From Kamptonema formosum PCC 10802 (GTDB lineage: Bacteria; Cyanobacteriota; Cyanobacteriia; Cyanobacteriales; Oscillatoriaceae), in the NCBI RefSeq assembly GCF_000332335.1, contig NZ_KB235948.1:5605720-5654660 (forward strand): DNA of 48,941 nt, written 5' to 3'. Below are positions 1 through 48,941 of this stretch, one piece after another. Made by a program: the position numbers and the translations under genes. Every line of letters begins with the position of its first letter. The first letter of the stretch is position 1. The notes under the pieces were generated by a model. That model was given only the letters and a program-made list of their open reading frames with translations, did not search any database and had not been told where the DNA came from.

Positions 1-694
1 ATAGCCGCGATTTCCAATCGCCAGGAACCTACCGATTCTCGAAAAAAACCCCCACATTTTGAGAGCCTCGCTCTAGTATAAAAGCCCGCGTAGGCGGGCT
101 TTGTTTGTATAGCCGCGATTCCCAATCGCCAGGAACCTACCGATTCTCGAAAAAAACCCCCAACATTTTGAGAGCCTCGCTTTACTTTGAAAGCCCGCGG
201 AGGCGGGCTTTGTTTGTATAGCCGCGATTTTCAATTGCCAGGAACCTACCGATTTTTGAAAAAAAAACCCAACATTTTGAGAGCCTCGCTCTACTCTGAA
301 AGCCCGCGTAGGCGGGCTTTGTTTGTATAGCCGCGATTTCCAATCGCCAGGAACCTACCGATTCTCGAAAAAAAACCCCAACATTTTGAGAGCCTCGCTC
401 TACTCTGAAAGCCCGCGTAGGCGGGCTTTGTTTGTATAGCCGCGATTTCCAATCGCCAGGAACCTACCGATTCTCGAAAAAAACCCCCAACATTTTGAGA
501 GCCTCGCTCTACTCTGAAAGCCCGCGTAGGCGGGCTTTGTTTGTATAGCCGCGATTTCCAATCGCCAGGAACCTACCGATTCTCGAAAAAAACCCCCAAC
601 ATTTTGAGAGCCTCGCTCTACTCTGAAAGCCCGCGTAGGCGAGCTTTGTTTGTATAGCCGCGATTTCCAATCGCCAGGAACCTACCGATTCGCC
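1..694. repeat. 109-bp tandem repeat array, at least 6.4 copies
   Basis: Units begin at 1, 109, 218, 327, 436, 545 and 654, so the period is 108-109 bp and the last copy is cut short near 694. Each unit has the motif ATAGCCGCGATT...CAATCGCCAGG, an A-run/T-run pair (CTCGAAAA...TTTTGAGAG), and a GC hairpin AAGCCCGC-GTAG-GCGGGCTT followed by a T-rich stretch, so each unit carries a terminator-like stem. Copies differ by a few substitutions. The array starts at the first base of the window and may continue to the left. Related single copies lie at 1450-1673 and, inverted, beyond 48430. Confidence 0.95.
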
Positions 695-1057
695 AACAGC
701 TTCATAGCATTGTCCCCCAGAATAGGAAGAGTCACCCCTAGCTGGGGAAAAAGACAAAGGTATAATTGGCTCACCGCCTCACCTGTTTCCACAATAGCAT
801 GTTTTTTGGAGCGTGGGGGAAAAGCAGCATTTATTATTTAGCGCTATTTCCCGCTATTTCCAGCAATTAAACCCTATATCCCGCTCGCTTCAGCTATTTT
901 TGCATCGCTCCAGCTAGCAAGTCCTATTTTTTGCTCTTCCCGACAATTCCAGCCTGAAATATCGCTCTGCAAAAGTGATAGACAGCTATTTGTTTACTCG
1001 CTCTTACTAGAGATAAGAGAGCTTTGAGAGCTTACAATAATAAGCGAGGTAAAACCG
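695..1057. other. Gene-free stretch with short imperfect repeats
   Basis: No convincing gene is seen. From about 840 to 950 short words such as CGCTATTTCC and CGCTTCAGC recur imperfectly, as in decayed simple repeats. The last 100 bases are AT-rich and probably hold the promoter of the following small membrane protein gene, but no clear -35/-10 pair can be assigned. Confidence 0.5.
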
Positions 1058-1414
1058 ATGACTGTTTTGCGCCCAACCCACAAACAAGAGTTGCCGAATC
1101 CCCAATCAGCCCAAAGGGAGCTGACAAACCAAAGCCAACTGCCCAAAAAATATAAGAGAATCTGGGAGCTATTCGATTGTCTTGCCCTTAACATTGTAGG
1201 ATTTTGGGTCAACCCTTACCTGAGCTTGTGGTTGAGCCTCATCTGGCTGCTGCTGTCGTGGATAATAGAAGACATCGCCGAGAAACGGCGAGCCGGTGAG
1301 CGGAAAAAGACTGGCGTGCCGGCACTCGCCCTCTACCTAGCCCTGCTCGCCGGCACCCCAATTCTCACCTTCCAACTCCTCTCCCAAAACCCCACAGAAC
1401 AGCTCAAACAATAA
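1058..1414 (+). CDS. Small two-helix membrane protein, function unknown
   Basis: 118 residues. The first 45 residues are polar and rich in Q, K and R. A long hydrophobic stretch follows at about 45-70 (LNIVGFW through LLLSWII), then a basic connector (EKRRAGERKK) and a second hydrophobic segment at about 90-110. This fits a small inner-membrane protein with two transmembrane helices. A GCGAGGT sequence about 9 nt before the ATG is a plausible ribosome binding site. I do not recognise the family. It stands alone between repeat blocks, so it has no operon context. Confidence 0.6.
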   Translation: MTVLRPTHKQELPNPQSAQRELTNQSQLPKKYKRIWELFDCLALNIVGFWVNPYLSLWLSLIWLLLSWIIEDIAEKRRAGERKKTGVPALALYLALLAGTPILTFQLLSQNPTEQLKQ

Positions 1415-1439
1415 CTGCCAATTCCATTGTAGGGTGGGT

Positions 1440-1673
1440 TAGCGCTTCCCCCAGCCCGCGCAGGCGGGCTTCGTTTGTCGCAGTGAGTTTCAATCGCCAG
1501 GGATCTATCGCTTAAAGCTGGGGGGCTTGGCGGTTATAAACCGCAGCTATACAGACAAAACCCGCCTTCGCGGGTTTCAAGAATTTCAAAAGTCCGCGTT
1601 GGGCGAAGCCCTTCCCGCAGGGTAGGCGGACTTCGTTTGTCGCAGTGAGTTTCAATCGCCAGGATCTTAGCAA
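1440..1673. repeat. Dispersed copies of the window-edge repeat
   Basis: Two divergent forms of the array element recur here: GC hairpins (CCCGCGCAGGCGGG at about 1456, AACCCGCCTTCGCGGGTT at about 1559) next to TTTCAATCGCCAGG and GCGGTTATAAACCGC. The second half, GCTATACAGACAAAACCCGC, matches in inverse orientation the block near 48650-48710. These look like non-coding repeats nested in one another. Confidence 0.8.
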
Positions 1674-1708
1674 CAAAGCCTTCTACGGAAGCACACGAAC
1701 ATCCTACA

Positions 1709-1774
1709 GTAGGGGCGGGCTAACCCGAACTCTTTATACCACAGCAAAGAGTATTAGTCAACCCGCCCCCCACA
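1709..1774. repeat. GGGGCGGGTT-type inverted-repeat element, copy 1
   Basis: The ends GTAGGGGCGGG and CCCGCCCCCCAC are inverted repeats of about 11 bp enclosing some 45 bases. Similar units lie at 10273-10333 and 39286-39347, so this is a small dispersed MITE-like family without coding capacity. This copy ends 5 nt before the stop codon of the DUF4327 gene. Confidence 0.7.
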
Positions 1775-1778
1775 GAGA

Positions 1779-2003
1779 TCAATCATCGTCCCAATCCTCT
1801 CTGCCCATCAGATCGCCAATGCAATCTCTGAGCAAGAAATTGTTTTGTTCCAGCTCCGACTCCACCGCAGCCCACTCACGGGCGGGAATATAGCGGCACA
1901 GATTGTAAATCGGTTGCTTGCGACTGACAGCTTGGCTGCGCACCAGCCGGCGAGCCTCCTCTTGGATAAGATCCAGGGAGTATTTGAGAGATTGGAGCAC
2001 CAT
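1779..2003 (-). CDS. DUF4327 family protein
   Basis: 74 residues. The sequence pattern (SLKYSLDLIQEEARRLV, QPIYNLCRYIPAREW, FLLRDCIGDLMG, acidic C-terminus WDDD) is that of the cyanobacterial DUF4327 family as I know it, and the length is normal. No catalytic or metal-binding residues stand out and the family function is unknown. It lies 60 nt downstream of pdxA on the same strand, so the two may share a transcript. The 3' end abuts a small inverted-repeat element. Confidence 0.8.
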   Translation of the reverse strand: MVLQSLKYSLDLIQEEARRLVRSQAVSRKQPIYNLCRYIPAREWAAVESELEQNNFLLRDCIGDLMGREDWDDD

Positions 2004-2063
2004 AAGAAAAATTTTGTATTAAGCTCAGTCAAAGCCTAGCTTAACACAAAAAAGTAACAATTT

Positions 2064-3134
2064 TTACCCTGCCGGTGGCGAAACTTCCCCCCTGAGCGCC
2101 GCTCTCTGGTGAGCCAACTCAGCCCCTAGCTGAATTGCAGCTTTCATGCTAGAATCATCCGCTACCCCCCTGCCGGCAATATCAAAAGCCGTCCCGTGAT
2201 CCGGAGACGTGCGGACAAACGGCAACCCGACAGTGGTATTGACAGCGCGGTCAAAAGCCATTAACTTTACAGGTATCAACCCCTGGTCGTGATACATCGC
2301 CAAATAAGCGTCGTGAGCGCCACCACCGGCACCCGATTTGTACCACGCTTGTGCCGGTTTAACCCACATCGTATCCGGAGGCACCGGCCCATCTAACTGC
2401 AATTCTGGCCACCACTCGCGCTCCTCTTGCAGCCAGGGAATCAGCCAATCTTTCTCCTCCACTCCCAACTGCCCATTTTCCCCGCTGTGCGGATTCAACC
2501 CCGCAATCGCAATCCGGGGTTTTTCTATGCCAAAATCCTGCCGCAAGCACTCCACCAGCAAGTCGAGCTTTCTGGCGAGCAATTCTGGCGTCAGAGCCGC
2601 AGGTACTTGACAGAGTGGAATATGTGTGGTAGCTAGTAAAGTGCGGAGAGTCCAGCCGGTGTGGGGCGAACGCGCCACAAACAGCATCCCAAATCGCCGC
2701 ACACCGGCACGCTCAGCCAGGAGTTCCGTCTGGCCCGGGTACTCGTGGCCCGCTGCCTTCCAGCACGCCTTGGAAATTGGGCCGGTGACAATCCCCTGGA
2801 ACGAACCGGCAAGGGTGCCGGCAATCGCCGCCTCCATATAAGCAAAGCTCGCCGCCCCACTGGCAGCACTGCCGGTGCTGGTGGCCATCCCCGCCTCACC
2901 GGCACCCGCCTCCAAAATGTCCAGCCCCTCCGGGTTGGCCAGCACAGTCGCCCCCACACCCCGATCCAAAAGCTGCCGGTGCAGCTGGGCATAGGTCCGC
3001 TCCAGCACAGCCCGACTCCCCACCACCGTCACCTCACAGGTGCCGGTGACTGCTGGATCGGCCAAAGCCTTCAGAACCACCTCTGGCCCAATCCCCGCAG
3101 GATCGCCCAGAGTTACAGCGAGCTTCGGACGCAT
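2064..3134 (-). CDS. pdxA: 4-hydroxythreonine-4-phosphate dehydrogenase
   Basis: 356 residues, near the usual 330-350. PdxA oxidises 4-phosphohydroxy-L-threonine with NAD in the DXP-dependent route to pyridoxal 5'-phosphate. The start [19 protein letters not shown] is the family signature. Metal-site histidines are seen in ATTHIP and [11 protein letters not shown], and the C-terminal [11 protein letters not shown] motif is present. A cytosolic homodimeric enzyme in the family. It is divergent from petM (269 nt between starts) and precedes the DUF4327 gene. The C-terminal tail after GAELAHQRA is short and variable. Identification is secure. Confidence 0.97.
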
Positions 3135-3402
3135 ATTCTTGATTATCCGATTGATTAGTGTAAGTTATTAATTGAGTGGCGTTAAGCTGAAACCCAATCC
3201 TATTTTGGATTATACCAGGTTTCCCCTCCCCGCCATCTAAAACCTAAACTCTCGAATCCGGCGGGCCGGCTTCCCGGGCAAAAATCCCCCTCACTCAGTG
3301 CCGGCGTTCTTCAAGTGCCACAACAGGGTTAGAATAAATCGCGTAAAGGGGACTGCAAAATCCCAGCTGACCTTAAAGTGATTGTAAAGGAGCGTTAAGA
3401 AA

Positions 3403-3507
3403 ATGAGCGGCGAGATTTTCACCACGGCATTTCTGTCTTTTAGCCTGATCCTGGTTGGGATAGTCCTCGGTTACGGATTGCTGAAACTGCAAGGCGGCGA
3501 AGAATAG
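3403..3507 (+). CDS. petM: Cytochrome b6f complex subunit PetM (subunit VII)
   Basis: 34 residues beginning [19 protein letters not shown]. PetM is one of the small single-helix subunits at the periphery of the thylakoid cytochrome b6f complex, which carries electrons from plastoquinol to plastocyanin or cytochrome c6. Residues 5-28 form the one transmembrane helix and the C-terminus is short and acidic (GGEE), as in other cyanobacteria. AAGGAG at 3387-3392 is a good ribosome binding site 10 nt before the ATG. The gene is monocistronic: it is divergent from pdxA and followed by a tandem repeat. Confidence 0.95.
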
Positions 3508-3529
3508 CCCGCCCGGTGCCGGTGGGGCT

Positions 3530-3677
3530 AATGCCCCACTGCAAACTTTTGGGCATTAGCCCAACTACGAACTTTTGGGCATTAGCCCAACTACGAACCT
3601 TGGGGCATTAGCCCAACTGCGAACCTTGGGGCATTAGCCCAACTGCGAACTTTTGGGCATTAGCCCAACTGCGAACG
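3530..3677. repeat. 26-bp tandem repeat, about five copies
   Basis: The unit TTTTGGGCATTAGCCCAACTACGAAC is repeated with small changes (CTTGGGG for TTTTGGG). Each unit holds the short palindrome TGGGC-ATTA-GCCCA. The array fills the space between the convergent petM and ArsR-family genes, where it could serve as a series of weak hairpins at transcript ends. A related word (GGGCTTTAGCCCAACT) forms arrays at 25117-25327 and 33156-33221. Confidence 0.9.
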
Positions 3678-3685
3678 GGGCTCGC

Positions 3686-4096
3686 TCACTCCGCCGGCTC
3701 ATCCAAGTGCTCCGCCACCTCCCGGTAAAGGTTGAGGACGTGGCCATCTTTCAAACAGTAGAAAACATTCCGCCCCTGCTTGCGATAGCTCACCAGGCGC
3801 ATCGCCCGCAACAGACGCAGCTGGTGGGAAACAGCAGACTCACTCATTTTCACCGCCGCCGCCAAGTCGCAGACGCACAGCTCTCGCACCGCCAAGGCAG
3901 ACACGATGCGCAAACGGTTGGCATCGCCCAGCAAACTGAAAAATTCTGCCATCCGCTGCGCTTTTTCCGAGCTGAGAATGTCCCGGTGCAAAAGACGCAC
4001 GCTGCTCAGATCCACGGGATGCGCCACCTCGCAGCCGAGGTCATCTGCTACCGGCACAGAAGCACTTTCAGTTTCAGCGTAAAGCGGGTTGGACAT
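3686..4096 (-). CDS. ArsR/SmtB-family metal-sensing repressor (ZiaR-like)
   Basis: 136 residues, winged helix-turn-helix. The recognition region SESAVSHQLRLLRAMRLVSYRKQGR is nearly identical to SmtB and ZiaR as I recall them. Two metal sites can be read: an alpha3N-type site with C74 and C76 (ELCVCDL) plus C22 and H26 in the N-terminal arm, and an alpha5 site D117, H119, H130, E133 with exactly SmtB spacing. Having both resembles the zinc sensor ZiaR of Synechocystis, where zinc binding releases DNA and de-represses a P-type ATPase. No such transporter is in the window, and no typical 12-2-12 operator was seen upstream. Specificity (Zn, Cd, Co) is not decided by sequence. Confidence 0.9.
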   Translation of the reverse strand: MSNPLYAETESASVPVADDLGCEVAHPVDLSSVRLLHRDILSSEKAQRMAEFFSLLGDANRLRIVSALAVRELCVCDLAAAVKMSESAVSHQLRLLRAMRLVSYRKQGRNVFYCLKDGHVLNLYREVAEHLDEPAE

Positions 4097-4156
4097 AACA
4101 AGCTTGGGAATATTGCAGCCGACTCTTAACTTTACCTTAGCTTTAACACGTCTCAG

Positions 4157-4312
4157 CTGTCAGGGCATAGGGCATAGGGCATAGGGCATAGGGGTTATAT
4201 GCCCAATGCGAGCGTGCCCAATGCGAGCGTGCCCAGTGCCCCACGCCCACTGCCCCATGCCCACTGCCCCATGCCCACTGCCCCATGCCCCATGCCCCAC
4301 ACCCCTGTCCGC
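4157..4312. repeat. Heptamer-type short tandem repeats
   Basis: Four copies of AGGGCAT run into degenerate repeats of GCGAGCGTGCCCAAT and ATGCCCACTGCCCC. This type of heptanucleotide repeat is common between genes of filamentous cyanobacteria. It separates the divergent ArsR-family and ycf39 genes. The same family recurs at 13572-13700. Confidence 0.9.
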
Positions 4313-4391
4313 TTTTTGTTAAGTTTTGTGTCAAAATGAGAAAAGGTCTGATAGCATTTAAGAGAACTTTTAAGATTCCTAATAATCCGGC

Positions 4392-5363
4392 ATGAGTTTA
4401 TTGGTTGTCGGTGCCACCGGCACATTAGGCAGACAGGTCGCCCGTCGTGCCTTGGATGAAGGGCACCAAGTACGCTGTTTAGTCCGCAGTCCTAAGAAAG
4501 CAGCCTTTCTCAAAGAATGGGGCGCTGAACTGGTGCGGGGAGACCTGTGCGACCCCGAAAGTCTGCCACCGGCCCTTGCCGGTGTTACTGCTGTCATCGA
4601 TGCGGCAACTGCCCGCCCCACGGACTCCCTGAGCGTCAAACAAGTGGACTGGGACGGAAAAGTGGCACTGATTCAAGCAGCCAAAGCCGCCGGAGTCGAG
4701 CGCTACATATTCTTTTCGATTCTCGACGCCGAGAAATACCGTCACGTCCCGCTGATGGAGATTAAGTGCTGCACCGAGCTTTTCCTGGCGGAATCCGGCT
4801 TGAACTACACCACCCTGCAGCTTTGCGGCTTCATGCAGGGGCTGATTGGCCAGTACGCCATTCCCATATTGGAGAATCAGGCGGTTTGGGTAACAGGCGA
4901 ATCCGCGCCGGTCGCCTATATGGACACCCAGGACATTGCCAAATTTGCCATCCGCGCCCTTTCCGTTCCAGAAACCGAAAAGAAAGCTTTTCCCGTTGTG
5001 GGGACTCGCGCTTGGAGTGCCGATGAAATTATCGCTCTGTGCCAGCGACTGTCTGGGCAGCAGCCAAAAGTCACCCGCCTCCCGCTCAACCTGCTGCGTA
5101 CCGTCCGCAAAGCCACGATGTTTTTTCAGTGGGGCTGGAATGTGGCTGACCGGCTGGCCTTTGCCGAAGTGCTCGCCACCGGCAAACCCCTAACGGCTGA
5201 GATGGATGAGGTCTACAGCGTCTTCCAGCTAGACCCCAGAGAAACCACCACCCTCGAAGAGTATTTTCAAGAATACTACAGCCGGATTTTGAAAAAGTTG
5301 AAAGAGCTGAATTACGAGCAAGCTAAGCTCAAGAAGGAGTCAAAAAGAAAAGTTCCTTTTTAA
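4392..5363 (+). CDS. ycf39: Ycf39-type NAD(P)-binding protein (atypical SDR, NmrA-like)
   Basis: 323 residues. An N-terminal Rossmann motif GATGTLGRQVARRALDEGH begins at residue 7, and VRCLVRSP, WGAELVRGDL and FFSILDAE follow as in the Ycf39 family of cyanobacteria and plastids. In Synechocystis, Ycf39 binds high-light-inducible proteins and helps chlorophyll delivery to newly made photosystem II D1 protein; the role here is inferred by homology. An Hlip gene is in the window but 26 kb away. The C-terminus is lysine-rich (KKLKELNYEQAKLKKESKRK). No transmembrane helix is evident. Confidence 0.92.
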   Translation: MSLLVVGATGTLGRQVARRALDEGHQVRCLVRSPKKAAFLKEWGAELVRGDLCDPESLPPALAGVTAVIDAATARPTDSLSVKQVDWDGKVALIQAAKAAGVERYIFFSILDAEKYRHVPLMEIKCCTELFLAESGLNYTTLQLCGFMQGLIGQYAIPILENQAVWVTGESAPVAYMDTQDIAKFAIRALSVPETEKKAFPVVGTRAWSADEIIALCQRLSGQQPKVTRLPLNLLRTVRKATMFFQWGWNVADRLAFAEVLATGKPLTAEMDEVYSVFQLDPRETTTLEEYFQEYYSRILKKLKELNYEQAKLKKESKRKVPF

Positions 5364-5684
5364 TATTAGTCTCACTTCCGAGAGGTTTATTGGCATATAG
5401 CCGCGCCGGTGACAGCCACAAGGCCCCTCGGCAGCAGTGGCTGCATTTCCTGGAAGGAGAGGGTTGCCGGTTTGGGGTGTGCCTAGCAAGCGCCGTCAAA
5501 ATGTGGCAGGATAAACCTAACCAACTCAGCCAACAACTTGCTGGAGGGGCTGAACGCTCTCTGACGGAGAGCCGGCGCAGCCAGCAGTAGCGGCGATCAG
5601 TTCCATTGGCCCCCGGCGCACCGGCAGCCGTGGGTGGCAACCAGATTCCGAATTCAAGCAACATCTCAACTCTAACCCAGACTC
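5364..5684. other. Intergenic region between ycf39 and the NAD kinase gene
   Basis: 321 bases without a supportable gene. No tandem array or strong hairpin with a T-run is seen. A partial inverted repeat (CTCAGCCAAC...GGCTGA) lies near 5525-5555. Any promoter of the NAD kinase gene should be here, but none is clear. Confidence 0.4.
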
Positions 5685-6602
5685 GTGCCCAAAGCTGGCA
5701 TTATCTACAACGACGTTAAACCCGTAGCTTGTCGAATTGCCGAAGAATGGCAGGACAAGCTAACTTCCTGCGGTTGGGAAGTGTGTGTGACCACCGGTGC
5801 CGGAGGGATTCTGGGCTATTCCAGCCCGGATAAGCCAGTCTGCCACACACCCATCGACCACCTGGTCCCTCCCGGTTTCGACAGCGAGATGGCTTTTGCC
5901 GTGGTGTTGGGGGGAGATGGCACAGTGCTGTCGGCCTTTCGCCAAGTAGCCCCCTGTGGCGTTCCGCTGCTAACCGTCAATACCGGCCACATGGGTTTCC
6001 TGACGGAAGTCTATATCAACAACCTGCCGCAAGCGATGGAAAAAGTGCTCGCCGGCGAGTACGCCATTGAAGAGCGGACAATGCTCTCAGTGCAGCAGGT
6101 CCGCGACGGTGTGGCGCAGTGGGAAGCGCTGTGTCTCAATGAAATGGTGCTGCACCGGGAACCGCTCACCTGCATGTGCCACTTTGAAATCGAAGTGGGC
6201 AGGCACGCGCCGGTGGATATTGCCGCCGACGGCATCATCGTATCCACGCCCACCGGCTCGACAGGCTATGGGCTGTCTGCCGGCGGGCCGGTGATCACCC
6301 CCGGGGTGCCGGTGTTGCAGCTGCTGCCCATTTGCCCCCACTCCCTGGCCTCCCGCGCCCTCGTGTTTGCCAACACCGAGCCGGTGACCATTTTTCCCGC
6401 CAATCCCGACCGGCTGGTCATGGTGGTGGATGGCAACGCCGGCTGCTACGTCCTGCCAGACGATCGGGTGCGCGTGCAGCGCTCCCCTTACCCCGCCCGC
6501 TTCATTCGCCTGCAACCCCCTGAGTTTTTCCACCTGTTGCGCGAAAAATTGGGCTGGGGTCTGCCCCACATCGCCAAACCCACCTCTGTCGAGCTGCCCT
6601 AA
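5685..6602 (+). CDS. nadK: NAD(+) kinase
   Basis: 305 residues from a GTG start; the N-terminus [21 protein letters not shown] matches cyanobacterial NAD kinases, which supports this start. The enzyme phosphorylates NAD to NADP with ATP. Motifs in order: [11 protein letters not shown] (residues about 76-86), [18 protein letters not shown], and the NAD-binding block [20 protein letters not shown]. It belongs to the cyanobacterial group that exists beside a second, shorter NAD kinase in most genomes. It stands alone, with 320 nt upstream and 850 nt downstream free of genes. Confidence 0.96.
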
Positions 6603-7458
6603 CACCGTTTCCGGCTTTCAGCTTTGCTGTAGCGGGGCAGCTTCCCAACTGCCCCCAAAAGGCGAGAAACCCCTCAAATTTACCCTGCGATCGATAAAAT
6701 GATATCGTATCCGGTTGTATATTAATTTTAATAAACTATCGGGTTCAGGGAACAATCTAGCCAGCTAGGAATTGCGTCTAATACTTAGTTTTCAAAGTCA
6801 GTATTAACCCAAGTTACTACTTAGAAAAAATTCTGGCTTTCAGCCCTTCTAACCCCTCCTGCAGACTAGAAAAGCCCCCTTCTCTAGTCTCCGTTGGTGC
6901 GGCACGACCGATCCGTCTGGGGGGAGCGAAAAACTTGCGGTTTGGAACTAGCAACTTGAGTTAGCCCAGAACCCCGGTTTCTTAAAGAAACCGGGGTTCT
7001 GAAATTTACGCGAAGGTTATTAACGCGCTATATCTCAGGGAGAAAGCCGGCCCCTTATTTCCTGGCTGTTAACCAGAGAGAAGCCTGGAAACCGATTTGC
7101 AAGCAGTCATCACAGGGCATTGCCGGCGTCACCGGATAAAAAAATCCGCACTTCACTGAATGCCCGACTCCCCACACCCGACCTTAAACCCCAACCCCTA
7201 ACCCCCGGGACTGAGGCGCAATTCAACCTGTAAATTTTTCACAAGAGGAATCCAGAACGGGAGGGGAGCACCTCAAAAGTAGCTGAGAGAGACACAGGCC
7301 GGCAAGTCTCTGGCGGGGTGCTGTTAACAATTCTTCACCATTCAGCCGCATGGTCTTGGTGACAGGAGCCGGCAGTGCTGCGCAACTGGTCGAGAAGATG
7401 CTACAACAGATAAAAGACAAAACCGTCACAGTATTTATACTCAACTTGGCCCATCTCT
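6603..7458. other. Long intergenic region with one palindromic repeat
   Basis: 856 bases without a supportable gene. Positions 6968-7000 hold an AGAACCCCGGTTTCT / AGAAACCGGGGTTCT inverted repeat of 15 bp arms, a member of the AGAAACCCGGTTTCT family. The first part (6690-6850) is AT-rich. Around 7140-7205 there is a C-rich run of the ACCCCAACCCCTAACCCCC type. A small RNA cannot be ruled out. Confidence 0.5.
6968..7000. repeat. AGAAACCCGGTTTCT-family inverted repeat
   Basis: Perfect 15-bp arms around a 3-base spacer. This copy carries a compensated change (CCCC in one arm, GGGG in the other), so pairing is kept while sequence drifts. That suggests the folded form matters or that arms are corrected against each other. 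Confidence 0.9.
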
Positions 7459-8154
7459 ATGAGTCACGTCACCGTTGAGCGCAGTCCTTGCCTGCTGGTG
7501 ATTGAAACGGACGAAGTGCTGGCGCAACACGTCAGTCTGGATTTGAAAGAAGCGGGCTATGACCCAGTTGTGGCGTATGACGCCACCACCGGCCTCCAGA
7601 AAGCCCGGGAACTGCAGCCGGCTCTGATAGTCGTAGATCGGATGCTGGCGGGAGACTCGGGGCTGTCTGTGTGCAGCCAGCTCAGGAGCGCCGGCAATCG
7701 GGTGCCGGTGGTGATATTAATGGCCCGCGATACAGTCGAAGATCGAGTGGCTTGCTTGGAGGCGGGGGCGGATGATTACTTTCTCAAGCCCTATCGCAGC
7801 GAAGAGTTTTTGAAGCTGGTGCGCCTCTACCTCAAGCCGGATGACGGTGGTGCGGAGCAGTTGCGCTTTGGCGACCTGGCACTCGATTTGTCCAACCGCA
7901 GAGCCCTGCGCAACGGACGGGTGATTGAGCTGACGATGAAGGAATTTGAGCTGTTACGTTTCTTAATGGAGCACCCCCGGGAAGTGCTGACCCGCGAACA
8001 GATTCTGGAAAATGTTTGGGGTTACGACTTCATGGGAGAGTCGAACGTCATAGAAGTGTATATCCGCTATTTGCGCCTGAAACTGGAAGATGACGGCCAA
8101 AAGCGCCTGATTCAGACAGTCCGGGGCGTAGGTTACGTTTTGCGGGAATCCTAG
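7459..8154 (+). CDS. OmpR-type response regulator with an atypical receiver pocket (NblR-like)
   Basis: 231 residues: receiver domain (about 11-122) and winged-helix DNA-binding domain (about 132-229, ending TVRGVGYVLRE). The phospho-acceptor aspartate D60 (VVDRMLAG) and K110 (LKPYR) are present, but the acidic pair is E16-T17 rather than two acids, and M88 (ILMARD) stands where a conserved Thr/Ser is expected. Such a degenerate pocket, the length and the cyanobacterial setting recall NblR, which controls phycobilisome breakdown under nutrient stress and works without phosphorylation in Synechococcus; the name is an inference. No histidine kinase lies nearby. The DUF192 gene follows after 78 nt. 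Confidence 0.9.
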   Translation: MSHVTVERSPCLLVIETDEVLAQHVSLDLKEAGYDPVVAYDATTGLQKARELQPALIVVDRMLAGDSGLSVCSQLRSAGNRVPVVILMARDTVEDRVACLEAGADDYFLKPYRSEEFLKLVRLYLKPDDGGAEQLRFGDLALDLSNRRALRNGRVIELTMKEFELLRFLMEHPREVLTREQILENVWGYDFMGESNVIEVYIRYLRLKLEDDGQKRLIQTVRGVGYVLRES

Positions 8155-8232
8155 CGGGGTGTGCGGGGGATTTTCCTGGTGTTCTCGTGGCCGGAGATAT
8201 TTTCGGCAGCCCGGAAATCCAAAATCTAAAAT

Positions 8233-8811
8233 ATGAAGTCTAATATCGATATGAATGATTGTGACACTTGGTTGGCAATATTGCTCAGTATGTGGTTGAC
8301 TGGCTGTTCGCCACCGGCACCGGCTCTCTCTGGGCCAGGAGGTGTCGGCGCGCCTCCAAGTCCAGCACCAGCGGCGCAGATGTTCCCGTCTAGGGGACAG
8401 CAGCTGCCCATTTCAGCGAAAGCCACCATAGCTGGCCAGGTGATTCAGCTGGAAGTGGCCACGACACCCGAACAGCAGGCCACAGGCTTGATGTACCGGA
8501 CATCCCTGGCGGATGACCGGGGCATGCTGTTTCCCTTTGACCCGCCGCGCCAGGTCGCCTTCTGGATGAAGAACGTTCCCATTAAGTTGGATATGATCTT
8601 TCTGAGGAATGGGGAAGTCAAAGAGATCGCCGCCAATGTTCCTCCGTGCGAGGAAACGCCGTGCTCTGCCTACGGGCCGGCGGCAGCGGCTATCGACAGC
8701 GTGATTGAACTGCGGGGCGGGCGAGCCGCTGAACTGGGCCTCAAGGTCGGCGACCGCATTGCCGTCGAGTTTTTAGACGCTGACAGCAAAGGTGCCGAAG
8801 ACGGGAGATAG
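8233..8811 (+). CDS. DUF192 family lipoprotein
   Basis: 192 residues. The N-terminus has a hydrophobic stretch ending in a lipobox (WLTGC, Cys25), then a Pro/Ala-rich linker, then a DUF192 domain from about residue 65 with TPEQQATGLMYRTSL, MLFPFD, VAFWMKNV and a PPCEETPC cysteine pair typical of the family. It should be exported and lipid-anchored. The family function is unknown. The gene is 78 nt after the response regulator and may be cotranscribed with it. Confidence 0.9.
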   Translation: MKSNIDMNDCDTWLAILLSMWLTGCSPPAPALSGPGGVGAPPSPAPAAQMFPSRGQQLPISAKATIAGQVIQLEVATTPEQQATGLMYRTSLADDRGMLFPFDPPRQVAFWMKNVPIKLDMIFLRNGEVKEIAANVPPCEETPCSAYGPAAAAIDSVIELRGGRAAELGLKVGDRIAVEFLDADSKGAEDGR

Positions 8812-9631
8812 GGATCTGCCGCTCTCCCCCAGACCGCACCGCAAGAGCCCCCTCTATCACTCGGGGAATGGTTATAGAAATGATTTAAAATGTATACCGA
8901 TTGACTCCTCACACGGCTGTCAGGATTTGCTAGTCTGTTTGTCTTAGGAGAAGTAAATTTTATATAAGGCTTCTTCAAAAATTCTCAAAATTTCCAGACA
9001 ATCTTGGCCCTCTGGTGGGGAAAACAAGGTACGGTTAGAGTACGCTTGCGCCCAAGGCGGTAGGGAGTTGGAGCTACAGCCGGCGCTTGAGTTGGGGGTT
9101 CCCCTCAACGCCCTTGCGCGGCTCTTGAAGTGAAAAGCGTGACTCGGAAGGGTTGGGACACTCAAGCTGAATTTTTTGTGGTGTGAGAGTGACAGAGGAG
9201 TGAAATCCCGCCGAAATACCCCTTAGGGTAGATACGGAGTCGCGCAAAATCGGTTCGGTCAAGTTGGCCGGATATGGCTGATTAAAGTTTCAGTGGAACA
9301 GCTGAGGCGCTAGTTGGGTTCCGATCTAACGAACTGTAAATCTACTGGTGTGGGAAATGGCAGAGCCTGATGTTCTGAGTCAGGCGCTTTAGAGCCGGCG
9401 GCTGCACGCTGCCTGGGTTTTTAGCCGCACTGCCACTCGAATGGCGCGCGCAATCGCCAGCTCCTTTGTCGCCTAGCGGCAGGTGTTGGAGATAGGAACC
9501 TCTCTGTCCCACAACTGGGCGGATTGCCACCCGCCCTTGTGTATAGACAGATAACAGACTGGCTACCTACTGCTAATGAAGGTTCTGTTTATGTAAGAAA
9601 ATCAGGTTTAATGAAGGAGGTGAAAGTCTCA
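8812..9631. other. 820-nt non-coding region, GC-rich and hairpin-rich in its second half
   Basis: No convincing reading frame. From 8880 to 9000 the DNA is AT-rich, with TTGACT at about 8900 and a possible -10 (TAGTCT) near 8931. From 9040 to 9520 it is GC-rich with several local hairpins, e.g. GTTGGGG-GTT-CCCCTCAAC near 9090-9110. I checked by eye for rnpB, ssrA, ffs and cobalamin riboswitch core motifs and found none. It could be an unrecognised structured RNA, a long 5' leader of the DUF2949 gene, or decayed sequence. Confidence 0.4.
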
Positions 9632-9823
9632 ATGGCACCCGCAACTTATTCTCAATTCATTCGCTTTCTGCAAGAAGATTTGGCTATTTCGGCGTCTTCT
9701 ATCCAAATCGCTCTGCGGCGTCGTGAGCAAGATCCAGGACCGCTGCCGATGATTCTCTGGCAGTATGGCTTGATAACGATTGAACAATTGGAGCGAATCT
9801 ATGACTGGCTCGAAACCGCCTAG
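9632..9823 (+). CDS. DUF2949 family protein
   Basis: 63 residues. The start at 9632 is chosen because AAGGAGGTGA at 9614-9623 is a near-perfect ribosome binding site 8 nt upstream; a longer reading from 9524 would place this site inside the gene. The pattern TYSQFIRFLQEDLAISASSI, GPLPMILWQYGLITIEQLE and IYDWLE matches DUF2949, a small cyanobacterial family of unknown function and about this length. It is isolated, with a hairpin 32 nt downstream. Confidence 0.85.
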   Translation: MAPATYSQFIRFLQEDLAISASSIQIALRRREQDPGPLPMILWQYGLITIEQLERIYDWLETA

Positions 9824-9854
9824 GATTCCAGGCGGGCGAAACTCCGCCGGGCAA

Positions 9855-9887
9855 CACTCATCCCGAACTTTGAGATTGGGATGAGTG
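9855..9887 (+). terminator. Hairpin after the DUF2949 gene
   Basis: CACTCATCCC and GGGATGAGTG form a perfect 10-bp stem with a 13-nt loop, 32 nt after the DUF2949 stop. There is no T-run, so it is a candidate terminator or 3'-end stabiliser only. Confidence 0.5.
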
Positions 9888-10272
9888 GCGGATTTAATCC
9901 AAAGTCACTCCAGCAAAAACAAGAGATTTTCCGATCCAATCTCAATTTTGTGCCGGAAGTCGGACCCCACCCTGCGGTAAGGCTGACGCCAAAGGAAATT
10001 CCGCAGGGGCGCGCAGGGCGAGCCAAACCTCCGAGGGAAAGCTGTAAGCTGCGCCGGCTGATCGCTTCAGCCCCAACAGCTGGGAAAATCCAGGTCTGCT
10101 CCCCCCCTCACCCGCAGCCAGAAGGAGCGCGGATGAAAAATGGGATGTCCCGCTTTCAGCTGACCGCCTGCATGCCGGCAGAGCCGGCTAAATATAGGCT
10201 TATAGTATAGGTCATTTATAAAAAAAAGTGAAGTCACAAGAAACCGGGTTTCTTGTGGCGGTCCGCCGGATC

Positions 10273-10333
10273 TAGGGGCGGGTTGACAAAGAATCTTGGA
10301 TTCTCACAGAGATATTGGCTGAACCCGCCCCTA
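10273..10333. repeat. GGGGCGGGTT-type inverted-repeat element, copy 2
   Basis: TAGGGGCGGGTT at the left and AACCCGCCCCTA at the right are perfect 12-bp inverted repeats around 37 bases that share words with copy 3 (39286-39347), such as an ATATTGG or ATCTTGG next to the right arm. Non-coding. Confidence 0.85.
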
Positions 10334-10382
10334 CAACTGGAGCAAGAGTGCCGGTTTCTGGCCCCGGATCTGCCTTAACAAT

Positions 10383-10480
10383 TATATCGGTTTTCAGTTG
10401 GATGAAGTACATGCCAGAAACCCGGTTTCTTAAAGAAACCGGGTTTCTCATTCCCTCACAAAGGATGAAAACCGCTATAT
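10383..10480. mobile_element. MITE-like element, copy 1
   Basis: About 98 bp. Imperfect terminal inverted repeats (TATATCGGTTTTCAG at the left, GAAAACCGCTATA at the right) enclose a central palindrome with AGAAACCCGGTTTCT arms at 10416-10448. The shared outer words CAGTTGGATGAA and CTCACAAAGGATGA recur in the copy at 39388-39484, and a shortened copy is at 33224-33291. No coding capacity and no related transposase in the window. Confidence 0.85.
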
Positions 10481-10836
10481 TTTCTCAACTCGCTCTGACG
10501 CCCGGTTAATTGTTTCTAATGGGTTTATCTCTGCCGCACCGCGAGGAACGGGTGCGTCCGGCACTCTGAAACATTCCAGGAGTGGGGGCGAAAAGCGGAA
10601 CCCACCTTGCGGCCAGCCGGCCAAAATTACCCACCGGCATTTCCTTGACAAATAGGCTAAAAAAAGCGGGTCTGGCAATCAGCCCGCAGTTGGTGATTTT
10701 AGATTTTTGATTTATATTAATATAGCAATGGACAGCTCAGTAATGAACACGCTCGTCCGATGGAACGCCTGTCCTGTGAGAGCAAGGGCGGACTGCCGGC
10801 AGGCGCTCGCCCCCGGCAGCCCCGATCTCAAATTCC

Positions 10837-11991
10837 CTAAGACCCGACAAAAACGCTGGCAGCAGCAGCCACACCGGCACCCGGGGTGAAGGTGTCGCAG
10901 CCCAGTTCGCGCAGGGCCACTTCCAAAGCGGAAATCGCCGCCAGAATATCCCGGTCGCTGACAAAGCCCAGGTGGCCAATGCGGAAGATTTTGCCTTTCA
11001 GGTGATCTTGCCCGCCGGCCATAGCGATATCAAACCGCTTTTTGAGCACAGAACGCACCTTTTCCGCATCCACCTGTGCCGGTGCCACAGCAGTAATCGC
11101 CGGACTGGCGGCCTCATCCGGTGCGAACAGCGGCAGACCGAGAGCCTTAACCGCCGCGCGGGTGGCCAGCATCAAGCGCCGGTGCCGGGCAAAAATATTG
11201 TCCAGCCCCTCTTTTTGCATCATCCCCAGGGTAGCTTGCAGGGCAAAAAACATATTCACCGGCGGCGTAAACGGAGTCGTATTTTTCGCCGCATCTTTGC
11301 GGTACTTGCCCAAATCCAAATAATAGCGGGGCAGTTTCGCCGTTTTATAAGCCTCCCAAGCTTTGGGGCTGACAGCCACAAAACCCAGTCCGGGAGGGAT
11401 CATATAGCCTTTCTGCGAGCCAGACGCCACCACATCCAGACCCCACTCATCCACCGGCACGCTGACTGCGCCCAAACTGGTCACCGTGTCCACCATAATT
11501 AGCGCTTCCCCGTGCGCTTTAACGTGCCGGTTAATCGCTTCCAGGTCATTGAGGACGCCGGTGGACGTCTCCGAGTGGGTGACAATCACCGCTTTAATTT
11601 GTTTTTCCGTATCCGCTTGCAGTTTTTCGCCAATCTGGTCTGGATCGAGAGCTTTCCCCCACTCAGCTTTCACCTCGTCCACATTGAGGCCGTAAGCCAA
11701 GCTCACTTCGGCCCAGCGCTCGCCAAACTTGCCGTTGCTCGCCACCAGAACCCGGTCGCCCGGACTGAGAAAATTGATAATTCCCGCTTCCATCGCGCCG
11801 GTGCCGCTGGCGGTCAAAATCAGCACGTCGTTTTGGGTTTGGTGCAGCCACTTGAGGTTTTGAGTCACCTCTGCCATAATTTTGCTAAACTCGCCGCTCC
11901 TGTGGCCCATCGGGTGTTTTGCCAGGGCGAGTAATGCCTGCTCTGGCACCGGCGTCGGGCCAGGAATCATCAGCATCAGCTTGTCGTCCAT
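10837..11991 (-). CDS. Alanine/serine--glyoxylate aminotransferase family protein
   Basis: 384 residues, normal for class V PLP-dependent aminotransferases. The N-terminus MIPGPTPVPEQALLA, ASGTGAMEAGI (phosphate contact), VDTVTSLGAV (D168 contacts the PLP ring) and SGSQKGYMIPPG (Schiff-base K194) are present. Family members transfer amino groups to glyoxylate, in cyanobacteria as part of photorespiratory glycolate recovery; some were once labelled soluble hydrogenase 42-kDa subunit. The precise amino donor cannot be read from sequence. The enzyme is soluble. It is co-directional with the DUF5340 gene 107 nt upstream. Confidence 0.93.
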   Translation of the reverse strand: MDDKLMLMIPGPTPVPEQALLALAKHPMGHRSGEFSKIMAEVTQNLKWLHQTQNDVLILTASGTGAMEAGIINFLSPGDRVLVASNGKFGERWAEVSLAYGLNVDEVKAEWGKALDPDQIGEKLQADTEKQIKAVIVTHSETSTGVLNDLEAINRHVKAHGEALIMVDTVTSLGAVSVPVDEWGLDVVASGSQKGYMIPPGLGFVAVSPKAWEAYKTAKLPRYYLDLGKYRKDAAKNTTPFTPPVNMFFALQATLGMMQKEGLDNIFARHRRLMLATRAAVKALGLPLFAPDEAASPAITAVAPAQVDAEKVRSVLKKRFDIAMAGGQDHLKGKIFRIGHLGFVSDRDILAAISALEVALRELGCDTFTPGAGVAAAASVFVGS

Positions 11992-12097
11992 GAATTCGTC
12001 CTACTGTCTGAAAAATCTATTTTTAGAGGCGCTGACGCCCCAGTAGCGGCCCCTTTCCAAGGCCCGTATTTTTTCCCTTCTTCCTTTTTCCCTCGCC

Positions 12098-12379
12098 CTA
12101 GACTGGTGGGTGCGGGCGCACGATCGGAAAATCCGAAACGGCTGCCGGCTCAACCCTGTAATCATTCACAGACCACCGGTATTCGATGGCCAAATTCGCT
12201 CGCTCGCAGCTTTCTTCCAGCTGTTTCTGCTGAGCGATAGCTTTGCGGAGGGTAATAATCAGCTGGCGTACCTGCTCCCGCTGAGGCGACTTTTGCCCCA
12301 CAGCCAACATCGTCTGGCGCTCTAACAGCTGGAGTAACAGCTCGTAGTGCACATGAGAAGGAAGAGGAACAAACTCCAT
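12098..12379 (-). CDS. DUF5340 family protein
   Basis: 93 residues. The pattern LPSHVHYELLLQLLERQTM, VRQLIITLRKAIAQQKQLE and ANLAIEYRWSVN matches a conserved small cyanobacterial protein that I associate with DUF5340. It is mostly helical with a predicted coiled region at about 45-62 and a proline-rich tail. No function is known. It sits upstream of the aminotransferase gene on the same strand. Confidence 0.75.
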   Translation of the reverse strand: MEFVPLPSHVHYELLLQLLERQTMLAVGQKSPQREQVRQLIITLRKAIAQQKQLEESCERANLAIEYRWSVNDYRVEPAAVSDFPIVRPHPPV

Positions 12380-12558
12380 TTATCTACTCCCGCTGGGACA
12401 ATCCCGCCTTTCCGAATAACGATGAATGATGTTTTAATTTTTCATTCAGCATTAATCAAGCTGCTTTCTTTTGGCGGCGAGGAGAAAGCGGGGCGGGGCG
12501 GACCGCTTCCCAAGTAAACAGATTAGCAGCCGCGCGTAAAAATTTGGATGCGTGGATA

Positions 12559-12579
12559 CGAGACATGTCGCGTCTCTAC
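12559..12579. repeat. Short GACATGTC-centred palindrome, copy 1
   Basis: GAGACATGTCGCGTCTC, a degenerate copy of the perfect 20-bp palindrome at 44773-44792 (AGACGCG-ACATGT-CGCGTCT). It lies between the trpC stop and the DUF5340 gene. Confidence 0.6.
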
Positions 12580-12672
12580 TTTCAAGGGCTCCCCAAAAGG
12601 CGTCACTGGCTAACGCTATTTTATCACCGCCGCTCTTCCCAAATTTCCCCCTTGCCCAAAGCCTTTACAAAA

Positions 12673-13569
12673 TTAGGGTTTGGCCTCACCGGCACACAGC
12701 TGCGCCACCGCACCGGCAATATCTGGCTGTTTCACCAGAGACTCGCCGACGAGCACCGCACCCGCACCCGCACCGGCAACCAAACTCAGGTCATCCCTGC
12801 TGTGCAGCCCTGACTCGCTCACTACCAGGATACCCCGCTCCCGCAGCCGGTCGCCTCGCGCCAAGAGCAGCCCCACAGTTGTTTGCAGGTCCACTGAAAA
12901 ATCTTCCAGGTTGCGATTGTTAATCCCCACCAAGGTCACGCCCTCGATCCCCAACACCCGATCCAGTTCCTCTATCGTGTGCACCTCAATCAGAGGAACC
13001 ATCCCCAACCCCTTGACAATTTTCACAAAATATTGTATGTCTCTGTCCGGCAGGATCGCCGCAATCAGCAGAACCGCATCAGCGCCCCGGGCGCGGGCGA
13101 GATAAATCTGGTAAGGATAAATCAAGAAATCCTTGCACAGCACCGGCAGGTCCACTGCAGCGCGGACAGACGCCAAATTCTCAAAGCTGCCTTGAAAGAA
13201 CTTTTCATCCGTCAGCACAGATATGCAGCTAGCGCCGCCCTTGCTGTACGCCAAAGCTATCGCCACCGGGTCAAAATCCGGACGGATCACCCCCTTACTC
13301 GGAGACGCCTTCTTCACTTCAGCAATAATAGCCGGTGAGGGTTTCCCCTGGCGCAGAGCGCCCAAAAAGTCGCGGGGTGCCGGTGCGCCGGCGACTTGGC
13401 GCTGCAACTCTGGCAGAGACAGGCGCTCCCGCATCTGGGCCACTTCAGTCTCCTTGTGCCAGACAATTTCCTCTAGGATATGCTTCGGTTCAGAATCAGG
13501 CAGCTTCACCTGATAGCGCAGGGATTCGACGGCAACAGCTGGGGAAGGCGGACGGCGACGGATTTGCAT
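12673..13569 (-). CDS. trpC: Indole-3-glycerol phosphate synthase
   Basis: 298 residues from the start [10 protein letters not shown] at 13569. The reading frame is open for another 95 codons upstream, but that part crosses the lpdA stop and encodes heptamer repeat DNA, so it is rejected. TrpC closes the ring of CdRP to give indole-3-glycerol phosphate in tryptophan synthesis. TIM-barrel landmarks: [39 protein letters not shown] and VSESGLHSR. Cyanobacterial TrpC has the same N-terminal extension of about 30 residues. It follows lpdA with 172 nt between, a pairing seen in other cyanobacteria. Confidence 0.95.
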
Positions 13570-13571
13570 AG

Positions 13572-13700
13572 TGCGGAATGGGGCATTGGGCAGTGGGCGA
13601 TGGGGCAGTGGGCGATGGGACATCGGGGTTTCGGCATTGGACATTGGCCATTGGGCATGGCGAATCATCTTTCCTATGCGCCATGCGCCATGCCCCCTGC
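13572..13700. repeat. Heptamer-type short tandem repeats
   Basis: Degenerate repeats of GGGCATT, GGGCAGT and GGGCGAT words (e.g. GGGCAGTGGGCGATGG twice). Same family as 4157-4312. It fills the lpdA-trpC spacer, so if the two genes are cotranscribed this repeat is part of the message. Confidence 0.85.
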
Positions 13701-13741
13701 CCAATCCAAAATCGAAAATCCACGCATCCACGCATCCAATT

Positions 13742-15175
13742 TTAATGGGTTGCGACCGCTCGTTTATAAGCTTCGTCGAGAACTTCCGAAAGTGTCGGGT
13801 GGGTGTGCACCAAAAACGCCAAGTCGCGGACAGACTGCCGGTAAGCGATAGCATTCGCTGCTTCCTGAATCAAATCAGCCGCGTGCAGGCCCAGGATGTG
13901 GACGCCGAGGACTTCGCCCGTATCCTGCCGGTAAATCACCTTGGCCAGACCTTCCGTTTCTCCCTCCGCAATCGCTTTGGAGTTGCCCTTAAAATACGTC
14001 CGCACCGCTGCCACCTGAAAGCCCTCGGCTTTGCCCAGTTCCTGGGCTGCCGGTTCCGTCAGGCCCACAAAGCTAATTTCCGGGTGGGTGAAAGCCGCCG
14101 CTGGGATGCTGCGATAGTCCACCGTGCGCTGACGCCCGCAGATATTCTCCACAGCGGTGATGCCTTGGGCGGACGCCGCGTGCGCCAGCATCATCTTGCC
14201 GGTGGCGTCGCCAATGGCCCACAAATTGGCCACCGGCTCCCCGCCGGCCAGCACCGCCATGCGGTCGTCCACCGGAATAAACCCGCGCCGGTCTGTTTCC
14301 GCACCGGCACTCTCCAAACCCAAGTTTTTCGTAGCTGGAATCCGGCCCGTGGCCACCAAGCAGGCGTCCACTTCCAGGACTTCCACAACTTCCTTCGTTT
14401 TCGTATCGGCGAGTTCGATCAGCACCGGCGATCCGGGGGTTACTTTCGCCGCCAGCAAGCCGGCGCGAGTTTCGATGTCCCGGGGCGCAATCAGCACCCG
14501 CTGCGCCTGCTTGGCGATGTCCGGGTCAAACGTGGGCATCAGCTGGTCGAGGGCTTCAATCATGGTGATTTCGCAGCCCAGTGCCGTATAGATGTCCGCA
14601 AACTCCAAGCCGATATAGCCGCTGCCAATAATAGCGATCCACGACGGGAGCGATTCCAGCTTCAGGGCGTCGTCGCTGGTAAACACGGTTTTGCCGTCAA
14701 TTTCAATGCCAGCCGGCACCCACGGCACCGAACCGGGGGCGAGTATGATATCTTTTGCCGTGACAGTTTTCTCGCCCCTGTCTGTACTGACCGTCACTTT
14801 TTGCGGACCTGCCAGCTTGCCCCAGCCTTGGATACTATCAATTCCCAGGCGTTTGAGGCTGTTGGTCATGTCGCCGCGAATCTTGCTGACGATGTTAGCG
14901 GCGTGATTGGCTATCGCTTGCCGGTCGAAACCGACACCCTGCAACTGAATGCCCAGCGTCTTCAGGTGGTGGGCGTCGCGCAATTCCCGAACGCGACCGG
15001 CAGCGGACAGCAGGGCTTTTGAGGGAATGCAGCCCCGATTGATACAGGTGCCGCCCATCTCAGCCGCTTCCACAATGGCCACTTTCAATCCGCAGCTGAC
15101 CGCGTGTATGGCAGCCCCATGTCCGCCCACACCTGCTCCCACAATCAGCAAATCATAATCAAATCCTTGGCTCAC
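13742..15175 (-). CDS. lpdA: Dihydrolipoyl dehydrogenase
   Basis: 477 residues, normal length. It is the flavoprotein E3 that reoxidises dihydrolipoamide of pyruvate dehydrogenase and of the glycine cleavage system. FAD-binding [17 protein letters not shown] (7-22), redox disulfide C44/C49 in [19 protein letters not shown]-binding [14 protein letters not shown], the second FAD motif AIGDATG and the C-terminal catalytic HTHPTLSE are all present. The start has a GAGAGG sequence a few bases upstream. A 483-codon open frame on the other strand is a codon-bias shadow. It precedes trpC. Confidence 0.96.
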
Positions 15176-15345
15176 ATTCCTCTCCTGGTGCGCGTCGCCC
15201 TACTTATTTTGAACTGGACTGGGGCGATCGGACAACTCCTTCCGGGAAGGAGCGAATAACCGGCCTTGACCCCAGCCTACCCCCTGCTTTCGGGGGTGGG
15301 TTTTTTAGATATGGGGTATTTTGAGGCTTCTCCGTTGGGGGATAA

Positions 15346-15685
15346 CACCATTCCGACTCAGCTCCCACTGCGGGATGTTCGGTTTACCGCATGATAACTT
15401 ACGGAAAACCGAATAAAAAGTGCGGCAGTGCGGCAGACAGCCGTCACCCCTCTCCCGAAATGCCAGCAGAAGGGGGATTTCACCATTCCGAATCAGCTGC
15501 CACTGGCGGTATGTTCGGTTTACCGCATGATAAATTACGGGAAACCGAAGCATAGGGGCTACCGGCTGCAGACAGCGGTCACCCCTCTTCCGAAATGCCA
15601 GCAGAAGGGGGATTTCACCATTCCGACTCAGCTGTCACTGGCTGTATGTTCGGTTTACCGCATGATAAATTACGGGAAACCGAAA
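15346..15685. repeat. 135-bp tandem repeat with internal hairpin, about 2.5 copies
   Basis: CACCATTCCGACTCAGCT begins copies at 15346, 15481 and 15616, an exact 135-bp period. Each copy contains TTCGGTTTACCG-N12-CGGGAAACCGAA, an imperfect 12-bp-arm inverted repeat, and CGAAATGCCAGCAGAAGGGGGATTT between copies. The mismatch in the stem differs between copy 1 and copies 2-3. Confidence 0.9.
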
Positions 15686-15762
15686 CAAAAGTGCAGATCT
15701 AACATGGATGAGTAACGGGAGTTGCACGCCCAACACAGAAAAAAAACTGGCCTCTGGAAGCC

Positions 15763-15790
15763 TACCCCCTCCCCCCAAGCGGGGAAGGGG
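15763..15790. repeat. C-rich/G-rich palindrome, copy 1
   Basis: CCCCCTCCCCCC-AAGC-GGGGAAGGGG. Member of the CCCCTCTCCC / GGGGAGAGGGG family also found at 20226-20275, 24540-24592, 29392-29433, 29673-29717 and inside the dynamin B gene at 37287-37337. Confidence 0.8.
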
Positions 15791-15806
15791 AGAAAGAGAT
15801 GGGGGG

Positions 15807-15912
15807 TTCGACTGATGGACCTCCGAGCTCGACTGATGGACCTCGGAGCTCGAACGATGGACCTCCGAGCTCGAACGATGGACCTCCGAGCTCGAACGAT
15901 GGAGCTCGGAGA
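15807..15912. repeat. 21-bp tandem repeat, five copies
   Basis: Unit GATGGACCTCCGAGCTCGAAC with variants (GACTGATGGACC, CTCGGAG). The period is a multiple of three, so one frame stays open and reads (MDLRART)n. The CCGAGCTCG core is a palindrome. There is no start context or conserved flank to support a protein. Confidence 0.9.
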
Positions 15913-16286
15913 ACGCCGAGTCGTGTCTCTATATAGTGATGGAGATTATCGACAGACAACCGCTCAAAAACTGACCTCTGAAAGGACTTCCCCCCCCTCT
16001 ATTCTCTTGGCCCTCTAAGAAAGTAAGGAAGCCGTATGCCGGAAGGATTCGCGCTTTCTTGCCGCGCGTCCTGTGGCGGTTCGTTACAAACGCGCAGGTG
16101 TGCCTCACATGAATTCCAGTAGATCCACGCAAGAAAACCGGCTCAGCGCAGGATTATGATTTTTATCAAATCGCACCATGACTGGCGACATCTATTATTA
16201 TTTCAAAAAACTGGCGGTCAGTCTCTCAATCACTTGTCAGGGCGGACAGTCTGGGTTTTTCGTCCTCAATTCAGGAGTCAACTATT

Positions 16287-16544
16287 ATGGATAACTATCA
16301 GCGAGAGTTGCGTCGCGACGCCGCACGGTCTTTTTTCGAGTCGTTAGACAAGTTGCAGGACAATTTGCAATTGGGCGACCGGCAGCAGGCTAAATCTCAG
16401 GAGCAGTCTGGGATGGGCAGTCAAAGCAAGCCTCAGAGAGGGAGACCGGCGCGGTTCACATTTGCGGATTTGGAACAAGCAGCGGCTGACATTGAGGAAT
16501 TTTTCCAAGAGCGGAATCGGTTGCCCACAGAACCTAAGGACTGA
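16287..16544 (+). CDS. Conserved small cyanobacterial protein, function unknown
   Basis: 85 residues beginning MDNYQRELRRDAARSFFESLDKLQ, a start I have seen in many cyanobacterial hypothetical proteins, with a glutamine-rich middle and an acidic C-terminal helix (LEQAAADIEEFFQ). Cytosolic and highly charged. GGAGTC lies about 9 nt upstream of the ATG. Its stop codon overlaps the end of the convergent methyltransferase gene by 11 bp. Confidence 0.8.
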   Translation: MDNYQRELRRDAARSFFESLDKLQDNLQLGDRQQAKSQEQSGMGSQSKPQRGRPARFTFADLEQAAADIEEFFQERNRLPTEPKD

Positions 16545-17319
16545 AACGCGCTTGGCGCTGAGCTTCGTAGAGGATTGCCGCCGCCGCTATCGCCACATTC
16601 AAAGATTCCACACCGGCACTCAGGGGAATTCGCACCTGCCGGTCGGCTAGGGCTAGTAAATCCGCTGACAGACCGGCACCTTCGTTGCCCAGCAAAATTA
16701 GGGTCGGCTGCCGGTAGTCCACTTCCCAGTAAGTGAGTGCGGCGCTGCCACTGGTGGCCACCACCCCGACGCCTTGCTCCTGGCAGCGGCGCACCTCAGC
16801 GCTCAAATCTGGACTCACCGCCACCGGCAGCCGGAACCAGGCTCCTGCGGACGCTCGCAGCACTTTGGGCCCTTCTGGATCGGCGCTGTCATCGCTCAGG
16901 CACAAACCGCTCGCGCCGGCGGCGGCGGCAGTGCGGATAATCGTGCCGAGATTGCCGGGGTCTTGCACCGTTTCCAAGGCCAGTGCCAGACCCGTTTGCG
17001 GCACCTGAAACTCAGCTTCCCGCTGTGACGCCGCTGCTACCACCCCGTCCGGGTGAACCGTGGTGGCCATTGCTTCTAAGACCTCAGGGCTTACCAGCTC
17101 CCACCGGCTCGCCCGCTGTTGCGCCAGCTCCCACAGCTGCCGGTGGGCCTCCGCCCACTTGGGCGTGCAGCAAACCGTTTCCAGCGGATAGCTGACCGCG
17201 CAAGCTTCCTCAAGCAGGTGCGTCCCTTCCAAGAGAAACAGCTGCTGCTCGCGCCGCCCTTTGGAGGCGTGCAACTTGCGGAAAAGCTTTACCAGAGGAT
17301 TTTGAAGGCTGGTCAGCAT
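16534..17319 (-). CDS. SpoU/TrmH-family RNA 2'-O-methyltransferase
   Basis: 261 residues. N-terminal substrate-binding part (LTSLQNPLVKLFRKL...KGRREQQLFLLEGTHLLEEA) typical of SpoU_sub_bind, and a C-terminal SPOUT domain with the three motifs LETVQDPGNLGTIIRTAAA, LLGNEGAGLS and IPLSAGVESLNVAIAAAAILYEA. The SPOUT knot binds S-adenosylmethionine and methylates ribose in rRNA or tRNA; the exact target cannot be assigned. It converges with the small gene downstream by an 11-bp overlap. tRNA-Leu lies 235 nt upstream on the same strand. Confidence 0.92.
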   Translation of the reverse strand: MLTSLQNPLVKLFRKLHASKGRREQQLFLLEGTHLLEEACAVSYPLETVCCTPKWAEAHRQLWELAQQRASRWELVSPEVLEAMATTVHPDGVVAAASQREAEFQVPQTGLALALETVQDPGNLGTIIRTAAAAGASGLCLSDDSADPEGPKVLRASAGAWFRLPVAVSPDLSAEVRRCQEQGVGVVATSGSAALTYWEVDYRQPTLILLGNEGAGLSADLLALADRQVRIPLSAGVESLNVAIAAAAILYEAQRQARFSP

Positions 17320-17553
17320 CGGTTAGGGGTTTATCAATAAGCTGTTAGGCGTTTAATCTGCTTCTCCGCCATAAGGGACAGGGCATCTAGGAATGATTTA
17401 CCAGCCATCCTGTAAACTCGGCCATGAAATTATTGTGCAAATTAAATATGCAATATTTTAATGGTTCAAGGGCAGGCGAGACGCCTGCCCTACGGCAACC
17501 TCTTTTGCTGTCGGGAGATATCTTGGGCGAATCCGCCCTTACTGGCCTTGTTA

Positions 17554-17637
17554 TGCGGAACCCGGGACTTGAACCCGGAAGTCCTTGCGAACACTAGAAC
17601 CTGAATCTAGCGCGTCTGCCAATTCCGCCAGTTCCGC
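17554..17637 (-). tRNA. tRNA-Leu (anticodon CAG)
   Basis: Read on the minus strand: acceptor GCGGAAC pairs with GTTCCGC, anticodon loop TTCAGGT between CTAGA and TCTAG gives CAG, a long variable arm follows as in tRNA-Leu, and the T arm is CCGGG-TTCAAGT-CCCGG. 84 nt including the discriminator A; CCA is not encoded. Confidence 0.95.
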
Positions 17638-17849
17638 GTCTGTGGTGTTAACCACCTGACAATTTCTTATGATGCAGCAGGAAATTGTATTTGTCAACCC
17701 CCTGAGCAAAAATTTTTTTTAGGGGGGGGGGGGGAGGTAGGGGACCGGCAACTTTTTTGGGCTGTCCCCTGGACATATGACATGTTTCCGGTAAAATCGG
17801 AACCAACTGTGAAATCACAGCTTATCCATCGATTCCGGAGGGTACGGCC

Positions 17850-19241
17850 ATTTCTTCCTCACTTAGTATAACAGATAATCACGCTTCTCCCGCAGACAAG
17901 TCCGTGCTTCAAATCTGGGGCCGGTCTCCCCTGCAAGGCCATGTGCGGATTAGCGGGGCCAAAAACGCTGCCTTGGTGGTGATGGCCGGCGCTTTGCTGT
18001 GCCCCGAGGACTGCCGCCTGCGCAATGTTCCGGATCTGGCAGATGTGGCTCGCATGGCGGAAATTCTCTCCGCCCTAGGGGTGAAGTTAGAGCGGCACGG
18101 GGACATGATGGACATCAATGCGGCTGACATCGGCCACTCACAAGCCCCCTACGATTTGGTGAGCCAGCTGCGGGCGAGTTTCTTCGCCATTGGGCCCATA
18201 CTGGCGCGGCTGGGAGTGGCCAGCATACCGCTGCCGGGAGGCTGCGCTATCGGTGCCAGACCTGTTGAGATCCACGTCCGGGGCTTGCAGGCGATGGGAG
18301 CTGATGTCCAAATAGAGCACGGGATGGTGAATGCCTGCGTCAGCGGGCCTTCGCGGAGGTTGCGGGGAGCCAAAATTTACCTGGACTACCCCAGTGTCGG
18401 GGCGACAGAAACTTTGATGATGGCGGCGACTCTGGCAGAGGGAGAAACGATCCTGGAAAATGCCGCTCAAGAGCCTGAAGTGGCGGATCTGGCCAATTTC
18501 TGCCGGTCGATGGGGGCCTCAATTCACGGTGCGGGGACTGGGACGATTGTGATTTCTGGGGTGCGGAGCTTGCACTCGACAGATTACAGTATTATTCCCG
18601 ACCGGATAGAAGCGGGGACATTTTTGGTGGCGGGGGCGATTACCCGTTCGGAAATCAGCCTGTCGCCGGTGGTGCCGGAACACCTGACTCCTGTAATCTC
18701 TAAGTTGCGGGATATCGGGGCCACAATTGTCTCGGACGAGCCTGGGATGCTGCGGATTATTCCAGAACTGCACCAGAAAGCAACTGATATTAAGACGCTG
18801 CCCTATCCGGGTTTTCCCACGGACATGCAGGCGCAATTCATGTCCCTGCTGACGCTGTGCGAGGGGGACAGCACCATTACAGAGACGGTGTTTGAAAATC
18901 GTCTGCGCCATGTGGCGGAGTTGAATCGCATGGGGGCGGACATTCGCGTCAATGGCAATCTGGCAATTGTGCGCGGGGTGCCTCTGCTGTCAGGTGCGCC
19001 GGTGGTGGGTACGGATCTGCGGGCTTCTGCGGCTTTGGTTATCGCTGGACTGGGGGCAGAAGGCAAAACGACTATCCAAGGATTGCAGCACTTGGATCGG
19101 GGGTACGAGAAGCTGGAGGTTAAGCTGCAGCAACTGGGCGCTCGCTTGCAGCGGGTGCCGGCTGAGGCTGATGCTGAGGCTGATGCTGAGAAGCCGAGCG
19201 CCCCACCGGCAGGCGAGCCGGCCCAATCGGCATTAAACTAG
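17850..19241 (+). CDS. murA: UDP-N-acetylglucosamine 1-carboxyvinyltransferase, probable ATT start
   Basis: MurA adds enolpyruvate to UDP-GlcNAc, the first committed step of peptidoglycan synthesis. Motifs: [17 protein letters not shown], the Cys loop [13 protein letters not shown] (target of fosfomycin in the family), DRIEAGTF and [13 protein letters not shown]. The first ATG/GTG/TTG-type start is GTG at 17904, which has no ribosome binding site. In the same frame 18 codons earlier, ATT at 17850 lies 8 nt after a perfect GGAGG (17837-17841), and the extra residues [18 protein letters not shown] resemble the N-termini of related MurA proteins as I remember them. I therefore choose 17850; 17904 is the alternative. 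The C-terminus has an acidic [10 protein letters not shown] tail. Confidence 0.93.
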
Positions 19242-19277
19242 AGGAGTGGAACTGTTTACCTGGTTGAACGCACCGGC

Positions 19278-20153
19278 ATGGACTTTTTTAAGACACCGCT
19301 GATCGGTCTGAAAGCAGACCACTTCCGCCATCCGCTTGACTTGGAAGCGACTAACGCTCTCAAGCAGCTGCCCGGTTTAGACCTGTTGGTGCGCAACCTG
19401 CTGGGCCCACTGGGTGAGCAGTTTTTTTACCTGGAGAATATTGCCTCTAGTGTTCTCGTCAGCGAACAGCAGCTGCCCCATCTCCACCACCTGCTGCTGG
19501 AAGCTGGCAAAATTCTGGATATTGAGCCGCCCCAGCTTTATGTGCGCCAGCATCCGGTTCCCAATGCCTATACGTTTGCCATGCGGGGGCGGCAACCTTT
19601 TATTGTCCTGCACACTTCTCTGATCGAGCTGCTGACACCGGCAGAGATTCAGGCGGTGATCGCTCACGAGCTTGGCCACCTGAAGTGCGACCACGGGGTT
19701 TACCTGACGCTGGCCAACTTGATGGTGCTGGCAGCGGGCCAGCTGCCGTCCTGGGGCGGTTTTATCGCCCAAAGCCTGCAAGCTCAACTGATGGAATGGT
19801 TGCGCTGTGCGGAATTTACTTGCGACCGGGCGGCTCTGCTGGCCACGCAAGACCCGAAGGTGACGATCTCTCTGCTGATGAAGCTTGCCGGCGGTTCCCC
19901 AACTCTGGCTCCGCAGCTGAATGCTGAGGCTTTTCTGGCTCAAGCTCGCGCTTACGATCAAACCGGCACCAGCCAGCTGGGCCAACTGCTGAAGCAGGCC
20001 CAGACAGCTGGCCTGACTCACCCGCTGCCGGTGCTGCGGGCCAGAGAAATAGATCGCTGGGCGAGCAGCAAAGATTATGAATCCCTGTTGCAAAATCGAA
20101 AAGTTGTGTATAATGAGAAGAGTGAACCCAAGGGCGGGTGGCGAAACTGGTAG
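19278..20153 (+). CDS. M48-family metallopeptidase (HtpX-like)
   Basis: 291 residues. Zinc site H130-E131-L-G-H134 (VIAHELGHLKCDHG) and the downstream glutamate E179 in AEFTCDRAAL define an M48 peptidase. The hydrophobic segment LANLMVLAAGQL (about 145-156) may contact the membrane, but the four-helix HtpX layout is not seen. The substrate is unknown; family members act in membrane protein quality control. It starts 37 nt after murA and is probably cotranscribed. The 3' end is unusual: the last 22 nt, coding for GGWRNW, lie inside the tRNA-Leu(CAA) gene. Confidence 0.9.
   Translation: MDFFKTPLIGLKADHFRHPLDLEATNALKQLPGLDLLVRNLLGPLGEQFFYLENIASSVLVSEQQLPHLHHLLLEAGKILDIEPPQLYVRQHPVPNAYTFAMRGRQPFIVLHTSLIELLTPAEIQAVIAHELGHLKCDHGVYLTLANLMVLAAGQLPSWGGFIAQSLQAQLMEWLRCAEFTCDRAALLATQDPKVTISLLMKLAGGSPTLAPQLNAEAFLAQARAYDQTGTSQLGQLLKQAQTAGLTHPLPVLRAREIDRWASSKDYESLLQNRKVVYNEKSEPKGGWRNW
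20088..20114 (+). promoter_or_regulatory. Possible promoter of tRNA-Leu(CAA), inside the peptidase gene
   Basis: A perfect TATAAT at 20109-20114 lies 17 nt before the tRNA 5' end. TTGCAA at 20088-20093 is the best -35, but the spacing of 15 is short. Both lie within the coding sequence of the peptidase. Confidence 0.45.
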
Positions 20154-20213
20154 ACGCATCAGACTCAAAATCTGACGCCGAGAGGCATAAGAGTTCGATT
20201 CTCTTCCCGCCCA
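20132..20213 (+). tRNA. tRNA-Leu (anticodon CAA)
   Basis: Acceptor GGGCGGG pairs with CCCGCCC, anticodon loop CTCAAAA between TCAGA and TCTGA gives CAA, variable arm CGCCGAGAGGCA, T arm GAGAG-type stem with TTCGATT. 82 nt with the discriminator A, no encoded CCA. The first 22 nt overlap the end of the M48 peptidase gene. Confidence 0.96.
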
Positions 20214-20225
20214 CTCCTGAAAAGG

Positions 20226-20275
20226 GGGAACCCCAACCTCCAACCCCCTCTCCCACAAGGGGAGAGGGGGAGCAA
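20226..20275. repeat. C-rich/G-rich palindrome, copy 2
   Basis: CCCCCTCTCCC-ACAA-GGGGAGAGGGGG preceded by AACCCCAACCTCC. It lies 13 nt after tRNA-Leu(CAA) and may fold at its 3' trailer. An imperfect CACAGGCG-TCT-CGCCTGTG hairpin follows at about 20291-20309. Confidence 0.85.
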
Positions 20276-20336
20276 GAGAGAAAGGCGTAGCACAGGCGTC
20301 TCGCCTGTGCCGTTTGATTAGATGAGGTTAAGGACA

Positions 20337-20570
20337 ATGGCTCAACGACTGAAAAACTGGGAGTCGCCTCGCCGTGAGGGGCGGAACTCCAAGGGTAAAG
20401 GTGGCTCCGCACGAGCGCGACAGCTCAAGAAGCAGCAGCAGATGATGCGGAACAAGCTGAAAGGGGAAACCCAAAGCAAAAATCAAGGAGGGAAGAGGAC
20501 ACCGGTTCTCTTCCCTTTTTGTTTGCCGGCAGCCGGCACCTCTTGTGAGGCGGGCGTGGGAGCTGGCTAG
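20337..20570 (+). CDS. Small basic protein, function unknown; 3' end doubtful
   Basis: 77 residues from the ATG at 20337, preceded by TAAGGA. The first 50 residues are strongly basic and ordered in composition (KNWESPRREGRNSKGKGG, ARARQLKKQQQMM), which suggests a nucleic-acid-binding or ribosome-associated peptide. The last 25 residues (TPVLFPFCLPAAG...) differ in character and are encoded across a hairpin with a T-run at 20490-20521. A premature loss of the original stop is likely. I do not recognise the family with confidence. Confidence 0.55.
   Translation: MAQRLKNWESPRREGRNSKGKGGSARARQLKKQQQMMRNKLKGETQSKNQGGKRTPVLFPFCLPAAGTSCEAGVGAG
20490..20521. terminator. Rho-independent-type terminator, possibly bidirectional
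   Basis: GGGAAGAG and CTCTTCCC form a perfect 8-bp stem with a 10-nt loop, followed by TTTTTG on the plus strand. On the minus strand the same stem lies about 80 nt after the stop of the 1265-residue protein gene and is followed by TCCTTGATTTTT. It can serve both convergent transcripts. Confidence 0.75.
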
Positions 20571-20594
20571 GAAAGCCAGACTCACAAGAATGCC

Positions 20595-23500
20595 CTACCA
20601 CACCGGCGTGAAATCCTGAGCGCCAATCAGGTTGGATTCCACGCCCTGGAGGAACATTAACACTTCGCCGGTACTCGCCAGACAGATATTCGTGCCGGTG
20701 CTCCCAGAGGTAATGGACAGTTCAGAGAATTGGAAACCTTTGCGCAATGCCATCAAATCTGTGCCATCTTCAAAGTCGGTGATGGTTTCACTGCCGTTGT
20801 TTTTTCCTAATGAAAAAAGGTCGCGCCCGCTGCCACCAATGAGGGTATCGTTGCCCAGTCCGCTGTTGAGCAAGTCATCACCGGCACCTCCGCGCAAGAC
20901 GTCATCTCCACTGAGTCCGGAAAGGGTGTCATTCCCGCCCTGACCGTTGATAGTATCGCTGGAGTTATCGAATCCGTGAGTGAAATTATTCAGGTCGTTG
21001 AGGAAAGTGGTGGTGTTTTCCTGGTAAATGGTGCGGTTGAATGGCAGTTCAGAATTGATGACATCGAAGCCATCTTGATTTTCGGTTTCTCCGTCAAACA
21101 AGATATTCCCCAAATCTGCATCAGATCCCGTGGATTTGAGTATGTTATCCAGGTTTTCTAGAGCAAAGTTTTTCAGGGTGACAGAGGTGTCGGGAACTCC
21201 CTCGAATGAGACAGTCAAGTCGGCACCGTTTTGAGTCAGGAGCATGTTGCTGGCGGTTAAACCGGCACCATCAAATTGCAAGATATCGGCAGCGGCTATA
21301 GTGGCTTGACTGGGATTGCCGCCCCTTCCCACACCGGCAAAATCTGTAATAATATCAGCGCCGTCTCCCCGCCGGATGACAAATACGTCGTTTCCGCGCC
21401 CGCCGGTGATTGTGTCGCTGTCAAAAAGGCCGATTATGGTGTCGCTGCCGGCACCGCCATCGATGCTGTCGTTTCGGGCGCTGCCATAGAGTGTATCATT
21501 TTCGGCAGTGCCGGTCAAGGTTTGTCCGGCAGCCGGTTTAGCGGCGAGAATTTGGCTGTCTAAAGCTGCGCCGGTGTTTTCCGCAACGGCTTGCTCAATT
21601 GTCTTCGTTCCCGCTGTGACTTCTTGCAGGTCTTTGGTGATTTCACCGAGGGTGATGACTTGTGCGCGGGCTACTTCTTTGGTAATATTGCTGCCAGTAT
21701 TGTTGGCTGCGGCTTTGTCGATGCTTTGATTGCTTTCCGCCATGATTTGGGCGGCTTGGGTGGCAGCGCTCAACACCGCCTGCAGGTTGAGATTGGGGTC
21801 AATCTGTTGCGCTTTAGTAGCCGCCTCCCGAATCAGTTTGTCTAAGGTTGCAGCGCCGCTTAAATCCAGGGGCTGATCTGTCTGAATTTGAGTGGCAATT
21901 GCTCCGACTGCTGCTTGAGTCAGCTGACTCACAGAAGCTGAGGATGCGCCGTCTAGTAAACTGACAATTTGGGTGACGGTGTTTTGCGCTTTAATCATCG
22001 CCGAGAAGACTTGAGCGCCACCCGGTTCATTGCTGTTCGTCGCGGCGACGGGATCTAGAATGGCGAGGTCAAGATCAGCCGGCAGTGAGAGTGCGGATTT
22101 TAGCTTTGTCTGCGCTTCATCTGGGGTTAAGCCCCGGTCAACTAAGTCTGCCACCACGCTGGTTAACATGGTGACGACAAAGGAATCGGGTAGGGCTGTT
22201 ATAGGGGTTGCTAGGGGCAAGCCGGTGGCTACATCTGTGCCGCCGGTGACTACAATGCGGCCTTCTTCTGGGTCGAGGGAGCCATTCTGATTGGTGTCGA
22301 AGGTATCGAAGTTGATATCGATATCAAATTCGCCGTTTTCAGTGGTAGTGGCAAAAGGTTCACCGGCATCCTGCACCCCATTCTTGTTGGCGTCGAAGAA
22401 GGCGGTGCCGCCAGAGATGTAGTTGTCAATACCTAGGCCCCGGCCAACGTTATAGATATGGAATAAGTCCTTAGCTGTAGCGCCAGCTTTGTCTATTGCT
22501 TTTACCTCAATCCAGATATCACCTCGCAGCGCCGGAGAGATAGTGAAAGTGCGGGTTGCGGAGTCGAACTGGATTGTGTTGGGCAGGGGGGTTTTTTGAG
22601 CCGCAGAGAGCAAAACAGGTGAGTTTGTCCACCCACTAACATTTTGCCAATTCCAATTGAACCCATGAACCCAATTAGCCGTGTATGTCAGGCTGTCACC
22701 TGGATCGGAGTCAGTGAAAGTGTTGCTAGCAAAAGTAAACTTGCCGCTCTTCTTTAAGTGATAATTTTTTGTCCACTGAACGCCCTGCAAAAAGAGGGGA
22801 TTCTTCAGCACCGGCGCGTGATTTATGACTCCCAGGTTAAAGGGAGTGCTGGCGCTAGCACCGGCTTTGTCGGTGGCGGAAACTTTCAGGCTGAGATTGC
22901 CGGCATTGGCATTGGCAACTGTCGGTGTGCCGGAGAAGGTGCGGGTTGCGGGGTTAAAGCTCAACCAGCTGGGGAGAGGAGAACCATTCGCCAGAGTTGC
23001 CGAATAGGTGAGGGTGTCACCGGCATCCACATCAGTAAAAGTGTTGCTGGCTAACTGGTAGCTGAAGGCGTTCCCAAAACCTGTGGTTTGCGTCGGAATG
23101 GCGCTGCTAACAGTTGGCGCTTCATTAACATTCGTGACGCCAAGTGTCAAGTCTTTTTCAAAAGTCTTGCCGCCAATATCGGTGGTTCTCACCCGAATAG
23201 TATGGCTGGTGGCACTTTCAAAGTTCAATAAGCTGCCATTGGCAACTTTTAGCTTGTTCCCGTCAATACTGAAGCGTCCGCCGGCGTTATTGAGCAGAGT
23301 GTAAGTGTGGCTGTCGTTTGAGTCGGGATCAATAGCAGACAGGTTGCCAATAACCGTGCCGGTGGGGCTGTTTTCGGCAATGCTGTTCTTGCTGAGAGTA
23401 ATGTCAGTGGGCGCGTAATTTACTCCGGGGTTGACTGTCAGGTTAAAGGGAGTGCTGGCGCTAGCACCGGCTTTGTCGGTGGCGCGGACTTGGAGGCTGA

Positions 23501-24392
23501 GATTGCCGGCGTTGCTGTTGGTGGGTGTGCCGGTGAAGGTGCCGGTTGCGGAGTTAAAGCTCAACCAGCTGGGTAGAGGAGAACCGTTCGCCAGAGTTGC
23601 CGAATAGGTGAGGGTGTCACCGGCATCCACATCAGTGAAAGTGTTGCTGGCTAACTGGTAGCTGAAAGCAGAACCGGCGGTTGTGGTTTGGTTAGAGATG
23701 GCATTGGCTACTGTTGGCGCTTCATTAACATTAGTGAGGGTAATTGTAAAGGGTTTCCACGAACTGATTTTGTTGGGAGTCCCGCTATCCGTGGCTTGCA
23801 GGAAGATATTGTAACTGCTGAGTGTCTCAAAGTCGAACAGGCTGCCATTGGCAACTTTTAGCTTGTTGCCGTCAATCGTGAAGCGCCCGCCAACGGTATC
23901 GTAGAGTTTGTAGGTGTGGGTGTCTGCTTTGTTGAGGTCAATAGCAGACAGGTCGGCAATAACCGTGCCGGTGGGGCTGTTTTCGGCGATGCTGTTCTTG
24001 CTGAGAGTAATATCGGTGGGTGCGTGGTTGTATGGACTGACGGTAATGTTAAAGGTGGTGGGGCTAATGTTGCCCCCCTTGCCATCAGTGGCGGTGAAGC
24101 TAAAGCTGTCGCTGGTGCTTTTGGTGCCGTCGTGGGTGTAGGTGAGCCGGTTACTGTCAATGTCAGCTTGAGTGAAAGTTTTGTTGCCACTCAAGTTGAG
24201 CGCAGTACCGTTGAGCTTGAGGGTGCCGTGCGCCGGCAAAGCCGTCAGGGTGTAAGTAATCGCATCGCCGTCAGCATCTTCTGTTCTGAGGAGGCTGTTA
24301 GGAATGGTGGCGTTATTGCCTTCATCCAGGTTTAAGTTCTTGTTGCTGTAAAGAATCGGGTCTGTGTTGGGGGGTAAGTTACTGGCTGGCAT
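20595..24392 (-). CDS. Large cadherin/Ig-repeat protein with RTX calcium-binding C-terminus
   Basis: 1265 residues with no N-terminal signal peptide. Order: Cadherin-like tandem repeat at about 15-115; cadherin domain (APTDITLSKNSIAENSPTG); Ig-like He_PIG domain (PSWLSFNSATGTFTGTP); second cadherin; second and a divergent third Ig-like domain; an EF-hand pair (DANKNGVQDAGE, DTNQNGSLDPEE); an alanine/glutamine-rich helical region; then two RTX nonapeptide blocks (GGAGSDTIIG, GGAGDDLLNSGLGNDTLIGG). This plan fits a calcium-dependent extracellular or surface adhesin exported by a type I system through its C-terminus. No ABC exporter is nearby. The two cadherin-Ig units are recent DNA duplications. 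The adhesin role is inferred. Confidence 0.9.
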   Translation of the reverse strand: MPASNLPPNTDPILYSNKNLNLDEGNNATIPNSLLRTEDADGDAITYTLTALPAHGTLKLNGTALNLSGNKTFTQADIDSNRLTYTHDGTKSTSDSFSFTATDGKGGNISPTTFNITVSPYNHAPTDITLSKNSIAENSPTGTVIADLSAIDLNKADTHTYKLYDTVGGRFTIDGNKLKVANGSLFDFETLSSYNIFLQATDSGTPNKISSWKPFTITLTNVNEAPTVANAISNQTTTAGSAFSYQLASNTFTDVDAGDTLTYSATLANGSPLPSWLSFNSATGTFTGTPTNSNAGNLSLQVRATDKAGASASTPFNLTVNPGVNYAPTDITLSKNSIAENSPTGTVIGNLSAIDPDSNDSHTYTLLNNAGGRFSIDGNKLKVANGSLLNFESATSHTIRVRTTDIGGKTFEKDLTLGVTNVNEAPTVSSAIPTQTTGFGNAFSYQLASNTFTDVDAGDTLTYSATLANGSPLPSWLSFNPATRTFSGTPTVANANAGNLSLKVSATDKAGASASTPFNLGVINHAPVLKNPLFLQGVQWTKNYHLKKSGKFTFASNTFTDSDPGDSLTYTANWVHGFNWNWQNVSGWTNSPVLLSAAQKTPLPNTIQFDSATRTFTISPALRGDIWIEVKAIDKAGATAKDLFHIYNVGRGLGIDNYISGGTAFFDANKNGVQDAGEPFATTTENGEFDIDINFDTFDTNQNGSLDPEEGRIVVTGGTDVATGLPLATPITALPDSFVVTMLTSVVADLVDRGLTPDEAQTKLKSALSLPADLDLAILDPVAATNSNEPGGAQVFSAMIKAQNTVTQIVSLLDGASSASVSQLTQAAVGAIATQIQTDQPLDLSGAATLDKLIREAATKAQQIDPNLNLQAVLSAATQAAQIMAESNQSIDKAAANNTGSNITKEVARAQVITLGEITKDLQEVTAGTKTIEQAVAENTGAALDSQILAAKPAAGQTLTGTAENDTLYGSARNDSIDGGAGSDTIIGLFDSDTITGGRGNDVFVIRRGDGADIITDFAGVGRGGNPSQATIAAADILQFDGAGLTASNMLLTQNGADLTVSFEGVPDTSVTLKNFALENLDNILKSTGSDADLGNILFDGETENQDGFDVINSELPFNRTIYQENTTTFLNDLNNFTHGFDNSSDTINGQGGNDTLSGLSGDDVLRGGAGDDLLNSGLGNDTLIGGSGRDLFSLGKNNGSETITDFEDGTDLMALRKGFQFSELSITSGSTGTNICLASTGEVLMFLQGVESNLIGAQDFTPVW

Positions 24393-24539
24393 AAGATTAG
24401 TGTGGGTGATTTGTACAGTGCGGTGGCGCGGCGGTAGGGCTCACCGGCGAGCGCTGGTTCCAGATCCACCGGCTCTCAGTTCCGCAGGGGCGAATCTAAG
24501 TGCAGCGCCGGTGCTCGCAATGCCGGTTTGACATCCTCT

Positions 24540-24592
24540 CTTCCCCCCCCTCCCCGCAAGCGGGGGAAGGGGTTGGGGGGTAGGGTTCCCCA
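24540..24592. repeat. C-rich/G-rich palindrome, copy 3 (reverse orientation)
   Basis: CCCCCCCCTCCCCGC-AA-GCGGGGGAAGGGG followed by TTGGGGGGTAGGGTT. It has the same orientation as the copy inside the dynamin B gene (37287-37337). Confidence 0.85.
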
Positions 24593-25116
24593 GTTTTCAT
24601 CACTGTTCTGGTTTGGCGACGCTTTGCGCCAACGACGCCAAGCGGTCTGAGGACTTGGAGCAGCGGTTTGAGGCTATCTCACAGCTGACTCGATTTATCA
24701 TTTGCGTGAGTCTTGCCGATGAGACTATCTTATCCAGGCTGAGCGGCGCTGTCAAGGGGTGTGCGGAAAAATTTTCCTGGTTTTCTCACAGGAGTGTGAA
24801 ATTGTGCCGGAGGGCGGGGGCGGAGCCGCTCTCACTCTTATGTTTGCGGCTCGCCCCACCGGCTCTATATGAGATAAGCGAGTCCGAAGAAATCGCACAA
24901 AAATGAGTGCCGGTGCGTGATTCCCGGAAAATACCTTAAAGTTGTGGCGACTGAAGGCGGCGTCTCCGGGCGGTGGAGGGCCAACCGGCAGGGGCAATCG
25001 CCCCCTAGCCACTCAGCTTAATGATCGACCGCCGAAGGGACACCCAGAGGAAGCTTCTTGACGTCCTTGGCCTCTTTGGCGTCCTTGGCGGTTGATTAGA
25101 AGATCAATCAATCATA

Positions 25117-25327
25117 GGCTAAAGCCCAACTACAAACTGTGGGGCTTTAGCCCAACTGCAAATGGGTGGGGCTTTAGCCCAACTGCAAACGGCTGGGGCT
25201 TTAGCCCAACTGCAAACGGCTGGGGCTTTAGCCCAATTGCAAACGGCTGGGGCTTTAGCCCAACTGCAAACGGCTGGGGCTTTAGGCCAACTGCAAACGG
25301 CTGGGGCTTTAGCCCAACTGCAAACGG
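25117..25327. repeat. 27-bp tandem repeat, eight copies
   Basis: Unit GGGGCTTTAGCCCAACTGCAAACGGCT; the first copy is a variant and one copy has GGCC for GCCC. Each unit contains GGGCTTTAGCCC-type dyad symmetry. Because 27 is divisible by three, a frame stays open as (NGWGFSPTA)n, but no start, ribosome site or conserved end supports a protein. Confidence 0.95.
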
Positions 25328-25455
25328 GAAGGTGAAACCCCCTGAGGGTGTCGGCACCGGCAGCCAGCCGGCGCGGATTATTTAAATATTGTTAAAATCC
25401 CCCCAACCCATGCCACCAGAGACTATAGTGGTAAATAATTTATTCTTTCATAAAA

Positions 25456-27645
25456 ATGGCTTTAGGAATTGAAGATCGGGAGCGCAAATTTATCACCACG
25501 GAGCCGGTGGGCTCAACTGCGAACGGTTCGGCTCAGAAAGTTTGGGATGCTGTCCGCAGCGCCTTTGCTGACAGGAATTGTGTCGGCTACTGGCGCTATC
25601 CCATTTTTGCGAAAGCGGGAGAGATGAGCAAGGAGCCTGACATCCTCATTGCCGATAAAGAGCTGGGGGTGATAGTCATTGAGGTCAGCGGTGTCACGAT
25701 TGACCAAATTGCGGAAATAAACGGCGATCAGTGGAAATTTAAAAACGCTGAAAAACAGGCGGAAAACCCCGCCCAACATGGGAAAAACCAGCTTTTGGCC
25801 TTGCTGGCAAACTGCGACCGCGAACCGGCAATCTGGCGCAAAGTCACCGGGCGATCGCTGGTGGCGCTACCGCTAGTGACAGAGGAACAGTGGAAGCAAA
25901 AAGGCTTTGATAAATTGCCTAACTGTCCGCCGGTTATCTTCCAAGAGCAACTGGGGAAAGCCGGCTTGCTGGAGCGCATTCAAAAAGCTGCTCCAGCCGT
26001 TGCGGGAGAAACCCTGAATGACGAGCAGTGGGGGGTGCTGGGTTCTGCGATTGGGGGAGCGCCGGTGCTGAAAAAACCTCCGAGAAACGCAGATTCTACC
26101 AGCAGCAAAAGCCGCTCTGGCGTCATGGCGAGTTTGGAGAAACAGCTGTCTGAGTTAGATTTTCACCAAGAGCATATCGGGAAAGAAATCCCTCCGGGAC
26201 CTCAGCGAATTCGCGGCATTGCCGGTTCGGGAAAAACTGTGCTCCTCTGCCAGAAAGCCGCTCACATGCACCTGAAACACCCCGACTGGGATATTGCTCT
26301 GGTGTTTTTCACTCGCACACTCTATGATTTGATCGCCGGCTTGCTGGACAGGTGGGTGCGCCGGTTTAGCAGCGGTGACGTTCAGTACGACCCAAAAACT
26401 AACCCGAAGTTGCGAGTGCTTCACGCCTGGGGCGCTAGCGACCAGCCCGGTTTCTATGGGACGATTTGCGAGTCCCACGGCATCCGCCGGCGAACGGTTC
26501 GGGACACATCGGAAAGACTGCCTAACCGGGGACTGGCAGACCTCTGCAAGCGCCTGCTGGAAGAAATAAAAATTGAACCGCTCTTTGATGCGATTTTAAT
26601 TGATGAAGGGCAAGATTTAGTAGCGGAAGATGATTTAAAATTTGAGGACAAACAAGCGATTTACTGGCTGGCGTATCAGGCTCTGCGACCGGCTGACCCG
26701 CAAAATACAGAGGAGCGGCGCTTGATTTGGGCTTACGACGAAGCGCAAAGTTTAGATAGCTTGGCAGTGCCAAAGGCAAAGGAGGTATTCGGCGAGAAAT
26801 TGAGCAATCTCTTGAGCAAGCAACCGCAATACCCCGGCGGGATAAAACGGTCGGAAGTGATTCGCCGGTGCTACCGCACTCCGGGTCCGATTCTCACCGC
26901 CGCTCACGCTATTGGCATGGGATTGCTGCGCCCAGACGGAATGCTCGCCGGCATCACCAATCAAAAAGCTTGGAAAGAAATCGGCTACGAAGTTTTGGGA
27001 AATGGCAAGTTTATTTCTGGCCGGCAAATTACCCTGCAGCGTCCGGCAGAAAACTCACCGAATCCGATTCCGCAGCTTTGGGGGAAAGAGGTGTTGGAGT
27101 TTAAAACATACAATTCCCGTCAGGCAGAAATGACAGCTCTGGCTGAGAACATCACCCACAACCTCCTAGATGACGGTTTTAAACCCAGCCGGGATATTTT
27201 GGTGGTCGTTTTAGGCTCTATTGCTGACGCACCCGAATTAGAAACTCAGGTGGCTGGGTTCTTGATAGAACAGGGCATTGATGTTTATATTCCGACGGCT
27301 TTGCAGCTGAACGACCCGCTCCCTGAATGGCCAAACAATAACCCGGATAAATTCTGGCACGATGGCGGCGTTACCGTATCTCGCATTAACCGGGCAAAAG
27401 GGCATGAGGCTGATATGGTGTATGTCGTGGGGTTCGATCATGTCGCTCGCAATGAGGATAATGTGAATCTCCGCAACCAGCTGTTTGTGGCTTTAACGAG
27501 GGCGCGGGGATGGGCGGCACTCAGTGGCATTGGCAGCTATCCCATGTATGAGGAAATGCGCAAAGTGATAGCGAGTGGGGACACTTTTACCTTTACCTAC
27601 AAGCGCCCGCCGAAGCGCGATATCGCTGAGGGAGAAGGGATTTAG
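25456..27645 (+). CDS. NERD-domain superfamily 1 (UvrD-like) helicase
   Basis: 729 residues. Residues about 25-115 form a NERD nuclease-related domain (EPDILIADKELGVIVIEVSG), with D62 and E76 conserved but Ser78 where the family usually has Lys. The helicase follows: Walker A GIAGSGKT at 254-261, VFFTRTLYD, the Walker B-type DEGQD at 383-387, WAYDEAQSL, CYRTPGPI, INRAKGHEADMVYVVGF and motif VI LFVALTRARGW. It should be an ATP-driven DNA translocase; nuclease activity is uncertain. NERD-helicases are often found in phage-defence settings (known for the class, not shown here). It converges on a paralogous helicase, separated by a palindrome. Confidence 0.92.
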   Translation: MALGIEDRERKFITTEPVGSTANGSAQKVWDAVRSAFADRNCVGYWRYPIFAKAGEMSKEPDILIADKELGVIVIEVSGVTIDQIAEINGDQWKFKNAEKQAENPAQHGKNQLLALLANCDREPAIWRKVTGRSLVALPLVTEEQWKQKGFDKLPNCPPVIFQEQLGKAGLLERIQKAAPAVAGETLNDEQWGVLGSAIGGAPVLKKPPRNADSTSSKSRSGVMASLEKQLSELDFHQEHIGKEIPPGPQRIRGIAGSGKTVLLCQKAAHMHLKHPDWDIALVFFTRTLYDLIAGLLDRWVRRFSSGDVQYDPKTNPKLRVLHAWGASDQPGFYGTICESHGIRRRTVRDTSERLPNRGLADLCKRLLEEIKIEPLFDAILIDEGQDLVAEDDLKFEDKQAIYWLAYQALRPADPQNTEERRLIWAYDEAQSLDSLAVPKAKEVFGEKLSNLLSKQPQYPGGIKRSEVIRRCYRTPGPILTAAHAIGMGLLRPDGMLAGITNQKAWKEIGYEVLGNGKFISGRQITLQRPAENSPNPIPQLWGKEVLEFKTYNSRQAEMTALAENITHNLLDDGFKPSRDILVVVLGSIADAPELETQVAGFLIEQGIDVYIPTALQLNDPLPEWPNNNPDKFWHDGGVTVSRINRAKGHEADMVYVVGFDHVARNEDNVNLRNQLFVALTRARGWAALSGIGSYPMYEEMRKVIASGDTFTFTYKRPPKRDIAEGEGI

Positions 27646-27654
27646 TTTGGTGTC

Positions 27655-27687
27655 AGAAACCGGGTTTCTTCCAGAAACCCGGTTTCT
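27655..27687. repeat. AGAAACCCGGTTTCT-family inverted repeat between convergent helicases
   Basis: AGAAACCGGGTTTCT-TCC-AGAAACCCGGTTTCT, perfect 15-bp arms, 9 nt after one stop codon and 9 nt before the other. It is positioned to act as a bidirectional transcript end although it lacks a T-run. Confidence 0.9.
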
Positions 27688-27696
27688 ACACTCAAT

Positions 27697-29214
27697 TTAA
27701 CCCTGCCGTTCACTGGTGACTCTTTTAAGTGATTTCTGATTAAACGCAGTGAAAATCAAATTTGGGTACTGAGATTTAGCGGTTCGCAGCTCATCAAAAA
27801 TTGGGTCTTCCAGTCCTGTTACCGCACACCAAATCCGGCTGCGAGTCAGGGCAACAAATGCCTCATTTCGCTTGCGCAGTTCTGCCTCATCGCGCTCGCG
27901 AGTCTCGCTATCTGGACTTACAATGGGGCGAGTAACGTTATGGAATCTGCAAGCATAGACTTTATAAGCTTCATTGCCTTTCGCACTGTGGATGCCGCAT
28001 AGTGTCACGCACCCCTCAATCCGAAAAATATCAGGGTTGCCATCCACACCGGCAATGAAACTGCTGACTCCGCGACTGCTGAGCGCTGCTTTAAGCCGTT
28101 CAAAATAACTCGCGGTTCCCTTGCCCTTTATCGCCGTAATCAGGATGTGTTCTGGGTGTAAACCGCGCTTGATATCGGTAGCAACTGCCTCAGCAACCCA
28201 CTCTATCTCCTCAGACTCATCGCTGAAAGTTTCAATAATTAGCAACTCACCGGCAGCTTCGCGCAGATCAGCTTTTAGGTCTGTGGGGTGAGGGCTAAAT
28301 TTATCGGGGCGCGTGATTTTTACCGGCTTTCCCGCTTTAACGCTAGCATCGGTAAAGTCGCCTTCCAGAACTTCATACCCCAAATTCGCCCAATCTTTTT
28401 TATCAGTCACTCCCTGCAACGCCCCTTGTTTGCGGAACAGTCCCATATTCACCGCATGTGCAGCCATCAGCAGCTGTTTCGGAGTGCGGTAGCAAACGTT
28501 GAGATTCTTGGCAGAACCTCTTAAATCTACCGCCAGTGTTCCATCAGGTTTCAGCCCAAATATCTCTGTAGCTGTCGGCACTATTAAGGAGCCAATCCCT
28601 TGCGCCTCATCGTAAGCCCAGTAAAGCCGCTTCGCTTCAGATAGGGTTTTCCACGCTAATCGGTAAAACGAGGCTGGCAAGTCTTGCCCCTCATCAATTA
28701 AAATCGCATCGTAGAGGACGGGTATAGTGGGGACTTCTTCCTCCAGCCGGTTGCAGACATATTCAAATGCCTCCCCAGGGGAAATGTTCCGTTTTAGGTG
28801 CTGCAGCTCTCTTTCCACATCCTTGACACTCAGTGGCTTTTTGCCACACGCAAGTGCTAGATTGCGGTAGAAGCCATTGAGCTGGCTTGAACCCCAAGCG
28901 TGGAAAACATTAATTATATCCCAGTTTGGCTCCTCATCCGTTTTCTTAAGGTATTCTTTCTCAATCCGCTCTCGAATCTGTTCGTAAAGAGATTGCGTGA
29001 AGAAAACGAAAGCGACTTTCCATTCTGGATGGCTGGCGTGTATTTTGGCGAGCCGTTTTGCCAGTAAAATAGTTTTGCCCGTGCCGGCAATTCCGCGAAT
29101 GCGCTGAGGAGCGCTGGGAATTTGACTGGCAATCGGGCGCTGCTCTTCATCTAGTTTTTCCAGCTGCTCTTGGAGAGAAAGAATTACTTTCAGTGGGTTG
29201 GGCAGAGATTCCAT
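27697..29214 (-). CDS. Superfamily 1 helicase without NERD domain, paralogue of its neighbour
   Basis: 505 residues. It aligns by eye with the helicase part of the neighbouring gene: EEQRPIASQIPSAPQRIRGIAGTGKT (Walker A 41-48), FVFFTQSLYEQI, HAWGSSQLNGFY, ILIDEGQDL (174-178), YWAYDEAQGIGSL, VCYRTPKQLLMAAH and motif VI AFVALTRSRIW. It starts directly at the helicase core and has no nuclease-like region. ATP-dependent translocation on DNA is expected; the biological role is unknown. The convergent pair may have arisen by duplication with loss or gain of the NERD part, or both may have been acquired together. Confidence 0.9.
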   Translation of the reverse strand: MESLPNPLKVILSLQEQLEKLDEEQRPIASQIPSAPQRIRGIAGTGKTILLAKRLAKIHASHPEWKVAFVFFTQSLYEQIRERIEKEYLKKTDEEPNWDIINVFHAWGSSQLNGFYRNLALACGKKPLSVKDVERELQHLKRNISPGEAFEYVCNRLEEEVPTIPVLYDAILIDEGQDLPASFYRLAWKTLSEAKRLYWAYDEAQGIGSLIVPTATEIFGLKPDGTLAVDLRGSAKNLNVCYRTPKQLLMAAHAVNMGLFRKQGALQGVTDKKDWANLGYEVLEGDFTDASVKAGKPVKITRPDKFSPHPTDLKADLREAAGELLIIETFSDESEEIEWVAEAVATDIKRGLHPEHILITAIKGKGTASYFERLKAALSSRGVSSFIAGVDGNPDIFRIEGCVTLCGIHSAKGNEAYKVYACRFHNVTRPIVSPDSETRERDEAELRKRNEAFVALTRSRIWCAVTGLEDPIFDELRTAKSQYPNLIFTAFNQKSLKRVTSERQG

Positions 29215-29391
29215 AGTGTTCTGTATGCCGACATCATTCAGTATAACATGGCTTCTCCCAAGAAACCCCTGCTAAAAAGCCCCTTGATGTTCGTTAAATC
29301 TGGGAGCGAGGGTTTTTGGTCAGCGCCGGCTTTTCGGGTGAAGGGCCAATTTGCCAAATCTTAACGGTGGGGAGCATCCCATTTTTGTAAT

Positions 29392-29433
29392 GCCCCTCAC
29401 CCCCAACCCCTCTCCCACTTTGGGGAGAGGGGA
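29392..29433. repeat. C-rich/G-rich palindrome, copy 4
   Basis: CCCCTCTCCCACTTTGGGGAGAGGGG. It has run into the end of the WD40 fragment, supplying that frame's last residues (SPLSPKWERGWG). Confidence 0.85.
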
Positions 29434-29660
29434 GAATTCTTGATTTTTCCATCGGGGCTGAAGGCAAGAGCCTCCACTGTTCCTTTATGTCTTTCCAGGG
29501 TGAGAATCAGTTGGGGGTTGACCCTAGCTGCCGCATTTAGGGTGCCATTTAGGGTGCGCGTTGCGGACATTGCCATTTTAGTTGCCGGCGCGGCAGCTGC
29601 CGCTGCAACTGCTCCCCACAGTGCGAGCCGGTTGCGGAAAAAGTTGCGCCTTCGTGGCAT
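29397..29660 (-). pseudogene. Truncated WD40-repeat protein gene
   Basis: 87 codons. The start MPRRRNFFRNRLALWGAVAAAAAA looks like a basic, hydrophobic export or membrane anchor. It runs into LILTLERHKGTVEALAFSPDGK, the beginning of a WD40 repeat (the GH/HxxxVxxxAFSPDG pattern), and then stops being WD40-like exactly where the C/G-rich palindrome begins (29433). The rest of the propeller is missing. The fragment is flanked on both sides by copies of the same palindrome (29392-29433 and 29673-29717), which points to deletion between or insertion of repeats. Confidence 0.65.
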
Positions 29661-29672
29661 GAAGAACCCGGC

Positions 29673-29717
29673 ACCTCAACCCCCTCCCCGCGCACGGGGA
29701 GGGGGAGCTTGAGGGGA
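29673..29717. repeat. C-rich/G-rich palindrome, copy 5
   Basis: CCCCCTCCCCGCG-CA-CGGGGAGGGGG followed by AGCTTGAGGGGATTTT; 12 nt upstream of the WD40 fragment start. Confidence 0.85.
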
Positions 29718-29791
29718 TTTTCGATGAGTGGAAAAAGTTTCAGCGATCTTTCTAGTGTGGGACGCTGTTTGTTCTGCCGGTTGAGAATCCT

Positions 29792-30280
29792 TCATCCTCG
29801 ATCGTTCCCAAACTGAATGTTTGGGCAAATCGTCTGGGCGATCCGCTCTGCTGGCGGTTGCTCTTGCCAGCCAGAAAGAACGCCTTGCAACTCTGCCTTC
29901 AGGGTTTGCAGCGCTTCAATCTGTTCGGAAATCGCCTCTAGCTTGGCTTGCAGGCGCTGTTTGACCTCACCGCAGGGGAGATCGCCCCTGTCGTGAACGT
30001 TAAGAATTTCTTTAATTTCACTCAAGCTCAGCCCCAGGGATTGAGCCCGCTTGATGAACGCCAGCCGGTTGAGTACCTGCCCATCAAAGAGCCGGTAGCC
30101 TGACTCTGAGCGCTCCACCGCAGGCGTCAGCAGACCGATCTCTTCGTAGTAGCGAATGGTTTTCACCGGCAGGCCGGTGCGGGCGGCTACCGAGCCAATT
30201 TTGAGCAATTTAGACGTGGCGGGAGTGCCGGTGAGTCCGGGTGGAAAGCCCGCCTGCGGGTGCTTAAAACTGTGTTCCAT
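29792..30280 (-). CDS. MerR-family transcriptional regulator, probably metal-responsive
   Basis: 162 residues. After a 24-residue extension the MerR helix-turn-helix starts (LLKIGSVAARTGLPVKTIRYYEEIGLL), then the wing SGYRLFDG, the dimer helix (about 105-135), and C103 (HDRGDLPCGEVKQ) and C152 (ICPNIQF) at positions used for metal binding in ZntR/CueR-type proteins. MerR regulators activate by untwisting promoters with long spacers. The CxnC arrangement suggests Zn, Cd or Pb rather than an organic ligand, but this is inference. A TTAGTT-N5-AACTAA dyad lies 60 nt upstream and may be its own operator. No transporter is adjacent. Confidence 0.88.
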   Translation of the reverse strand: MEHSFKHPQAGFPPGLTGTPATSKLLKIGSVAARTGLPVKTIRYYEEIGLLTPAVERSESGYRLFDGQVLNRLAFIKRAQSLGLSLSEIKEILNVHDRGDLPCGEVKQRLQAKLEAISEQIEALQTLKAELQGVLSGWQEQPPAERIAQTICPNIQFGNDRG

Positions 30281-30339
30281 GCGGTAGGGGCAGTGCCGGC
30301 TGCCCTTATTTTATTCAAGCGCTCGCCCTTTTGAAACAC

Positions 30340-30356
30340 TTAGTTTGCATAACTAA
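30340..30356. promoter_or_regulatory. Candidate MerR operator (perfect dyad)
   Basis: TTAGTT-TGCAT-AACTAA, a perfect 6-bp dyad with a 5-nt centre, located between the small membrane protein gene and the MerR-family gene, both on the minus strand. The position fits autoregulation; no binding data. Confidence 0.4.
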
Positions 30357-30358
30357 AA

Positions 30359-30655
30359 TTAATGGGGGGGGCGTTTTTTCGCCGGCATCAGCACCGGCAG
30401 TTGCGGTCGGGAGGAGGAGGGAGGCAGATAGAGTTCGGGGACTCGTTCTGGCTGTTCGGGCTGGCTGCGCTGCATTTGCCACCAGCGCAGCGCCAGGGCA
30501 ATGCCTGCCACAGTGAGTCCGAAACTGAGCAAAGACCCGCGCCCCCCGATTCCCCCAATTACCGCATCTACGGCCCCAACCGTAATGATAAAGCTGGTAA
30601 TGGGTTCTCTACGATAGGCTGACTTTAAAATTCTAGGCAACGCAACGTTCATCAC
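30359..30655 (-). CDS. Small cyanobacterial membrane protein, function unknown
   Basis: 98 residues. VALPRILKSAYRREPITSFIITVGAVDAVIGGIGG and LLSFGLTVAGIALALRWWQ give two hydrophobic segments (about 18-35 and 43-60) with a glycine-rich turn, followed by a proline-rich cytosolic-type tail. I have seen this N-terminal pattern in other cyanobacterial hypothetical proteins. Two adjacent ATG codons are possible starts. The MerR-family gene follows after 78 nt on the same strand. Confidence 0.75.
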   Translation of the reverse strand: MMNVALPRILKSAYRREPITSFIITVGAVDAVIGGIGGRGSLLSFGLTVAGIALALRWWQMQRSQPEQPERVPELYLPPSSSRPQLPVLMPAKKRPPH

Positions 30656-31103
30656 TGTTTGCTCTGTTTCGCTTTATTTTCTAGTTTAGATTTATAGCAA
30701 CTAGCCAAATTGCTTAGGACATCAGACATTCAGGGCAGGCGAGAAGCCGTACCTGCGGATATCCCTCGCGGCGACAGGCCGAAAAGCCTGTCCCTAGCCC
30801 ATTGAGAGTGTGAGCGCCAGCGGCGCGCCAGCGCTGCCTTCCGCCCGTGTCCATTCCTCAGCTGTCCATTGCTATAAGTGTTACGCTTTAACGGTTCTAG
30901 TTCTACCGCTACTCTAGCTCAAAGTTACCCGTTCAGGTTTGGGCAATCCTGAAAAAGCGCCTGTAGTTGGGCAAATTGGCAGCCGGCTGGCAGCCTCCGC
31001 ATCCATTCTGGGGGTGGGAAACCCAACCCCTGCCTGGTCTTAAGCACAAAGACTGACCGCCGCCGGCAGTTGTTTCTCGATCGGGTTGGGCTGGGGCGTC
31101 AGC
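30656..31103. other. Intergenic region of 448 nt
   Basis: No gene seen. It contains partial GGGCAGGCGAGA...CCTGCC and GGCGACAGGCCGAAAAGCCTGTCCC hairpins (about 30733-30796), related to the GCAGGCGAGACGCCTGC hairpin at 17471-17490. The remaining part is unremarkable. Confidence 0.45.
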
Positions 31104-31274
31104 CTAGTTGAGGCCGAGCCATGTCAGCAGCCCTTTGCCGGTGAGGTATTCCACGAGCAAGGTCAGGGCGAAGCCTATCATGGCCGCTCGGCCATTCAAG
31201 CGCTCTGCATATTCATTGAAGCCGAACTTCGGCTGTTCCAGTTTGGGGGTGGCGGTGGGTTGCGGTTGAGTCAC
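31104..31274 (-). CDS. High-light-inducible protein (Hlip, one-helix CAB-like)
   Basis: 56 residues from a GTG start at 31274. After a polar leader (TQPQPTATPKLEQPKFGFNE) comes the chlorophyll-binding helix EYAERLNGRAAMIGFALTLLV with the ExxNGRxAMIGF signature, then a short C-terminus (LTGKGLLTWLGLN). Hlips bind chlorophyll and carotenoid in thylakoids, dissipate energy and assist photosystem II assembly; in Synechocystis they partner with Ycf39, whose gene is also in this window. It is monocistronic and probably induced by high light, though no HLR-type motif was identified upstream. Confidence 0.93.
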   Translation of the reverse strand: MTQPQPTATPKLEQPKFGFNEYAERLNGRAAMIGFALTLLVEYLTGKGLLTWLGLN

Positions 31275-31482
31275 GGTCCTGCCTCTTCGTTACAATTCTT
31301 AACTATCCATTGTCCTCCATTTTGGAGAGGGGTGGCGCAGCGTCCGTCAAAAAATCTGGGTGCGTCAGTTTAAGACATGGGTATTGGGCCATGCCCTCTG
31401 TCCGGGATGGCAATCAATGGCTGGAAAAACTGGTATCGGCTGACCGGCTTAAGCTAAAAACAAGGGTAACAAGAGGTAGCAC

Positions 31483-32571
31483 ATGGAAATAGGCGTCCCC
31501 AAAGAAACGAAGGATCAGGAGTTTCGGGTTGGGCTGAGTCCAGGCAGCGTCCGGGTGCTGTGTGAGAAAGGCCATGCGGTGTTTGTGGAAACCGGCGCGG
31601 GGAATGGTTCCCGGTTCCTAGATCGGGACTACATTCAGGCAGGGGGTACAATCGTCCCCACCGCAGAGGATGCCTGGAATCGGGAGCTTGTCGTTAAGGT
31701 CAAAGAACCGCTTTTGCCGGAGTACAAGTTTCTCCAAAAAGGGCAGGTGCTGTTCACTTACTTGCACCTGGCAGCTGACCGGGCATTAACTGAGCATCTG
31801 ATAGATTGTGGCGTCACTGCGATCGCTTACGAAACCGTAGAGCTGCCAGACAAGCGACTGCCGCTGCTCACTCCCATGAGCGTTATAGCAGGTCGCCTCG
31901 CGGTGCAGTTCGGTGCCCGCTTCCTGGAGCGCCAGCAGGGCGGGCGGGGCGTACTTTTGGGCGGCGTTCCCGGGGTGATGCCAGGAAAAGTCGTGATTTT
32001 GGGTGGCGGCGCAGTTGGCACAGAAGCCGCCAAAATTGCGGTCGGGATGGGTGCCCAAGTTCAGATTTTGGATATTAGTGTGGACCGGCTCGCCTATCTG
32101 GAAACCCTGTTTGGCTCCAGAGTGCAGCTGATTTATAGCGAGTCTTTACATATTGAAGCGGCGGTTCGTGACGCCGACTTGCTGATCGGTGCGGTGCTGG
32201 TGCCCGGGCGGCGAGCGCCGGTGCTTGTCTCCCGCAGTTTGGTGCGACAGATGCACCCCGGTTCTGTGATTGTCGATGTGGCCGTGGATCAGGGAGGTTG
32301 CATCGAGACATCGCGACCCACTTCCCACACCCATCCGACATACGTCGAAGAGGATGTTGTCCACTATGGCGTGCCCAATATGCCGGGAGCCGTTCCCTGG
32401 ACAGCAACGCAGGCGCTCAACAACAGCACCTTGCCTTATGTGCTGAAGCTGGCCAATTTTGGCGTGGGAGCTCTGGAAATGGATTCGGCTTTGGCGGGGG
32501 GACTGAATGTGGCCAATCACCGGCTGGCTCACCCCGCAGTGCGGGAAGTGTTCCCAGATTTGGCGGTGTAG
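31483..32571 (+). CDS. ald: Alanine dehydrogenase
   Basis: 362 residues, normal for Ald. It interconverts L-alanine and pyruvate plus ammonium with NAD. N-terminal MEIGVPKETKDQEFRVGLSP, K73-type region VVKVKEPL, the active-site histidine block FTYLHLAADRALTEHL, LTPMSVIAGRLAVQFGARFLE, NAD-binding VVILGGGAVGTEAAKIAVGMGA and the C-terminal NMPGAVPWTATQALNNSTLPY are all present. AGAGGT lies just upstream of the ATG. It may work beside the aminotransferase in amino-nitrogen metabolism but is not linked to it. A strong hairpin follows the stop. Confidence 0.97.
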   Translation: MEIGVPKETKDQEFRVGLSPGSVRVLCEKGHAVFVETGAGNGSRFLDRDYIQAGGTIVPTAEDAWNRELVVKVKEPLLPEYKFLQKGQVLFTYLHLAADRALTEHLIDCGVTAIAYETVELPDKRLPLLTPMSVIAGRLAVQFGARFLERQQGGRGVLLGGVPGVMPGKVVILGGGAVGTEAAKIAVGMGAQVQILDISVDRLAYLETLFGSRVQLIYSESLHIEAAVRDADLLIGAVLVPGRRAPVLVSRSLVRQMHPGSVIVDVAVDQGGCIETSRPTSHTHPTYVEEDVVHYGVPNMPGAVPWTATQALNNSTLPYVLKLANFGVGALEMDSALAGGLNVANHRLAHPAVREVFPDLAV

Positions 32572-32573
32572 CC

Positions 32574-32602
32574 GGTGGGGCGGACAAGTGTCCCGCCCCA
32601 CC
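32574..32602. terminator. Hairpin between convergent ald and COP23 genes
   Basis: GGTGGGGCGG and CCGCCCCACC form a perfect 10-bp GC-rich stem with a 9-nt loop, 2 nt after the ald stop and 6 nt before the end of the COP23 gene. No T-run; a shared transcript end is likely. Confidence 0.65.
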
Positions 32603-32607
32603 TGGAT

Positions 32608-33123
32608 TTACTCAACCGGCGCATTTTTCAGGAAATTTCTCATATTCACAACAGGAGCGCCGGCTCTTATGCCCCCTAAAACCGGGCCCGCAGCAGCATC
32701 CCCGCGAGCAATCTGTCGCAGCTGTTCCAGCAGGCGAGTGGCGTCGTCTCCCGGTTTGAGGGTGAACAATAGCGCACAGTCCTCAGTGTGCGTGCTGCTT
32801 CTCAAGGCGCAGAGAACCGGCTGACCGTTTTGACGACCGGCGCTCAGATAATTTAGCCTTCCAGCACTGTAGAGTTGTTGGAATCGTTCCGACACCTCCT
32901 GACAGCGCTGTTCCGGGTTCCAGCCCGAGCCGGTGAAATACTCAGAAATCCACTTAATCACAGAAACTCGCCCTCGCGAGGTAACAGCGAAAGTTGTGGG
33001 AATACCGCTGAGGTCTTTATCGCAGACGAAAGTTGTGCTGTTAGGGGGATTAGCGACAGTCGAATCACAGCCTAATAGAATGCCTGCTGCTGTTAGAGTG
33101 GATGCCAGTAATTTCAGTTTCAT
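32608..33123 (-). CDS. COP23-domain lipoprotein
   Basis: 171 residues. The N-terminal hydrophobic stretch ends in a lipobox (ILLGC, Cys19), suggesting export and lipid anchoring. From residue 31 the pattern FVCDKDLSGIPTTFAVTSRGRVSVIKW, GWNPEQRCQEVSERFQQLY and PVLCAL matches the cyanobacterial COP23 family, named after a circadian-oscillating membrane polypeptide of a Synechococcus strain. Its cysteines (about 33, 74, 105, 116) may form disulfides. The molecular function is unknown. It converges on ald. Confidence 0.85.
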   Translation of the reverse strand: MKLKLLASTLTAAGILLGCDSTVANPPNSTTFVCDKDLSGIPTTFAVTSRGRVSVIKWISEYFTGSGWNPEQRCQEVSERFQQLYSAGRLNYLSAGRQNGQPVLCALRSSTHTEDCALLFTLKPGDDATRLLEQLRQIARGDAAAGPVLGGIRAGAPVVNMRNFLKNAPVE

Positions 33124-33155
33124 AGCTCTGAAGTTTTTTGTAATTCTACCATGTT

Positions 33156-33221
33156 AGTAGTTGGGCTTTAGCCCCTGTTTGTAGTTGGGCTTTAGCCCCT
33201 GTTTGTAGTTGGGCTTTAGCC
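33156..33221. repeat. 24-bp tandem repeat, about 2.7 copies
   Basis: AGTTGGGCTTTAGCCCCTGTTTGT units, the same GGGCTTTAGCCC core as in the 27-bp array at 25117-25327. It lies next to a shortened MITE-like copy. Confidence 0.9.
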
Positions 33222-33223
33222 TG

Positions 33224-33291
33224 AGAAACCCGGTTTCTTTAAGAAACCGGGTTTCTGGGCAAACACGTTCATCCAACTGAGAACCGCTATA
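33224..33291. mobile_element. MITE-like element, shortened copy 2
   Basis: The AGAAACCCGGTTTCT palindrome (33224-33256) and the outer end TTCATCCAACTGAGAACCGCTATA are present; the other outer end is missing or replaced by the 24-bp array. The element ends at 33291, directly against the dynamin A stop codon (33292-33294). Confidence 0.8.
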
Positions 33292-35295
33292 TCAAGGCAT
33301 AGCCACCTGAGCGATCAGTGCGTCCAGATCGCTGTCGAGCGCGTTGACTGAGCGAGCCAGGGCGTCCAGCTGGCGCAGTTTTTGGTCAACATTAACCTGA
33401 CCTTTTTGCTTTTCCTCCAAGATAGAATTAACCTGATCCCGAACGCTTTGGATTTCTTTAGCGAGTCCCATATCTACAGCGTTCTGGAGCTGGGATAGCT
33501 TCTCAGCAACGGCATTGGCAATCTCGGCGGATCGGTCAGCATTCGACTGGCGGAGATGCTCGGCGTATTTCTGAGCGAATGCCTTCTTAATCTGCTCATT
33601 TGTCGATTTAACTCGGATCAGCCCGTCCACAAAACCCCCACCCACCATCACTGGAACTAAGATCCAAGGATTGACGGCACCAACCACCAATATAGTTGCT
33701 GTAGCGAGAGCGATTTGCTGCACGAGACTTACTAGCATTGCTTTAAACCCGAATACCCCGCCGATAGTAGCTGTCACGAAGTTTCCCAAAAGATAGCCGC
33801 CGGCTATAGCGAGTATTCGCTCAATGGGAGACATATTACCCATATTAGTTTGCAGCGGAATAGAAGTACCTGAAACTTGTAAGCGCAGGTTATCTAACTG
33901 AGACAAAAACATACTTGCTCTGGTATCGATATCGCGTTTTAGGTCTTCTAAACGCCCGCTGAGGAATGGCTCTAGCTCGGACTTCTGCCACGCCGCAAAC
34001 TCCCCCTCTACCTGGCCCGATATATGCTCCGTCAATTCTTTAATTACTCTTTCGATTGCGCCTTTCAGTTTCAAAGCGTCTTGCAGCGTCACCGGCTCTT
34101 TAATTTTATACTCGCTCACCCACTTGGCAATTTTACTGTCGTATTGGTCGATTTTGACGTCATAAAGTGTGCGATAAAAAGAGCGAGCTTTGTCACTGAC
34201 GTGCAGCTGCATGTCCGCCCGAAAGTTAGAGACTTTGGCGACTATCTGGTGGCGCAGCGTTTCCAACTGTTGCAGCGGACCTTGGGCGTCTGCATATAGG
34301 GTTTCCAACGTTGTGATATCGGTGCGCAGCATCGCCTCCCGCTGCGGGATAATTCCCCGTGCTTCCCGAATGGCATTTTTCAGTTCCATTGCCGGTCGGA
34401 TAATCTTCATCCGCCCCCGCTCACTGGCCAGGAATTTCTCAAGTTCCTTTTCTAAATGCGGCACACCCGATTGCTCTACTTCAGCAGCATTCCCGCTGGT
34501 ACGCCCCTTTAAAGCACCTAAGGCGTTGATGAAAAACACTCGCTCAGCACCCCTTGCGGTGCGGGGTGCTAGTTTCGAGAGTCCGTGCTGCTTGATATCC
34601 TCTCGCTCATCCGCGTCAATCATGTTGAAGCGATTGCAAATAAAAAAGATGTCTTCGTGACCCATACTCCTGAGGGTGTTGTCGATCACATCTATTTCCG
34701 ACTGGGAGCCAAGAACCTCGCAGGAAAGAACAAACAGTATCGCATCGACAGTTGACAAGTAATCCATCGTCACTTTCTGGCGAATCGCATGCTCGTTTAG
34801 CCCCGGAGAATCAATAATCTCCACATTATTGCGGCAAATTTCCAAAGGCCATAACAGTTCCACTTTCTCGTAAGGGCTGCCATTGATTGCTTCGCTCTCG
34901 CTGACGCCATCTTGAATCACCACATAGTTTTGTATCTCCTCAACGGGAATCTCCAAGGACGGCTGTAACGGGCCACTCTCGGACTGGATAAAATGCAGTA
35001 ATGCCCGCCGGGGTTGGCCCCATTTCACCTCGTTGATAATGGCAGTGCAGGGTTTGGCATAAGCCGGTAAAACTCTTTCCCCCAGCAGGGCATTGATAAA
35101 GGTGCTTTTGCCTCGCTTGAACTCTCCAAGCACAAGCACTTTGAAGTTTTCCGCACGGATGCGCTCTTCTAATCGCTGCAGGGTTTCTTCCCACCCTTTC
35201 ATGCTCAGCGAGCGCACGGCTGCTTCTAGCCGCTGAATGATGTTTAGCAGTTTGTCGCGCTTTTTCTGGAAGTCTTGATATTGCTGGTTTGCCAT
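33292..35295 (-). CDS. Dynamin-like GTPase A
   Basis: 667 residues from ATG 35295; an earlier in-frame ATG at 35355 adds 20 residues of low-complexity sequence and is less likely. GTPase motifs: P-loop GEFKRGKS (57-64), G3 DSPG (162-165), and NRFN (221-224) where TKxD is usual. Long helical regions flank a hydrophobic, glycine-rich segment at about 493-560 that may act as a membrane paddle or paired transmembrane helices, as in bacterial dynamins such as Nostoc BDLP. It should bind and remodel membranes with GTP. It is the last gene of the peptidase-dynamin B-dynamin A run, 137 nt after dynamin B. Confidence 0.9.
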   Translation of the reverse strand: MANQQYQDFQKKRDKLLNIIQRLEAAVRSLSMKGWEETLQRLEERIRAENFKVLVLGEFKRGKSTFINALLGERVLPAYAKPCTAIINEVKWGQPRRALLHFIQSESGPLQPSLEIPVEEIQNYVVIQDGVSESEAINGSPYEKVELLWPLEICRNNVEIIDSPGLNEHAIRQKVTMDYLSTVDAILFVLSCEVLGSQSEIDVIDNTLRSMGHEDIFFICNRFNMIDADEREDIKQHGLSKLAPRTARGAERVFFINALGALKGRTSGNAAEVEQSGVPHLEKELEKFLASERGRMKIIRPAMELKNAIREARGIIPQREAMLRTDITTLETLYADAQGPLQQLETLRHQIVAKVSNFRADMQLHVSDKARSFYRTLYDVKIDQYDSKIAKWVSEYKIKEPVTLQDALKLKGAIERVIKELTEHISGQVEGEFAAWQKSELEPFLSGRLEDLKRDIDTRASMFLSQLDNLRLQVSGTSIPLQTNMGNMSPIERILAIAGGYLLGNFVTATIGGVFGFKAMLVSLVQQIALATATILVVGAVNPWILVPVMVGGGFVDGLIRVKSTNEQIKKAFAQKYAEHLRQSNADRSAEIANAVAEKLSQLQNAVDMGLAKEIQSVRDQVNSILEEKQKGQVNVDQKLRQLDALARSVNALDSDLDALIAQVAMP

Positions 35296-35432
35296 AACAG
35301 TTTTGCGGGTTTGGTTTGGAGGGTTTTGTTTTGCGGTTGTTTGCCGGCGGCTCACTCACCGGCACAAGGGGCGAGAGGCTGTGCGCCTCTCCTGGTAACG
35401 TGGCAAGGATTTCCTCGCTAGGGCGAAAAATC

Positions 35433-37964
35433 TTATGATTGCAAAGCCGCAAGAATCTCCTGTCTCAAATCAGTAGCTCCTTGAATCAATTGCTGCCAGA
35501 CTCTATCATCCGAGCCGGTGCCGGCTGTCTGAAAGGCTGCATTCTTAGTATACTGCCAAATGGATTCCTCCCGTTTCGTGTCTTCCCCTAATTGGGAATA
35601 TAGCTGGCGCACCCGCAAGGATATCTGAGTGCAGTATTCGTCGAGGGCTTTCCCCACAGTGCGCTCTAATTCTTCGGATAAAAGCCGTCGCTGCGCTTCT
35701 ACTTCTTTGTTGATGATTTGCTCGCCTAAGAGCCAGACGCCGGTGCTGAGCACAATGCCAACTGGCCCGCTCAAAACATACCCGCAAATTGTAGCGGCGC
35801 TGCTGCCCAGTCGGGTGAAAACACGATACTGGTGAGTGTTGGAGAGATTAATTTGCCGAAACTCTGGCCGGATTTCTGCTCTTTCTTGGTTTGGGGCGGC
35901 TTTCTTTTGTATTTGGGTGGCAAATGTCCGGTTAATTTCTCCCTGAAGCCACTCAAAGTCCTCAGCTAAAGCCTTCAGCAACAAGTTTTCCAATTGGCGG
36001 CTGAGAGCCATTAACTCGCGCCGCATCTGGAAAGGCAAGTCCCGCTCCCACCAAGTCTTTGGTTCTGGTGCCCTGCTCAGCTCAAAAGCCAGTCTCTCCA
36101 CCAAATCTTGTTTTGATTCCACAATTTTCAGCCGCAACTGGCGTTCGCGCAGCAGTCGCCGCCGCTCCAGTTCCAGTCGCAGTTGCTCCCACTCCAGCTG
36201 TGCGGTGCGCAACTCTTCTTTTGCTTGGCGCAAAGCTCGCTCTCGCTCGGCGGCGCTCATTCGCGCTACAGCAATCGCCCCTTCCCCCACTTCTACCATC
36301 TGGTTCAGTCTATCGGCGAGCTGTGCCGCTATTTGCCGGCTGCGCCACGCCCGCCGGTCGCCTTTTGCCACCATCGCGGCAATCTGACTCCGCACCCTTG
36401 ACAGCGCTTCCTCTTCTGTGGTAAGGGCATCCGCTGGGTGAGCCGGCAAAATCGGTATGGCTGGGGAAATTTTACCCACACGCTGGCGAATGGCACTGAG
36501 CACGCTTTCTCGCTCTTCAAGACCAATAATGTCCAGTTTGGACACAGCGGCCACAATGCGGGGAACGTGTCGCCCCATGACTTCTTGCTCCAAAAAGGCG
36601 GCTTCCGTCATGCTGAAAGGCAGAGTGGCGCTGACCAGCAGTACCGCGGCGTCGCACTGACTGAGCAAGTCGAACACCAGCGCCGCCCGACGCCCATTCA
36701 AATCACCGGCACCCGGAGTGTCAATCACCTCGGCGTCGAGCTCCCGCAGCCACGGACTGTCCAGGGCTATCCGCACTGCCGCCAGCACTTCCCGGTCACT
36801 CCCGGCGCGGTCAGTGGCCAGCAAGTCGTCCCATGAGGACTCCTGCAGCGGTCGCACTTCCTGGCGCTGTTTGGAAAAAGTGACTTCCATCCGCTCTGGC
36901 GTCCCAGCTATGATAGAGGTCAGGGTTGCCGTAGTTGGGGGCGCAGCCACCGGCAGCAGTTCCCGACTCAAGAGCCGGTTGATCAAAAAACTTTTGCCGC
37001 GACTGAACTCCCCGAGAAACGCCAGCCGAAACCCGGGCGTGCGCTGTCTGGCTTCCAGTGCTTGCAGCTGAGCAATTATATCGCCTCTCAATCCCCCCTG
37101 CTGGGCGGGGGCGGGGGGGATTGATTCTGCCAGCTGCAAACACCGGCGCAGCCAAGGCCCAGTCTGCAGCTCCTGTGGGGGCGCAACGCTTGCGCTCAGG
37201 TCAGCTGCCTCTGCCGGTGTTGCTGTTCCATCCCCCACAGACGAGTTATCGGAGGGCGCACTGTCCTGATTGGGCAAGTGGGACTCCCTCAAACTCCCCC
37301 TCCCCACCTGCGGGGAGGGGGTTGGGGGGTGGGGTTCTTGATCGTTTTCTGGCACCGGCATCCCCTCAGTTTCCGGGGGAGAAGGCAGCGCGGCAGCCGG
37401 CGCATCTGGGCGCAGCCACTCCCTGCACGAGGGAATCAGCGCCCAGTAATAAGGATAGACCTCAGCCGGCAGGAGTCCAGCGTAGTGACCGGCCAGACTG
37501 GCCAAACCGGCACTGCCGCCACCACTCCCTGAAAGGAACTCATCCAGGGCGCGAAACAGGGCATTTTCCCTCCGGGTGCGCTCCACCGGATTCAGCGTCA
37601 CATTTTTATCCGCAGGGCGTGCGGTAAAAGTCTCGCACTCGCGAAGGGATGCGATTTCCTCTCGCAACCGCAAGTCAGTGGTTTGCGCCAGCTTCTGTCC
37701 TGGCCATGTCCACTCCACCGCACCCCACGGGGCCATATATCCATCGGAACCGTCATCCAGCTTTGTGGGGATAGCAATCGGCGAGACAATCCCCCACTTC
37801 GCCCCCCGCTTCACCGGCACGGGTGCCAGTGCCACCGACTCCAGAGTCACCCACTCGCGCACTCCCGGCATCCGGTGGATGCCGCGAGGTAAAGCCCCGA
37901 TGCCGGTTGGCTTGCCGGCAGATTGAGCAGACAGTTGCCGCAGCTTTTCTCTATCAATAGCCAT
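35433..37964 (-). CDS. Dynamin-like GTPase B with a long N-terminal extension
   Basis: 843 residues. The first 180 residues form an unrecognised domain (GIHRMPGVREWVTLES, YMAPWGAVEWTWPGQ), then a Pro/Glu/Ser-rich linker (about 185-270) partly made of repeat DNA, then the GTPase: P-loop GEFSRGKS (318-325), G3 DTPG (415-418), G4 SKLD (475-478). A helical region rich in E/R/Q (about 560-620) and a hydrophobic segment SSAATICGYVLSGPVGIVLSTGVWLL precede the C-terminal helices. It is likely a partner of dynamin A, since bacterial dynamins often occur and work in adjacent pairs. It follows the peptidase gene by 68 nt. Confidence 0.9.
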   Translation of the reverse strand: MAIDREKLRQLSAQSAGKPTGIGALPRGIHRMPGVREWVTLESVALAPVPVKRGAKWGIVSPIAIPTKLDDGSDGYMAPWGAVEWTWPGQKLAQTTDLRLREEIASLRECETFTARPADKNVTLNPVERTRRENALFRALDEFLSGSGGGSAGLASLAGHYAGLLPAEVYPYYWALIPSCREWLRPDAPAAALPSPPETEGMPVPENDQEPHPPTPSPQVGRGSLRESHLPNQDSAPSDNSSVGDGTATPAEAADLSASVAPPQELQTGPWLRRCLQLAESIPPAPAQQGGLRGDIIAQLQALEARQRTPGFRLAFLGEFSRGKSFLINRLLSRELLPVAAPPTTATLTSIIAGTPERMEVTFSKQRQEVRPLQESSWDDLLATDRAGSDREVLAAVRIALDSPWLRELDAEVIDTPGAGDLNGRRAALVFDLLSQCDAAVLLVSATLPFSMTEAAFLEQEVMGRHVPRIVAAVSKLDIIGLEERESVLSAIRQRVGKISPAIPILPAHPADALTTEEEALSRVRSQIAAMVAKGDRRAWRSRQIAAQLADRLNQMVEVGEGAIAVARMSAAERERALRQAKEELRTAQLEWEQLRLELERRRLLRERQLRLKIVESKQDLVERLAFELSRAPEPKTWWERDLPFQMRRELMALSRQLENLLLKALAEDFEWLQGEINRTFATQIQKKAAPNQERAEIRPEFRQINLSNTHQYRVFTRLGSSAATICGYVLSGPVGIVLSTGVWLLGEQIINKEVEAQRRLLSEELERTVGKALDEYCTQISLRVRQLYSQLGEDTKREESIWQYTKNAAFQTAGTGSDDRVWQQLIQGATDLRQEILAALQS
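37287..37337. repeat. C-rich/G-rich palindrome inside the dynamin B coding sequence
   Basis: CCCCCTCCCC-ACCTGC-GGGGAGGGGG followed by TTGGGGGGTGGGGTTC, the same element found between genes at 24540-24592 and elsewhere. It is in frame and encodes about residues 210-226 (PHPPTPSPQVGRGS) of the linker without a stop. Confidence 0.85.
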
Positions 37965-38032
37965 AACTATTTTTCCCCTGTTATTGGTTATCGGTTGCCG
38001 GTCAAAAGCAAAGAGCCATTTTTACGCCATTT

Positions 38033-38866
38033 TTACGCCCACACCGGCTGATCGGGCGCGTCCGCAACCACCAACAAGTTGCCGTAATCCTGCCAAGCAT
38101 TGAGAAAATCCGCCGCATCCACTGCCTTCATCCGACCGTCAGGCGTGCCGCTATCATTAAGGATAATCTGCACTGAACCGTCCGGCTGTTGGTCGATGCC
38201 TGTAACCCAAACTGCATGACCCCCATTCGACTGTTCAACTGGAGAACCCGTCGCCGGATCTCTAATTGGAGTCCAGATTTCGTTAGCGTCCAGGGCCACA
38301 ATCACCTTGTCGCCTCGCTCCAGGGCTGTAGCAATATCCTCAAGATTTGCCTCGTAACGTTGCTCTGTCGGGATACCCAGCGCTTCCAAAAGTTTTCCCA
38401 CGTTGTCTGGGTATGTTCCGATTTCTGGGTCAAACCAGCCATTTTCCTCGGCTATCTGGCACGCTTCCGCTTCCGAGATATCCTCTCCCGTAATTGACTC
38501 GTAGACGCCGATCTGCGCCACCACCGCACAGGAGTTCTGGCCATCCTGCAGCTGCCAGCAATCGGCGTCCTCAATGGGATTTCCCCAACCCTCAAATCGA
38601 TCCGGTTCCCAGCAGGCATCTGGCGCGTACTCCCAGCCGGTGTCCCACAAGAAGCCCAAGTTGCTGACATCTGGATCGGCTTCGTATCCCTCAGCGGTTT
38701 CGTCACCGGCAGGAGTCTCCCTCTGCAAACTGTAGTCCCAATCACTCTTTTCCTCCACCGGCACCAAATCCCATTCAGGGAGAGTCTCTACCGTCTGGTC
38801 TTCTCCTGCGGCATCATATTCGGGACTGAGCCAGTCGTCAAGCGTTGAAAAGATGTCGTCAAACAT
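38033..38866 (-). CDS. C39-like cysteine peptidase domain protein
   Basis: 277 residues, very acidic, no signal peptide. The N-terminal 100 residues are low-complexity and rich in D, E and W (WDTGWEYAPDACWEPD). The papain-like C39 core follows: Q107/Q110 and catalytic-type C113 (QDGQNSCAVVAQ), TGEDISEAEACQIAEENGW, DVGKLLEALGIP, H217 (NGGHAVWVTGID) and N237/D238 (ILNDSGTPDGR). The triad appears intact, so it is probably an active cytosolic protease; no ABC transporter domain is attached, so it is not a bacteriocin exporter. It is the first gene of the run with dynamins B and A (68 nt), which suggests it acts on or with them. This link is inferred. Confidence 0.8.
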   Translation of the reverse strand: MFDDIFSTLDDWLSPEYDAAGEDQTVETLPEWDLVPVEEKSDWDYSLQRETPAGDETAEGYEADPDVSNLGFLWDTGWEYAPDACWEPDRFEGWGNPIEDADCWQLQDGQNSCAVVAQIGVYESITGEDISEAEACQIAEENGWFDPEIGTYPDNVGKLLEALGIPTEQRYEANLEDIATALERGDKVIVALDANEIWTPIRDPATGSPVEQSNGGHAVWVTGIDQQPDGSVQIILNDSGTPDGRMKAVDAADFLNAWQDYGNLLVVADAPDQPVWA

Positions 38867-39285
38867 AGTTCCCCTTTGGGTTTTTAGCTGGCTGTTTCTC
38901 TATTGGGCTAGAACCGGAAAATTATGCGTGATTGGGCTGGGGGCGATAGGGCGTGCGGCTTTCGGGCATTGGACATGGGCTGTCAATTGCCGGCACTCCC
39001 CGACTTTATATTTTCTATCACATCTTTTTTTCAATACATTCTCTCGCAAATAATCTTTACAATGCATTTAGCCCGACGCGCCTCAAACCGTGCTATTGAA
39101 ACCTGCCGGCGAGGGCTGAAGCGGTAACAAACCGGGTTTCTTTGCTCCTATCCAAACCAGCCCGGTTTCTGGTATTGCCAGACCGGCGCTCTAAAAGGTG
39201 AGATTGTGGTTTCTGGCAATTTCCCCCTTGACAAACTTCCCTTTCTCTCCTATAATATCATGTCCCGTAGCACCGTTGCGCGAGG

Positions 39286-39347
39286 GAGGGGCGGGTTTAT
39301 TCATATTCTGCTCTGTGCCAAAAATATCTTGGCAGAACCCGCCCCTA
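39286..39347. repeat. GGGGCGGGTT-type inverted-repeat element, copy 3, nested
   Basis: GGGGCGGGTT (left) and AACCCGCCCC (right). It lies inside a second inverted repeat, ATATCATGTCC at 39255-39265 and GGACATGATAT at 39378-39388 (perfect 11 bp), as though one element inserted into another. Confidence 0.85.
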
Positions 39348-39387
39348 CAAGGGTATGTGCACACAACCCATGCAAGCGGACATGATA

Positions 39388-39484
39388 TATAGCGGCTCTC
39401 AGTTGGATGAACTATGGCCCAGAAACCCGGTTTCTTAAAGAAACCGGGTTTCTCTGTACCTCACAAAGGATGAGAAACGCTATA
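39388..39484. mobile_element. MITE-like element, copy 3 (full length)
   Basis: 97 bp with imperfect terminal inverted repeats TATAGCGGCTCTCA and TGAGAAACGCTATA and a central perfect palindrome with AGAAACCCGGTTTCT arms (39421-39453). It ends 2 nt before the dynamin C stop codon (39487-39489) and shares TATA with the preceding inverted repeat. Confidence 0.88.
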
Positions 39485-39486
39485 AT

Positions 39487-41418
39487 TTATCCCGCCAGTC
39501 TTTCCTGCTGTGCGGATAGAGACTTTTGCCGGCGCTCTAATTCGGAGAGAGTTGCTTGCGCTGACTCTTGCCACTGATTTAAACGCTGCAATTCTGTTTT
39601 CTGCTCGTCTAGCATCGCGTCAACGATTGCCTGATACCGCGCCACATGAGCGTCAATTTGCTGCTGGAGCGCACAAGCAACCCCCCGCTCGCACGTTCGC
39701 ACGGATTCCTGAGCTTGTGTCTTAGCGCTGTCAAAGTAGGCATCCAAGCTGGGGTGCAAATTCTCCCAAATTTTCTGCTTGCGCACATCAAGGGACATAA
39801 AAAAAACCGCCGCAACTCCCCCCAGAAAACCGCCAATGAGAATTCCCACTCCGGGCAATATCATGTTGCCTATCACCGCACCGGCAGTCATCCCACCCAC
39901 TGCGATGTTGCCATCTTTACTGTCTAATTCTTTGTTCACTGACTCGGCAGAAGAAAATACATCCTCTACATTCAGTTCCATTTTTGTCTCAATCTCTGCC
40001 TCCGGTTCGAGAAAGCCTGTAATACTTTGCAGCCGGCGGTAGGCATCGGAAAACTTCTGTTTGAATAAAATTTCGGCTTCTTTGCCGGTGCCGGACAGTA
40101 ACTCGGCTGATTCTTGAAGCTTCTGGCGGAGCGACTGCTGGCCGGTGTTGAGTATCGATTGGGCTTCTGTTTCCACAAACTTTTTAAGCGATTGTTCGTC
40201 AGCGGCGTCAAAGATAGCTTTCTGTATTTGCGAGACAGTTGTTTCTCGCTGAGACTCCACGCACTGAACTATCTCCGCCATTGAACTTGAGAGAGCGTCT
40301 GAAAGCATTTGCCGGCAGATGGCGTGCTGTTCGGCGGCGAAGGAAGGCAAATCCGGGATAGTTTCGCGTTTAATCGCTGCTTGGCGAGTCTCATATTCCT
40401 GCCACATATCCCGCAGCTGCGTCTCCAGCTGCTCAAAGAGTCGTGTCAGCAGGCGCAGCAAGCTTTCGGCAATGCTGAGGGTGCGCTCTTGGCGGAGGCG
40501 ATTGATAATAACGCTCTCCAATTTAGAAAATCGGTCTTTCCAAATGAGGCTGTGTTGCGGGATTTCCTCGGTGCCGGTTAAACTGTCTGCCATCACCTGA
40601 GCGGCACAAGCGTACAGCATGGGTGGTTTGATGTTCAACCCAGCGACAAGGCGGGAGCGCAGATTAGTCAGAAGTCCGCTGACTTCTTCGGGCGGGATCT
40701 GATCCATGCGCGTCACGACAAAAATGCAGCGGTGCAGGTAGGGGCGCAGTGAGCCGGCGAGAAAGTTTGTCATGGTTTGGGACAGGGGCACCGTTGCCGG
40801 TATAATAATCGCAGCGGCGTCGGCTTCATTTTCCACCACTTGTCGGGTAATCGCGCCGTGTTGCGGGTTGGTGGCGTTGGTTCCCGGCGTGTCAATGATC
40901 ACAATACCATTGGCCAGAAATGCTGCAGGGTGAGTGACTGTCACGCTCACAACGTCTTTCGCGACTTCCTCGTTGGAGGTGACTAGGCGGATGAACTGCC
41001 GGTTGTCAATTCCGCTCACTCCGGGCAGCCAGGGAATGGTAATATTGGTGCTGTTGGGATTGGTTTTGACGGTGCCCGGTCGAGATCCGGCCAAACGCAC
41101 TTCCACTTGCAAGGCATCGCCGTAACGCAGTCGGGTTGCTGCTGCAGTGGCGACGAGGGCTGAGGTTCTCAGCAAATTATCGCGCAGCAAGGCATTGATG
41201 AAGGTGCTCTTGCCGCTGGAAAATTCTCCAATCGCCGCCAGGTAAAGATTGGGATCGGCGCGGCGCTGTTTGATGCGCTCGATGTGCTGGCGGCACTCTG
41301 TGGCTGCCGGTTCGGGAATCTCTGAGCGGTTGATGACTTCCAGGGCAAACTGCAAGTGTTCGTCGCATCCCGTCAAGGCTTCCAGTAAGTCCGTGCTGTC
41401 CTGTGCGGTTGCTGCCAT
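39487..41418 (-). CDS. Dynamin-like GTPase C
   Basis: 643 residues. P-loop GEFSSGKS (64-71), G3 DTPG (176-179) and a complete G4 TRMD (236-239), so the GTP site is canonical. A long helical middle part and a glycine-rich hydrophobic hairpin (GGMTAGAVIGNMILPGVGILIGGFLGGVAAVFF, about 505-540) suggest membrane insertion. The C-terminus is coiled coil (LNQWQESAQATLSELERRQ). It is only distantly similar to A and B, chiefly around the P-loop. It lies upstream of the peptidase operon on the same strand but a 620-nt repeat-filled gap suggests a separate transcript. Confidence 0.9.
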   Translation of the reverse strand: MAATAQDSTDLLEALTGCDEHLQFALEVINRSEIPEPAATECRQHIERIKQRRADPNLYLAAIGEFSSGKSTFINALLRDNLLRTSALVATAAATRLRYGDALQVEVRLAGSRPGTVKTNPNSTNITIPWLPGVSGIDNRQFIRLVTSNEEVAKDVVSVTVTHPAAFLANGIVIIDTPGTNATNPQHGAITRQVVENEADAAAIIIPATVPLSQTMTNFLAGSLRPYLHRCIFVVTRMDQIPPEEVSGLLTNLRSRLVAGLNIKPPMLYACAAQVMADSLTGTEEIPQHSLIWKDRFSKLESVIINRLRQERTLSIAESLLRLLTRLFEQLETQLRDMWQEYETRQAAIKRETIPDLPSFAAEQHAICRQMLSDALSSSMAEIVQCVESQRETTVSQIQKAIFDAADEQSLKKFVETEAQSILNTGQQSLRQKLQESAELLSGTGKEAEILFKQKFSDAYRRLQSITGFLEPEAEIETKMELNVEDVFSSAESVNKELDSKDGNIAVGGMTAGAVIGNMILPGVGILIGGFLGGVAAVFFMSLDVRKQKIWENLHPSLDAYFDSAKTQAQESVRTCERGVACALQQQIDAHVARYQAIVDAMLDEQKTELQRLNQWQESAQATLSELERRQKSLSAQQERLAG

Positions 41419-41605
41419 TTTGGCCTTCCGGTGGGTTTTGAAAAAAGGGTGAGGGGGACTCCTCGTTTCTGTCTGGAATTCGCACCCGATTTTGGCTGTC
41501 AGTATATCTTCTAGCAGCGGAAGCTGTCACTAATTTCTTAACAATTTTTTACTGTTGAGCTTGTGGGGTGCGCTTTTGCGCTCCCACGGGCTGTTGCTAG
41601 CTCCC

Positions 41606-41640
41606 AAAAAAAAGCGTTCCCGGGCGAGGGCGCGGGAACG
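41606..41640 (-). terminator. Terminator of topA
   Basis: On the minus strand CGTTCCCG and CGGGAACG form a perfect 8-bp stem, followed by GC and a run of eight T. It lies 34 nt after the topA stop. A classical rho-independent form. Confidence 0.85.
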
Positions 41641-41673
41641 AGAGGGGGGGTGGCGCTCTGTCGCTGGCGGCAT

Positions 41674-44355
41674 CTAATCGCTGTTGCTGGCGCTGGTGGC
41701 TGCGGCGGTTTGCGCCGCAGCGGCTGCCGGCTCGGCGGCTTCGGCTGCCGGCTCGGCGGCTCGCTCGGCAGACTTGCTCGACTTGCGGCTGGATTTCTTG
41801 GATGCCGCCTTAGCGGCTAGCAGTTCCACCGCTTTTTCCAGGGTCAGATCCTCCACCGGCAAGTCTTTGGGCACAGAGACATTGGTCTTGCCGTGCTTGA
41901 GATATGGCCCGTACTTCCCTTCGTAGAGATTCACCGGCTCCCCATCCCCCGAGTGAGGGCCCATTTCCCGCAGCGGTGTCTTGGGCTTGCTGCGATTGCC
42001 CCCCCGTCCCTTCTTGGGCTCCGCCAGCAGTTCTAAAGCACGTTCTAGGGAAATTGTCAATACATTATCGCCGGCTTTCAGGGAGCGGTAGTCTTTGCCC
42101 TCCTCCCCCATGTCGTGCACCACATAAGGGCCAAACTTCCCCAGTCCGGCCAGGATTTTGCCGCCGCTCTCGGGATGGACTCCCAAGCTGCGGGGCAGGG
42201 AAAGCAAGCCTGCGGCCATTTCCAGGGTTACGCCGTCGGCGCTCACCCCTTTGGGCAAAGAGGCTCGCTTGGGTTTCTTGTGATTTTCAGAGGCTTCACC
42301 CAGCTGGAGGTAAGGGCCGTAAGTGCCGTTCATCAGGTAGATAGGCTCGCCTTTTTCCGGATGAATGCCTAACTTTTTTGGGCCTTCGGTTTTCTGCCGC
42401 ACCAGCTCCTCAACGAGCTCGGGGTCGAGATCTGCCGGCGTTAAGTCTCTCGGGAGAGAGGCGGTCACCGGCCCATTGCCATTTTGGGCCTCGATGTAAG
42501 CGCCGTAGCGACCGATGCGAACTTTTGCCTCCAGGTTCTCCAGCTCCACGGTGCGGGCTTCGCTGGCATTGATCTGGCTCTCCCGCTCTTTTACTTGGGT
42601 TTCCAGGCCGGTTTGGCCCAAATAAAATTCCTGCAGGTAGGGGAGCCAGCAAGCTTCGCCGGTGGAAATGTCGTCTAGAGTCTGCTCCATGCGGGATGTG
42701 AAGCGGGTGTCCACCAGGTCGGGAAAGTGTTTTTCCAGCAGGTTGGTGACGGCAAACGCCGTGAAGGTGGGAACTAGGGCGCTGCCAACAGCTTGCACGT
42801 AGCCCCGGTCAATAATGGTGCCGATGATGCTGGCGTAGGTGCTGGGACGCCCGATGCCTTCGCTTTCCAGGGTTTTCACCAGGGAAGCTTCGCTGTAGCG
42901 AGCCGGCGGCTGGGTTTGGTGGCCGAGGGCAACGAGTTCGCGGCAGCTGGGGCTCACCCCAACTTTTAGGGGGGGGAGAATCACCTCTGAGTCTTCGAGG
43001 GCGGCTTCTGGATCGTCGGAGCCTTCCACGTAGGCGCGCAAGAAACCGGGGAAGTCGATGCGCTTGCCGGTGGTGCGGAAACCGGCATCTCCCACAAGCA
43101 GGTCAACAGTGACGAAGGTCTGGCGGGCGTCCGCCATTTGGGTGGCGATGGTGCGCTTCCAGATCAGGTCGTAGAGTCTGAATTCCCGACTGTCCTCGCT
43201 CAAGCCAGTTTGCTGCGGGGTGCGGAAGCTGCTGCCGGCAGGGCGGATGGCTTCGTGGGCTTCTTGAGCGCCTTTGCTCTTGGTGGTGTGCTGCCTCGGC
43301 TGCGGGCTGAGGTACTGTGGCCCGTACAGCTGCTCGACGCAGGCGCGAGCCGCCGCGATCGCTTGCTCTGACAGGTGTACGGAGTCGGTCCGCATGTAGG
43401 TGATGTACCCCTGCTCGTACAGACTTTGGGCAATGCGCATTGTCTCCCGGGCGGAGAGTCCCAGTTTGCGGTTAGCTTCCTGCTGCAGCGTCGAGGTGGT
43501 AAACGGGGGGGCGGGTTTGCGAGTGACCGGTCGCTCTTCTGTGCCGCTGACTGTCCAGGGAATGCCGGTCAGTCGCCCCTGCAGGGCTTTGGCGTCCGCT
43601 TCGCTGAGCAATGTCACGTTGCGACCGGCAGCAAGAAGGCCGGTCCCTTCATCGAAATCGCTGCCTTGGGCTAGCCGCGTGCCGGCTAGGGTGACGAGTT
43701 TGGCGTCAAAGAGGGTGTTTTCGTGTGTTAGGGTTGCCTTGAGATCCCAGTAGCTGCCCTGGCGGAACGCCCGGCGCTGGCGCTCCCGCTGCACCAGCAC
43801 CCGCACCGCTACGGACTGCACTCGCCCCGCCGACAGTCCGGTAGCGATTTTCTTCCACAGCAGGGGGGAGAGGGTGTAGCCCACCAGCCGGTCAAGTATC
43901 CGCCGCGTTTCTTGGGCGCGCACCACCTGCTCGTCGATCAGGCGGCAGTTGTTTAGGGCTTCCTGGATCGCTTCTTGAGTGATTTCGTGAAACACCATCC
44001 GCTTCACCGGCACCTTGGGCTGCAGCACTTGCAGCAGGTGCCAGCTGATGCTCTCTCCCTCCCGGTCCTCGTCTGTGGCTAAAATCAGTTCATCTGCGCC
44101 TTTTAGGGCTTCTTTGAGTGTTGAGACAACTTTTTTCTTGTCTTTGGGAATGACATATAGGGGTTCAAAGTCAGCCTCCACGTTGACCCCCAGCTGCGCC
44201 CATTTTTCTCCCTTGACCGCTTCGGGAATTTCGCTGGCCGACTGGGGCAGGTCACGCACATGGCCCATCGACGCTTCCACCCGATAGTTAGAAGGCAGGT
44301 AGTTACGGATGGTGCGTGCTTTCGTGGGAGATTCGACGATGACAAGGGTTGACAT
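41674..44355 (-). CDS. topA: DNA topoisomerase I
   Basis: 893 residues. Type IA enzyme that relaxes negative supercoils. TOPRIM domain starts [21 protein letters not shown], with acidic metal residues in DEDREGES (96-103), then [16 protein letters not shown], and the catalytic tyrosine Y320 in [10 protein letters not shown]. Three C-terminal TopA C-repeats ([49 protein letters not shown]) replace the zinc fingers of enteric enzymes, as in other cyanobacteria. The end is a low-complexity Lys/Ser then Ala/Glu tail (about 860-893) that may bind DNA weakly. Monocistronic with its own terminator. Confidence 0.97.
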
Positions 44356-45593
44356 GGCACCTTCAGGGAAAAATAGCAGCTAGGCTAGAGAGTCCAAATT
44401 AGATAATTTGAGCGATATGTCAAGGGGGACGGTTCCACACGGGGATTCAGGGGTGGGACGCTCGCCAGCCTTTAATGGTAAAAGTACCCCACTCTCTTTA
44501 TATCGAATATTAATGGTCATCATAATTTTTCCTCTGGCCACTGCTCTGTCTGTTTAGCGGCTAGCGGCGATTTCTTTCCATCGCGCCCAATTGATAGGTC
44601 TGTTGCCCGCCTTGGCGGCGAACAAGGCCACAGGGGCGGTGCTCCAGGAGTGCCTGCTTCTCTATCCGGGGAAGGATGGGTGCCGGCAATCGGTTGCGTT
44701 TTCAACCCTGAATCAGGCGGCGCAACGGGATCGAGCCGGCGCAACCCCTGACAGAAAGGGGCTCTGGTGTAAAGACGCGACATGTCGCGTCTCTACAGGG
44801 GGTTAAGTATAATTTCTACGTTCAGCCGGCTCAGAGAACAGGAAAGCAACCGGCTCAATCTCAGGTTTTATCCCTGCGGGTAGATGGAGATACAAACCCG
44901 CGCAACTTATTGGATAGCGGCATTGGGATAGGGGGATCTGTGTGACGTGCCGGCGCTGCAAATCCAGCCTGCAAAAGCCGGGCTGGGGTTCTCCCGCTGC
45001 CACTCTCCAGATTCTAGCAAAAGGCGAAGCAACCGGCGATCTCCGCACCCGTCGGGCGCTGAACTGTACTGTACATATGGCAGGGAACGCGAGCGAGCCG
45101 GTGTTTTCCCAGGTGCCGGCTTGAATCGGGGAGTGTCAGGCGGGTCAAAGTATTTAACCCAAGCTGTAACTTTTGGAGGCAGTCGCTTCGGAACTTCGCA
45201 CACCGCCATCCATAAAAATGTCTGGGCCAGAACCCGACGGTAGAGCTAAAGCCCAACTACGAACCTTTTCCAGTCAGAGCCTCCTTAACGGCCTTCCCAG
45301 GCTCTGCCCGGGAACGAGGGGTGTGTCGCAGAATCCATTGCAGTTGCCAGGCTTTCTGTCGAGCGAAAAGCCCGACTTACTGCTAGCAGGTAAAAGTAGA
45401 AAACCACCCCACTCTTAACTGTGCCGGCAGAATAGGAAAGCGTTTAAAAAACGGCCAGACCTGCCCGCGCCACAATAAGCAAAAAAGGCCGATAATTTAT
45501 TATAATTCTAACACCTAAAAGTGCGGCTGTCTACAGGGTGCCGGTGGAAAATGCTAGACTGGCCGGCAGTGGGGATAGAAAAGGGAAGGCAGC
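44356..45593. other. 1.24-kb gene-free region
   Basis: No supportable gene; the short open frames have no recognisable features. A perfect 20-bp palindrome lies at 44773-44792. AAAGCCCAACTACGAAC at about 45247 is a single unit of the GGGCTTTAGCCC family, and CCCGGGAACGAGG near 45308 resembles the topA terminator stem. TATAAT at 45501-45506 may belong to the toxin-antitoxin promoter. Confidence 0.5.
44773..44792. repeat. Perfect 20-bp palindrome AGACGCGACATGTCGCGTCT
   Basis: Perfect two-fold symmetry without a spacer; a degenerate relative is at 12559-12579, also followed by CTCTAC. Probably a dispersed repeat; an operator is possible but no regulator is nearby. Confidence 0.75.
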
Positions 45594-45848
45594 ATGGAAA
45601 AAATTGAACTAGAACTGGACGGATCCACCCTGGCGCGGGCCCGGGCGATGGCCAATCAGCGCAATTGTGCGCTGCCAGAACTGATTGCAGAAGCCATCAA
45701 CAAGCTGGCCGTGGCAGAACCCCCAAAAGACAGTATACTGGGAATGTTCGCCGATGACCCGGAATCGGTGGACGAGATGCTAGCAGAAGTTATGAAGGAT
45801 CGGGCAGCACACCCGTTAAATCAAAGATTTGGACCAATGCTAGAATGA
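45594..45848 (+). CDS. VapB-like antitoxin, copy 1
   Basis: 84 residues: MEKIELELDGSTLARARAMANQRNCALPELIAEAI is a ribbon-helix-helix type N-terminus, and ILGMFADDPESVDEMLAEVMKDRAAHPLNQRF is the acidic toxin-binding tail typical of cyanobacterial VapB-like antitoxins. It differs from copy 2 at three of the first 78 residues (S11/P, S56-type change KDSIL/KDRIL) and at the end (GPMLE versus GQSTT). AAGGGAAGG precedes the ATG. It would repress its own operon and neutralise VapC; as copy 2 is the one that overlaps vapC, copy 1 may be redundant or a diverging decoy. Confidence 0.8.
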   Translation: MEKIELELDGSTLARARAMANQRNCALPELIAEAINKLAVAEPPKDSILGMFADDPESVDEMLAEVMKDRAAHPLNQRFGPMLE

Positions 45849-45879
45849 CGGGTAGCTGGGACGGAAAAGATGAGGTAGC

Positions 45880-46134
45880 ATGGAAAAGATTGAACTTGAA
45901 CTGGACGGACCCACCCTGGCACGGGCTCGGGCGATGGCCAATCAGCGCAATTGTGCGCTGCCAGAACTGATTGCCGAAGCCATCAACAAGCTGGCAGTGG
46001 CAGAACCTCCAAAAGACCGTATACTAGGAATGTTCGCCGATGACCCCGAATCGGTGGACGAGATGCTCGCAGAAGTTATGAAGGATCGGGCAGCACACCC
46101 GTTAAATCAAAGATTTGGACAAAGCACTACTTGA
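45880..46134 (+). CDS. VapB-like antitoxin, copy 2
   Basis: 84 residues, nearly identical to copy 1, which starts 286 bp upstream. GATGAGGT precedes the ATG. Its last 20 nt overlap the toxin gene in another frame, the normal translational coupling of antitoxin and toxin. The C-terminal residues GQSTT differ from copy 1 because they are encoded in the overlap. It is the probable functional partner of the PIN toxin. Confidence 0.85.
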   Translation: MEKIELELDGPTLARARAMANQRNCALPELIAEAINKLAVAEPPKDRILGMFADDPESVDEMLAEVMKDRAAHPLNQRFGQSTT

Positions 46135-46534
46135 CACGGATATTTTTTCTGAAATCTTCAAGCGGATCGACCGGCGGGTCGCCGCTAGGGCTACGGCTTA
46201 TCGTTATGCCTTTGGTGGCTATACTCTCTCTGTCATCACAGTCCTAGAAGTTGTCAAAGGCTGGCAGAAGCTGCATCGGGAAGACCGCATTCAGCGGTTT
46301 TTAGTAGATATTTCTGATGCGGAGGTGCTGGCACTAGATCGGGCTACTGCTGAAATAGCAGGGCGCATCTGTGGGGATTTGGAAGGCACAGGACAGCCCA
46401 TTGGTCTGGCTGATGCGATGATTGCCGCAACAGCATTACAGCACAACTTAACTTTAGTCACCGGCAACCTATCCCACTACCAGCGCATTCAAGGACTGGG
46501 TTACAGTCTGAAACTGGATAGCTGGCGAACCTAG
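46115..46534 (+). CDS. VapC-type PIN-domain ribonuclease toxin
   Basis: 139 residues from a TTG start that lies within the antitoxin end. PIN-domain acidic residues are D7 (ALLDTDI), E45 (VLEVVKG), and D100 (LADAMIAATAL), followed by LTLVTGN; these bind Mg and cut RNA, in known VapC toxins tRNA or rRNA. Length and fold are normal and no residue is missing, so it should be active. The weak TTG start inside the antitoxin gene would keep toxin below antitoxin levels. The target RNA cannot be told from sequence. Confidence 0.88.
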   Translation: MDKALLDTDIFSEIFKRIDRRVAARATAYRYAFGGYTLSVITVLEVVKGWQKLHREDRIQRFLVDISDAEVLALDRATAEIAGRICGDLEGTGQPIGLADAMIAATALQHNLTLVTGNLSHYQRIQGLGYSLKLDSWRT

Positions 46535-46785
46535 AAATTAAAAAATTAAAGAGATTAAAACTTAACAAATTGTCACAGTTAGAGCGGCATCCCGGGAGTG
46601 GCTGTGGGAGTGCGGCGAGAATTTATATCCAGGGGTAGAGGTCGCCAGCAGGGGCGAGACAGAAAAGCCGGCACGAGTTCGGATAGGGGCAGAACGCGGT
46701 AAAATTCAGTATTGTAAAGGATTATTAAGCTAGCCAACCTCACCCAGGTGCTGCCAAGCGATACTGTCCAACCTGCCTGAACCTT

Positions 46786-48351
46786 ATGAACTTTGCCAAT
46801 CTTGCAGCCCAGCTGAACGCCGGCACGATTTTGCCAGAGGGGATTGTCATTCTCACCCTTCTTGTGCTAATCGTCGGCGACCTGATTGTCGGGCGTTCCT
46901 CCAACCGGTGGACTCCCTATGTGGCGATTGCCGGTCTGCTCGCTGCCGTCGTCGCCCTGTACTATCAGTGGGATACCTCCAACCCCATCTCCTTTCTGGG
47001 CAGCTTTAACGGCGACGCCCTCAGCGTCGTGTTTCGCGGGATCGTCGCCCTGTCTGCAGCGCTGACGATTTTGATGTCCGTCACCTACGTCGAGCAAAGC
47101 GGCACCTCTTTGGCGGAATTCCTCTCAATTTTGCTCACCGCCACCCTCGGGGGGATGTTCCTCTGCGGTGCGGACGAACTGGTGACGATTTTTGTCTCCC
47201 TGGAAACCCTCAGTATTGCCTCTTACCTGCTCACCGGCTACATGAAGCGCGACCCTCGCTCGAATGAGGCGGCGCTGAAATACTTGCTGATAGGGGCTTC
47301 CAGTTCGGCAGTCTTCCTCTACGGCGTTTCCCTGCTGTACGGCATGTCGGGGGGAGAGACAGCCCTGAGCGCGATCGCCACCGGCATCGAGAAGGCCAAT
47401 GCCGGTCAGTCCCTCGGTGTCGTCATTGCTCTCGTCTTTGCCATCGCCGGCATTTCCTTCAAAATTTCCGCCGTTCCCTTCCACCAGTGGACCCCTGACG
47501 TTTACGAAGGCTCTCCCACCCCCGTGGTGGCGTTCCTCTCCCTCGGGTCCAAAGCAGCTGGGTTCGCCCTCGCCATCCGCCTGCTCACCACCGCTTTCCC
47601 CGTGGTGGAAGCGCAGTGGCACTTTGTCTTCACCGCCTTGGCGATTCTCAGCATGGTGTTGGGCAACGTCGTCGCCCTCGCCCAAACCAGCATGAAGCGG
47701 ATGCTGGCGTACTCTTCCATCGCTCAAGCCGGCTTCGTGATGATTGGTTTGATTGCCGGCACCGAAGCCGGTTACTCCAGCATGATATTCTACATGCTGG
47801 TGTACCTGTTTATGAACCTGGGCGGCTTCGCGTGCGTGATACTCTTCTCCCTGCGCACCGGCACCGACCAAATTAGCGAATATTCCGGCTTGTATCAAAA
47901 AGACCCACTGCTCACCTTAACACTGAGCATCTGCCTGCTCTCCTTGGGTGGGATTCCTCCCCTCGCCGGTTTCTTTGGCAAGATTTATCTGTTCTGGGCC
48001 GGCTGGCAAGCAGGACTGTACGCCTTAGTCATTTTGGGGTTAATCACCAGTGTTGTCTCGATTTACTACTACATCCGCGTCGTCAAGATGATGGTGGTCA
48101 AAGAACCCCAGGAAATGTCCGATGCCGTGAAGAACTATCCGCCAATCCGCTGGAATTTGACCGGCATGCGTCCTTTGCAAGTGAGTTTGGTGCTGGCGCT
48201 GGTGGCGACTTCTCTGGCGGGAATTCTGTCTAACCCGCTGTTCACTCTGGCGAATAATTCCGTCAGCCGCACCGCGATGCTGCAAGCGAGCGTCTCGCAC
48301 GCCAAGCCGGTGGCTTCTGTGCCGGTTGCTGAACATATCTCTGCTAATTAA
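46786..48351 (+). CDS. ndhB: NAD(P)H-quinone oxidoreductase subunit 2
   Basis: 521 residues, a polytopic membrane protein with about 14 hydrophobic helices. NdhB is one of three antiporter-like proton-pumping subunits of the cyanobacterial NDH-1 complex, which takes electrons from ferredoxin to plastoquinone for cyclic flow, respiration and CO2 uptake. Typical blocks: [83 protein letters not shown] and [19 protein letters not shown], including the channel glutamate in SLETLS and lysines in the broken helices. A single-copy monocistronic gene with its own terminator; no clear ribosome binding site. Confidence 0.97.
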
Positions 48352-48390
48352 GCGGGATTAATTTTCGCGAGTTATTGGAATTTTTGCCAG

Positions 48391-48421
48391 ACGCCCGACT
48401 CCTGCAGTCGGGCGTTTTTTG
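48391..48421 (+). terminator. Terminator of ndhB
   Basis: ACGCCCGACT and AGTCGGGCGT form a perfect 10-bp stem with a 5-nt loop, followed by TTTTTGTT, about 40 nt after the ndhB stop. A classical rho-independent form. Confidence 0.92.
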
Positions 48422-48434
48422 TTAGTGGGCGTTC

Positions 48435-48941
48435 GCTCAGAGCCTGGCGATTGAAATCGCGGCTATACAGACGAAGCCCGCCTGCGCGGGCTTTTTGGAG
48501 AATGCGGGGTGCCGGTGCCAGGTGTATTGGGGGTAATGTAGCGACAACTAGACGGTTTGTTGCTAAGATCCTGGCGATTGAAATCGCGGCTATACAAACG
48601 AAGTCCGCCTAAGAAAGCGCGGCGTGCGCCAACCTTTTGAACTTCTTGAAACCCGCGAAGGCGGGTTTTGTCTGTATAGCTGCGGTTTCCAACCGCCAAG
48701 CCCCTCAGCTTTAATTTCCAGATCCCCGGCGATTGAAATCGCGGCTATACAAACGAAGTCCGCCTAAGAAAGCGCGGCGTGCGCCAACCTTTTGAACTTC
48801 TTGAAACCCGCGAAGGCGGGTTTTGTCTGTATAGCTGCGGTTTCCAACCGCCAAGCCCCTCAGCTTTAATTTCCAGATCCCCGGCGATTGAAATCGCGGC
48901 TATACAAACGAAGTCCGCCTAAGAAAGCGCGGCGTGCGCCA
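48435..48941. repeat. Inverted copies of the edge repeat, then a 155-bp tandem array
   Basis: CCTGGCGATTGAAATCGCGGCTATACA is the reverse of the motif in the array at 1-694 and occurs at about 48444, 48572, 48728 and 48883. From 48574 the period is exactly 155 bp, each unit with AACCCGCGAAGGCGGGTT and TAGCTGCGGTTTCCAACCGCCA palindromes. The array continues past the right edge. Confidence 0.92.

What the first reader, a model, noticed from the sequence alone, without database searches (positions are those of the whole stretch)
33292..41418. Three unlike dynamin-like GTPases with a C39-like protease: a candidate membrane-remodelling or defence module
Dynamin C, then a C39-type cysteine peptidase, dynamin B and dynamin A all lie on one strand within 8.1 kb; the last three are 68-137 nt apart. 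Seen in sequence: three P-loops (GEFSSGKS, GEFSRGKS, GEFKRGKS), DxPG switches, glycine-rich hydrophobic segments, and an intact C113/H217/N237 peptidase core without signal peptide. Known: bacterial dynamins often work as adjacent pairs (e.g. Campylobacter and Streptomyces pairs, LeoA systems) and B. subtilis DynA protects membranes during phage attack. Inferred: a protease in the operon could switch the GTPases on by cleavage after a trigger. I know of no described system with this exact set.
Basis: partly seen in the sequence, partly recalled or inferred. Interest (0 to 1): 0.82.

Follow-up and report, generated by a model that had tools for sequence, protein, structure and literature searches.

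The report
Conserved peptidase plus three dynamins operon
A cyanobacterium carries a four-gene set, one papain-type peptidase and three different dynamin-like GTPases, that keeps the same gene order in distant bacteria and looks like a real but undescribed membrane-remodelling machine.

Summary
In detail: DynC, peptidase, DynB and DynA lie on the minus strand at 33292-41418, all intact. The functional link also holds. The order DynC-Pep-DynB-DynA recurs in 7 genomes, two of them from the phylum of an Acidobacteria MAG (27-51% protein identity to the window). A rearranged version occurs in a third group. In 386 genomes of the window's phylum, the 6 with a long DynB match (E<=1e-100) all have the peptidase, or in one its fragment, beside it. 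The four gene trees largely agree. A same-genus genome lacks the whole 9.0-kb block as one piece. DynB's N-terminal domain is a free-standing gene between peptidase and dynamin elsewhere. A second form pairs the same peptidase family with two other dynamins and Hsp70. Six of 21 inspected genomes have the peptidase without a visible dynamin. What it does is untested: regulated membrane repair or remodelling, switched by cleavage of a module protein, is my best guess. Defence is possible, but nothing around the window shows it. Ten literature searches found no description of the set.

The parts
39487..41418 (-). DynC, dynamin-like GTPase, 643 aa, first gene of the module
   Evidence: ORF; Dynamin_N 90.6 bits; GEFSSGKS, DTPG, TRMD aligned in 8 orthologues
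38033..38866 (-). Papain-fold (C39-like) peptidase, 277 aa; disordered acidic N-terminus (about residues 1-111), catalytic core about 107-272
   Evidence: first 90 aa have 27 acidic and 3 basic residues
38528..38530 (-). Catalytic Cys113 codon
   Evidence: Invariant in 13 of 13 aligned homologues
38216..38218 (-). Catalytic His217 codon
   Evidence: Invariant in 13 of 13 aligned homologues
38153..38155 (-).
   Evidence: D238 invariant in 13 of 13, N237 is K or S in two; Asp aligned in 3ERV
35433..37964 (-). DynB, dynamin-like GTPase, 843 aa, with an extra N-terminal domain
37407..37964 (-). N180 domain of DynB (residues 1-186), homologous to a free-standing ~180-aa protein encoded between peptidase and dynamin in other genomes
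   Evidence: hhalign E 9.1e-6, probability 83, 155 columns, alignments of 3 and 4 rows; alignment
37032..37406 (-). Low-complexity linker of DynB between N180 and GTPase (59-127 aa in 9 orthologues), candidate cleavage region (inference)
   Evidence: dN/dS 0.67 against 0.26 for N180, window against L010
33292..35295 (-). DynA, BDLP-like dynamin, 667 aa from the ATG at 35295 (GTG at 35355 also in frame)
   Evidence: Dynamin_N 91.1 bits, bacterial helical domain 80.7 bits; Nostoc BDLP1 2j68, E 4.7e-39
38867..39486 (.). 620-nt gap between DynC and peptidase; 39480-39387 and 39388-39251 are dispersed repeats. The gap is about 22-62 nt in five other genomes (G999, G1024, G960, G768, G298) and about as long in the near relative L010
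   Evidence: spacings
32572..41606 (.). Block of about 9.0 kb absent as one piece from a same-genus genome (G296), where about 225 bp stand between the alanine-dehydrogenase-type gene and topA
   Evidence: blastn of the window against L116, flanks 92-93% identical

Best explanation
It is a four-gene module that is kept, gained and lost as a unit: a probably cytosolic papain-fold peptidase and three non-redundant dynamin-like GTPases (A, B, C). Shown by sequence: unity of the module, orthology of the parts, intact GTPase and peptidase motifs, and the N180 domain being fused to DynB here and separate elsewhere. Inferred: the dynamins assemble together on a membrane to tether, seal or reshape it under stress; the peptidase is held inactive, perhaps by its acidic disordered N-terminus, and when triggered cuts a module protein, most likely DynB in the loose linker between N180 and the GTPase, to switch assembly on or off.
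For: Order DynC-Pep-DynB-DynA in G000, G300, G298, G768, G999, G1024 and G960. A, B and C form clean best-hit groups across cyanobacteria, the Acidobacteria-titled MAG and its phylum-mate, and G299. Trees of all four genes recover (G298,G768) and (G999,G1024). Converse test: 6 of 386 phylum genomes have a long DynB match at E<=1e-100, and the peptidase or (G971) its fragment is adjacent in 6 of 6. Whole block absent in G296. N180 fusion. Purifying selection against the near relative L010: dN/dS 0.27 DynC, 0.36 DynB, 0.22 the 300 residues of DynA available, 0.51 peptidase (core 0.32), topA control 0.21; 0.67 in the DynB linker and 0.78 in the peptidase N-terminus, on few sites. Catalytic residues kept. 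Model: papain-fold core, residues 1-111 below pLDDT 50.
Against: No substrate, trigger or membrane activity was tested. The peptidase model is middling (mean pLDDT 53, core about 70). The N180 model is poor with no PDB match. Peptidase without a visible dynamin: G037, G207, G005, G008, G1042 and G301 (frameshifted, at a contig end), 6 of 21 genomes; those of G037 and G207 are 57-60% identical to the window's, so the peptidase may work without the dynamins. G1129 has Pep-DynB with two other dynamins and no DynC seen. G768 DynB has lost the G2 threonines and has DTPS for DTPG. The acidic N-terminus is not general: it is absent in G306 and weak in G399, as far as their starts are right. The linker shows no conserved site that would mark a cut. 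L011 and L013 are MAG contigs.
Confidence: 0.45

Rival explanations
1. The dynamins are the switch and the peptidase is the effector: GTP-driven assembly on a damaged or invaded membrane activates the peptidase, which cuts host or phage proteins (a conflict or abortive-infection system).
For: The second form combines the peptidase and N180 with Hsp70, with GrpE in G229 and a DO-GTPase on the Anabaena plasmid. DO-GTPase systems with HSP70 and GrpE are described as conflict systems, in some of which proteolysis may release effectors (PMC7159879, passages). Patchy presence, decayed copies in G118 and G971, remnant in G178. Plasmid carriage in Anabaena and Rhodococcus.
Against: PADLOC over 32 flanking proteins gave helicase-type models and, for one member each, PD-T4-6, mad6, MkoA and other kinase-like models (first 25 of 40 families shown); L077 holds a protein kinase, so this is generic. 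No PADLOC match for the peptidase. No Hsp70 or DO-GTPase among the window ORFs scanned.
Confidence: 0.25
2. Housekeeping of cell or thylakoid membranes under environmental stress: the dynamins repair or remodel membranes and the peptidase merely removes damaged or misassembled dynamin complexes.
For: DynA resembles Nostoc BDLP1. Flanks in the window are housekeeping genes. Papers propose membrane repair for a cyanobacterial dynamin (PMC9950537, PMC10104851, passages).
Against: Sparse: 13 of 386 phylum genomes have any peptidase-profile match and 6 a long DynB match; a same-genus genome does without it. Also found in groups that are presumably not photosynthetic.
Confidence: 0.2
3. The papain-fold protein is not an endopeptidase but an acyl transferase or amidase acting on a small molecule, peptidoglycan or a lipid-linked substrate beside the membrane.
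Against: 12 of 12 cores match Peptidase_C39_2; no signal peptide by eye, so a wall substrate is unlikely.
Confidence: 0.15
4. The peptidase is a chance or hitchhiking neighbour of the dynamins.
For: Peptidase without a visible dynamin in 6 of 21 inspected genomes.
Against: Same order in 7 genomes from two phyla, converse test 6 of 6, near-congruent trees, a second pairing with other dynamins.
Confidence: 0.02

Closest known systems
Cyanobacterial BDLP clades (Tandem A/B with Nostoc BDLP1, HSR1, KGK and chaperone/DnaK clades; PMC5827413, section 7 read)
   Same: Multi-dynamin gene clusters in cyanobacteria; DynA aligns with Nostoc BDLP1; the published chaperone clade already links a dynamin to DnaK, as in this module's second form
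   Different: 'Peptidase' and 'protease' do not occur in that paper's main text (its supplement was not read); three orthologous dynamins plus peptidase is not among its clades as described
LeoA/LeoB/LeoC of E. coli (PMC4159319, passages)
   Same: Three adjacent dynamin-type genes proposed to work together
   Different: LeoB and LeoC are described as one dynamin split in two; no peptidase partner in the passages seen; NCBIfam LeoA model 15.9 bits against a 325 cut-off for DynA
Campylobacter Cj-DLP1/2 and other paired bacterial dynamins (PMC6104087, passages); IniA/IniC (PMC6715688, search listing)
   Same: Heterotypic dynamin pairs in one operon
   Different: Pairs, not triples; the reported Campylobacter operon partner is an HcpA-like beta-lactamase; relation of the second form's DynX/DynY to IniA/IniC was not tested
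DO-GTPase/Hsp70/GrpE conflict systems (PMC7159879, passages)
   Same: Loci of the second form carry Hsp70, and GrpE (G229) or a DO-GTPase (Anabaena plasmid)
   Different: The word dynamin does not occur in that paper's main text; the window has none of those partners among the ORFs scanned
Mitochondrial OPA1/OMA1 and animal calpain in membrane repair (recalled, no call)
   Same: A protease that regulates or accompanies membrane-fusion or repair proteins
   Different: Other hosts, and for OMA1 another protease family; analogy only

Membership tests
Bacterial dynamin-like proteins | Dynamin_N GTPase domain with G1 and G3 motifs | tested here: met
   91.1, 67.1, 90.6 bits against 27; motifs aligned in orthologues
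Bacterial dynamin-like proteins | Helical trunk of the BDLP type | tested here: inconclusive
   PF21808 met by DynA (80.7 bits against 28.3) and not listed for DynB or DynC
Bacterial dynamin-like proteins | GTPase and membrane remodelling activity | not testable with these tools
   None
Peptidase_C39_2 / papain-like clan | Profile match over Pfam's curated cut-off | tested here: not met
   Window protein 22.4 bits, core alone 23.8, cut-off 24; 12 of 12 cores match at E<=0.01
Peptidase_C39_2 / papain-like clan | Papain fold with Q, C, H, D/N in order | tested here: met
Peptidase_C39_2 / papain-like clan | Proteolytic activity | not testable with these tools
   None
LeoA/LeoBC dynamins | NCBIfam LeoA/HP0731 cut-off | tested here: not met
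   15.9 bits (DynA) and 14.1 (DynC) against 325; PADLOC LeoA E 4e-23 and 3e-21, without a curated cut-off
Known anti-phage defence system | Match of the whole gene set to a described system | tested here: not met
   No PADLOC match for the peptidase at E 0.1; the dynamins match LeoA/LeoB/LeoBC/LeoC-type models and, for DynA, PbeC at 0.0012
Known anti-phage defence system | Protects against phage | not testable with these tools
   None
DO-GTPase/Hsp70 conflict systems | DO-GTPase or Hsp70 in the locus | tested here: not met
   For the window: none among the larger ORFs scanned. Hsp70 met in the second form, DO-GTPase there on the Anabaena plasmid

The most novel reading that the evidence does not exclude
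A bacterial calpain-like membrane repair system: calcium entering through a ruptured membrane is sensed by the peptidase's N-terminus, which carries DxDGDG calcium-loop-like motifs in 5 of 20 homologues examined (15 residues apart in four of them; at most 0.024 expected per shuffled protein), though not in the window's own protein; the freed peptidase cuts the N180-DynB linker and starts a three-dynamin membrane-sealing assembly.
Probability: 0.1. Interest if true: 0.88.

Novelty: new variant of a known kind. Interest (0 to 1): 0.62.

Why it matters
Bacterial dynamins have few known regulators, and how heterotypic sets are switched is an open question. A peptidase that travels with three orthologous dynamins across phyla, and with two other dynamins plus Hsp70 in a second form, gives a direct test: does cleavage control dynamin assembly in bacteria, as it does for some eukaryotic fusion dynamins (recalled)? 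It also names a free-standing domain, N180, fused to one partner, as the place to look first.

Tried and rejected
Phage carriage: no match of the peptidase in 50,697 phage records; 28 stretches of viral contigs matched a pattern of profile A2 and none was confirmed. DynB has no plasmid match at 1e-10; DynA has four plasmid matches at E<=1e-20, at 22-31% identity.

Defence island: PADLOC over 32 flanking proteins of six loci (window, L013, L077, L078, L080, L081) gave helicase-type models and, each for one or two members, PD-T4-6, mad6, MkoA, C3a187 and C3a189 (first 25 of 40 families shown; which member matched is not told). L077's neighbour is a protein kinase. I judged this generic.

Transposon reading of the 9.0-kb block: my script printed no direct or inverted exact repeat of 10 nt or more between its two ends; no mobility gene was seen among its ORFs.

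Missing gene in the 620-nt gap: rejected, much of it is dispersed repeats.

N180 fold: model too weak (mean pLDDT 56.8) and best PDB match E 0.18; a missing match says nothing about novelty of the fold.

Rows dropped: 15 genomes with weak peptidase-profile matches (E 9e-15 to 6e-4: seven, four, four) and the weaker second matches in G399 and G306 were not inspected; nor were 22 of the 28 plasmid records. G297 and G300 appear to be one genome (same size, contig number and position) and are counted once; L018 and L019 are near-identical copies at the two ends of one G118 contig, counted once. The trees used 7 taxa; G300, whose DynA is cut by the contig end, was left out. For the loci 'no dynamin' means no blastp match at 1e-4 to the window's dynamins within about 9-10 kb on each side; in G301 only one side could be seen.

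Papers: PMC5827413 section 7 read in full and passages elsewhere; PMC6104087, PMC9950537, PMC4159319, PMC10104851 and PMC7159879 passages only; all others only in search listings. No supplement was read. The statement that the set is undescribed rests on the ten searches in an open-licence library.

Full report
WHAT IS THERE. The window is part of an 8.59-Mb cyanobacterial assembly (G000:C3:5605720-5654660); a peptidase 93% identical lies in a MAG titled Oscillatoria sp. Prado101. On the minus strand the gene order is DynC 41418-39487, peptidase 38866-38033, DynB 37964-35433, DynA 35355 or more likely 35295 to 33292. All three GTPases pass Pfam's Dynamin_N cut-off. DynA matches Nostoc BDLP1 (2j68) at E 4.7e-39 over residues 52-674. 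The peptidase is a marginal Peptidase_C39_2 match (22.4 against 24 bits); its relatives support it: 12 of 12 family cores match at E<=0.01. The other larger window ORFs scanned are mostly housekeeping (topA, ndhB, pdxA, NAD kinase, IGPS, EPSP synthase and so on).

IS THE LINK REAL. A single-sequence search found the peptidase in 8 of 291 genomes of the class and in 2 of 8 genomes of the family. The profile A2 found matches in 13 of 386 genomes of the phylum, 10 of 296 of the phylum of G299 and 6 of 297 of the phylum of G298; 15 of these 29 genome rows are weak (E 9e-15 or worse) and were not followed. I read the neighbourhoods of 21 genomes. Seven have DynC-Pep-DynB-DynA in that order: G000, G300, G298 (MAG titled uncultured Acidobacteria), G768 (same phylum as G298), G999, G1024, G960. 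G1129 has Pep-DynB and two other dynamins. G299 (MAG titled Clostridium sp., label unchecked) has Pep-N180-DynB-DynA-DynC. G118 and G971 hold decayed copies. G229 and G141 have Pep, N180, two other dynamins and Hsp70 genes, with GrpE in G229. G399 and G306 have Pep with dynamins of that second type. Six show no dynamin: G037, G207, G005, G008, G1042 and G301, the last with a frameshifted peptidase at a contig end. That is 15 of 21 with a dynamin. Six plasmid records were read of 28 matched (one Anabaena, five Rhodococcus); all six have an annotated Hsp70 gene within 12 kb and either an annotated dynamin or, in L040, a GTPase over the Dynamin_N cut-off.

CONVERSE TEST. Searching the 386 phylum genomes with DynB, nine match at 1e-15; six of them (G000, G1024, G999, G1129, G960, G971) have a long match at E<=1e-100, and in all six the peptidase or, in G971, its fragment is adjacent. 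Of the other three, G178 has a 90-residue remnant with nothing else of the module found within about 10 kb, and G1138 and G245 match only through the GTPase domain at about 30%. Conversely, of the eight genomes in that set with a peptidase match at E<=1e-30, five have DynB beside it.

ORTHOLOGY AND CO-EVOLUTION. All-against-all BLAST separates A, B and C cleanly; each A, B and C protein has its best match in its own group. Identities to the window in the two genomes of the Acidobacteria-titled phylum are 27-51%. Quick trees of A, B, C and peptidase for seven genomes all recover (G298,G768) and (G999,G1024) and keep the cyanobacteria together, though that branch has support of only 38 in the peptidase tree, and the place of the window relative to G960 differs between trees.

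ROSETTA FUSION. The first 186 residues of DynB align with a free-standing protein of about 180 residues encoded between peptidase and dynamin in G299, G229, G141 and the Anabaena plasmid: hhalign E 9.1e-6 over 155 columns, probability 83, a single comparison of shallow alignments. The linker that follows is 59-127 residues in nine orthologues and low in complexity; the window's copy has a repeat-like insert that the near relative lacks. Between window and L010 the linker has dN/dS 0.67, N180 0.26 and the rest 0.34.

PRESENCE AND ABSENCE. G296, of the same genus and 99% complete, lacks the peptidase and any close DynB. Aligning it to the window shows 92-93% identical flanks on both sides and about 225 bp in place of 9.0 kb (window 32572-41606), which holds the four genes and a COP23-type gene. 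In G293, another genus of the family, the interval holds two other genes (tyrosinase-like by my reading). The interval is therefore variable; whether the module was gained or lost is open.

MECHANISM. Shown: a unit of one intact papain-fold enzyme and three intact, distinct dynamins, under purifying selection, present or absent as a block. Inferred from established dynamin knowledge: heterotypic assembly on membranes (most bacterial dynamins are reported as side-by-side pairs, PMC6104087 passages). Inferred, weaker: the peptidase cuts a module protein; the DynB linker is the best candidate because N180 is free elsewhere and the linker is loose. Speculative: the trigger. In 5 of 20 homologues the peptidase N-terminus has DxDGDG motifs, which suggests calcium, but the window's protein has none. 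Defence is a live rival because the second form sits with Hsp70, GrpE and a DO-GTPase, but nothing in the window's surroundings points to it.

COMPARISON. A 2018 survey of cyanobacterial dynamins already described clusters with DnaK and tandem dynamins (PMC5827413, section 7); 'peptidase' and 'protease' do not occur in its main text. Ten full-text searches found no description of the set; closed papers were not searched. I file it as a new variant of the bacterial multi-dynamin operon.

LIMITS. ORF starts in the comparisons are the first possible start codons, so N-terminal lengths are approximate. Weak matches and most plasmid records were not inspected. Actinomycetota could not be sampled beyond plasmids.

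Noticed in passing
38867-39486: The gap between DynC and the peptidase is largely two dispersed repeat families with many copies in the genome, one palindromic (AGAAACCCGGTTTCTT); pieces like them also lie in the empty site of G296.
   Followed up: partly
39228-39256 (+): A perfect 12 of 12 sigma-70-like promoter consensus lies at the edge of one repeat, on the strand opposite to the module; may be chance or carried by the repeat.
   Followed up: no
G000:C3:366089-370870 (L087): A second run of three dynamins in the same genome, of a different type; no match to the peptidase in the 20 kb read.
   Followed up: partly
L039 5577-16927: Anabaena sp. 90 plasmid pANA01 carries Hsp70, a DO-GTPase-type protein, the peptidase, free N180 and two dynamins in one run, 5 kb from a CHAT-domain gene.
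   Followed up: partly
L042, L108, L109: Rhodococcus plasmids carry a conserved run: dynamin, GTPase, Hsp70, unknown, C39 peptidase, unknown, sigma-70-type factor.
   Followed up: no
L016 7777-9000, 6621-7853: A sigma-70 region 4 protein and a DUF1822 protein lie beside the second-form module in G229.
   Followed up: no
32608-33123 (-): A COP23 (circadian oscillating protein) gene lies inside the same variable block as the module; only one of 32 flanking proteins scanned matched COP23.
   Followed up: no
L077 1-1932: A protein kinase gene lies downstream of the module in G768, three genes on.
   Followed up: no
25456-29214: Two helicase-like genes related to STM2767 on opposite strands.
   Followed up: no
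20595-24392 (-): A 1265-aa protein with tandem-95 and RTX-type repeat matches.
   Followed up: no
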